A DNA stretch of 64,000 nucleotides from Mugil cephalus. Its lineage: Eukaryota; Chordata; Actinopteri; Mugiliformes; Mugilidae. The stretch covers positions 3,495,340 to 3,559,339 of the forward strand of contig NC_061776.1 in the NCBI RefSeq assembly GCF_022458985.1, in the 5' to 3' direction. The notes below the pieces were generated by a model, which saw only the letters and a list, made by a program, of their open reading frames with translations, made no database searches and was not told the origin of the DNA. A program made the translations under genes and the position numbers. Positions 1-64,000 of the stretch are shown piece by piece; the stretch's first letter is position 1, and the number at the start of each line of letters is the position of its first letter.

Positions 1-546
1 AGCCTGATTAAAAAGATGAGTGTTGAGCCTCTATTTAAAAGTATCAACAGTCTCTGAGGCCCTGAGCTTCTCCAGCTGTTCCACAGTGTGACGACCCCTC
101 CCTCTTCTGGTCGTCATGATTGTTTTTCTGCAGGCTCATTGCAGGTATATGGGTGGAGCTGAAGAACCAAGTCACATGCACCTGGACAACCTGCCCCAGG
201 GTGTTTAGCTGACTCTTCATTCTCACTCTCTCTCTCTGATCACCTGCTTGGTTTGTGTTTGTGTTTCTTTGTTTTAAACATCAACACATTTCATTTACAT
301 ACATTGTTGCATACATTACTGACCTTACTGATATCGTTATTATGATGATTTGAGTTGTATTTATAAATACATTTTCAGTTAAATTACTTTAAATTTGTGT
401 TCTCCCCCTTTGTGTTGCTCTCGGAGCCAGGGCTGTGACAACAGTCGGGGCCATAATAACTAAATGCTGCCTCCCCGTGTGTCTTAGATAGAACTTGTGG
501 TTGGTTAAAAGGCCGGTGCTGGAAGACCTCAGAGTTCACGAGGGTT
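1..546. other. Unassigned sequence upstream of gap, probably proc 5' region
   Basis: No complete gene is visible. The last about 50 bases before the gap (from about 494) read on the + strand as a short open stretch containing KR then LEDLR after a possible TAG acceptor. This weakly resembles the propeptide cleavage site and first Gla residues (KR...FLEELR) of vitamin K-dependent proteases. It might be the start of the missing Gla exon, but the spacing is two residues short and I would not rely on it. Confidence 0.25.
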
Positions 547-1046
547 NNNNNNNNNNNNNNNNNNNNNNNNNNNNNNNNNNNNNNNNNNNNNNNNNNNNNN
601 NNNNNNNNNNNNNNNNNNNNNNNNNNNNNNNNNNNNNNNNNNNNNNNNNNNNNNNNNNNNNNNNNNNNNNNNNNNNNNNNNNNNNNNNNNNNNNNNNNNN
701 NNNNNNNNNNNNNNNNNNNNNNNNNNNNNNNNNNNNNNNNNNNNNNNNNNNNNNNNNNNNNNNNNNNNNNNNNNNNNNNNNNNNNNNNNNNNNNNNNNNN
801 NNNNNNNNNNNNNNNNNNNNNNNNNNNNNNNNNNNNNNNNNNNNNNNNNNNNNNNNNNNNNNNNNNNNNNNNNNNNNNNNNNNNNNNNNNNNNNNNNNNN
901 NNNNNNNNNNNNNNNNNNNNNNNNNNNNNNNNNNNNNNNNNNNNNNNNNNNNNNNNNNNNNNNNNNNNNNNNNNNNNNNNNNNNNNNNNNNNNNNNNNNN
1001 NNNNNNNNNNNNNNNNNNNNNNNNNNNNNNNNNNNNNNNNNNNNNN
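547..1046. other. Assembly gap, 500 N
   Basis: Exactly 500 consecutive N, the usual placeholder for a gap of unknown size. It removes the signal peptide, propeptide and most of the Gla domain of the protein C gene that resumes immediately after it. Confidence 0.99.
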
Positions 1047-1048
1047 AA

Positions 1049-4000
1049 AAGTGCGACTACGAGGAAGCCAGAGAGATTTTCCAGACCAGAGAAGCGACGG
1101 TAAGATGAGTCTCTGTGTCACCTTCTTCACATAAAACAAACTGTATCTACTCTGCTCACAGATGACGACTCAGTTACATCATGTCATTAGATTTTAGCCA
1201 CTTTGCAGCTTGACGCCTTTGTCAGTATAAAAAAGCTAATGGACTTCATTGCACATTCTGTTAAACTAGATGGAAAACTCCTCCTGCCGGGGTCAGTGTG
1301 ATCCCGGATCCTCTGGCTCTTCTTCACGTTGAGGTCCAGTCTTCATCTCTGACTCTTTGTCTTTTGTGTGTTTACAGCTGGAGTTCTGGACAGTGTACAC
1401 GGGTGAGGCGAGTCTGTTCGATGCTCTTAAAAGGTTTATCTAGCTGAATGTAAAAGCAGCTCTCACACTCCTGCAGAACGAAACTGAGACGATCTCTGCT
1501 GAATGAGAATCTACACAGGAGGTCGGAAGGTTTTTCTGTAAAGCAGAAAGTTTGACAAAGCAAAGTAGCTACAGAACAGTTCCTAATATAAAACTGTCAT
1601 CAAATGGATAATGGTACGGAGGAGATGATTGACGGGAAAGACAAAAACCTTAAGCCCTGTTAAGCCCCTCCCCCAAAGGATCTGATTGGTCTGGCAGATC
1701 TTAGCTGGAGCAGAAACAGTTAACAACGGAGAGAATACAGAACAATTTCTTTCCACCAAACAAACTGTAAGTGAGGAAGTTGGTTTTCCTTCCAGGCCAG
1801 TGTGGTTTAACCTTAGTGCTACTTTGCCATTGACACCATAGTGACGTCTTAACCCTTACGTACAGTTAAACACGGTAATGCATTTGACAGCAGAGAAAAA
1901 AAATAATTAAATTATTTTCATGCTAATTTGTTCAGGCACTTTACATATTTCTGGAGTGAGGCTCACCTGCCTTTAGTGAAGTGGTTTTTAAGGAAAATTT
2001 TGATTAAAGCAGCTTCTTTTGTTGTATTACTGCTCATTTTAAACTATAAAAGAAGAAGGGAAGAGGAATTCATTTATTGTTTCTGCAGTAAAATAAAGAA
2101 AATGGAAAGAAAAGCAAAGTGACTAGTTTGCTTTAGTGTTTATAGTGGTTTTATTTTGATGTCTGTAGTTCGTATAGACGATGCTACTCTTGACCTGAAC
2201 AGTTTTTTTCTGGCTCAGCTTAGTCAGCGTTAGGGTGCAGCGAGGAGGTTTCTCCCCTGCAGAGAACTGTGGGAAATGTGCTCTGCCTGTGTTTCAGATG
2301 GGAACCAGTGTCAGTCCAACGTGTGCATTCACGGAGAGTGTGTGGATCTGCACCAAGACTATGCCTGCCGCTGCAACCAGGGATACGAGGGCAAATACTG
2401 CAATCAGCGTGAGTCTCTGCGTCTCGGCGAGGACTGAGTTTAGTTTCCTTTTGGCTGTTTTGGACGTTCAGACTTGGTTTACGGGTTCGACTCCCCTGGA
2501 AATGCATTGAGTCAGTGAAGGTTTTCCTGAAAGAGAACGAGGCGAGAACAACAATAAAAACCACATCTTTACACCAAGTAATAGTCATAATAGCCCCCAA
2601 TTTAAGAAGCACATGCTCAACATCTCATCTTTTCTGCTACTACCGCTTATCCTCACTAAGGTTGCCAAACCAGAGTACCCAGAGAAAACAGGGTACTACA
2701 TGCTCAACGTATATTCTTTAGTTTCTGTTCCTTACTTTTGCAAATATGAATAGTTAAACAGGGGAATAGGAACTCAACGTAAATCAAATCAAATGAAAAC
2801 AGTCACTTTCTGTTTTTAATATATTTAGTTTTACCAATTGCAACTTTTATTTCTAAATGTGACCCAAACACAGACATGAGAGTGGTCCTTCTCCACGAAG
2901 ATAAACATCCCTGATTACATGTGTTTAACCTGTGCAGCTCTGACGGCCACTAACTGCTCCGTGGACAACGGCGACTGCGACCACGACTGCACGGACAGCG
3001 AGGACGGCCTGTCGAGACGCTGCAGCTGTCTGAGTGGATACAAACTGGACGACGACCACAGGAAATGTGTCCCCAATGGTGAGTGAGAAAGGTTTAAAAT
3101 GTGTAGCCTCTGTACATGGAGATTATTTGAATATAATTCGTACTGTAACACTAATGTTGGACGCTATCAACAAGAAAAGAAATACGTTTATTCTTGAGTA
3201 AAGTTACAATTATTATTATAAACTTTTCATGCACATTATATCTCTACTGGTTTTAGGTTCATATATCGTTAGCCTAATAGCATAATTGCCTAAGTCACTT
3301 TTTGACTTGCTGTTACACTATCAATAAAAATAAAATATGTGCTGCAAACATGTGTTTTTTCTTGTTTGTTTTTGGCTGAAAACGTTCAAATATGACTATG
3401 GCAATTATGCCATCGGCCTAACAAAGGGGCATCTGGAATATCTGTGTTGTACACTGATGGACCCTCATCATCGTGTTTGAATGACCTTTATGAGTGGGGA
3501 AAGTGAGCAGGACTCCGTACTTCACATGGAGCATCAGCAGACTAAACTACACGGGTCACTTGTTTGATTTTAGATGAAGATTTTAGATTATTCTTTAATT
3601 TAGTATTTTCCCCTGCAGGTTCTGCATCGTGTGGCCGGTTGCTGATCAACAGGTCGTCATACACCAAGCCGATGGACGGCCTGCTGCCCTGGATGGTGGG
3701 AGGGGAGGTGGGCAAGAAGGGGGAAAGTCCCTGGCAGGTAATTGACTCATACAGTTAACAGATAAGGAAAGTTTGCCTGCAACACTCACCAACTGTGTCT
3801 TGAGGATAGAACTTTTGTTTTTGCCGGCTGTAAATGCTAGCTTGGGCCTTGACTTGTTTCCCTGGCTAGCTTTGCATTTCCCATTTCAAACATTGCAATG
3901 ATCTCTGTCTGCATCAAATTCCAAAAAGGCGTCTCCACACTCTTTGTCTTTAGTAGATACTCTACTACCCTAAAAGAAGAGCAGGAGAAACGAGATAAAC

Positions 4001-5485
4001 AAAAGTCTGGCACAGATTCATACATCGGACTGAAGGAAACATGTAGAATCTAATTAAAGCTGATGATCTTATGGGACAGTTTGAGAGTATAAGAGGAATC
4101 ATGGGAAGGTTGGAAATTTGTTCATACAGATGGGAAAGGAAAACTGCAGGAGGCCGTGCAGACTGGGCAGGCTGATGAGACCACAGCAACAGATGTGATC
4201 TCAAACACCAAAATCTGGCATTGAATGATTCCCTGTGAATCAGAACATTATTCGTTATTTATCCAGCACAAAGTTTGGTACTGATCCTGTGTGGTTTTTA
4301 TCTTGACCATGTTTAATCAAATCACAGCCTCCTGGTCCTGAGAGGTGAGTTTTATAGCTGATTGTTGGCCTTTTGCTGTGTCGGGCCATTGGTGAGCATC
4401 TCTTGCGCATGCAGGACTCCTGTCTGCAGCTTTTCAGCCAGTTCAGTCGATCAGAGAGATCCCTCCTACTGACTGACCGTCTTAGAGAACCAATGCATGT
4501 GAAACTGTCTCCGTGCAGGTGCTGGTACTCAACGCCCGAGGACGTTTTCACTGCGGGGGCGTCCTCATCGCCGAGAGCTGGGTCCTGACGGCCGCTCACT
4601 GTCTCGAAGACAACCGGAGATTCAGTGTACGACTGGGTGGGTCTTCATTCTTCACACGCTCCACTTTTTCTGAATTTACACAATGCTAAGCAGAGAGAAG
4701 ACAATTTGTGGCATTTAGTTAAAACCTCCATGAGATTAAGTGTTTTTTTTATATTTCATATAAAATCGACTGACACGTTCTTCAGCTCAGAATCCACAGC
4801 TGATCCTGAATTATAATTATATACTATCCTGACATATATGGTGCTTTGAGGGAAATGGTATAAAATGAGGTTTTGGTAACAGCTCCAATGTGACTGATTT
4901 GCGTCTTCAGGTGACTACGAGCGTTTCAGAGACGAAGGGAGCGAGGTAACCCTGAGGGTCATCGCAACTTTCAAACATCCGAACTACAACAGGGACACGG
5001 TGGACAATGACATCGCCCTGCTGCGCCTGCAGAGCCCTGCGCCCAACTCAGAATACATCGTCCCCGTGTGCCTGCCGGGACGTGAGATGGCCGAGCGAGT
5101 TCTCCACCTGAACGGGACCCTCACCACGGTGAGCGGCTGGGGAAAGGACGACCTGGACAGCACTCACTACAGCTCGGCGCTCAACGTCATCAAAATCCCG
5201 CTGGTCAGCCACAGCGTCTGCTCCCGCCTGATGTTCCCGTACAACATCTCTGAAAACGTCCTCTGTGCTGGGGTCCTGGGACAGAGGAAGGACGCCTGCG
5301 AGGGGGACAGCGGCGGACCGATGGTCACTCTGTACCGGGACACCTGGTTCCTGGTTGGCCTGGTGTCCTGGGGCGACGGTTGTGGCAAGGAGGACAAGCT
5401 GGGTATCTACACCAAGGTGTCCAACTACAACGACTGGATCCACAAGGTGATTGAGGACTGGGACAAAGGTCTCCATCTACTGTGA
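1049..5485 (+). CDS. proc: Vitamin K-dependent protein C-like serine protease (5' partial)
   Basis: Exons seen: 1049-1099 (Gla end, [17 protein letters not shown]), 1378-1402 (the 25-nt exon typical of this family), 2298-2408 (EGF1), 2938-3078 (EGF2), 3619-3737 (linker and start of protease), 4519-4636 (catalytic His, LTAAHC) and 4911-5485 (Asp in DNDIALL, Ser in GDSGGP, stop TGA). All introns are GT-AG and phases chain correctly (0,1,1,1,0,1). The S1-pocket Asp ([10 protein letters not shown]) is present, so trypsin-like specificity is expected. The C-terminal half resembles mammalian protein C more than factors VII, IX or X. Known role of the family: a secreted zymogen that, once activated by thrombin, inactivates factors Va and VIIIa. 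Odd point: the residue before MVGGEVG is Trp, not Arg, and no dibasic processing site is visible in the short linker after CGRLL. The N-terminus is lost in the gap. A closely related paralogue cannot be excluded. Confidence 0.88.
2624..2700 (-). repeat. SINE-like repeat tail in proc intron
   Basis: Read on the - strand this contains the GGGTACTCTGGTTT and GTGAGGATAAGCGG words that recur at 50.4-50.6, 53.9-54.0 and 56.3-56.6 kb. It is a short truncated copy of that family between the EGF1 and EGF2 exons. Confidence 0.5.
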
Positions 5486-5586
5486 CCCTCCAGTGTCTGA
5501 TCCACGTCCACCCAGCAGCTGATCCAGTCTGGTCTGTTTAACCCACATAAAACCCCAGCACATTAGCGATGTGACGCACTTTGTTA

Positions 5587-5592
5587 AATAAA
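5587..5592 (+). terminator. Poly(A) signal of proc-like gene
   Basis: AATAAA lies 102 bases after the protein C stop codon, a normal distance for a short 3' UTR. Confidence 0.7.
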
Positions 5593-6083
5593 CCGATTTA
5601 CTATCGAGAGGCTTCTGTTTGGTTTTTCAGTCTTAAACATCTCTGTTAGCTTGGCGGCTCAAAACTAAGTGAGACACATTCATGACAACTTTATAAATCC
5701 CACCAGGGACAATTGGTTCAGACAGCTCGCATACTATTATACACAAGTACATATGATAACAGTAGAAAGCAAGTAAAATCCCAGAGAACGTCTGAATCGC
5801 AACAGTTTCTCTTCAAGTGTTTTCCATCAACCAGAGAAGCAGAAAAACAACTCGTACGAGGCCCAAGTTCTACTTAGAAGGGTCCATGTGTCAATATTAG
5901 ATGTCCTGATCGGTATCAGGGACGTTCCTGGTATTTTTAAAATGATTGAAATCCATTCGATCAGACTTCAGGGAAGCTCAGAGTTTTCTACTTATTTGTT
6001 TTAGCTCTACTGTAAATCAAAACTACATCAAAACATCCCCTTCATCGGTTTTAGTGCCGGGTGGATAACGTCAAAAGGTGAAC

Positions 6084-6134
6084 GAAGAAGAAGAAGAAGA
6101 AGAAGAAGAAGAAGAAGGAGAAGAAGAAGAAGAC
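6084..6134. repeat. (GAA)n microsatellite
   Basis: About 17 near-perfect GAA triplets with one GGAG interruption, in the intergenic region 0.6 kb downstream of the protein C stop. Confidence 0.95.
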
Positions 6135-9040
6135 GAGTTGAAATCTTCCAGAGAGTGTTAGACTTTAGGAAGTTACAGAGGAGGAATCGGTCTTGGATCT
6201 CCATCTCAAAAACTTGATCTCCTGAGTCAGATCAGACCAGTGCCTTAGGAGTAGACGCTGTGGTGGTAACCATGGTAACCTTTTCTAATCATCTCCTGAT
6301 AAATTAACATCAGCTTGAGGAGTTTCCAGGAGGAGGTAGAAAAAAAAAGATGAACCAAAGCTGGAATCCACATGGACAGAGATGATGGAGAAATCTTAGT
6401 CATCTTCTAAGACTCTTCTAGACATTCAGGGAGGAGGAGAACAAACTACATGTCCTACTCCTTCTTCCTCCTGCTCTTATCCTTCTTGTTCCCCCTCATT
6501 ATTAATTTTCCCCAGTAGTAATTCAGTATCATCTATCTTTTTGATTCCTGTCATCCTCCATCTCAGTCCCCTCTCTAGTTCTTTCAATTTCTTTTCCTCC
6601 TTTTTCTGCTCCTCTTTCTCCTTATCTTCTTCTGCATCCCATCAACCTTCTTCTCCTGTTCCATTTCCAGTAGTTCTACAGTGACTGATGTTTAGACGTA
6701 TGGTAACACACATCAAAGCTTTCGTAACATCAACCGCACAAGTCAGTGAAAGACTCAAAAGAAAACAGCCAAGCAACATATGAATAAAGACTGACATTAA
6801 TAAACGACAACAACAATGACAGACGACGTCACTGATGAATGCAAAGAGATTTATTTCCGTTTTCACAGTCGTGTACAGTCTTAAAGGGACATAAATCACA
6901 TTCTGGAAGGAAATACGTTGAAGGCTGAAGCTCCTGTTAAATTCAAAGTCTGTTTGCACACGGAACCGTTTTCATTAAAGCACAAACTGGGATCTGAGGT
7001 GGTTTAATTAAATGACGTCTAGAATTAAAAGTATTGCTTTTAGATTCACACGACAGCACCACAACACAAGCAGGACACACCTGAGATTAACAGTCATGTG
7101 AAGTTCCAGTTAATGACAGTTTAAAGTGAAATAATATTATTGTTTAATGAATCTTGAGAAAGTCAGGACGGTAACATCTCCCTGAAATCCGCTTTTTCCT
7201 TTTCCTGCAGAGACGATTAGTCTCATGTGCTTGAACTGAGTGTTTTAATGTGTCCCTGCATGTTGACCTGAGTCGTTTTTAGGACACACGATGAATTCTG
7301 TACAATCATTTAAAAAAGCATTTACAATTCAGTAAGTGTTGAATCCAGGATCTAATAATTATATTTAAATATTTCTATTAAGACTTTTAACATTTTCAGC
7401 TGCATTTGACTAATTTTCTTTTTCCTGAAGTTTTAAGTTCAACAAAAGTAAATAAATGCCACTCAGCCGTTTTTCACATCTTGTTTCCACTGTTAAATAA
7501 ATTATGTGCAGGTGTAAAACAGCTAAACATGAAAGTATTTACTCAGGAAACAACGAAGGGAGTGGAGAAAGGAAGAAAGTACAGGACGGACTAATGTTCT
7601 TTGGAAACTGGTGAGAGCCACAGATACGGAGCTGAGACTGAAGGTGAAACATCCATGTTTGACTTTCTACTTTCCCACTGACGAAGGAATTGAAAGAAAA
7701 TCTTTGTGCTTTTTGTTGCTGGGACTGAATTTTTCAGTCAGAAGCTGCATCGTGTTTTTCAAGGGTCAGACGGCCGTGAGATAAATCTGATTTTATAATG
7801 AGCCTGAGTTTGTGTGGAGGTTTTATTGAACCTGACTTTTTTTTTTTTTTTTAAATGATGAAATGCTGCCACTTAGAGGTAAAAGGTGGAACTGCAGTCA
7901 CAGACAAATCGAGACGGAGACGAGGAGGTTTAGGTGAGAGAAGGTGTGAATTCAGGTAAAGTCTGACAAGTAGTTAGTTAAAGGATTTAGACTGACTCTA
8001 CAGATAGAGGACATTAATAACCATTAATAACCATGTTCACATCGGTCTCCATCATCAACTATTCGTCAACAACAGGTTTCTTTTAAATGTAGAAGTGTTG
8101 AACTGAAAAGCTAGTGCTCTTTTCAGAGATTTAATTATTTATAATTGAATATTAAAGGAGTTTTTGAGGCATGTGCAAAACTTTGATTTTTGAAAATGTC
8201 TCAGAATTACATTAACTCTTATTGTTACAAAGAAAAGTGAGAGCTGATAAACTTGGAATCTTCAGAGAAGACGTGAACGTTCCTCAAGCCTCAGTCTCCT
8301 CTGTGACGTTTAAAGAGAAGATGAGACGAACTCCAGAAGAGCAGGAAAACTTAAAAAAGACACCAGAAGCTAATTCTGATCTAAACACTGATCTGATCAG
8401 TCTCTGGATGAATCCATGATGAAGATAACGATTAACTATGGCCTCCTGAAGATAAAGTGCAGCCATGTATGACAAGTTTGTGATAAATAGATTTTCTGGT
8501 GTTTGTCCTCCTTGTTGTCATGTTATAAACTATTGCTCTGTGTGTTAACATAGACACACACAAGGATTCTTCTACCTGATGTTACGTCTACAATACTGCT
8601 GTATTTCATTGAATCTCTAAAGAGCTTTGAAACCACACCATGAAACCGTCGTTATATTCAGAAAACACTAACGTTAAACACTAAACTCTCTACTACTGCA
8701 TTTATTTGTATAGTTAAGGCTATACTACAAGGCTTTCAAGCATAAATGACAGTTTTACTGTCTAGTATTTGAGTTTTAAATCTGTTGTCTTATCAGTTTA
8801 TCTTAGAAATCAACAAACTAGTATGAGTATGAAGGAGAAAAAGAAACTTATTGCTAGGGAGTGAGGGCAGACGTGTTTCCTTCCACTGGTTATGTGAGTG
8901 AGCAGTTAATGGACTATTGTTTTGGAGGAGAAGATAATTCCCTGTTTAGTTGAAAATACTTCTAAACATGAACCTCAGTCTTTCCAGAGTTAGAACAGAA
9001 TGCACATACGTCTACGGGTTTATGTAATTACTTCTAGTTG

Positions 9041-9055
9041 CCAGCAGAGGGCGAC
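9041..9055 (+). promoter_or_regulatory. CTCF-like motif candidate
   Basis: CCAGCAGAGGGCGAC is close to the core CTCF consensus (CCAGCAGGGGGCGC). A single motif match only; it lies about 0.4 kb from the dusp28 stop codon. Confidence 0.35.
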
Positions 9056-9447
9056 AGAGTTATCCACTACTTCAGTTATTATCAGAGATGCAAGAAAGGC
9101 AACTACCTGGGGTCAGGGGCCAGTAAGGAGGTCCCTAGATTATTTCTAAGACAATGCTGATGAACGCTGTTCGGAGAGGAATCTGGAAATATGTGACTAG
9201 TCCTTGAAGAGCCTCTAGAAACATCTGGCTAGTGTAAATGACATGAACCTTCTCTCCTACCTGACATCAAACGTCTTCAGAATCTCCAGGTTAAACCATT
9301 AAACCTTCCCCGTCAGTGGGCGATTCTTTTCAACGAACAGAAACCCGGCTTTGATTAAGACTTTTTAAGACTCAGGTGAAAACGCGGTCAAACCGTGATG
9401 AAGCGGTGGAGGAGGAGGACTGAGTGGGAGGAGCTTCACCTGTCCAT

Positions 9448-10806
9448 TCAGTTTTTGCCTCTGGACGAAGACGACGAGCGTCCCCGACGTCTCTTCAGCT
9501 CGTCCTCGTATCTCTTCAGCTGGGACATGAAGCCGGGGTTGGGATCGATCACATGGCGAGCCGTCTTCACTTTCTGAGATCACACACAAACCACAGAAAA
9601 TCAGTCATTTAAGGAATGTTCTGCTTCATATCAGCACTATGAAAGATGGAAGCTGCATTACTGGACATTATTAGACCACATATACATATACACAATGTTC
9701 AAGTATATAAATGCTACTGCTGATCTCATTAAAAAGCATCTGAGCCACTGCTCGGGCAGAATGTGCTGATTGTGTTATAATGGCGGTCTGTTCTGCCCGT
9801 GTGCTGTGAGGGCACCTTGGACGATAAACGCTTTCATTTCAGAAAATGAAACGCTGCAGCTGCAGCAGCTCGAACACGATCCGTCTGCTCTGTGACCTGC
9901 AGCAGCAGCAGCGTTTTCTGCACGGCGAGGCCTTTTCTGCTGCTAAACGCACAACCTCAAACATGAGCAACAACAAAGACAGGAGCTGATTTGAAGTGAC
10001 TACTTGGGACAAAAGATCCAACTCTGTCTCCTTAAACTTATGGAAGTGTGGAAACACATCACTGCCAAGTGTCAGTGACATCATTAAGCTAAACGCAGTA
10101 AGTCATTTACACTTGTGCCTCGTCAGTCTGGTTCACTCTGTAATAACTCCACCCAGACACTAGGCGGCGCTGTTTCTAGTTGTTTCTACTTCCTGCTTTA
10201 CATTCAACAGTGGCGACTAAAACTTTCACTGAAATTTCGTCAAATGCGAGTCCTACGAACATCTGTATCTCCAAACCTCCTCAGTTAACCTCATTGATCC
10301 AAAACGACCAATTCAAATGTCGCGGAGATGGAGACGCAGCAGGAAATTCTAAAACAGAAACGCCCAATCGCAGCACTTGCGAAGTCTAAACCTCCTGTCA
10401 TGTACCAGCTGACGCGTTTCCTGGCACCAGTGTGTCCGGTGTAAGAGCTCCTCACTAGCAAGGCCTCGGCGAGCGTCAGTTTGCGGTGCTTCATCAGGTA
10501 CGCGATGCAAACGGTGGCCGAGCGGCTGCGTCCGTTCTTGCAGTACACGACGCTGCGGCCTCCGCGGTTCGCCTCCTTCTGGATGGCGTCGGCGCAGCGG
10601 TCGAAGTGGCTGTACAGGTCCTCGTTGGGGTCGTCGTACACGGGGATCCGGAGCTTGGCGATGGCGCTGCAGGGAAACGGCTGCTGCTTGGTCACGTTGA
10701 TGCAGAGCGTCACCGCCTCCTGCTGGATGAGCTCGTCGCTGCAGGCCGAGCGCGCGTTGCTTATGAACAGAGCGCTGGTGACTTTGCACAGCTGCAGCAT
10801 CCTCAT
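9448..10806 (-). CDS. dusp28: Dual specificity phosphatase 28
   Basis: Two exons on the - strand: 10806-10456 (ATG) and 9573-9448 (TGA), joined by a GT-AG intron to give 158 residues. Exon 1 carries the substrate-side PVYDDPNEDL segment and the phosphatase loop VVYCKNGRSRSATVC, in which the usual His before the catalytic Cys is Tyr. As I recall, mammalian DUSP28 has the same change. Exon 2 encodes KVKTARHVIDPNPGFMSQL and an Arg/Ser-rich tail, matching the family C-terminus (PNPGF...QL). The junction reads AEALL-KVK. The start is ATG 10806 or 10800 (M-R-M); an upstream in-frame GTG is not needed, and a CCCAG just upstream could be an acceptor for a further 5' exon. The family are small atypical phosphatases without a MAP-kinase binding domain. 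Its length and motif order are normal. Confidence 0.9.
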
Positions 10807-13415
10807 CAGAGGCGGGGGCCGGCCCCCCTGCACCGGCCCTGGGACTCACAGGTGGAACAGGCACCTGGTGAGAAAGAGAAGGATGAAAATACCTCCCTAA
10901 GTATTTTACAGAAAAAACACGCATACGTTATAAAAATTATTCAAATGAGGGGTTTTGAGCAGATTACAGACAGACAAATAAAGCAAGTGATCTAAAGTGA
11001 GATGATGGTAAAATGAAACTAAGACAGAGTCGGATATTTTGCCCATCCATCCACCCTGACCTCCTCCCTGACAGGTTTTACCACATCATGCTCAGTCAGC
11101 AACTAGGTCAAGACTGTTTTTTAAAATTATTATTATTTATTATTATTATTTTCATTGTCGTTCAGAGCCGGTGGAGCCTTAATGTCCGTCTCAGTAATGA
11201 ACCGCATCCATCTCCCTCTGCTGAGCACCACGAACAGACGGGGGAGCACATTTAGTGACAAGCTGCTGCGTCTGTCCTGCTGCAGGGAGAAGGTTGAGGA
11301 GGTCACCTGTCCCTCAGGACACACGGCTGCACAGTCAGGACGTCAGGACGTCAGGACAGAGCTCTGTGAAACCGTTTCATCCAGCTTCCATGTAATCTCA
11401 CTCATAAAACATCAATAAAAGTCCAAATCATCCCAATATACTTCATTGCATATTTCCCTGTTGACGCTGCTGGATGCTGAATTTCCCCCAGTCAATAAAG
11501 TGTCTGTTTATGTATCTGTCTACCTTCACCCTGACAGCAGCCACAGTGCAGTATGAAACTCTCGGGCCAGAACTGAGACGGTGTGAAGTAAAGTCTAAGT
11601 GTGCAGAATGTGGCACCAGAAAAAGGTGCGAAACATACAGAACAACGGGACAAACAGTTCAACGTGATGAACCCTGATGGTAAATGAGGTGCAGAACAGA
11701 CTAGAACGTAAACACGGGGCCACAAAGCAGCAGATTAACATGCTGGAAACCATCAAATATTTGAAGAGACTCTTTGTTCCTTCTTTTCTTTCATATCGTT
11801 ACTTTCGTATTCTGCTCAGACATGTGAGGGCGACATGTTAGACTCGTTATCTGCAGCCATATATGTTGCTTTAAGCTTCTGAATATCTGTTGACAAAATG
11901 TCAAAACACCTAAATCAATATTTGTCACCATTTAACTAACCTACAGATTAAATTAAAAAAAAAAGTGTAGAAACGAGGTTCAGACAAAAAAACAAAGATT
12001 GAGATATAATAACAAATATAAACATGCATTCATATGTTTTACGTGTTTGGTTACCTGCTTCTGTCCACTACCACATACAACTATACTTTACAACTAGCTC
12101 ACTCCAGCCTGTCAGTGAACGCCTCACACACGCTGGACACCAAGGACACTCACATGCAGCAGCCAGCTGATCTTCAGACTCCTGCAGATCGGGTCTGTCT
12201 GACGGGCTTCTGGGAGGAAGGTGGTCTCTGCTCGGTCCTGCAGACAGAGGACGGGGGGGCTCAGCCTGATCCGGTCTGTTCAGGCCTCCTCATGACCCCC
12301 AACTGCCCTGATCGACACTCAACACACAACACTGCTATATTTACTCCTGCTGACAGCTGCTCCATCTCTGGGTCCTAATGCTGCCCCCATTCAACGCTGA
12401 GAACCAGACAGAAAGGTTCTCACAGAAACCCAACACATATTTTTATTCACTCTTATTATTAAATTAGAATACATTTAACTGTCTTGCTTCGTACCCTCTT
12501 CGTGTTTTCTCAATCAGCTTCATTAGGCGTCAACGGGAAAGGTTTTCAATGAAAAGGTGTCTCTTGTCAAGCGGGAATTTTTGGATTTATTTATTTTTTT
12601 GTCTTCTTAATGAAGAAGAACCAGTCAATTAGCTGTAGAGAAACACACATTGTTACTCTATGACATGAAAGTCGGGCAGCTCGGAAAACCTCAAGAACCT
12701 TGAATGTTTTCTCAAATGCAGACGTGAAAACCATTGAATGCTTTTACGAAGAGGAGAAAAAGTAAAGCGAGAGTTATCTCTGCTGAAGAGAAGTTCATCA
12801 GGGTTTAGACTAAGACTTGTATCCTGCATATAAGCGCATACAAGCGGACGTTAAAGTATATAAACGTGAATGAGCCTTGATTTCTAACACTTACTCACAG
12901 ATGTGGACAAGAGGACAAAGTGACGCACGAGGAGAAAAACAAGTTTGCGTTACAAAGAAAATACATGTAGGAGCACATTTTATCGACATAAGAACGTTTC
13001 TGTGTCGTTCACCAGTCGTTTTCGGATGCACTCCTATTTTTAGATCATTTAAATGAAGATTAATCTGAACTGAACACAGACACATTTAATTGATGGTTGA
13101 TGCAGAATTTAATAAAATACACATCGAGCTAGTGAAATCCAAGTTGGTACATGTCTTTCACAAAAAAAAAACTTTGAAGACATTTACATACAATAAGAAG
13201 CAAAACTAGATACTAGAAAATGTGTAAAAATATAACGAATGACCAAGTTTGATCTCACAAATCATATGGTGTTCGTGAAATAAAAAGAAAATCTGAAGGT
13301 ATTACTTTGTATATATGGGAAAAGCAGAAAATAATGCCCAGTACAATAATAGTGCAGTACCTGGGGAGGGAAACTTTTGAGTTGCTCACGTTGTTGTGAA
13401 CGTCCAACTTCGTCG
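10807..13415. other. Gene-poor interval between dusp28 and first ZNF
   Basis: No exon recognised. The longest open frame (12034-12378, +, 114 codons) has no domain, no typical coding bias and a composition rich in common dinucleotides. Short T/A runs only. The dusp28 promoter and any 5' exon would lie at the low-coordinate end. Confidence 0.5.
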
Positions 13416-14512
13416 TCAGTTGACAATGTGTGTTTTTAAATGAGACATCATATAATCTCTCCTTGCGAATCTTTTCCCACATATCTTGCACGTATGCCGC
13501 TTCTCGTCCGAGTGACCCCTCATGTGGACCAGAAGATAATCCTTCCTTTTGAAACTTTTACCGCATGCGTTGCAAGAATGCGGCTTCTCATCCATGTGGG
13601 TGCCAACGTGTTTCTTCAGCACTGTCGAACAAATGAATCTGTTCCCGCACATTTGGCAGACGTACGGTTTCTCTCCCGTGTGGGTTCTGTTGTGGATGTT
13701 GAGGTGACTTCTCCAACGGAAACCCTTCCCGCAGGTTTCACAGGAGTACAGGTACTGACCCGTGTGAATCGCCCTGTGTGCAAGCAAACTATCAGACCTT
13801 GCGAAAGTTTTCCCGCACGTTTCGCAGGTATATGGTCTCTCACCTGTGTGAGTTCTCATGTGGATGGACAAATTAAAACTTTGACAGAACCCCTTCCCAC
13901 ATATCTTGCAGTAACAAGTATTTTCATAACTGTGGATTCTGTAATGTCTGTTGAACTCTGAGTTATTCTTAAATGTTTTTCCGCAGACGTCACATGTTAG
14001 AGACTTTCTACTTGTGTCAGTATCTCTCTGACTCTTTGATATGGGAGAGTTGTCTACATTGTTACTGTGGCTTGTGTCTCTGCGACGTCTTCTTCTCTTC
14101 TTTGGATTCAGCTCTGCATTTCCAGTTGATCCTGAGTCTACATGCTCGACTCCTCCCTGATCAGCTCCAGGAGAGATGTGAGAGAGGAGCTGGTCCCCGT
14201 TTGGTTCTGGTCCACTGAGCTCACTTTCCTCATCAGATGGAGTCTCCATCAAGGAATCAGCCTCCTCTTTCAGTACAAGATGTTCTTCCCACTGACTCAT
14301 GTCGAGTTCCTCCTGTTCCTCTTTAATCCGTATAGGTTCTGGTTCCTCTTCCATCCCTGGAGGTTCTGCTTCCTCCTCTTCCTCTTTCGGCTGTGGAGGT
14401 TCTGGTTCATCCTGGTCCTCTTGGAATTGTAGAGGAGTTGGTTCCTCCTGGTCCAAAATGGAGTCCCCGTCCTGGTTATAGAGTTGCTGGTCAACGTGAA
14501 CCTGTGCGAGGT
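13416..14512 (-). CDS. C2H2 zinc-finger protein, zinc-finger exon (7 fingers; N-terminal exon not found)
   Basis: One long phase-1 exon begins after the acceptor CCCCACAG at 14513 and encodes 365 residues to TGA. Order: DLAQVHVDQQL start, acidic region (EEPEP, IKEEQEEL, LKEEAD), basic KKRRRRRR patch, then seven fingers. Predicted base-contact residues (-1,2,3,6) are NSER, QFNI, RDSA, WSHI, CTVK, RDYV and RDYS, so it differs from all array genes. Linkers are mostly degenerate (HSYENT, HTGQYL, HMDEKP, HSDEKR). The exon matches the second exon of the other ZNF genes here, but none of the N-terminal domain exons seen elsewhere occurs between 14.5 and 15.66 kb. Either that exon is diverged or distant, or the gene uses an alternative start (an in-frame ATG lies at 14537, upstream of the acceptor). 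Probable nuclear DNA-binding regulator. Confidence 0.85.
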
Positions 14513-15660
14513 CTGTGGGGATAAAGAGATACGACATGTCAAACGTTACTAATGTGATGACAGGAAGTCACATGTGAGGCAAAACTGGTCTGATCTGAGC
14601 TCATCGTCAGATTTCATCTGTTTCACCAGTTATTAACCAGTATTGCATGTGTCTCCCTACATGTACAATATCCTGGTCTTAAAGTATTTAAGATCTCAGG
14701 CGTGTGGCGTTCGATCGCTTGAGGTTAGAGCAGTCAATTGTGTTCACCTACCAACGGAATCAGAGTAACACAACTTACAACCTGTCTAAGCTAACGTCAC
14801 TAACGTCAATCAAAAGTAGGGTGGGGCGGGTCTTCGAAAGTTTGGTTGACTTGGGGAAAATGAACCCTGAGTTGTCAAATTCAGAAATTGCTGCTTCCAA
14901 AATAAAAAAATAAATAAATAGCTGCTGCACAAGTTTTAATGTTCAGCGACAATATACCAAACTTATTTTTTTGTTCTCCGAGTTAACCTGTAACCTGAAT
15001 GCTAAGTTATCGTCCAAAAAAGTTTTATCTAAGGCATCATCTAAACCAGCATTTTTTTTTTTCCATCGAAGTCACTTGTCGGAAAGATGGAGAGTAAATT
15101 TATGAAACTAAAAATATCTGTCCTTAGATACAAGTAATGGGGGCTCCAAGGAAAAACAGGTTGGGAACCACTGCTCTAAAGTACGAGCACGTCACTCACA
15201 CATGAAGTGAAATTGAATGTTCAGCAGTAAGTGCAGCAGAGATAAACACATTATTCAGACTAAAATCAGAGCTCTCCTTATCCGAGACACCCTGACAACG
15301 AGATGGAATTTGCTTTTCTCCACCATGTATACACTTGGTTGGACTACGACGGGATAACACGTGTGCGCTCTTGCTCCACAACCGTGACCCCAAGAAAGCG
15401 AGTCACTGAACAAGGTAAACAGAGAAGAAGAAGAACCGCAGCGCCATCTAACAGCTGAACTATTATCCATCTGGTTGTTTGAAACGCCGGCCTGCTGCAT
15501 GAACAACTCTTGTTTATTATATGACGTAAAAGGTCAACCGGAAAGCGAGACATATTATCGTAGTATTAACCCACTGAAAAGACACATATCGCCACCTAGT
15601 GTATAGGAGGAGGACATGTTCCTGTGAGTTTTTCGATTTTCTCTGCTGCATTATCATGAA
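14513..15660. other. Interval between first ZNF and tandem array
   Basis: No N-terminal ZNF exon and no other gene seen. It contains A/T-rich stretches and a CTCF-like word near 15.59 kb just before the array starts. Confidence 0.5.
15590..15602 (-). promoter_or_regulatory. CTCF-like motif candidate at array edge
   Basis: CGCCACCTAGTGT on the + strand, i.e. a CACTAGGTGGCG core on the - strand, resembling the CTCF consensus. It sits within about 70 bases of the start of recognisable array sequence. Confidence 0.35.
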
Positions 15661-16873
15661 AAATTGTGTCCTATGTAGGAAAACACGGCCTTCAGTAGGT
15701 GGGGAACCAAGATGAACCCATAACTGAAAATGTTCTTATTATTCATAAACCAATCAATTTTTAATATTTAATGGCTGTTTTAGCATTTCTCCTAGTTATT
15801 TTGTCTGTACTGTCCTGGAAAGAAATACCCTGACTTCCGACTGATCGAAAGAATGATTCTTAATGTAATATTCTCACCAATGCATGGGGGCTCTGAAACA
15901 CCCAGCCAGCTTATCCATCTGGGCCCACAAGGGTTAAAATACTGGGCACTGAGGTGGCAACTGAGGTGGCACAGAGTGGGCATCTGAGTGCACTGAGTGG
16001 CATGGGGTTTGAACTGGTTAAATTATTGGCAGTCCCATGTGGATTGAGGTACATGTTCCCCACAATGTTGCTGGCTGTTATAGCCCCATAACAGATGACG
16101 TGGTCTACGTGGGCATAGGCATATACAGGGCATAATTTTTCAAGTTGACCCATTGAAAGGTCCATCCTGATCCCCCTTTGTGCCCATTGTGATCCTACAT
16201 GTCCTGTGCAACTCAGCAAGTGGGTCGTCAGCCTGAAACCCGTCAAACCCACTTGAGGGCCCATATTGGCAAACACGTTACAATGGGGGCCACCATGGAA
16301 ACAGCAGACACAACCCACTTGGACCCTTATCTGGCAGCCCATTATTACCCTTATGGGACCCCAACAGGACAGGCTGGCTGGTCAATTTTTCCACCACAGT
16401 GTCCCATATGATGTAAGTTTCCACCTGTAAGATTCCCCACATATTCCACGACACAAGTTTAGACAGAGTTAAAAAACAAAAGCCACAACCAGAAACTGGT
16501 AAAAAAAGACTTTATTAAATCAAGCTCAAGCACAGTGTTACAACATCAAACCCACAAGGTTGTTGAATCAGAGACTTGTACATTTTGTATCTTTTAAGTT
16601 CTAAACATTCAAACTCCAACAAACTTGTCTTTTGCGGCTAGCATCGATGTATCACACTGTAGCCTGTTTTTGTGTGGTTCTCAACAGGTACTTACTCCCC
16701 GTTTCCTCCCGCTTGTCCAAGTACTATAGGTCATTGTGATTCAACATTAGCCTCTCTGTGGTAGCCCAACAATACTGGATACCTTGTCCAGGGTGGACCC
16801 CCCCTCTGGCCCAGAGTGACTCCAACCCCCCTTACCCTCCATAGGATAACTGGTTACAGAGAATGATAATATT

Positions 16874-18532
16874 TCAGGATGAAAAACTTCTTACATGTAT
16901 GTTCGTCATGTTTGGGGGCATCAGCCGATATTATACCAAAACCTTTACCACAACACTTTACAGAGTACGGTTTCTCCCCTGATTTTTAGACATCATGTGT
17001 GCGTCAAACAGCGACCCTGACTCAACTTTTCCCACATTCTCCATACAGTAAAGAGCCTCTCCCCCGAGTGGATCTCATGATTTCTAATTGACGACAAGGC
17101 CGAGTATCTTTTCCCACACACTTTACAGAGGTATGGCTTCTCACCCGTGTGAGTCCTCATGTGGCTCATTAAATTAGCATTACTACTGAAACCTTTACCA
17201 CACACTTTACAGAGGTGTGGCTTCTCACCTGTGTGAATCCTCATGTGGAGGTTAAGGTGACTTCTCGAACGCAAACCCTTCCCACAGATGTCACAGGAAT
17301 ACAGATGCTCACCGGTGTGGATTCTCATGTGGCCTGACAAGTTATCGGACCTTCTGAAACTCTTCCCACATGTTTCACAACGATATGGCCTCTCAGCTGT
17401 GTGAAATCTGCGATGCACCCTCATGTTGAAATTAGTCTTGAAGGTTTTTCCACAGATTCACATGTTAACAGACTTTTATCTGTGTCAGTATCACTCTGAC
17501 TCTCTGACATGGAGAGTTTGTCTACATTGCTGTGACGTTTGTGTCTCGCAATGTCTCTTCTCTTCTTTGGATTCATCCTGCATTTCTAGATGATCCCGGG
17601 TCTACAGTACTTGCTTCCTCCCTGATCTGCTCTCACTTTTGGTTGTGGTTCACGATCTCACGTTCCTCATCAGTAGAAGTCTCCATCAAGAATCAGCCTC
17701 CAGCTTTCAAACAAGGAATGTTCTTCCTGCTACTGCTCAGGAGAATTTCCTCCTGTGCCGCTTATCCCTGGTAGGTTCTGGTTCCTCCCTGTACCTGATC
17801 TATCCCATGTAGCTCTGTTCCTTCCTGTTCCTGGATTAGTCAGGTGTGGAGGAGGTCTGGTTTTCCGGGTCGCATATCTGATTTATGCTGTGGGCTGTGG
17901 AGAGCTGGGAGGACTGGCTTGTGCCCTGAGAATCCTAAGGTGGCACAGGAGTCAGGGAGGAGGCCGAGAGCCTGTGGTCTCTTGAGACAGCGATGTGGAG
18001 GTACCCACATTCCTGCGGGCTAGGAAGGTCTGACGAGGATATCAGAGCCACACTGACATTTTACAGCATGTATACTCAAAACGCTGACTCCTCTTACAAA
18101 CATAATCGCTGCTGGTCTGGAGAGACATAAAAAAAAAAATGGTGTCACAAATGCATTTGCATGTAATTTGTCCATTTAACCAATATACACATATATTGGA
18201 GAAAACGTGTGGACAATTGAAAAAATTCAAGACAGGAGATTAAGCTGTTAGCAACCTCCTAGCCGAGTCTCTTTCCTCTGTGCTTCTCCAAAATGTGTGT
18301 TTTTCCATTCTTTTATTAGTTAGTTTTTTTAAAAACGCGTTCGACCCTGTACTCACCTATTCGTGTGTAACGTTATCTCAGTCTTCGCAGTGATAACACA
18401 GTCGCGCTGAACGATCGATCTCTTCCTCGGACTGGAGAAAGCTCTTTCAAAAAAGTCCGATATAGTTTCTTCAAGCAGCAGCAGTTAGTCGCTCGAGTAT
18501 CAACTCTCTCAAAACTCTCAGATGAAGACTAT
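16874..18532 (-). pseudogene. ZNF array unit 1 (indel-broken copy)
   Basis: N-terminal exon at about 18532-18357 and zinc-finger exon at about 18115-16874. A clean island (about 17095-17425) encodes four consecutive fingers ([36 protein letters not shown]). The acidic region and N-terminal exon are broken by many single-base indels. Its 3' flank (15660-16873) is the long form, with the degraded minisatellite near 15.95 kb. The breaks are probably consensus errors rather than decay (see findings). Confidence 0.75.
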
Positions 18533-19889
18533 TGAGTTACTATAACAAAGACTGTCGTCTTCCATCTCGTGCGCATACACATGAAGATTGAACAGCTGCA
18601 TATCAATAAATTAAACGTTCCTCACACACTTACACACGGACGCTATTACCTGAACACCTCGCCATCTTGCTCGAGCTTGGAGTCGGAGTCCTGTGCCGCA
18701 TTCGGGTCCGAGCTCGAGCCACGATTCGATCCCCCGCCCACAATTTCCACCAGACTCGCGGTTGGTTTCGTTCTCTCTACTTCACCACCAGTGAGATAGG
18801 AGACATGTTGAAACATACACGACGGAATTTATTTATATATTCTGTTATTTATCAACTCTCACAGACAAGACAGATTTTCATCGACAAAATTAAATGATCT
18901 TATTATTGGGTTATGATGTGATCCCAGAAACTCTTGACTCATGCTCCAGGTCAAAAACGAAAGAAGAAAGAGTTATAATGAAGAGATTTAATTGAATGAT
19001 ATTCAGTGACCTCAGAGTTATTCCTCGCTTCCTCGATGTTCTTTTGGGTTGCACCAGTTCGAGTCAAATGTAAGACGTGTGGGCTTTATGTATGAGCCCA
19101 TAAACGAATGTATGTTGGGCTAAGTGGTCTTAGGCCTATGACAGGGCAAATTTCAAGTTGTGCACCCATTGAAGGTCCATCAGATCCCCCATTTTTGCCC
19201 ATGTGACAAACATATGAGGCCTACATGGCCGGGAAACTCAGCTAGTTGGGTCTCACCTGAAACCCGCTCAGAACCACTTGAGGCCCCAGATGGTCAAACG
19301 ACAGGTGGGGCCAACCATGGAAACAGCAGACAAACCCACGTGTCCCTTACTGCAGCCCATATTTAACTTAACCCTTATGGTACCAAACATGGACATGCTA
19401 GGCTGGGCAATTTTTCGAACCCTGTCCATGAGATGTATTTTTCCACCTGTAAGATTCCCCACATATCCACTACACATTTAGCAGAGTTCAAACAAAAGCA
19501 CAACCTAAACGTAAAAAAGACTTTATTAAATCAAGCTCACACAGTGTTTACAAGCAGCAAACCCACCAGTTGTTGGAAGAAGAGTCTGAAGGCACTTTGT
19601 ATCTTTAAGTTTCAACTTTCAACCTCAACAAATTTGTCTTTGGCGGCTAGCATTGATGTCTCACAGCTTGTCCGCCTGTTTTTGTGTGGGTTCTCACCAG
19701 GTACACTGGTGTTCCTCCGCTGTCCAATGTACATATAGGTCATTGGTCGATTCTACATAGCCTCTCTGTGGTAGCCCTAACTAGACAGGAGACCCTGTCC
19801 AGGGTTGGCACCCCACCTCTGGCCCAAATGACACCAACCCCCCTGACCACTCCAGAGTGAGTAAATGTTACAGAGAATTGAATGAATAT

Positions 19890-21683
19890 TTCGAGATGAT
19901 AACTTTCTTACATGTATAGTTCTTCATAGGTGACTCGTCAAATAGTAAATTACGACCAAGAACCTTTACCACACACTTAATACAAGGTACGGTTTCTCCC
20001 CTTTGACTCATCATTGTGCGGTCATATGGCTACCCCCCCTTGAGGTTGGGGTAAAAAAAATTGAAAAAAAAAAACCCCCCGCTCCCACGTTTTTTTAGAT
20101 TTCCCCCCTCCTCCCCCCAGCAAATTGGTTTCTTTTTGCCGCAAACAGGTTATAAAACGGCTCCCCCCCAACGACCCCACCCCACCCCCCCCCCCTTACG
20201 TTCCACCACAACAAAAACCCCCGAAGGTGGGTATTTTTATTCCCCTCCAATGGTTTATTTTTTTTTTATTTTGTGGGTATTAAATTGACGACAAGGCCGA
20301 TGGAACCTTTTTCCCAACACACTTTACAAGGTATGCTATCTTATCTTTCACCCCCCTCCCCCCCTTTGTTTTTATTTTTGGAAACCCCTCATGTGGCACG
20401 TTAAATTAGCATTACTACTGAAACCTTTACCACACACTTTACAGAGGTGTGGCTTCTCACCTGTGTGAATCCTCATGTGGACGTTAAGGTGACTTCTCGA
20501 ACGGAAACCCTTCCTCAGATGGTCACTGGAATACAGATGCTCACCGGTTGATTCATTTCTCATTGGCCTGACAATAACCAGTCCTTCTGAAACTCGTCCC
20601 ACATGTTTCACAACGAAAGGCCTCCTCCACCTGATTTAAAATCTGCGATGCACCCTCGATGTGGAAATTATGTCTTGAAGGTTTTCCACAGATGTCCACA
20701 GTGTTACAGAACTTTTTTAATCTGTGTCATAGGTCACTCTGGACGCTCGTTGACATGGTAGAGTTTGTCTACAGTGCTGTGACTTTTTCTCTGAGCAATG
20801 TCTTCTTCTCTTACTTGTGGATTGCAGCACTGCATTCCTAGTTGATCCCCGGAGGAGTCACCCACATGACTCGATTCCTCCTGATTGGGCTCTCACATTT
20901 GGTTGTGGTTCACATGAGCTCACTTGCTCATCAATAGAAGTCTCCATCAAGGAATCAGCCACCAGCTTCAGAACAAGATTGTTCTTCCTGCTGACGCTGG
21001 GCAGCGGGAATTCCCTCCTGTTCGCTCGTTTACTCCGGAGGCTCTGTCGTGCCACCTGTTTCCTGATTTATCTGTGGAGTCTGGTTACCTCCTTCTCCTG
21101 ATTTATCTGTGGGAGGTTTCTGTTCTGCTTTGTCCCCTTTAAGCTGAGAGGTTCTGGTTCCTCCTGGGTGCAAACTGGAGGGCCCTCTCACTGCTTAGAA
21201 GCCTGGTCCATCTACCACTTCCTACCTCCTTACAAACAGAATGCTGTGCTGGGTCTGGAGAGACATAAAAATACTAAATGGTGTCACAAAAGCAGTTTGC
21301 ATGTATTTTTGTCTTTTACCAATAAACACAAATAGGAGAAACGGTTTGGGGGGTTGTTTTTGGACTTTGAATAAAATTCAAGACAAGAGATGAAGCATGT
21401 AAGCAACCGTCCTAGCCGAGTCTCTTCCTCTGTGTCTCTCCAAACTGTGTGTTTCCATTCATTAGTTAGTTTTTAAACCGTATTCTAGAATTCTAACCAG
21501 TAGCTCACCTATTCTGTGTAACTTTATATCATGTTCCAGTGATCTCCATCCGTCCTGCGCTGACGATCGATCTCTTCCTCGTACTGGACGACAGTTCTTT
21601 CAAAGAGTCCGAATATTATCTGCAGCATCAGCAGTTAGTCGCCTCGCTGATCAACATCTCGTCAAACTCTCAGATGAAGACAT
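19890..21683 (-). pseudogene. ZNF array unit 2 (indel-broken copy)
   Basis: N-terminal exon about 21683-21509 and zinc-finger exon about 21253-19890. A short clean island (20395-20515) encodes parts of the RSRSHLNVH and SSNANL fingers. Positions 20030-20390, where finger sequence is expected, are replaced by homopolymer-rich sequence. The CGGCGCCATCATG promoter word survives near 21.82 kb. The 3' flank (about 19080-19889) is the short form. Confidence 0.72.
20030..20390. other. Homopolymer-rich low-quality block inside unit 2
   Basis: Long runs of C (6-11), A and T replace about 250-350 bases that in the clean units encode zinc fingers. Ordinary unit sequence resumes on both sides (GACGACAAGGCCGA at about 20287). 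It looks like poor read-end sequence carried into the consensus. Confidence 0.7.
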
Positions 21684-23039
21684 TGTTTACTATAACAGAA
21701 TACATAGTTCGTCTTCGCAGCTCGTCCATACACTTGTGAAGTTAGACAGCTGCATAAAATATAGATAAGACGTTCCTCCCACTTACACACTGACGCTATT
21801 TACCCAGAGACACGGCGGCGCCATCATGCTCGCGTTTAGATCCAGGGGGGGGGAGGTGGAGTTCATGCGCAGTACGTCCGAGGGCGGGGCCACATATCGA
21901 TGACCCCGCCCACACATCCTCCAGACACCGCTCTTTGGTTTCGTACTGCACTACTTCCAACCCACCAGTGAGAAGGACATGTTTGAACACTACACGGAAT
22001 TTATTTTTTATTCATTTAGTTATCAACTCTCCACAGACAGACAGATTCATCGACAAAAATTTAAAATGACCTTTAATTATTTGGTTATGAAATGTGATCC
22101 ACATAGAACTCTTGACTTCATGCTCAGGTCAAAAAGTAAGGGAAGAGTTTAATGTTGAGATTTAATTTGAATGATTTCAGTGACCTCAGAGTTATTCATC
22201 AGCTTCCTCGTGTGTTGCTTTTGGGTGCAAGTCGAGTCAAATGTAAGACTGTGGGCTGGCTGTATGAGCCCCATAACAGATGTAAGTGGGCTAAGTGGGC
22301 TTAGGCATATACAGGGCAAATTTCAAGTTGGGCCCCATTGAAGGTCCAGTCTGATCCCCCTTTGGCACAATTGAGCACACATATGAGGCCTACTGGTCTG
22401 TGCAACCAGGCAAGTGGGCACCCCCCCACTGAAACCACCGTTCCATAACCCACTTGAGGCCCATATGGGGCAAACACAGATGGGCCACCATGAAACCGCA
22501 GACAAACCAAGTGGGACCCTTTCTTCCCCCATATTTAACCCTTATGGTCCAACATAGACAGCTGCTGGCAATTTTTCACCACTGTCCATGTATGGTAGTT
22601 TCCACCTTAAGCTTCCCCAATATCCACTATCAACAGTTTATGCAGAGTTAAAACAAAAGCACAACCGAAACTTAAAAAAGACGTTATTAAATCAAGCTCA
22701 CACAGTGTTTTACAAGCAGCAAACCCTGCAAGGTTTTTGAAAGCAGAGTCTGAAGCACTTTGTATCTTTATGTTCTACTTTTCACCTGCAACAAACAAAT
22801 TTGTCTGTTTGGCGCTACATCGATGTCACACAGCTGTCCCTGTTTTGTGTGGGTTCTAACCAGTACTCCGTGTTCTCCCGCTGTCCCAAAGTACATATGG
22901 TCATGTGGAGATTCTAACATTCCTCTCTGTGGTACCCTAGATAGACTGGAGACTCTGTCCATGTGACCCCACCTCTGGCCCAATGACTCCAACCCCCTTG
23001 ACCCTCCAAGGAGAACTGTTTACAGAGAAGAATGATTAT

Positions 23040-24582
23040 TCAAGATGAAACATCTTACATGTATGAGTCTTCAATGTGGGTTGTCAGCTGAGTATTAACG
23101 ACCAAAACCTTTACCCACACAACTTTACAGAGGTACGGTTTCTCCCCTTGTGAGTCCAACATTTGGGGCGGTCAAACAGCTACCCCCACTTCAGAAACTT
23201 TTCCCACATGTCTCGCCACAAGTACGGCCTCATCCCCCGAGTGATTCACATGTGATTCTAATTGACGAAAAGCCCGAGTATCTTTTCCCACACACTTTAC
23301 AGATGTATGCTTCTCACCGAGTGAGTCCACATGAGGCACTTTAACTTAGCATTACATACTGAAACCTAACACCTTTAGCCACACACTTTACTGAGTGTGG
23401 CTCTCTCAAACCTGTTGAATCCTCATTGGAGGTTAAGGTGACTGTCTCGAAACGCAATCGCCTTCCCCACAGATTTCCTCAGTAATACAGATGCCACCGT
23501 GTGGATTCCTCATTGCCTGACAAGTTACCAGACCTTCTGAAACTCTTCCCGATCATGTTCACAACGATATGGCCTCTCCCCTGTGGAAAATCTGCGATGC
23601 ACCCTCATGTTTGAAATTAGTCTGAATTTTTCCACAGATGTCACAGTTACAGACATTTATCTGTCAGATCGACTCTGACTCTTCTCTGACCGAGGGAGGA
23701 GTTGTCTACATTGCTGTGACTTGTGTCCTGCAATGTCCGTCCTTCTCTTCCTTTGATTCACTCTGCATTTCTAGTTGAATCCCCGTTTCTACATACTTTA
23801 TTCCTCCCTGATCTGCTCTCACTTTTTTGGTTGTGGTTCACTGAGCTCAACTTTCCTCATCAGTAAAGTCGTCCATCAAGGTATCAGCCTCCAGCTTAAA
23901 TCAGTACAAGATGTTCTGTCCGCTGACTGCTGCAGGGGAATTTCCTCCTGTTCCTCTTTTTATCCCTGACTCTGTTCCTCCTGTTCCTGTTTTATTATCC
24001 CTGGAGGTTCTGTTCCTCCTGCTCCTGATTTATCTGTGGGAAGGTTCTGGATCTCTCATGTCCCGCTTAAGCTGAGAGTTCTGTTCCTCCTGGTTCAGAC
24101 TGGAGGCCCTCATCACTGCTTAGAAAGGCTGGTCATCTAACAACTTCCTCCTCCATACAAACAGAAATGCTGTGGCTGGTCAGGAGGGACATAAAAATAA
24201 TAATGGTGTCACAAAAGCAGTGCTTGTATTTTGGTCTTGTACCAATAAAAACACCAAATAGGAGAAACGTGTGGAACTTTAAGAAAATTCAAACAAGAGA
24301 TAAAGCATGTTAGCACCACCTAGCCGAGTCTCTTCCTCTGTGTCGTCTTGCCAAACTGTTGTTTTTCATTCTTAGTTTGTTTTTAAAAAGTTCTACTGTA
24401 CTCACCTATTCCTGTTTAATTTTATCTCAGGTTTCCGGTGATATCCAGCATCTGCGCTGACCGATCGACGTCCATTCCCTCGTACGGTACGACAGTTCTT
24501 TCAAAGAGTCCGAATATTTCTTCAGCAGCACAGTTTAGTCGCTCGATGATACGACTCTCTCAAACTCCTCAGATGAAGACAT
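23040..24582 (-). pseudogene. ZNF array unit 3 (indel-broken copy)
   Basis: N-terminal exon about 24582-24407; zinc-finger exon from about 24180 to 23040. Finger words (CACACACTTTACAG, TTCTGAAACTCTTCCC) are in the expected order with indels roughly every 10-20 bases. Fingers are of the RSRSHLN subtype. The 3' flank (about 22240-23039) contains the SINE-like block. Confidence 0.7.
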
Positions 24583-25984
24583 TGTTTACTTATAACTGAA
24601 GACATAGTACGTCTTCCAGCTCGGTCCATACACTAGTGAAGTTAGAACAGCTGCATATAAATATAGATAAGACGTCCTCACCTCACTTACACACTGACGC
24701 TATTTACTCGAGACCCGGGCGCGCCACATTGCACGTAGCTTGAGTCGGAGTCTGCGCATACGGTCCAGAGGCTGGGCCACGATATCGATGCCCGCCCACA
24801 CTTCCTCCAGACTCCTCTTGGTTTCGTTCTGACTCTACATCCCACCACCAGCGAGAAGGACATGTTGGAACACACACGAAATATTTATTTATCAGTTATT
24901 TTACAACTCTCACAGACTGAACAGATTTTCATCGACAAATTTAAAATGATCTTTATTATATTGGTTTATGAATGTGATCCAGAGAAACACTTGACTTCAT
25001 GCTCAGTCAAAAAGTGAGGGAAGAGTTTAGAAGTTGAGATTATTTGAATGTATTTCAGTGACCCTCAGAGTTATTCCATCAGCTTCCTCGGTGTTGCTTT
25101 TGGGTGTAAGTGTCGAGTCAAATGTAAGACTGTGGGCGCTGAATGAGCCCCATAACAGATGTAAAGTGGGCTAAGTGGCTTAAGGCAAATACAGGCAAAT
25201 ATCAAGTTGCCCCATTTAAGACCAGTCTGACCCCCTTTGTGCCCAGTGAGCAAACAAATGATGCCAACACATGTCAGTGCAACTCAGCAAGTGGTTCTCA
25301 CCTGCAACCCGGTCATAACCCCCACATGAGGCCCATATGGGCAAACACAAGGTGGGTCCACCAAGGGAATCCGCATGGACAAACCACTTAGGACCCTTAT
25401 CTGCAGCCATATTTAACCATTATGGGACCAACATGGACATGCTTGGTCGGGACATATTTTACACCACTGTCCCTATGGATTGTATTATCACCTGTAAGAA
25501 TCCCCACATATCCACTACGACAGTTTAGCCAGAGTTAAAAACAAAAGCACAACCTGAAAGCTGGTAAAAAGACTATATTAAATCAAGCTCACACATTGTT
25601 ACAAGCACCAAACCCACAAGTTTGATGAAGCAGAGTCTGAAGGCACTTTGGATCTTTAAGTCACTTTCAAACCTCTCAACAAATTGTCTTTTTGTGGCGC
25701 TAGCATCGAGTCTCACAGCTGGTCGCCTTTTTGGTGTGTTCTCACCAGGTACTCTACTACTACCGGTATCGCCTCCGCTGGTCCAGTACATATAGTTTCA
25801 TTGGTGAATCCTAGCATTGAGCCTCACTGTGGTAGCCCTATACAACTGGAACCTGTGCCCTGGGATGTACCCCAACCTCTGCCGCAAGGGTGTGACGCCC
25901 AACTGGCCCCGGAGCGTGCACACGCGGCTAGCGCGCAGAGAGATAACTGGTGTGAGCGCGGAGATTTGAATGAGTGGAAAATAG

Positions 25985-27795
25985 AGCTGCAGTGATGTGA
26001 GCGCGACTTATCTTATTACGCACGTAGAGTGATATGATGTCATAGCTCGTCTTGGTTATCTCAGCCTGCGTGACAAATACAGAGGCGTGTATGAGTAAGC
26101 GATTCACAAGAAACCTTCTTGACACAGCTCACTCACTAGTGAGGTCAGTAAGACGGTTTCGCCCCATGATGGGTGTCATCATGTGGTGGTCAAAAATGGC
26201 TACCCTAATGAAACTTTTTCCACATCTCCAACAGTAACGGCCTCTCACACCATTGATTCTCATGTGAGAGACGATTAATTGACGACAAGAGCCGATAGCT
26301 TTCCCACACACTTTACAAGAGGTATGGCTTCTCACCCGTGTGAGTCCTCATGTGGCTCATTAAATTAGCATTACTACTGAAATATTTACCACATACTTTA
26401 CAGAGGTGTGGCTTCTCACCCGTGTGAATCCTCATGTGGACGTTAAGGTGACATTTCCAACGGAAACCCCTCCCACAGGTGTCACAGATATACAGATGCT
26501 CACCGCTAGGAGAGTGGCCTCGTATGTGGCTGATAAGTTCTCAGCACTGCTGGAAACTCGTCCCGCATGTTTTCAACAATGATGCCTCACCCTGTGTGAG
26601 TTCCACATGTGGGCATTAAGTTGACTTCTCCAACTGAAGTCTTAGCCCACAGATGTCACAAGAAGACAGATCTCGACGTGTGATTCTCTGTGCTGATAAT
26701 TATTCGGACCTTCTGAAACTCTTCCCCACAAGTTATCCGTCGCACAAAATTGACACCTCACCTGTGAAATCTCATCACCCTCATCTTGAAATTAGTCTAA
26801 GTGTATTTACCACAGATGTCACATGTTAACAGACTTTTTATTTGTGTCAGTTATCACTGCCTGACTCTCTTACATGAGAGTTTTGTCTACATTGCCTGTG
26901 ACTATGTGTCTCTGCAAACGTCTTCCTTCTCTTTCTTTTGGATTCAGCTCTGCATTTCTAGTTGAAACCGAGCAGGATCCACAGAGCACGATTCCCTCCT
27001 GATCTGGGCTCTCCACGTTTTGGTTGTGGTTCACTGACTCACTATTCCTCATCATAGAAGTCGACCATCAGAAACAGCCTCAGCTATCAAACAAGATGTT
27101 CTTGGCCCGCTGACTGCTGCAGAGAATTCCTCCTGTTTTTCCTCTTTTATCCCTGAGTTTCGGTTCCTCCTGTTCCTGTTATATCCCTAGGAAGTTCTGG
27201 TCCTCCTCTCCTCGATTTATCTTGGAGGTTCCTGGTTCCTCTTGTCCCTCTTTAGCAAGTAAGGAGATTCTGTTCCTCCTGGATCAGACAGGAGGCCCTC
27301 TCCAGCGTATGAAAAAGCGGTCATTCCCTACAACTCCTCCTCCTACAAACATAAATGCTAGTGCTAGGTCTGGAGAGACATATAAAAAATAACATGGTGT
27401 CACAAAAGCAGTTGCATTGTATTTTGTCTTTTACAATAAGCGAGCGAAAGAGCGAGGAAGGAAACGTGTGGACGTTTGAAGAAAATTCAAGACAGAGATG
27501 GAAGCATGTTATCAACGACGCCGACGTGCCGATTTCACTTTCCACTGTGTCTTCTCCAAACTGTGTTTTACATTCAATATTAGTTTGTAAAACCGTTCTA
27601 TACCTGTACTCACCTATTCTGTGAAACTTTATATCCAGTTACCAGGTATATCCAGCCGTTCGGCGCTGACGATCGATCTCTTCCTCGTACTGGACGACAT
27701 TTATCTTTGCAAAGAGTCCTAATATTTCTTCAGCAGCATGCATTTAGTCCGCTCGATGATCAACTCCTCTCAAACTCCTCGAGATGAAGCAACAT
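25985..27795 (-). pseudogene. ZNF array unit 4 (indel-broken copy)
   Basis: N-terminal exon about 27795-27613; zinc-finger exon about 27370-25985. A clean island (about 26320-26505) matches unit 11 closely, encoding RWKCHLNVH and a KYFSSNANL finger, and so belongs to the same subtype as unit 11. The 3' end carries unexpected G/C-rich insertions (for example 25905-25975), and a GCGAGCG-type insertion lies near 27440 in the 5' part. Confidence 0.7.
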
Positions 27796-29187
27796 TGGTT
27801 ACTATAACAGACGACATAATTGCGTAGCGAGTCCAGCTCGGTCCAAACTCTAGTGAAGTTAGAAGACAGCTGCATATAAATTTTATAGATAAACGTCCTC
27901 ACTCCGGTTTCACTTACACACTGACGCTATTACCAGGAGAACACGGGCGGTCGCCATCTTGCTCGGAGCATGGAGCGAGTCTGCGCAGTTCGGGTTCCGT
28001 GGGCGAAGACACGTTGATCGATCCCACCACACGATCCCCAGACATCGCTCTTGGTTCGTTCTGCTCTAAACTTCCACCACAGGTGAAAGAACATGTTGGA
28101 ACTTAACGGAATTTATTTTGTATTCATTTTAGTTATCAACCGCACAGACCAACAGATTCAGCCGACCAATTTAAAATGACTATATTTATTTTGGTTATGA
28201 ATGTGATCCAGAGAAACTCTTGACTTCATCTCAGGTCAAAAATATGGGAAAGTTAATGTTGAGATTTATTTGGATAGTTCATACTCAGATTATGTCATCC
28301 AGCTTCCTCTGTAGTAGCTTTTGGGTGCAAGTCGATTCAAATTTAAGACTGTGGCTGCAATGACCCCATAACAATGTAAGTGGGGGGAGTCTAAGCTGGG
28401 CCTTATGGTGCCTATACTAAAGGGGCAAATTTCAAGTTGGGCCCCTTTTGAAGGTCCAGTTCTGATCTCCCCCTTTGTGCCCATGTGACGAATATATGAG
28501 GCCCTACATGGGTCCTGTGCAACTCAGCAAGTGGGCCCCACTGAACTCCTTCAGACCCACTTGAGCCCATATGGGCAAACACAGATGGGCCACCAAGATA
28601 ACCGAGGACAAAACCCACTTTGGACCCTTAGCGCAGCCCATAATTAACCCTTATGGCCCCAACCTGGACATGCAGGCTGGGCAACTTTTCACCACTGTCC
28701 GATGTATGTAATTTTCCACCTGGTAAGATTCCCCCACATATCCACTACACAGTTTTAAGCACGTTAAAACAAAGAGGCACAACCTGGCGACCTGAAACAA
28801 GACATTATTTATCAAAGTGCGGAGCGCGCATGGTTTCAGCAGCAAACGCCACAAGTGTTGAAGCAGAGTCTGAAGGCCAACTTTGTATCATTAAGTTCTA
28901 ATTTCAACCTCATCAAAATTTGTCTTTTTGGCGGTTAGCATCCGAAGTCTCACAGCTGTCGCCTGTTTTTGTGGTGGGTTCTTCACCGACGTGCACTCCG
29001 TTTCCTCCCTGCCCCCCTTCCAAGTACATATAGGTGCGATAGGTATGTATCTACATTAGCCCTCTCTGTGGTAGGCCCTATACAGACTGGAGACCTGTCC
29101 AGGGTGGACCCCACCTCTGGCCCAATGACTCCAACCCCCACCCCCGTGACCCTCCAGAGGATAACGGTTACGAGACTTAATAATATT

Positions 29188-30882
<1,695 letters not shown>

Positions 30883-32293
30883 GTTACTATAACAGAAGAC
30901 ATAGTCGTCTTCCAGCGTCGGAGCGCACTCACGAGTGCTCGCTGAGAGTGCGAGCAGGCTGCATATAAATAAGGCGAAGACGCGAGCGCTCACACAGCCA
31001 GTCGCCGCCGAGTGAGCCTGCAGAGATTTACCCCCGAGACACGGTCAGGCGCCGAGTCATGCTCGGTAACAAGCCTTGAGTCGGAGTCTTAGCATTCGTC
31101 CGACGCGGAGCCACGATATCGAATGCGCGCCCCCACACTTCCTCCAGAACTCTCTCTTGGTTTCGTTCTGCTCAACTTCCACCGACCAGTTGATACGGAC
31201 ATGTTTGAACATAACACGAAATTTACGAAGAAGGTATTACATTTATTTACTCATCTCACGACAGGACAGATTTCATCGACAAAATTTAAAATGATCTTAT
31301 TATTTGGTTATGAATGGATCCAGAAAAAAAAAAAAAGAATCTTGAACTTCATCTCAGGTCAAAAACGAAGAGAAAGTTTGATATGACAGTTTAATTAGAG
31401 TGAATGATTTCAGTGACCTCAATTTAATCATCACTTCCTCGGTGTTGCTTTTGTGCAAAGTCGAACAAATTGAAGAGCGGGTCAGTCTAGTAATTAGCCC
31501 CTATAACAGATTTAGAGTGGCTAAGTGGGCTAGCCTATACAGTGGTGCAAAATTTATCAAGTTGGCCACATTTAAGGTCCATCTGATCCCACTTTGTCCC
31601 ATGTTAGCAAACATATGAGCCTACATGGGTCCCTGTGCAACTCAGCATTTGGCCCCACCTTAAACCCAGTCAGAAACCACCTTGTAGCCCATATGGCAAC
31701 ACAAGGTAAGACCCCCCATGGAGAACAGGCGAGACAAAACACTCTGTGATACCCTTATCTGCAGCCCCATATATAACCCTTATGGGACAACATGGACATC
31801 TGGCTGGCCGAAGAGAGTCCACCGACTGTCCATGGTTATGTATTTTCCACCTGTAGAGATTCCCCACATATCCACTACACAGTTTAGCAGAGTTAAAACA
31901 AGAAGCACAACCTGAACAGGAAAAAAAGACGCGTTAATTACATCAAGCTCACACAGTGTGAAAACCCAAACCCACAAGGTTGTTGAAGCAGAGTCTAGAA
32001 GGCACTTTTATCGAGAGTAATTCTACCTTCAAACCTCCAACAAATTTGTCTTTTTGGCAGCTAGCATCGATGTCTCACAGCTGACGCCTGTTTTTTGGGG
32101 TTCTCACCAGTACTCTGGTTTCCTCCCACTGTCCAAGTAAATATAGGTTCATGGTGATTCAATATTAGCCACTGTCTGTGGTTAGCCCTAACAGACTGAA
32201 CCTGTTACAGTGGACCCCACCTCGATGCCCAATGACATCTCGAGGCCCCCGTGACCTCCAAAGAATAACTGGGTTACTGAGAATAATGTATAT

Positions 32294-33814
32294 GCAGGAT
32301 GAAAACTTCTAACATGTTGAGTCTTCATGTGGCCGTCAAATGATATTATACCAAAACCTTTACCACACACTTTAAAAGAGGTATGGTTACTCCCCCCTGT
32401 GAGACACACCATTTGCGGTCAAATGGCTAACCCTGACTGAAACCTTTTCCCACATGTTCGTCAACGAGTAGTAAGCGGTCCTCTCATCTCACGCCTAGTG
32501 GATTTCTCATGTGATTTTCTAATTGTCGTCAAGGCCAGTATCTTTTCCCACACACTTTACAGAGGTAATGGGCTTCTTCACCCGTGTGAGACCTCATGTG
32601 CACGCGATAAAAAGTATTACAACTGAAAACCTTTAACCACACACTTTACAAGTTGGCTTCTCACCTGTGTGAATCCTCATTGGACTGATAAGGTAACTTC
32701 TCGAAACGCAAAACTTCCCACAGATTCACAGGAATTCAGATGCTACACCGTGAGGATTCACATTGACTGTCCAAGTAGGCGAGTCCTTCTGAAACTCTTC
32801 CACAATTTTCGTCTACAATAGGGCCTCTCACCTTGTAAATCAGCGATGCACATACCCTCAGTTTGAAATTAGATCCTTGACTAAAGATGAGAGTCTGCTC
32901 TCTCGCTGCAGAGTTGCCACGATGTTTTACAGACTTATTATCTGTCAGATTATCAATCGGACTCTCTACATTGGAGAGTTGTCTACATTTGCTGGTACAG
33001 GGTGTACTGTCTGCAAGCTTCTTCTCTTCTTGGATTCAGCTCGCATTCGAATTATCCCGTTCTACATACTTGATTCCTCCTGGATACTGGTCTCTCACTT
33101 TTGGTGGTGGTTCACTGACTTCACTTTCCTCTAATAGATAGTCTCTCATCAAGTAATCAGCCTCCAGCCTTCATACAAATTTCTTCCTCTGACTGCTGCA
33201 GGAATCACTTGTTCCTGTTTATCTCCCTGGCGGTTCTGTTCCCCTGTTTCCTGATTATCTGTGGAGGTTTCTGTTCCTCCTGCTCCTATTTATCCTTGAG
33301 GTCTGGTTCTGCTTGTCCCTCTTGAAGCTGTAGAGGTTCTGGTTCCTCCTGGTTCAGACTGGATGCCCTCCCTGCTTAAAAGCTGGTCAAGCTACAACGT
33401 CCTCCTCCGTAAAAACATAATGCTGTCTGGTCTGGAGACATAAAAATCAAAAATGGTGTCACAAAAGCATTGCAGTTGTATTTTGCTGTTACCAATATAC
33501 AACAAAATTGAGAAAACGTGTGGACGTTTGAAAAAAATACAAGACAAGAAATAAGCATGTTACAACCTCCTACCCGATCTCTTTTCCTCCTGTGTCTCTC
33601 CAAACGTGTTTTTCATTCATTATATTTTTTTAAACCTTCTACTTACCACCAGTCCGTGTAAACTTTACTCAGTTCCAGGTGATATCCAGCAGTCTGCGCA
33701 GACGAGCCCGATCTCTTCCTCTACGACACAGTGCTTTCAAAATCGTATAGTGCTTCAGCTGCAGCAGTTAGTCGCTCGATGATCAAAACTCTCTCAACTC
33801 TCAGATGAAGACAT
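32294..33814 (-). pseudogene. ZNF array unit 6 (indel-broken copy)
   Basis: N-terminal exon about 33814-33640; zinc-finger exon about 33430-32294. Finger order follows the RSRSHLN subtype of units 1-3. Many single-base losses; no finger is intact for more than about 20 residues. The 3' flank (about 31430-32293) is the short form. Confidence 0.68.
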
Positions 33815-35580
33815 TGTTAGCAATAACAAAGACATAGTCGTCCTTTCAGCTCGGTCCATACACTATGAAGTGAGAACAGCTCATATAAATATAGATAAGA
33901 CGCCCTCACCAAACACTTAACTTTACCCACTGACCTATTTACCCGAGACACGCGCCATCCTTTCTCGAGTTTAGAACCGATCTGGCCATACGGTCCAGGC
34001 GGGCCACATATCGATGCCCCGCCCACCACTTCCTCCAAACTCGCTCTTGTATCGATCTCTCTACTTCCACCACCATGGAGAAGACATTTAACATACACGA
34101 TTTATTTATTTATCATTTATTTATCACTAGACAGACCAGATTTCATCGACCAAATTTACAATGATCTTTACTATTATGTTTATGAATTGTGATCCGAAAA
34201 ACGCTTGACTTCATGCTCAGGTCAAAAACAAAGAAGAGTTTATGATGAATTTAATTTGAATGATTCATGACCCATAGTTCTTCATTGCAGCTTCCTCTGA
34301 GTTGCTTTTGGTGCAATCCGAGTCAAATTGTAAGACAGAGAAACACTGGTGTCATGTACTCTCTGTTAATATTTATTTTGTGTAAAAATACACTGATGAT
34401 AAAATTCATGGACAAACCGTAAAGTTTACACAATCTCAAAGATTATCATGAAATATTTTGTCTTTATAAAAGCACGCCTTCATAGATGGAACCAATATGA
34501 CCCGATACTGCCAAGTGTCGTTATGTATTTCTAAGAAAACCAAATCAATTTAAAGATATTAATGCTGTTTTAGCATTCTCTAGTATTTGTCTGCGGTCTA
34601 TACAGAAAGAAATTAACTTCCTACAGACTAATAATGATTCTTAATGTAATATTTCACAAATGCATGGGGCTCTGAAACACCCACCAGCTTTCCCATCTGG
34701 CCCACAAGGTTAAAATACGGCACAGATGGGCACAGAGTGCATGGTTTGACTGGTTAATTTTCATGGGTCCCATGTTTGAGGTGCCTGTGCCCCCACATGT
34801 GTGGGGCTGGCTGTATGAGCCCATAACAGAATGTCAGTGGGCTAAGTGCGTAGCATATACCAGGCAAATTCAAGTGGCCCTATGAAGGCCATCCTGTCCC
34901 CCTTTGTCCCATGTAAGCAAACATAATGAGGCCTACATGGTCCTGAGCAACTCACAAGTTGTCTCACCTAAACCCATCAGAACCCACTTCAGGCCTGTAT
35001 GCAAACACAGGTGGGCCACCATGAAACCGCAGACAAACACACATTGGGACCCTTATCTGCAGCCCATATTAACCCTTAATGGACCAACTGGACATCTGGC
35101 TGGCAATTTTCCCCCACTGTTCCATAGCAAATTTTCCAACCTGTAAAATTCTCCCACATATCCCTACACATTTAGCAGAGTTAAACCACAAGCACAAGCC
35201 TGAAACTGTAAAAAGGAACTTTATTATATCAGCTCCTCACACAGTGTTAACAAGCACAAACCCACAAGTTTTTGAAGCAGAGTCTGAAGCACATTGGTAT
35301 CTAAGTTCTACTACTTTCACCTCAACAAATTTGTCTTTTTGCGGCTAGCAACCGATGTCTCACAGCATTCCAGCCTGATTTTTGTGTGGTCTCACCATGT
35401 ACTCCTTCTGGTTTCCTCCCGCTGTTCCAAGTACATATAGTTCAATTGGTGATCTACAATAGCCTCTCTGGAGTAGCACTAGATTGACTGGAACCTGTCC
35501 ATGAACCCACCTCTGCCTCAATGACATCCCAACCCCCTTGACCCTCCAGAGGATACTTGATACAGAGAATGAATGAATAA

Positions 35581-37028
35581 TACAAGATGAAAACTTTTAC
35601 AAGGAATAGCTTCATGTGACTCGTCAAATGAGTATTACGAACAAAACGCATACCACAAAAACACATTACAGAGTACGGTTTCCTCCCCTGTGTGACTCAT
35701 CATGTGTGCGTTCAAATGGCTAACCCTGAATGAAACTTATTATCCCACATGTCCTCGCAACAGTAATGCCTCTCACCCAGTGATTCTCATTGTTTTGTAA
35801 ATTGACGACAAGGCCGAGTATCTTTTTCACCACACACTTACAGAGGTAAGCTTCTCACCCGTGTTTATCCTCTCAGTGCACGATAAATAGCATTACTACT
35901 GAAAACTTTACCACACACATTTACAGAGAGTGGCATCTCACCTGTGTGAATCCTCAATGTGGATTTAAGGTGACTTCTCCGAACGGAAACCCACCCACAA
36001 TGTCACAGTAATAACAGATGCTCACCGTGTGATTCACCATTCCTACAGTCCCATACCTTCTGAAACTCTTCCCCACCTTTCACAACGATATGCCTCTCAC
36101 CTGTGAGAAATCTGCTCGATCACCCTCATCTTGAAATATCTTGAGGTTTTTCACAGATGTCACAGTACAGACTTTTATCTTTCATATCACTCTGGACTCG
36201 CCTACATGAGAGTGCTAACATGCTGTGTCTTGTCCTCTCAATGGCTTCTTCCTCTTCTTTGATTCAGCTTCGCATCCTACATGATCCCGAGCCCACATAC
36301 TCATTCCACCCTGATCTGGCTCTCACTTGTGTTGTGATCACTGAGCTCACTTCCTCATCAGTACAAGTCTCCAACAAGGAAATCAGCCTCCCACTTCAAA
36401 CAAGATTTCTTCCTCTGACTGCCAGAAGTCCTCCTGTTCCTTTTTATCCTGAGGCTCTGGTTTTCCTTCCTGATTCCTGATTTATCTGTGGAGTCAGGTT
36501 CCTCCTCTCCTGATTTATCTGGAGTTCTGTCCTCTTTCCCCTTTAAGCTGTAAGTTCTGGTTCCTCCCTGTTCAGACTGGAGGCCCTCGCCTCTTAGAAA
36601 AAGCTTGGTCATCACACTTCCTCCTCCGGACTACTTAATGCTGTCTGTCTAGGGAACTTAAAAATAATTAAATGGTGTCACAAAACATTTCATTGTATTT
36701 GTCGTTTACCATATACACAAATATGAGGAAACGTGACATTTGAAAAATTTCAAACAAGAGAGAAGCCCGTTTAGCATCCGTTCTACCATCTCTTTCCTCT
36801 GTTCCGTCTCCAAACCTGTGTGTTTCCATTCATGTATTAGTTGTAACCGTTCCTACCTGTACTCACCTATTCTGAAACTTTATCACAGTTTCCGTGTGAT
36901 CATCCACAGTCTGCGCTGAACGATCGATCTCTTCCTCGTACTTGACAGAACTTTCAAAAGTCCCTAATATTTCTTCACACAGCAGTTATCCTTCGATATC
37001 AACTCTCTCAAACTCTCAATGAAGACAT
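35581..37028 (-). pseudogene. ZNF array unit 7 (indel-broken copy, long 3' flank)
   Basis: N-terminal exon about 37028-36872; zinc-finger exon about 36650-35581. The 3' flank (about 34330-35580) is the long form shared with units 1 and 12, including the degraded CACTGAGTGGG minisatellite site near 34.72 kb. Base losses are heavy and mostly of G on the + strand. Confidence 0.68.
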
Positions 37029-38251
37029 TTTTTACTATAACAGAAAAAAAAGACAAATTATCCGTCGTCCACTCGTCCATAACACTTTGTAGTGAACAGC
37101 TGCAGATAAATATACGATAAACTTCCTCACTCACTTACACAGCAACCTATTTACCCGAGACACGCGCCCCGCCCCCCGCCATCCTGCTCGAGTTTAATCC
37201 GATCTGCGCAGTACTCGAGCGGGGCCACGATAATACGATGCCCCGCCCACACTTCCTCCCATATCGGTCTTGGTTTTCGTTCTCTCTACTTACCCAACCA
37301 GAAAACCATGTTGGAACATACACGGAATTTATTGATTTATTCATTTATTTTATCAACTCTCACAATCAGACAATTTCCATCGACAAAATTTAAATAACCC
37401 TTATTATATGGTTAGAATGTGAACCAGCAGAATCTCTTACCTTCATGCACATCAAAAATAAGAAGATTTAATGATGACATTTAATTGAAAGATTTCATTG
37501 ACCTCAATTATTCATCAGCTTCCCGGTTTTCTTTTGGGTCAAGTCCGATTCAATGTAAAACTGGCTAGCTTAGACCCCATAACAATGTAATGCTAAGTGG
37601 CTTAGGTCATACAGGGCACATTTCAAGTTGCCCCATTGAAATCCTGTCGACCCCCTTTTATTTCCATGTACATACATATGACCAACATTCCTGTCAACTC
37701 ACAATTGCCCCAGCAGAAACCCAGTCAAAACCCACTGAGCCCTTTCAAACACAAATGGGCCACCATTGAAACCGCAGACAAACCACTGGACCCTATCTCA
37801 CCCATATTTAAATCCCTTGGGCACCAACATGACATGCTCTGCCAATTTCCACCACTTCCAGTGATTATTTTCCACCTAAATTCCCCTCATGAAACACTAC
37901 ACAATTTTACCTAGTTTAAAACAAAACACAATCGAAACTTAAAAAAACTTATTAAACACTCACAATTTACAACACAAACCACAATTGTAAGCAGAGTCTA
38001 ACCCTTTGTTCGTTAAGTTCTACTTTCACACCTCAACAAATTTGTCCTTTGCGCTAGCATCGATTGTCTCACTCTTCGCCTGTTTTGTTTTCTCACCAGT
38101 ACACCGTTCCCTCCCCTTCCAAGTACATATAGTTCTTTTGATTGCTACCAAACCCTCTGTGGTAGCCCTAATAACTTGACTGCCATACACCACCTCTGCC
38201 CAATACTCCAACCCCCTGTGACCCTCCATATAACTTTACAAAATAATAATA

Positions 38252-39701
38252 TTCAGATAAAACTTCGTAACATTATAGCTTCATTGGTCATCACTGATAT
38301 TACACCAAAACATTTACCACACACTTTACAGATACTCCCCTGTACTCTCATTGGTCGTTCACTGATTATAACGAACCAAAACCTTTACCAAACACACTTT
38401 ACAGAGTACGTTTCTCTCCCCTGAGTGATCATCATGTGTGCGTCAAACAGCTACCCTACCTAAACTTTCCCACCATGCTCCAACAGTACCCTCTCACACC
38501 ATGATTCTCAAGTATTTGTAATTACGACAAACCGATATCTTTTCCCACACACTTTCAGAGGTATCATCTCACGCCGTTAACCTCATTGCACTTAATTTAA
38601 CATTACTACTAGAAACCTTTACCACACCTTACAGAGGTGTGCTCTCACCTGTTGAATCCTCATGTGATAATGACTCTCGAACGCAAACCCTTCCCACAAT
38701 TCACAGGAAATACAGAGCTCAGACGGTGTGGATTCTCATTCCTGACAAGTACCAACCTTCTATACTCTTCCCCACTTTTTCACAACCACGATCCTCTCAC
38801 CTTTGAAAATCTCGATCACACTCATTAATATCTTAATTTTCCACAATTCACAGGTTTCAACATTTTACGTGGTCAGTATCACTCTGTCTCTCTGACATGG
38901 AATTGTCCCTAACATTGCTGACTTTTCTCTCTGCAATGTCTTCTTCTCTTCGCGTCTTTAGATTCAGCTCTCATTTCTAGTGAGCCCGTTCTACATACTT
39001 GATTCCTCCCTGATCGGGCTCTCACATTTTGTGTGTCACGAGCTCACTTCTCATAATAGAAGTCTCCATCAAGGGAATCACAGCCTCCACTCAAACAAAT
39101 TTCTCCGCTACTCGCAAAATTCCACCTTTACTCTTTTATCCCTGAGTTCTGTTCCTCCTTTCCTGTTTTTATATCCCTAGGTTTCTGGTTCCCCTGTTCC
39201 TATTTATCTGGGAGTCTTTCTGCTTGTCCTCTTTAAGCTGTAAGTTCTTTCCTCCGTCGACTACCCCCTCATCGGAAACTGGTCACTACAAACTCCTCCT
39301 CCCTTACAAACAAATCTGTGCTTTGTCTGAGACATAAAAAATAATAAATTTCACAAAAGCATTCATTAATTTTGTCATTTACATATACACAAATAGGGAA
39401 AACGTGTGGACGTTTGAAGAAAATCAAGACAAGATAATGAACCATTTACACCTTCTACCGAGTCTCTTTCTCTTTGATCTTCTCCAAACTAGTTTTTCAT
39501 TCATTATTTTATTTTTAAAAAACCGTTCTAACCTGTACTCACCTATGCTGTGTACTTTATCCAGTGTACGGTGATATCCCAGCAGTCTCGCTGACGATCG
39601 ATCTCTTCCTCAAACTGGACACATTCTTTCAAAAATTCCAATATTGCTTACCGCCAGCATTATCGCTCGATGATCAACTCTCGTCAAACCTCCTAATAAA
39701 C
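38252..39701 (-). pseudogene. ZNF array unit 8 (indel-broken, shortened copy)
   Basis: N-terminal exon about 39701-39545; zinc-finger exon about 39330-38252. This is one of the most eroded units. Its period (about 2.68 kb) is some 300 bases shorter than most neighbours, explained by many small losses rather than one large deletion. Confidence 0.66.
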
Positions 39702-40900
39702 TTTTTACTCATAACAAAACATAGCGTCTTCCACGCTCCAGACACTTATAATTAGACGCTGCATATAAATAAATAAACGCCTCACTCCACTTACACAACT
39801 GACCTAAGTTACCCCAGACACGCTGCGCCATCTGTTGCTCGGACTTGAGTCGAAGTCCTGCGCAGTACTTCCGGAGCAGCCCACATATCGATGGCCCCCC
39901 CCACACATCACCAGACTCCTTCTTGTTCTTCTCTCTACGTCCAACCACCACGAGAATGACATGTTGGAACATACCACATTATTTAGATATTCATTTATTT
40001 ACAACTCTCAAAACAACAGAATCATTCGACAAAAATAAAATACGTATTATTTTTAGAATATCCAAGAACCTTGACTTCATGCTCATCAATATAAAAAAAG
40101 TTAAATTTAATTTAACTTGAATATTCATGACCACAAGTTGTATTGATCACTTCCTCGTGTGTTGCTTTTTGTGCAAGTCGATCAATTAAGACTGGGCTGC
40201 TTAAGACCCCATAACAGATGTAATGCAAGTCTTACTAACACAATTTCAATTGCCCCATAATCCTCTGATCCCCCTTTGTCCATTGTCTAACATATGACCT
40301 ACATTCATCAACGCAGCAAGTGGCCCACACCTGAAACCCCTCAAACCCTCTTACCCATATGCAAACACAGAAACCCCCCATGAAACAGCAAACCAACACT
40401 TGGATCCCCTTTCTCACCCATATTTAACCCTTATGGACCACATGCCATCGCTGCAATTCCACCACTGTCCATTATTATTTCCACCGGAAGACCCCTCAAT
40501 CCACTACCTTGTACCAATTAAAAAAAAGCACAAACCTGAAACAGAAAAAAAGACTTTATTAAATCAAGCTCTCACAGTGTTAACAAGCACAAACCCACAA
40601 GGGTTTTTGGTTTGTTGGAAAGCAGAGTCTGAAGGCACTTTTACTTTAAGTTCTACTTTCAACCTCAACAAATTTGCTTTTTGGCGGCTAGCATCGATGT
40701 CTCACAGCTGTCGCCTTTTTATTGTTGTTCTCACAGGTACCCTTTCCTGCCTCCCCTCCAAGAATATAGTTCATTTTGAATTCTACAGAGCCTCTCTGTT
40801 AAGACCCGAATAACTAACCTTCCAAACCCCACCTCCCCAATGACTCCACCCCCCGGTGAAACCCTCCAGAGATAAACTGGTTACAGAGCATAATGATATT

Positions 40901-42394
40901 TCAAGATTAAAACTTTCTTACATTGATGAGTCTTCATTCCTCAAATGGAGTATTACAACCAAAACTTTACCACACACTTTAACAATACGTTCTCCGTGGA
41001 CTCATCATGTGGGTCGTCAGCTGATTATTACGACCAAAACCTTTACCACACACTTTACAGAGGTACGGTTTCTCCCCTGATACCATCCTTGCGGTTCAAT
41101 CTACCCTGACTGAAACTTTCCACATGTCCTCGCAACAGTAACGCGCCTCTCACCAATGAGTCTCATGTATTTCTAATACGACAACCGAGTTTCCTTTTCC
41201 CACACACTTTACAGATATGCTTCTCACCCGTGTGATCCCCATTGCTCATTAAATTACAATTACACTAAACCTTACACACACTTTAAATTGGCTTCTCACC
41301 TTTAACCTCAATTGAGTTTAGGGTACGTCCTCGCGAAACTCAAACCCTCCCACACTTCACAGGAATACAAATCTCACTCTTGATCTCAATGTCCATGACA
41401 ATTAACACCATCCTTCTAACTCTTCCCTCATGTTTTCCACAACGATATGCCTCTCACCTTGTAATCTCATGCAACCCCTCATTTGAATTAGTCTTGAATT
41501 TTTTCCACAATGTCACATTACAGACTTTTATCGTGCTATCACTCTGACTCTCTACATGAAGTTGTCTACATGCGGACTTTTTCTCTGCACCTTCTTCCTC
41601 CTTCGTTGATTCACTCTGCATTTCTAGTTATCCCGATCCACATACTTGATTCCTCCCTCTCTGGCTCTCCCTTTCGGTTGTGGTTCAACTTCTCACTTAT
41701 TCCGCTAAGTAAAAGTCCCTCCATCAAGGAATCACCTCGCAGCCAAACAAGAGGTCTTTCCTGCTACGCAGCAGGGAATTCCTCCTGTTCCGTTTTATCC
41801 CTGGACGGCTCTGGTCTCCTCCTGTTCCTGATTTATCGGTTGGAGGTTCTGGATTTTCCTCCTGCTCCTGATTTCTATCTGTGGAGTCTTTCCTCTTGTC
41901 CCTCCTTTCAGCTGTAAGGTTCTGTTCCTCCTTTTCAGACTGACCCACTCCTGCTTAGAAAGCAGGTCATCTACAACTTCCTCCGCCTCCTCCGTAACAA
42001 ACATAATCTGTGGCGGTCTGTAGAGACATACATAAAATAAATGTGCACAAAAGCATTTCATAGTATTTTGTCTTTTACCAAAAACACTATATAGGAAAAC
42101 GTTGGGACTTTGAAGAAAATTCCAAACAAAGATAACATGTTACAACCTTCCTAGCCATCCTTTCCGCGTTCTTCTCCAACTTGTGTTTCCATTCATTATT
42201 AGTTTTTTAAAACCGTTCTATTCTAAAACCTTACTCACCTAATCCGTGGAACTTTATCCAGTTTCCAGATATCCCATCTCCTGACTATCGATCTCTTCCC
42301 TACTGGATGACGTCTTCAAAGATCCAATATTTCTTCAGCACACATTTATCCCTCGAATATCAACTCACTCACAACCACCCCTCAGAAAAGACAT
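40901..42394 (-). pseudogene. ZNF array unit 9 (indel-broken, shortened copy)
   Basis: N-terminal exon about 42394-42240; zinc-finger exon about 42020-40901. Near 40.95-41.07 kb the finger region appears to carry a partial duplication of the CACACACTTTACAG module. The 3' flank with the SINE-like block is at about 40140-40900. Confidence 0.66.
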
Positions 42395-43647
42395 TGTGAC
42401 ATATACAAAGACATAATGCGTCTTCCACTCGGTCCAAACACAATGAATTAACGCGCGCCAAATAAATCATAATAAACTCCTCACTCACCTACATACTGAC
42501 CATTAACCAGACACAGCCCGGCGCCCCTATTCTCGAACTTGAATGTCGAGTCTGCATATCGTCCAGCACCACGATAGCGTCCCCGCCCACACACCACCAA
42601 CTCTCTCTTGGGTTTCGTTCTGCTCTTCTTCCCCACCACCAGTGGATAAGGACATTGGAACATACACAATTTATTCATTTATTTATCAACCGCACAACAA
42701 CAGATTCATCACAAAATTTAAAATGACCTTTATTTCATTTGGTTATGAGGTATCCAGAAAAACCTTAATGCATCTCATCAAAACCTAAAGAAGATTTTAT
42801 GAGAATTTAATTTTGAATGATTTTCAGTGACCTCAGAGTTATTCATCACTCCTCGTGAGTGCTTTTGGTCAATCATCAAATTAAGACTGTGCTGGCTGTA
42901 TGACCTCCAATAACAATGTAAGTGCTAAGGGGCTTACATATGCTGCAAATTCAATTTGCCCCATTGAAGGTCCATCTGATCCCCCTTTTGTCCCTGTGAG
43001 CAAAACAATGAGGCCTACATGGGTTCCTGTCCACTCCACAAGTTTTCTCACCTGACAACCCCGTCAGAACCCACTTTACCCTATATGGGGCAAACACAGT
43101 GGCCAACAACCATGGAAACCGCAGACAAACCCACTTGGGACCCTTATCTGCAGCCCATATTTAACTTATGACCAAACCCTGACCTGCGGCTGGCAAATTT
43201 CCACCACTGATCCATATGATGTATTTTCCACCTTATATTCCCACATAACCACAACACAGTTAGCTGAGTTAAAACAACACAACAAAAGCACAACCCTACA
43301 CTTAAAAAAACTTTATTAAATCAACTCACACAGTGTTAAAGCTGCAAACCCACAAGGATGTTTGAGCAATCTTAGGCACTTTGTATCTTAAGTTCTACTT
43401 CAACCTCAACAAAATTTGTCTTTTGCGGCTACATCCATGTCTCACAACTGTCTCCTGTTGTTGTGTGGGGTTCTCACCAGTACTCTGTTTCCCCTCCCAC
43501 TTCCAAGTACATATTTGCAGTGGTATGCTACATAAACTCTCTGTGGTTAGCCCTAGATAACTGAGACTGTCCAGTGGAACCCCACCTCTCCCAATACTCC
43601 AACCCCCCGTACCCCCCATAGATAACTGTTACAGAAATAAGGAATAT

Positions 43648-45779
43648 TTCAAAGAAAACTTCTTAAATATAGTCCTTCATTACTATCGCACCTGATTAAT
43701 TAGACCAAAACCTTTACCACACACTTTACAATATGCGGGTGTCTCCACTTTGGATTCATCATGTTGCTTCAAACAGCTACCACCCTAATGAAACTTTCCA
43801 CATTCTAGCAACAGTAAGCCTCTCACCCGAGTGGATTCTCAATGTGATTTTCTATTGACACAAGCCGATACTTTTTCCCCACACACTTACAGATATGCTT
43901 CTCACCTCCGTGTGAGCCTCATTGCTCGATTAAAGTACATTTATACGATACCTTTACCACACACTTTACAAGTTGGCTTCTCACCTAATCCTCAGTGAGG
44001 TAATGACTTTCCAACCAAACCCTTCCCACCAGAATCACAAAATACAATTCTCATCCTGGTGGATTTCATTGCCTGACAATTACAAGTCTTCTAAACTCTT
44101 CCCACACGTCTGCAAAATATGCCTCTCACCTGTAAAGCTCGATCACCCCCTCATTTAAATTAGTATCTTGAAGGTTTTCCACAGATACACATTTACAACT
44201 ATTATCTGTGTCATTCACTCTACCTCTGACATGAGAGTTTCTACGCTGTTCTTTTGCTCTGCAACGATCTTCTCTCTTCTTTGTCACTGCTGCATTTCCT
44301 ATTATCCCGATCCACATACCAACTTCCTCCCACTGGCTCTCACGTTTTGTTTGTTCACTAACTCACTTTCCTCATTAGTAGAAACCCAAGCAAAGAATCA
44401 GCCTCCACTCAAACTTATGTGCTTCCTGCTTACTCTGCAAGAATTCCTCCTTCCTTTATCCCTGAGTTCGGTTCCTCCTGATCCTCTTTATCAGTGGAGG
44501 ATCTGGTTCCTCTTGTTCCTCTTTAAGCTGTAAGTTCGGGTCCTCCTGTTCAGACTAGCCCTCTCCTCTTAGAAAGCTGTCATCTACAACTTTCCCTCCG
44601 CCTTACAAACAAATCTGATCGCTGGAAACATTAAAATAAAAATATGTCACAAAAGCATGCATTGTATTTGTTCTTTTACCAATATACACAAATAAGGAGA
44701 AACGTGGACTTTGAAGCCCATTCAAAACATCAAAACAAAGTAGTACTCATTTATTAAAATAAGCACTTTACTTATCCGAAAACAAAGCAAATGAAACAAT
44801 CAAGTAATCTGCATATTATAAATGAATTATGCCTCTGACAACAATATATAAAACCAAATGACAAATAGTGTTGCATATAAGAACAAATCACAGCACTTTT
44901 GTTTTTTGGTGGTTTTTGCTTTATTCTGATAGTTTACGGAGGCAAAAGAGAAGAGACGAGCTGAAAAAGACCCAATGTAAAGCTGAAACCATGAAGATGG
45001 AACAAGACAACAAACGCAAAAGACAAAATCTAACCGAAGGATGTAGTCCAATTACCCCATGTATACATGACGACCACGGATTAATAACTCTGAAACCGAC
45101 ATTTGGCAAACTACAACACACTGACACCTGTATTTCTCCAACACCCTCCTCTCTCCAAACCACTGTTTCTACATCTTCTTCTACTCTTAAGGTTACACGC
45201 CGGTTTTCCATCACCTAATCTTCTAAAGCAATCCCAAGATTTATATGACCTCAATCTCTGTCATTCCCAACAGTGTTCAGACGATCCAACCACTCTTATA
45301 CTCTTTTATGTCACTTCAAAATGAACCTATGAAGCAAGCTATGACATGACAAAATAAACTTCCTTAAATCGTTGGCGTTTAAAACTTTTATATCTGACAT
45401 TACTATACACTTTACTATATGTTACAACAGCACATGGGAAAAATAATGACATTTCTTAAATGTTCAATCTATAATGAATAATATACAACTTTATTTACCT
45501 ATCAGTGAGCTTTTCTGTAATCTCCTAGACTACACCTTCATGTCAACTGGCCACTCTTTCCCCTTCTTCCTCCAAACTTGGTTTCCATTCATTAGTTTAT
45601 TTTTGTAAAACCGTTCTACTTACTCACCTATTCTTTAACTTTATCTCAGTTTCCATGATATCCACATACTCCTGAACATCGTTCTCTTCTCTACTGACGA
45701 CATTCCTTTCAAAGAGTCCCGAATATTCTTCAACACACATTATCGCTCGATATCAACCTCTCAAACTCCAATAAGACAT
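43648..45779 (-). pseudogene. ZNF array unit 10 (indel-broken copy with long intron block)
   Basis: Zinc-finger exon about 44620-43648; N-terminal exon about 45779-45626. Between them, 44740-45530 matches the block that separates the two N-terminal exons of the gene at 50.6-53.1 kb. The internal N-terminal exon copy itself is missing here: the CATTCAAAACATCAAAACAAAG junction skips it. Finger words (TTCCAAC...CCCTTCCC) are of the 50.6-kb gene subtype, so unit 10 looks like a relative of that gene. Confidence 0.7.
44740..45530. repeat. Intronic block shared with 52.0-52.9 kb
   Basis: Shares ordered words with 52010-52860, such as AATCTGCATATTATA, ACAATATATAAAACCA, AGAACAAATCACAGC and ACACCCTCCTCTCTCCAAACCACTG. 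It occurs only in unit 10 and the 50.6-kb gene. Confidence 0.75.
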
Positions 45780-47026
45780 TTTACTAATACAGAAGACATA
45801 ACTCTCCACTCGTCCATACACTAGTAAAGTTAGAAACAGCTGCATATAAATAATACGTTAAACTCCTCACAACCACTTACACCTGACGCTTATTTACCCG
45901 GAGACACGCGCGCGCCATCTTGCTGGCTTAGATCCGGAGTCTGCGCAAATACGTCCGACCCCCGATATCGATGCCCGCCCAACTTCCTCCAACTTCGCTC
46001 TTGGTTTTCGTTCTCTCTACTTCCACCACCAGGAGAAACATGTTGGAACATACACGAATTTATTTTATTATTCATTTATTTATCACTCTCACAACAGAGC
46101 AGGAATTCATCGACCAATTTAAATATCTTATGAGTTTATAATGTGTCCAGAAAACTCTTGAATTCATCTCAGTCAAAAACTTAGAGAAGATTTAATGTGA
46201 ATTTAATTTGATATTTCAGTGACCTACAAAAGTTATTCATCAGCTTCCTCGTGTGTTGCTTTTGGTGCAAGTCGATCAAATTAAACTGTGGCTCTGTATG
46301 AGCCACTTAACAATGTAAGTGGCTTAATGCTTATCTATACACAAATTTCAAGTTGGCCCCATATAATCCATCTGACCCCTTGAGCCATGTAGCAAACAGA
46401 TGAGGCCTACATTCCTTCAACTCCACAAATTGGCCACCAGCTGAACCCTCCAAACCCACTTGAGCCCATATGCAAACACAGGGCGGGCCACCCTGGAAAA
46501 CCGCAACAAACCCACATGGGACCCTTATCTCACCCATATTTAACCCATATGGACCAACATGACATGCTGGCCTGGCAATTTTCCACACTGTCCATGTATT
46601 TTTTCCACCGTAAATTCCCCACACATATCAACAACAACACACCATTTTTAGCAATTAAAAACAAAACACAACCTGAAACTGGTAAAAAACCTTTATGCAA
46701 ATCAAGCTTCACACAGTTTACAACACAAACCCACAAGTTTAACAGATCTAATACTTGTATCTTTAAGTACTACTACTTTCACCTCAACCAAATTTTCTTT
46801 TTGAGCGGCTACATCGATGTCTCATCTCACAGCTGTCGCCTGTTTATGTGGTTTCTCACCAGTACCCGTTTCCTCCCCTTCCAATACATATAGTTCATTG
46901 TTATTCTACTTAGCCTCTCTTGTACCCTAAAAGAACTGAACCCTGTCCATGGGACCCCACCTCTGCCCAATGTACTCCAAACCCCCCTACCCACCAGAGA
47001 TAACTTTCAGAAATTAATGATTAATT

Positions 47027-48737
47027 TCAGATGAAACTTCGTACATTATGATCTTCATTGGTCTCACGACGTATTAAACGACCAAAACCATTACCACACC
47101 ACTTGACCAGAGGTACGGTTCTCCCACTGTTTGAGTCATCATGTTGCGTCAAATGCTATACCCCGCATGAAACATTTACACATGTTCTCGCAACATACGG
47201 CCTCTCACCCGAGGGATTCTCATGTGAATTGTAATGGACAGACAAGGCCGATACTTTTCCCACACACTTTACAAGTTATGCGTCCTCACACCGGAGTCTC
47301 ATGTGGCTCAATAAATTAGCAATACTAACACTGAAATATAACCACATACTTTACAGAGGTGTGGCTTCTCACCCGTGTGAATCCTCATGTGGACGTTAAG
47401 GTGACATTTCCAACGGAAACCCCTCCCACAGGTGTCACAGATATACAGATGCTCACCGGCGTGGATTCTCTTGTGGGCTGATAAGTTCTCAGCACTGCTG
47501 AAACTCTTCCCACATGTTTTGCAACAATATGGCCTCTCACCTGTGTGAGTCCTCATGTGGGCATTAAGGTGACTTCTCCAACTGAAGTCTTTCCCACAGA
47601 TGTCACAAGAATACAGATGTTCGACGGTGTGGATTCTCTTGTGGGCTGATAAGTTATCGGACCTTCTGAAACTCTTCCCACAAGTTTCGCAACAATATGG
47701 CCTCTCACCTGTGTGAAATCTGCGATGCACCCTCATCTTGAAATTAGTCTTGAAGGTTTTTCCACAGATGTCACATGTTACAGACTTTTTATCTGTGTCA
47801 GTATCACTCTGACTCTCTGACATGGGAGAGTTGTCTACATTGCTGTGACTTGTGTCTCTGCAACGTCTTCTTCTCTTCTTTGGATTCAGCTCTGCATTTC
47901 TAGTTGATCCCGAGTCCACATACTCGATTCCTCCCTGATCTGGGCTCTCACTTTTTGGTTGTGGTTCACTGAGCTCACTTTCCTCATCAGTAGAAGTCTC
48001 CATCAAGGAATCAGCCTCCAGCTTCAGAACAAGATGTTCTTCCTGCTGACTGCTGCAGGAGAATTCCTCCTGTTCCTGTTTTATCCCTGGAGGTTCTGGT
48101 TCCTCCTGTTCCTGTTTTATCCCTGGAGGTTCTGGTTCCTCCTGTTCCTGATTTATCTGTGGAGGTTCTGGTTCCTCCTGCTCCTGATTTATCTGTGGAG
48201 GTTCTGGTTCTGCTTGTCCCTCTTTAAGCTGTAGAGGTTCTGGTTCCTCCTGGTTCAGACTGGAGGCCCTCTCCTGCTTAGAAAGCTGGTCATCTACAAC
48301 TTCCTCCTCCTTACAAACATAATGCTGTGGCTGGTCTGGAGGGACATAAAAATAATAAATGGTGTCACAAAAGCAGTTGCATTGTATTTTGTCTTTTACC
48401 AATATACACAAATATGGAGGAAACGTGTGGACGTTTGAAGAAAATTCAAGACAAGAGATGAAGCATGTTAGCAACCTTCTAGCCGAGTCTCTTTCCTCTG
48501 TGTCTTCTCCAAACTGTGTGTTTTCATTCATTAGTTAGTTTTTAAACCGTTCTACCTGTACTCACCTATTCTGTGTAACTTTATCTCAGGTTTCCAGGTG
48601 ATATCCAGCAGTCTGCGCTGACGATCGATCTCTTCCTCGTACTGGACGACAGTTCTTTCAAAGAGTCCGAATATTTCTTCAGCAGCAGCAGTTAGTCGCT
48701 CGATGATCAACTCTCTCAAACTCTCAGATGAAGACAT
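47027..48737 (-). CDS. C2H2 zinc-finger protein, array unit 11 (5' clean, 3' in noisy sequence)
   Basis: N-terminal exon 48737-48566 (ATG to phase-1 GTGAGT donor) encodes 57 residues of the SSSESLRELI domain. The zinc-finger exon starts at 48335 after CCCTCCAG. It is clean to about 47345: acidic region with five EPEP-type modules (LKEG, INQE twice, IKQE twice), LKLEAD, basic KKRRRRCR, then five fingers with contacts TFKV, RDNA, WSHA, SENA and WCHV. In the sixth finger the frame breaks at about 47340, exactly where sequence quality drops. Finger words continue to the expected stop position near 47027, so the real protein probably has two to four more fingers. Expected to be a nuclear DNA-binding regulator. 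Confidence 0.85.
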
Positions 48738-49020
48738 TGTTACTATAACAGAAGACATAGTCGTCTTCCAGCTCGGTCCATACACTAGTGAAGTTAGACA
48801 GCTGCATATAAATATAGATAAGACGTCCTCACTCACTTACACACTGACGCTATTTACCCGGAGACACGGGCGGCGCCATCTTGCTCGGAGCTTGGAGTCG
48901 GAGTCTGCGCAGTACGGTCCGAGGGCGGAGCCACGATATCGATGCCCCGCCCACACTTCCTCCAGACTCGCTCTTGGTTTCGTTCTGCTCTACTTCCACC
49001 ACCAGTGAGAAGGACATGTT
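48738..49020 (-). promoter_or_regulatory. Array-type promoter: YY1-like and GC-box motifs
   Basis: Upstream of the unit 11 start codon, the word GCCATCTTG at 48875-48883 (CAAGATGGC in gene direction) matches the YY1 core. GGGCGGAGCC near 48922 and CCCCGCCCA near 48944 are GC boxes. The same order is seen, degraded, in the other array units (for example 27.95 and 45.91 kb). No TATA box at a sensible place. Confidence 0.55.
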
Positions 49021-49289
49021 GGAACATACACGGAATTTATTTATTTATTCATTTATTTATCAACTCTCACAGACAGACAGATTTCATCGACCAAATTTAA
49101 AATGATCTTTATTATTTGGTTATGAATGTGATCCAGAGAAACTCTTGACTTCATGCTCAGGTCAAAAACTAAGGGAAGAGTTTAATGATGAGATTTAATT
49201 TGAATGATTTCAGTGACCTCAGAGTTATTCATCAGCTTCCTCGTGTGTTGCTTTTGGGTGCAAGTCGAGTCAAATTTAAGACTGAGAAA

Positions 49290-50230
49290 CACTGGTGTCA
49301 TGTACGTCTCTGTTATGTATTTATTTTGTTAATAAATACAATGATGGAAAAAAGTTCATGGACACCATTAAAGTTTTACACAATCTCAAAGATTATCATG
49401 AAATATTTGTGTCTTTTTATGAAAAGCACGGCCTTCATTAGTGGGGAACCAAGATGACCCGATACTGAAAATGTCTTATGTATTTCTATGAAACCAATCA
49501 ATTTTAAGATATTTAATGGCTGTTTTAGCATTTCTCTAGTATTTTGTCTGCGACTATACTGAAAGAAATGACACTTCCTACAGATCTAAGAATGATTCTT
49601 AATGTAATATTTCACGAATGCATGGGGGCTCTGAAAACACCCAGCCAGCTTGTCCATCTGGGGCCCACAAGGGTTAAATACGGGGCACTGAGTGGGCACT
49701 GAGTGGGCACTGAGTGGGCACTGAGTGGGCATGGGTTTGAACTGGGTAAATTTTGCAGGTCCCATGTGGTTTGAGGTGCATGTGCCCCACATGTGTGGGC
49801 TGGCTGTATGAGCCCCATAACAGATGTAAGTGGGCTAAGTGGGCTTAGGCATATACAGGGCAAATTTCAAGTTGGGCCCCATTGAAGGTCCAGTCTGATC
49901 CCCCTTTGTGCCCATGTGAGCAAACATATGAGGCCTACATGGGTCCTGTGCAACTCAGCAAGTTGGGCCCCAGCTGAAACCCAGTCAGAACCCACTTGAG
50001 GCCCGTATGGGCAAACACAGATGGGGCCACCATGGAAACCGCAGACAAACCCACTTGGGACCCTTATCTGCAGCCCATATTTAACCCTTATGGGACCAAC
50101 ATGGACATGCTGGCTGGGCAATTTTCCACCACTGTCCATGTGATGTATTTTCCACCTGTAAGATTCCCCACATATCCACTACACAGTTTAGCAGAGTTAA
50201 AACAAAAGCACAACCTGAAACTGGTAAAAA
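49290..50230. repeat. Long-form 3' flank of the array unit
   Basis: Clean version of the flank found at 15.66-16.5 and 34.33-35.2 kb. The first about 500 bases (AGCACGGCCTTCATTAG to the minisatellite) are absent from the other units. The remainder (ATATACAGGGCAAATTTCAAGTTG and onward) is present in all. No coding capacity seen. Confidence 0.75.
49686..49729. repeat. 11-bp minisatellite, four copies
   Basis: CACTGAGTGGG repeated four times without mismatch. The degraded equivalent lies near 15.95 kb. Confidence 0.95.
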
Positions 50231-50234
50231 AGAC

Positions 50235-50240
50235 TTTATT
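50235..50240 (-). terminator. Poly(A) signal of the 50.6-kb ZNF gene
   Basis: TTTATT on the + strand, AATAAA in gene direction, about 356 bases after the stop codon. The same GACTTTATTAAATC context recurs in the array units. Confidence 0.6.
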
Positions 50241-50369
50241 AAATCAAGCTCACACAGTGTTACAAGCAGCAAACCCACAAGGTTGTTGAAGCAGAGTCTG
50301 AAGGCACTTTGTATCTTTAAGTTCTACTTTCAACCTCAACAAATTTGTCTTTTTGGCGGCTAGCATCGA

Positions 50370-50595
50370 TGTCTCACAGCTGTCGCCTGTTTTTGTGTGG
50401 GTTCTCACCAGGTACTCTGGTTTCCTCCCACTGTCCAAGTACATATAGGTTCATTGGTGATTCTACATTAGCCTCTCTGTGGTAGCCCTAGACAGACTGG
50501 AGACCTGTCCAGGGTGGACCCCACCTCTGGCCCAATGACTCCAACCCCCTGTGACCCTCCAGAGGATAACTGGTTACAGAGAATGAATGAATATT
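50370..50595 (+). repeat. SINE-like repeat in ZNF 3' UTR
   Basis: Contains the fish repeat words GGGTTCTCACCAGGTACTCTGG, CCTCTCTGTGGTAGCCCTAGA, GACCTGTCCAGGGTGGACCCC and GAGGATAACTGGTTACAGA, ending in GAATGAATGAATA. It runs opposite to the gene and its 3' tail touches the ZNF stop codon. Copies occupy the same place in the array units and in the 56.6-kb gene. Confidence 0.7.
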
Positions 50596-53147
50596 TCAGG
50601 ATGAAAACTTCTTACATGTATGAGTCTTCATGTGACTCGTCAAATGAGTATTACGACCAAAACCTTTACCACACACTTTACAGAGGTACGGTTTCTCCCC
50701 TGTGTGAGTCATCATGTGTGCGGTCAAATGGCTACCCTGACTGAAACTTTTCCCACATGTCTCGCAACAGTACGGCCTCTCACCCGAGTGGATTCTCATG
50801 TGATTTCTAATTGACGACAAGGCCGAGTATCTTTTCCCACACACTTTACAGAGGTATGGCTTCTCACCCGTGTGAGTCCTCATGTGGGCATTAAGGTGAC
50901 TTTTCCAACGGAAACCCTTCCCACAGATGTCACAGAAATACAGATGCTCACCGGTGTGGATTCTCATGTGGACTGACAAGTTATCAGTCCTTCTGAAACT
51001 CTTCCCACATGTTTCGCAACAATATGGCCTCTCACCTGTGTGAGATCTGCGATGCACCCTCATGTTGAAATTGGTCTTGAAGGTTTTTCCACAGATGTCA
51101 CATGTTACAGACTTTTTATCTGTGTCAGTATCACTCTGACTCTCTGACATGGGAGAGTTGTCTACATTGTTACTGTGACTTGTGTCTCTGCAATGTCTTC
51201 TTCTCTTCTTTGGATTCAGCTCTGCATTTCTAGTTGATCCTGAGTCCACATACTCGATTCCTCCCTGATCTGGGCTCTCACTTTTTGGTTGTGGTTCACT
51301 GAGCTCACTTTCCTCATCAGTACAAGTCTCCATCAAGGAATCAGCCTCCAGCTTCAATACAAGATGTTCTTCCGGCTGACTGCTGCAGGAGAATTCCTCC
51401 TGTTCCTGTTTTATCCCTGGAGGTTCTGGTTCCTCCTGTTCCTCTTTAAGCTGTAGAGGTTCTGGTTCCTCCTGGTTCAGACTGGAGGCCCTCTCCTGCT
51501 TAGAAAGCTGGTCATCTACAACTTCCTCCTCCTCCTCCTTACAAACATAATGCTGTGGCTGGTCTGGAGAGATGTAAAAATAATAAATGGTGTCACAAAA
51601 GCAGTTGCATTGTATTTTGTCTTTTACCAATATACACAAATATGGAGGAAACGTGTGGACGTTTGAAGAAAATTCAAGACAAGGAAGAAACACTTCTTGC
51701 TGAGTCTCTTTCCTCCATGTCTTCTCCAAACTGTGTGTTTCCATTCATTAGTTAGTTTTTAAACCAGTCTACTTGTTCTTACCTATTCTGTGTAACTTTA
51801 TCTCAGGTTTCCAGGTGATATCCAGCAGTCTGCGCTGACGATCGATCTCTTCTTCGTACTGGACGAAAGTTCTTTCAAAGAGTCCGAATATTTCCTCTCG
51901 AGCAGCAGCCATCAATCGCTCGGTGATCAAATCTCTCAAGCTCCCAACTGTTTGTCAGCCAAAAATTCAAGAGAAAAATCAAGACAAGAACATGAGGACT
52001 GATCAGAAACATCAGAAACAAAGCATTGACTCATTTATTTAAATAAGCATTTTACTTTTGCAAATGAAACACTCAATCAAGTAATCTGCATATTATAGAA
52101 TGAAGTTTTGCTCTGATCAACAATATATAAAACCAATGACAAATAGTGTTGGCATATAAGAACAAATCACAGCGACTGTTGTGTTTTTTGTGGGGTTGGT
52201 TGGCTTGGTAGTTCTGATAGTGACAGATGGCGAAAGAGAGAAGAGACAGCTGGAAAAAGACCAATGGTGAAAGCTGAACAGTGGAAGATGGAGACAGAGG
52301 AGCAACAGGACGTCAAAAGACAACATCTACCGAAGGATGAAGTCCAAAGTACGCGCCATGGTGATACAGGACAGACCACGGATTAATTAACTCTGAAACA
52401 GCGGCATTGGCAAACAACAGACACACTGACACCTGGTAGTGTTTCCAACACCCTCCTCTCTCCAAACCACTGGTTTCACATCTTCTTCTACTCTTAATGG
52501 TTCCACTGCTCGGTTTCCACACCGTATCGGTTCTAAAGCATATCCAATAGGATTTATACTGGACTCATGATCTCTTTCCATTCCCAACAGTGTTCAGACG
52601 GATCCAACCAACTCTGTGATATATTCTTTTATGTCACTTCAAAATGGAGACTCATTGGAAGGCAAGCTAGGTGGACATGAGCAAAAATAAACTTCTTAAA
52701 TCTTTGCTTTTAGCAACTTTTTGATATCAGACTTTACTATAACTTTACTATATGTACACACACAGGAAAAAGTAATAACATTTTCTAAATGTTTGCAAGT
52801 CTGATAAGTGAAGTAATAGTTAGCAACTTAGTATGTTAGCCTGAGTGCAGTGAGCTTTCTGTTAGCTCCTAGCTACACCTCATGTCAGACAGGCCAGTGT
52901 CTTTCCTCCGTGTCTTCTCCAAACTGTGTGTTTCCATTCATTAGTTAGTTTTTAAACCGTTCTACCTGTACTCACCTATTCTGTGTAACTTTATCTCAGG
53001 TTTCCAGGTGATATCCAGCAGTCTGCGCTGACGATCGATCTCTTCCTCGTACTGGACGACAGTTCTTTCAAAGAGTCCGAATATTTCTTCAGCAGCAGCA
53101 GTTAGTCGCTCGATGATCAACTCTCTCAAACTCTCAGATGAAGACAT
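50596..53147 (-). CDS. C2H2 zinc-finger protein with duplicated N-terminal domain (6 fingers)
   Basis: Three exons: 53147-52976 (ATG, 57 codons plus one base), 51947-51783 (165 nt, phase 1-1) and 51563-50596 (TGA). Joined they give 434 residues with no stop. Exon 1 encodes SSSESLRELIIERL through WKPEIKLHRI. Exon 2 encodes a second copy (SLRDLITERLMAAAREE...LHRI) after the acceptor GACAAACAG. Exon 3 encodes DQPQHYVCKEEE, an acidic stretch with LKEE, IKQE and LKLE motifs, a basic KKRRRH patch and six fingers with contacts TFNV, RDNV, WSHA, ASSN, QSHA and RTHS. It ends KKFSS at the edge of a SINE-like repeat. Exon 2 could be skipped in frame. Probable nuclear transcriptional regulator. Confidence 0.82.
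51783..51947 (-). other. Internal second copy of the N-terminal domain exon
   Basis: 165 nt, GTAAG donor and TTTTTCTCTTGAATTTTTGG...ACAG acceptor. It lacks an in-frame ATG at the domain start (an in-frame TGA lies upstream of the acceptor), so it cannot serve as a normal first exon for the full domain. Both ends are phase 1. Confidence 0.75.
51990..52900. other. Intron block between the two N-terminal exons
   Basis: Homologous to 44740-45530. A + strand stretch near 52270-52390 reads as charged, helix-like sequence (KAEQWKMETEEQQ, about 40 codons to TAA), but the unit 10 copy is not kept in the same frame throughout and no start or splice context is clear. I cannot name it. Confidence 0.45.
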
Positions 53148-53300
53148 TGTTGCTTCAACAACTCAAACATTTATCCGGGACGCGACACAACCTTCTCCCA
53201 ACTCACTCCAAAAACACAAAAACACTGACGGTCTTCAAGAGACAAACCACTTCCGCCTGGTGTCCCACGATAAAGTTCCGACATCGGTGAACGTTTAGTT
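53148..53300 (-). promoter_or_regulatory. ETS-type promoter of the 50.6-53.1 kb ZNF gene
   Basis: ACTTCCGC at 53249-53256 (GCGGAAGT in gene direction) is a strong ETS/GABP core about 100 bases upstream of the ATG. It is embedded in a CACTTCCGCCTGGTGTCCCA block repeated at 59.18 kb. The upstream sequence is unlike the array promoters. Confidence 0.55.
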
Positions 53301-53427
53301 CCGCTCTCATTTCGGTTCATATCATCGTTTCTAGCAGGAATATTAACTCTGCATTCCCATAAAATAAAACAAAATCAATTGACTGATTTCACTTTTATAC
53401 TTTTATATTATTTGAATGATTTCAACG

Positions 53428-53535
53428 GCCACTTTATTAGGTACACATTGCTAGTAGAAGGTTGGATCCCCTTTCGCCTTCAGAATGTCATAATAAATCG
53501 CTGGTCCTCAGTCTGAAGAGGTTTTCAGGTGGTGT
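53428..53535 (+). mobile_element. Tc1/mariner-like terminal remnant
   Basis: GGCCACTTTATTAGGTACAC followed by GGTTGGATCCCCTTTCGCCTTCAGAA is the characteristic terminus of a widespread fish Tc1-like family. The match fades within about 100 bases and no transposase is present. Confidence 0.55.
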
Positions 53536-53868
53536 CCAATTCAGCTCGGGAAAGTCGAACTTTGGTGTTCAAAAATGGTCAGAGTTCTGAGCAGTAAATG
53601 AACTTAAATGCTGGCAAAAAAAAACTAAACAAAACAAAACAAAAAAAGGACAGCAGTTTAAAAATGTTCACCAGGTACACCAAAAACACTCTGAGTTCTA
53701 AGGGCTTGTGCTTCCAGGTCACACCTCTTGACCATCCCCTTACACTGGCAAATTACACCATTAGAAATCCTTCACGTCAAGTTTTATTAGGCCTGGGATG
53801 TAGGTGATCCTGTTACTCTACTTAAAACATGTTGTCCAGACAAGTCCTGTGATGTCATGCCTGGGCAC

Positions 53869-54020
53869 ATCTCCACGCTCAGATCTGCCCTCACTGGTTG
53901 TTTGTCTCTGTGTTAGCCCTGTGATAGACTGGCAAACTGTGTACCCCACCTTCCGCCCAATGACCGCTGGGAAAAGCCCCAGCAACCCTAGTGAGGATAA
54001 GTGGTAGTAGATGATGAGAT
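53869..54020 (+). repeat. SINE-like repeat remnant
   Basis: TGGTTGTTTGTCTCTGTGTTAGCCC, a GTACCCCACCTTCCGCCCAATGAC segment and a GTGAGGATAAGTGG tail match the same family as 50.4-50.6 kb but as an independent, more complete middle section. Confidence 0.65.
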
Positions 54021-54557
54021 GAGAGAAGTTTAGCCCGAGACCCTCCCACTAACATTGAGAGGAGGAACTTATGAATATATACTGCAGGCAGCCCTATACT
54101 GGCTAAAACTTGTTTATTTCTGCAAAGTGTCACAATGAACACTGAAAAGTTTGGGCACCACACACTTTACAGTGTTTGTCACCAGTGCGGCTTCTCTTTT
54201 TGCTTAAAACAAATCAATAAATGAATGCACAACTAATTCAAAAAGAAATTCAGCAGGTTTTCTTTCTTCAGTAAAGTCTCTCATGACCTTATTCACTTTC
54301 TTGGTTTGTGTCACTAATGAAAGTTTAGGGTGAGAAAAGAACAACATGGAAACACAAAATGAAACAAGATCTAAAAAAAACCCAAAAAGAAATGTCCCAA
54401 CTCGACAGGGAGAAGTGTACATGACCATATAAAGTCAATACAACACTGAGAAACGCTGGAGTCATATACGTCTCTGGACTTTTAATAAACACAATCCTCT
54501 ACACAATTTACTAGTATTAAAATAAAAACACAATCTAACACTGTTAAAAAAAAAAGT

Positions 54558-54563
54558 TTTAAT
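54558..54563 (-). terminator. Candidate variant poly(A) signal of the 56.6-kb ZNF gene
   Basis: In gene direction this reads ATTAAA. It sits at the position where the array units carry AATAAA, beyond the Tc1 insertion. Confidence 0.35.
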
Positions 54564-54587
54564 AAATCAAGCTCATACAGTGTTATA

Positions 54588-56191
<1,604 letters not shown>

Positions 56192-56289
56192 TATGCAGTA
56201 GATTCATAAGATTGCTGAAACACAGTCTGAAGGCACTTAAAATCTTTAAGTCCTACAAACAAAGTCTAACACGTGTTTCCGATTTTTGG

Positions 56290-56574
56290 TGGCCAACATT
56301 GATGCCTCACGGCTAGAAGGTTCTGGGTTCTAATACATGGGTCGTACTCTGGCTTCCTCCCAACATCCAAAGGCATGCTTGTTAGGTTCATTGATGATTC
56401 TAAATTGGTCGTAGGTGTGAGTGTGAATGGTTGTTTGTCTCTTTATGTTAGCCTCGAGATAGACTGGAGACCTGTCCAGGCTGTAACCCACCTCTGGACC
56501 AATGACAGCTGGGATAGGCTCCAGCCCCTTCTCGACCCTCCAGAGGAAGTGGTTTCAGAAAATTAATGAATGTT
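56290..56574 (+). repeat. SINE-like repeat in 3' UTR of the 56.6-kb gene
   Basis: Contains GTACTCTGGCTTCCTCCCAACATCCAAAG, GGTTGTTTGTCTCTTTATGTTAGCC, ATGACAGCTGGGATAGGCTCCAGCCCC and a terminal AATTAATGAATG. It occupies the same place as the 50.37-50.6 kb copy but is less decayed in the middle, so insertion predates the split of the genes. Confidence 0.72.
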
Positions 56575-59082
56575 TCAGGATGACAACTTCTCACATGTGT
56601 GAGTCCTCATGTGACTCGTCAAATAAGTATTGCGACCAAAACCTTTACCACACACTTTACAGAGGTACGGTTTCTCCCCTGTGTGGATTCTCTTATGATT
56701 TCTAAATGTTGATGCGTTGGAATATGTTTTCCCACACAGTTTACAAAGGTACGGCTTCTCACCTGTGTGCGTCCTCATGTGGATTTTAAGATGACTTCTA
56801 CAATGGTAACCCGTCCCACAAATGTTACAGGAATACCGATGCTCACCTGAGTGAATTTTCATGTGGACTGTCAAGTTACCAGCACTGCTGAAACTCTTCC
56901 CGCATGTTTTGCAACAATATGGCCTCTCACCTGTGTGAGTCCTCATGTGGGCATTAAGGTGACTTCTCCAACTGAAGTCTTTCCCACAGATGTCACAGGA
57001 ATACAGATGCTCACCTGTGTGAATTCTCATGTGGACTGTCAAGTTATCAGTCCTTCTGAAACTCTTCCCACATGTTTCGCAACAATATGGCCTCTCACCT
57101 GTGTGAAATCTGCGATGCACCCTCATGTTGAAATTAGTCTTGAAGGTTTTTCCACAGATGTCACATGTTACAGACTTTTTATCTGTGTCAGTATCACTCT
57201 GACTCTCTGACATGGGAGAGTTGTCTACATTGTTACTGTGACTTGTGTCTTTGTGACGTCTTCTTCTCTTCTTTGGATTCAGCTCTGCATTTCTAGTTGA
57301 TCCCGAGTCTACATACTCGATTCCTCCCTGATCTGGGCTCTCAGCTACTGGAGAGTTATGAGAGAGGAGCTGGTCACTGTTTGGTACTGGTTCACTGTGC
57401 TCACTTTCCTCATCATTACAAGTCTCCATGAAGGAATCACACTCCTGGTTCATAACAAGATGTTCTTCCTGCTGAATGATGGAGAACTCCTCCTGTTCCT
57501 CTTTAACCTGTAGAGGTTCTGGTTCCTCCTGTTCTTCTTTAATCTGTGGAGGTTCTGGTTCCACTTGTTCCTCTTTAATCTGTGGAGGTTCACGTTCCTG
57601 CTGTTCCTCTTTAATCTGTGGAGGTTCTGCTTCCTCCTGATCCAGGACGGAGTTCCTCTCCTGGTTACAGAGCTGCTGCTCAGTGAGAACATCCTCCTCT
57701 TCCTCTTTACAGACATAATGCTGTGGGAGGTCTGGAGAGATTAAATAATAATAATTGCATTAATAGCAGTTACAATGTAATGCAAGAAGCATTCTTTTGC
57801 CTTTTATAATACACAACTATGGAAGGAACGTGTGCAGAATATTCAAGACTAGAAATGAAGCATGTTATCACCCTTCTAGCTTCTCTATACTGTGTGTCTC
57901 CATTCATTATTTAGTTCATTTAAACCATTCTACATGTACTCACCTATTCTGTGTAACTTTATCTCAGGTTTCCAGGTGATATCCAGCAGTCTGCGCTGAT
58001 GATCGATCTCTTCCTCGTACTGGACGACAGTTCTTTCAAAGAGCCCAAATATTTCTTCAGCAGCAGCAGCAGTTAGCCGCTCGATGATCAACTCTCTCAA
58101 ACTCTGAGCTGCATGTGTGCACAAAAAGTTCAAGAGAAAAATCAAGAAAAGAACGGAAAGGAAAGCACTGACTATTTTAGTACTTTACTCATGCTTGTGC
58201 TTAAAGGGGAAACAAAGCACTCAGTTGCCAACGCTCTACTGTAAATTATAACCAGGTCTTCTTGGGTCGGTTTAGAGCAGTGATAGTAGCGAATTGTTTG
58301 ACAGAAAGAGCTATTGGCACAAGGCTATTACGGCTAAATGCTTCTCTGTGCAAATGAAATGAATTTCAGCAGATGATCATGTTTGGCACATCTGTAATTA
58401 AAGTCAGCAGCTACGGATTTCATGTCACAGGCAATTCAATGATATATAGGAGCACGTCAATACGTGACACAGCTCTATCAGGTGGTGACTTTTCTTTAAA
58501 AATCTAATTATAACAATAATGTTTTTAGTAACATAGTTAATGTCATTCTTATAATTGCAGCTATTGTTGTTATAACCTATGGCTTAGTATGATTTATGAT
58601 GATGTGTTGTTAATTCTGCACTGTTTGTATTTTTCTACAATGGACTCCTTGTTAAAATGTAATAACAGGTTCTTCCGGTCTGTGTTCAACTAAAACAGGA
58701 TTTTATATGAGTGTCTAAGAAATACACTGAGCTGATGTAACATATCTTATGTACGCTTTTGTCTTTATTTGCATGTTTGGGACTGAAGTAATCAGGTGCA
58801 CTATTTTTTATATTGTGATACTTACAGTTAGTTCAAAATTACATTTTACAGGTAACTTGTAATTCTACTGGATTATATCTTCCCAACCCTGCACGTTACA
58901 TTGTACTCACCCATTCTGTGTGACTTTATCTCAGGTTTCCAGGTGATATCCAGCAGTCTGCGCTGACGATCGATCTCTTCCTCGTACTGGACGACAGTTC
59001 TTTCAAAGAGTCCGAATATTTCTTCAGCAGCAGCAGTTAGTCGCTCGATGATCAACTCTCTCAAACTCTCAGATGAAGACAT
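56575..59082 (-). CDS. C2H2 zinc-finger protein with duplicated N-terminal domain (7 fingers)
   Basis: Exons 59082-58911 (ATG), 58108-57944 (165 nt, phase 1-1) and 57731-56575 (TGA) join to 497 residues without a stop. Exon 1 and exon 2 each encode the LRELIIERLTAAA...LLDITWKPEIK domain; exon 2 follows a TTTTTGTGCACACATGCAG acceptor and begins AQSLREL. Exon 3 encodes DLPQHYVCKEEEED, four PPQIKEEQ/PLQVKEEQ modules, EFSIIQQEEH, a basic KKRRRR patch and seven fingers with contacts TFNV, RDNV, WSHA, SGNV, CSHI, NSTN and RTYS. The first three fingers are shared with the 50.6-kb gene and the rest diverge. Its 3' UTR holds a SINE-like repeat and a 1.6-kb Tc1 element. Probable nuclear DNA-binding regulator. 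Confidence 0.83.
57944..58108 (-). other. Internal second copy of the N-terminal domain exon
   Basis: 165 nt, the same length and phases as 51783-51947, with its own polypyrimidine tract and GCAG acceptor and a GTGAGT donor. It has four Ala in TAAAAEE where exon 1 has three, and His in place of Arg in EEEIDHQRR. Confidence 0.78.
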
Positions 59083-59230
59083 TGTTGCTTCAGCAGCTCA
59101 AACATTTACATGGAACACGACGACACGGCACAACCGTCTTCCACAAAAACACAACAGTACTAGCGGACTTTGAGAAACAAGCCACTTCCGCCTGGTGTCC
59201 CATGACAAAGTTCCGACAGGAGGAGGACAG
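59083..59230 (-). promoter_or_regulatory. ETS-type promoter of the 56.6-59.1 kb ZNF gene
   Basis: ACTTCCGC at 59184-59191 lies about 100 bases upstream of the ATG, in the same GCCACTTCCGCCTGGTGTCCCA context as at 53.25 kb. Confidence 0.55.
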
Positions 59231-60411
59231 TTAATATTGAGTTCCGCTCTCATTTCGGTTCATATCATCATTTTGAAGCAGGAATATTAACTCTGCATCC
59301 CCCCCAAATAAAACATAATCAATAGATTGATCTATTGTTTACACAACTACGTATGATGTTTGATTGTTATTTAAAATTTGCAAATCATATGCTTATAATT
59401 TTTTAACTTAATTAAGATTTTATTTATTTGTGTCTACCGCGGGGACAAGATTGTGAAATGTTTGTTGTCTTATATGTCTCCATACAGTTTTCATGGCATC
59501 ATCATGCTGCTGTCTGGTGGATTTTCATCCAGGGAACCTTACGCATCAGTCGAGACTCCTTAGTCGTTTTTAATCCAAGGGACAGCTACACTCCTCCTCC
59601 CCTTTGGAAACTCTGTGTTATTTGCTGTAGAGAAAGATTTCTTGTTTCCATGGTTCCATGGTTTAATGTCTTTAGCGCAATAACAAACTATTTCATTATT
59701 ATTGAAGATGGACATAACATTTACTCGCTGCTACTTCAGAAATCACAATCAGAAATTGTATTGCTAAATGTATTTGTACATACCGGGAATTTGCCTGAGT
59801 TGTGCAGCTGCTGCTGAGAAGAAGAAATATTCAATCACCTACAGTCAACTATCATATAGACCTCTTAACCAATCCAATGACAAGCATGCACGTTTTGAAA
59901 GACAGTCAGGTCATGTGAAGAGATCCTGTACCTTGAATATCTAATATTCAAATAACTTGTTATCATATAAAATAACATAGCCCCTAATGCAAATACGCCA
60001 CTGCTATTTACCACAAGATGATAAGAAATAAGACAAACGTAGCATCTTTTTTGCCCTCAAGTCAACATGAGAGGGACAAGTATTCAATATGATGGCTGCA
60101 AAAGTTTGGGCACCACTGGTCAAAGTTTCTGATAATGTGATCAATTAAGTAGGTGGAAGATGAAACGATCTCCAAAAGGCACGACGTTACACATGATACA
60201 TGACGCTTTAAACAAAATCTTTTAATGTTTACATAAGTCTGAAGAACCGCATGCAGCTCGAAACATCACTGCTTTCTTTTGAGTACGCTAAATAAATGCA
60301 CTTAAATAGCAATAAAATGCTGAAAATATACACGTGAGAAAGTCAATAACTCTCTCTAAATCCTGTTGTAAACTCCCAGGCAGAGGGTGATGTCTTCTTT
60401 CTGACATGTGT
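59231..60411. other. Intergenic interval between two ZNF genes
   Basis: The + strand open frame 59428-59817 has no recognisable domain and I do not call it a gene. The interval also holds a repeat remnant near 60.1 kb. Confidence 0.5.
60096..60185 (+). repeat. Interspersed repeat remnant (TTTGGGCACCACTGGTCAAAG family)
   Basis: The run AAAGTTTGGGCACCACTGGTCAAAGTTTCTG...GATCTCCAAAAGGCA resembles the end of a fish DNA-transposon-derived repeat. It is truncated and has no coding part. Confidence 0.4.
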
Positions 60412-62138
60412 TTACCTCTCACCTGTGTGAGTCCTCATGTGGACATTTAAATTACCTACTCGATTGAAACTCTTCCCGCATGTTTTGCAACAATAAGGTT
60501 TCTCACCTGTGTGAGTCCTCATGTGGAAAATTAAATGACTTTTCTGACTGAAGGTTTTTTCACAAATTCTGCAAGAGAAGGGCTTCTCACCTGTGTGAGT
60601 CCTCATGTGGACATTCAGTTCACATCTTTGTCTGAAGGTTTTACTGCACATTTCACAAGAATACGGCTTCTCGCCTCTGTGAGTCATCATGTGGAGATTT
60701 AATTCATATCTTCTTCTTAAGGTTTTACCACACATTTCACAAGAGTAGGGCCTCTCATCTGTGTGCAACCTCATGTGGACAGTTAAATGACTTTTCTGAC
60801 TGAATGTTTTACCACACGTTTCACAACAATAGGGCTTTTCACCTGTGTGAGTCCTCCTGTGGACATTTAATTCTGATCTTGCTCTGAAGGTTTTACCACA
60901 TGTTTCACAAGAATATGGCTTCTCACCTGTGTGAGTCCTCACGTGACGTGTTAAATGAGAATTGTTAATGATTTTTTTCCCATCGAATTTGCAACAATAT
61001 GGCTTCTCAGGGCTCTCAGCTCCAGGAGAGTTGTGGGAGAGGAGCTGGTCCCTGTTTGGTTCTGGTTCACTGTGCTCACTTTCCTCATCAGTAGGATTCT
61101 CCATCAATGAATCAGTCTCCTGGTTTAGTACAAAATGTTCTCCTTGCTGACTGCTGCATGGTTCCTCCTGTTCCTCTTTAATCTGTAGAGGTTCTGGTTC
61201 CTCCTGTTCTTCTTTAATCTGTGGAGGTTCTGGTTCCTCCTGGTCCAGACTGGAGTTCCTCTCCTGGTTACAGAGCTGCTGCTCAGTGAGAACCTCCTCC
61301 TCTGTGTAGACATGTTGCTGTGGGAGGTCTGGAGGAAGAAAGAGACACAACCTGAAGATTACTGATGTGATGACAGGAAAACACGGGTGAAATTCAAACT
61401 GTATATTTAATATGGAATACCAACACACTGGCTGCTGCCAGTGAAGTCAGTCCACACTACAACAGACCTTTTCCAACAACTGTTGTTTGTTTGAACTGTG
61501 TGATGAGATCCACATCTTTTTGGAGGAAGAGAGCACTGGGTGCGTTTACATGCACAGCTTAATGGAGCTATGCCCAAACTTTGATGTTTGGAATGAGGTA
61601 CATGTCCCAGTTTACATTAACAGGGAAAATCGAGTAACTGATTGTGCTCTTGTCCATTAGTTTAACTGTAACAAGTTTATCATGACACTTGCAAACCTCG
61701 GTCTCATGCTTCTGAAACTCAGTGAAGAGATTTTGCAGATGCAAACGACCCAATTACACTGTCAAAGTGTTAACGTTAACCGTTATTTGTTATTTATTTA
61801 TTTTGGTTTCCAAAAGAGGTTGTAGTTTATTCCAACATATAGTTTAGACCACATCACTGTCAGGTAGGACTGAGTAGCAACAGTCCATGTAGTGTTAGCT
61901 GTGCAAGTTAGCCTATTAGCATGTTGTCTTGTAGCTGAGTGTGTTTCCTCTTCTAGTTCTACTCACCTGTTCTGTGTGACTTTATCTCAGGTTTCCAGGT
62001 GATATCCAGCAGTCTGCGCTGACGATCGATCTCTTCCTCGTACTGGACGACAGTTCTTTCAAAGAGTCCGAATATTTCTTCAGCAGCAGCAGTTAGTCGC
62101 TCGATGATCAACTCTCTCAAACTCTCAGATCCAGACAT
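60412..62138 (-). CDS. C2H2 zinc-finger protein (6 intact fingers plus one degenerate)
   Basis: Exons 62138-61967 (ATG, MSGSESLREL domain, phase-1 GTGAGT donor) and 61328-60412 (TAA) join to 362 residues. Exon 2 encodes DLPQQHVYTEEEVLTEQQL, two IKEEQEEPEP modules, LNQETDSLMENP and then fingers. The first finger is damaged: CKFDGKK has Asp where the second Cys should be, and the basic KKRRRR patch of the other genes is absent, as if the segment between had been deleted. Six good fingers follow, with contacts ASEV, QSHV, RYEL, QCEV, QSHF and RGNV and standard TGEKPYSC linkers. It ends directly after an HTGER linker. Only one N-terminal exon is present. Probable nuclear DNA-binding regulator. 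Confidence 0.86.
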
Positions 62139-62340
62139 TGTTACTTCAACAGCTCAAACATTTATATGGAACACGACGACACGACACAACCGTTTTCCAG
62201 CTCAGTCCGCGCACCTGTGAAGGCGAGGCGACGTCTACCTGTGGACGTCTTGTTGCCTTTAGTTTACTTCCGCATTGTGTCACACCGAAAAGTTCCGGAC
62301 CGGTAGCGGAAGTAAACACATTGCTACTTCCGCTAATTGT
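62139..62340 (-). promoter_or_regulatory. Promoter region with three ETS-type sites
   Basis: ACTTCCGC occurs at 62266-62273 and 62326-62333, and its reverse GCGGAAGT at 62306-62313. Three ETS cores in 70 bases, 130-200 bases upstream of the ATG of the 60.4-kb gene, suggest a GABP/ETS-driven, possibly bidirectional promoter. Confidence 0.6.
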
Positions 62341-62353
62341 CACGCCGCAAAGC

Positions 62354-62413
62354 CAATTCCAATTCTAATTCTAATTCTAATTCTAATTCTAATTCTAATT
62401 CTAATTCTAATTC
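62354..62413. repeat. (AATTCT)n hexanucleotide microsatellite
   Basis: About ten perfect AATTCT/TTCTAA hexamers. Confidence 0.95.
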
Positions 62414-62522
62414 GTAGTAGTAGTAGTAGCAGCAGTAGTAATAGCAGTTGTAGTAGTAATACTAATAACGGCAGTAGCAGTAGTATCGATAATAGTAATA
62501 ATAGTAGTAGCAGTAGTATAGG
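62414..62522. repeat. Imperfect (TAG)n compound microsatellite
   Basis: TAG/CAG/TAA triplets directly joined to the hexanucleotide repeat. Open frames through it are compositional artefacts. Confidence 0.9.
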
Positions 62523-62588
62523 TAATTAAAAAAAAACTAAAACTGCTACACATGTTTTCCTCTTTGTTGTGTCTCTTTGTCCCTCCAG

Positions 62589-62906
62589 ACCTTCCATAGC
62601 ACCATGTCTGTGAGGAGGAGGTTCTCAAGTCCCGTCTGGACCAGGAGGAACCAGAACCAAACAGTGACCAGCTCTATAGCTGAGAGCCCAGATCCAAGAA
62701 GAGAAAATGACGTCACAGAAACACAAGTCACAGTAACAATGTTGACAACTCCCCCATGTCAGAGAGTCAGTGTGATACTGACACAGATAAAACGTCTGTA
62801 TCATGTGAAACATGGGAAAAACCTTCAGTCAGAGTTAGAGTTCAACTCTTCACACATGGGCTCATGCAGGTGAGAAGCCACACTTTTGTTACATCTGTGA
62901 GAAAAT
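62589..62906 (+). pseudogene. Inverted ZNF relic, 5' part of zinc-finger exon
   Basis: After a CCCTCCAG acceptor the + strand reads a ZNF exon start: D-L-P-stop-H-H-V-C-E-E-E, then RLDQEEPEPNSDQL and a stop. Matches continue with the AACAATGTTGACAACTCCCCCATGTC segment and a GGTGAGAAGCCACACTTTTG finger linker. In-frame stops, frameshifts and deletion of most of the acidic region show it is dead. Its orientation is opposite to every other ZNF here, and no N-terminal exon is seen upstream. Confidence 0.82.
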
Positions 62907-63426
62907 CCAAAAGGCGTTGAATAAGGGCAACTGGACTTGTAGAATTTTCTTGGAAACGTTTCACCACTCAACCGTGTTGCTTCTTCAGTTCTGAGAGACT
63001 AGTGGGAAGTTGAGGTTTAAATAGGAAAACTCTGCGGGTACACCCAGTAGAAACGTACTTCACCAGAAACTGGTGCCACTGTTTCCATACTGGCTTACCT
63101 GTTGTTGAGATACAACACACAAAAGGCCGACATGAGTGTAGGGCGTCCTGCACTTAATTAACCTTTTTTATATTTTTTATATTATGTAAATTCAGAATAA
63201 TTTCAAATCTAACGGGGAAAAAAAATGGCCCTATTCAACCCACTCTTAATTTTCAATGTTTAAATTATATTAAGGTCGTTTAACTTCACAGCTGCCAATG
63301 CCGCGAAGTTTTCCAAAGGAAAAATAAGCGTCAGTTTCGTCTGCAAAAACAAGAAAAAAACAAAAATGTGTGATCGATTGCTAACTGGTATACCAGGAAC
63401 AAAAAAGTTACAAAAAATGTTGTCCA

Positions 63427-63575
63427 CCTCCCCTGTTTAGAGAAGGTTTTTCCACTTTCACATAGATGGCTTCCTTTACTCCTCTCTCAAACCATCTCTC
63501 TTCTCTGGCCAGGACTTTGATGTTAGTATCTTTAAAGGAGTGTCCTTTGTCCTTCAAGTGGAGGTGGACTGCTGA
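63427..63575 (-). pseudogene. Penelope-like element C-terminal (GIY-YIG region) fragment
   Basis: The - strand reads without interruption DSAVHLHLKDKGHSFKDT, then VLAREERWFERGVKEAIYVK and EKPSLNRGGG. I recognise this as the C-terminal part of Penelope-like reverse transcriptases that carry a GIY-YIG endonuclease. Upstream parts are missing. Confidence 0.75.
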
Positions 63576-63607
63576 GTCATTCCCTGATGAGCTGGCTCTC
63601 TTTGTGG

Positions 63608-63676
63608 GAAAAACCTCTGAACAGAGGAGGTGGACTGAGATTTAGTCCCACATGCCGGACTGTCCTTGAACAAGAC
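63608..63676 (+). pseudogene. Second Penelope-like tail, opposite strand
   Basis: The + strand reads EKPLNRGGGLRFSPTCRTVL, the extreme C-terminus of the same family. It lies about 30 bases from the minus-strand fragment and points the other way. Confidence 0.65.
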
Positions 63677-63789
63677 ACTAAACCCAGAGATGCTGTCATT
63701 GCTCGGCACATCTGTGAACTAACAGGGGGATGTGTCATTGAGACTGTAAAGTGCTTTGAATGCCTATGGGTAGAGCATTTGCTTCATAT

Positions 63790-63893
63790 ACACAGGACGA
63801 TTATCACGAGAAGCCTTACCATTGTTGCAGCTGTGGGAAAATGTAACTGCCTCATTTGCGTCCACTAAACATGAGAACACACGCTACAGGTGG
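63790..63893 (+). pseudogene. Inverted ZNF relic, finger fragment
   Basis: The + strand reads EKPYHCCSCGKM, stop, LPHLRPLNMRTHATGG, a single degenerate C2H2 finger with an in-frame stop. It continues the relic interrupted at 62906. Confidence 0.7.
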
Positions 63894-64000
63894 AATACTG
63901 CATTCTTGCAAATTGTTTGGGAATAACTTTATTAAAGCACTTAGCTGAAGTTGAGAGGCCATACCTTTATGTAGCATACCTTCTCATTGTTTAAAACACG
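63894..64000. other. Unassigned window end
   Basis: No feature recognised in the last about 100 bases. Confidence 0.4.

Follow-up and report, generated by a model that had tools for sequence, protein, structure and literature searches.

The window, by which we mean the whole analysed stretch of 64,000 nucleotides (C7:3495340-3559339 of a 634.8-Mb Mugil cephalus genome in 24 contigs), contains a tandem array of C2H2 zinc-finger genes on the minus strand. The Pfam families zf-C2H2 and zf-H2C2_2 were found in three of the four translated stretches given, and the fourth, a first-exon stretch of 59 codons, was assigned to no family. A run of exactly 500 N is located at 547-1046; it is probably a scaffold join of fixed size and points to a scaffolded assembly. 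A second zinc-finger cluster lies on the same chromosome (C7:2462000-2636000), and one 10-kb sample of it showed frames without stops that encode 8 and 11 fingers, and a GC skew of at most 0.157.

The unit at 47341..50672 (minus strand), which consists of a zinc-finger exon, a hinge, an intron, a first exon and a flank, was taken as the clean reference and used from 47345. The first-pass annotation had described the sequence from 47345 upward as nearly error-free and in frame for 1 kb, and this was borne out by a minus-strand frame without a stop for 398 codons (47341-48534), encoding five C2H2 fingers. The sister exons at 50.6, 56.7 and 60.4 kb are also open, being stop-free for 382, 393 and 344 codons, respectively. 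Two comparisons between clean sisters, counted in the same way as the units below, gave 0.8% deletions, 0.8% insertions and 1.9% substitutions over 861 columns, and 2.1, 2.8 and 6.1% over 1099 columns; longer indels are not the majority among those of the clean units.

The clean units also differ in structure. The acidic hinge of the zinc-finger exon (48064-48252) is a 36-base tandem repeat with 5.2 copies in the reference unit; the clean units at 51.4, 57.5 and 61.2 kb have 2.2, 4.3 and 2.4 copies, respectively. Within the window, a 510-base segment of the reference unit (49285-49793) has matches only in the unit at 32.6 kb and, for the part from 49392 onward, at 15.65 kb; the array units therefore vary structurally among themselves. 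At 49640-50118 lies a repeat, about 480 bases long and bounded by inverted ends of 45 bases, that has matches at many genomic places (2173 candidates, of which 40 were scored). By its sequence it looks like a miniature inverted-repeat transposable element, and its right part is present in array units.

Adjoining the reference unit is a 31.7-kb zone of raw-read quality (15651..47340, plus strand), which differs from the clean unit by 13-19% and is marked by the dropout of G. It holds ten tandem units (17378..47689 from anchor to anchor, minus strand) whose frames are broken by indels, with anchors at 17378, 20613, 23562, 26743, 29915, 32813, 36083, 38782, 41440 and about 44115, as well as a partial unit at 15.65-17.4 kb. 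The last stretch of the tenth unit extends beyond the right edge and is clean from 47341 on. An abrupt change of quality within a zinc-finger exon at about 47340, with frequent indels from there down to about 15.7 kb, had been noted before; both limits are now fixed, at 47340/47341 on the right, inside one zinc-finger exon, and at 15651/15662 on the left. Compared with the sister unit at 26.4 kb, the last errors before the right edge are one absent base and one substitution at about 47338-47340, and the following 118 bases (47341-47458) are identical to 26388-26505. The left edge is marked by a dispersed genomic repeat (15243..15651, unstranded), the last 200 bases of which are clean. Candidate places for this repeat run into the thousands across the genome (3768 at first look, 40 scored); nine copies were fetched and eight aligned (L037 was omitted), and comparison with these eight showed, over about 200 bases of the repeat, which ends at about 15651, no one-base indel private to the window's copy and one 3-base difference. 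Array sequence follows directly, with the first indel at about 15662; thus, the zone begins where homology to the array units begins. Its start lies within about 12 bases of the start of that homology, and its end falls inside the last near-identical unit.

Within these limits, indel positions number 115-218 per unit segment of 1.6-2.3 kb, or one per 8-16 bases across the ten units. Indel events amounted to 54-117 per kb in 14 aligned segments of the zone, compared with 0-25 in six clean segments at 50.7-61.9 kb and 29 in one at 13.9 kb. As had been proposed, all ten units are affected together with their flanks, exon and remainder alike, and so is the partial unit. The view that the errors continue throughout holds for the zone as a whole and fails at five clean islands, described below. 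For the base-specific analysis, 27305 of 28569 aligned cells from eleven unit segments were kept, and the 1264 dropped cells were deletion runs of more than 5 bases and columns in which the majority of the other units depart from the clean unit. The kept cells underlie the zonal rates, the comparison of exon and remainder, the shared deletions and the step models. Insertions longer than 4 bases or common to more than 3 other units were left out of the counts, and the zonal insertion rate omits 44500-45500, where one unit has extra sequence.

Deletion in the zone was specific for one base on one strand and was unequal along its length. In the lower part (15651..29500, plus strand), G was deleted at 8.4% (182/2154) and C at 1.6% (47/2853), with insertions, deletions and substitutions at 5.49, 3.87 and 4.01% of 11358 cells. 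In the middle part (29500..36000, plus strand), the deletion of G rose to 18.1% (202/1116) and that of C was 1.8% (25/1415), and the three overall rates were 5.17, 6.44 and 4.76%. The upper part (36000..47340, plus strand) had lost 36.8% of its G (726/1975) and 2.5% of its C (64/2530), with overall rates of 3.23, 11.17 and 4.21% and a GC skew of -0.352. From the lower to the upper part, deletion of A was 1.9, 2.4 and 3.9%, and that of T was 4.5, 6.2 and 7.9%. The total difference from the clean unit was 13.4% in the lower part and 19% in the upper part, and some of it is, judging from the clean sisters, real divergence. The pattern expected of raw CLR reads, an error of 10-15% with more insertions than deletions, is present at 15.65-29.5 kb and absent above, where the loss of G dominates.

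Single and paired G were lost alike in the 44-kb unit (75/208, 36%, versus 31/96, 32%). No consistent rise of G or T deletion with run length was found in the units, in which runs of at least three G contribute only 18-21 G per unit and their loss scatters from 5 to 50%; homopolymer compression was rejected for lack of such a rise. Among the upper four units, a G before another G was missing in 214/396 cases and a G after another G in 135/472, an asymmetry taken as gap placement inside runs. The loss of G was 33.3% in the exon versus 37.9% in the remainder of the unit (including the small first exon) in the upper four units, and 11.4 versus 11.7% in the lower six. Editing from G to A or C to T and RIP-like mutation were also rejected, since deletions dominate and substituted G is replaced by each of A, C and T (2.6, 1.7 and 3.3% in the upper four units). 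The inserted base equalled its neighbour, a candidate PacBio sign, in a fraction of 0.35-0.68 of insertions across the ten units. Along the zone, the loss of G was 13-16% between 15 and 17 kb and 4-12% between 17 and 30 kb; it reached 25% at 30 kb, fell back to 11% at 31 kb, and was 12-23% from there to 36 kb and 31-45% above. A model with two steps (29.5 and 36 kb; BIC 4944) was closely followed by a cubic curve (4950), and a smooth linear rise fitted worse (4992). The insertion rate shifts elsewhere, at about 33 kb.

The loss of G is also visible, with no base alignment needed, in base composition and unit spacing. GC skew was between -0.24 and -0.40 in six consecutive 2-kb windows, whereas all 100 control windows of 2 kb, from 20 places on 20 other chromosomes, stayed within 0.171. 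The two 10-kb flanks of the window and the sample of the second cluster stayed within 0.157, and two of these three controls contained stop-free finger frames of at least 150 codons. Anchors are 2.9-3.3 kb apart below 36 kb and 2.6-2.7 kb apart from 36 to 44 kb, the region of highest G loss; both the shorter period and the skew arise because G is lost. Part of the spread in spacing is real, as the 510-base segment is present in one full unit and the last unit has extra sequence. This tenth unit carries several hundred extra bases between intron and first exon (44730-45550), of which 44893-45031 matches 52179-52328 at 79%.

The clean islands sit in the lower half of the zone. The largest (17105..17458, minus strand) is nearly clean over about 350 bases and holds three intact C2H2 fingers. 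The second (20387..20514, minus strand) aligns without gaps to 26.35-26.47 kb, and the third (22156..22364, unstranded) contains 87 and 115 bases identical to 49189-49275 and 49794-49908. The fourth (26318..26505, minus strand) has two intact fingers and includes the 118 bases shared with the reference unit, and the fifth (29430..29544, minus strand) has one intact finger. Several islands are letter-identical to clean units over 60-118 bases. They may have arisen from local polishing by short reads of sister units; recent identity of the units would also explain them.

That the zone is an artefact and not pseudogene decay, as the first-pass annotation had argued, is strongly supported by the error spectrum and the edges. 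If the ten units were genuine pseudogenes, decayed before or after their duplication, short frames would be expected, and the longest stop-free minus-strand frames in their 1.35-kb exon zone are indeed only 51-154 codons long. In addition, 14 exon runs are deleted in most of the ten units compared with the clean unit (9 in the lower six), so individual units may be truly broken too, and some of these shared deletions may be real or due to alignment. However, decay should show no bias towards one base or strand and no edge within an exon, and the zone contradicts both expectations: the loss is dominated by one base on one strand, and the edges fall inside an exon and at the array border. Indels every 8-16 bases in exon and remainder alike and the open sister exons at 50.6, 56.7 and 60.4 kb also argue against decay, which we consider very improbable. 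Among the kept columns, counted after those deleted in most units had been dropped, deletions occur almost independently from unit to unit, as expected of errors, with some shared excess: 15 of 465 G columns were deleted in four of four upper units versus 6.6 expected by independence, and 16 A or C columns were deleted in at least two of the lower six units versus 5.6 expected. An in vivo, strand-biased mutational process removing single G residues would account for the G- and strand-specific loss, which is real in the letters, but the zone edge lies inside an exon, and insertions and substitutions in the lower part are also at the level of raw reads. We know of no process that deletes a third of one strand's G in successive gene copies, and we give such a process a negligible chance. 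No biological mechanism is at stake here.

What kind of sequencing product the zone represents was judged from the error level and from the strand asymmetry. The first-pass annotation had favoured an unpolished long-read consensus. A consensus of several long reads, left unpolished because short reads could not be placed, would fit the clean islands as possible local correction, and the steps at 29.5 and 36 kb could reflect a change of read depth. Unpolished PacBio CLR assemblies reached Q30-35 in the portion available of a vertebrate benchmark (PMC8081667), and the difference of 13-19% here stands against that figure, which is genome-wide; a consensus built from only two or three reads could fall below it. 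The level in the zone is that of a single raw subread. Furthermore, reads of both strands should cancel an asymmetry in which up to 37% of G and 2.5% of C are deleted; here it is uncancelled, which means that reads of the opposite strand contributed little. The consensus is therefore less well supported and, in our judgement, quite improbable. A raw nanopore read would agree with the excess of deletions over insertions above 29.5 kb, and homopolymer indels are no sign of nanopore alone in the accessible part of PMC5553090. On the other hand, insertions outnumber the other errors in the lower part, which matches PacBio subreads but neither ONT 1D nor ONT 2D reads (PMC5553090, as far as available), and the homopolymer deletion excess reported for nanopore in the part of PMC4719071 at hand has no consistent counterpart here, where G runs of at least three are few. 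Nanopore thus appears unlikely, if slightly less so than the consensus. PacBio is the probable platform as judged by our analysis of the error profile. The run-length result alone does not point to PacBio, since 46% of subread indels were in homopolymers in the available part of PMC5553090.

Considering all the above results, we hold with high confidence that 15651-47340 is a raw read of whatever platform. The fuller reading is in our opinion likely; in it, the zone amounts essentially to a single raw long read from one pass over one strand, with PacBio CLR as the most likely source, in which G detection failed and which bridges the near-identical array. The four bases have separate dye signals, and 31.7 kb is a feasible length of one CLR read. 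We propose that a long read was placed into the assembly to bridge the near-identical zinc-finger array and that, as the molecule was read, the G signal would have been detected ever less often, G calls being dropped and the other bases being called roughly as usual. The likely cause, optical or chemical, would be failing detection of the G-labelled nucleotide during reading. The array would then have been left uncorrected since other reads could not be placed, short islands excepted; it is plausible that short reads could not be placed in the array, and the islands suggest some local correction. The data are compatible with either a single 31.7-kb read whose signal changed or two or three same-strand reads joined together, and the uneven loss of G, the steps at 29.5 and 36 kb and the shift of insertions at about 33 kb could mean joined reads or changing depth.

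For annotation, ten zinc-finger copies could be called pseudogenes, missed or given false introns, and unit lengths and divergence measured across the zone would also be wrong. A majority consensus built from the ten units, with the clean copy left out, contained no open frame, and the consensus of the whole-unit alignment (2852 bases) was too short to use. The earlier warning against pseudogene annotation thus stands in that pseudogene calls are unsafe here, and it cannot be extended to intact genes, as intactness is not recoverable from the zone; the safe statement is that the zone carries little information on gene integrity and that neither dead nor intact genes follow from it. Base- and strand-specific loss could serve as a cheap, read-free marker of such patches in other genomes. 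On balance, we favour the view that a chromosome-scale assembly has preserved one long read in which the detection of G failed stepwise and that its strand-asymmetric GC skew, down to -0.40 in 2-kb windows, flags the patch without reads. Should this hold more widely, scans of public assemblies for abrupt changes in skew that neither replication nor gene strand accounts for would expose raw-read patches and also false pseudogenes in tandem gene arrays.

No description of a G-only dropout of this size was found in the literature searched, including the available parts of PMC5553090 and PMC4719071, and no direct match in that on unpolished arrays. The closest likeness in error profile is to PacBio CLR subreads, for which insertions, deletions and substitutions of 5.92, 3.01 and 5.27% (14.2% in total) were reported, compared with 2.93, 7.52 and 9.74% for ONT 1D reads (PMC5553090, Table 1). 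The lower part of the zone is alike, at about 13-14% in total and with insertions first, then substitutions and deletions. In contrast, G deletions here reach 37% on one strand, and no such bias is described for the subreads in the portion of that study available (PMC5553090). The accessible part of PMC4719071 describes PacBio errors as random, with indels about 15 times as frequent as substitutions in early chemistries, and the zone is unlike this profile in both randomness and the ratio of indels to substitutions. With respect to the assembly, the TLK1 gene of Anna's hummingbird resembles the present case in that frameshifts were left unpolished in a CLR assembly, there because a twin sequence drew the polishing reads away, as far as the available part of PMC8081667 goes. 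It differs in that consensus errors and an allelic twin were involved there, whereas raw-read error over a 31.7-kb tandem array is found here. The same source mentions, in the text available, a one-read setting for gap closing, apparently of PBJelly (PMC8081667). Single-read gap closing of this kind would likewise leave clean contig ends joined by a raw read across a repeat, and by such a gap-bridging route, with the tool here being conjectural, the zone in the Mugil cephalus array might have been formed.
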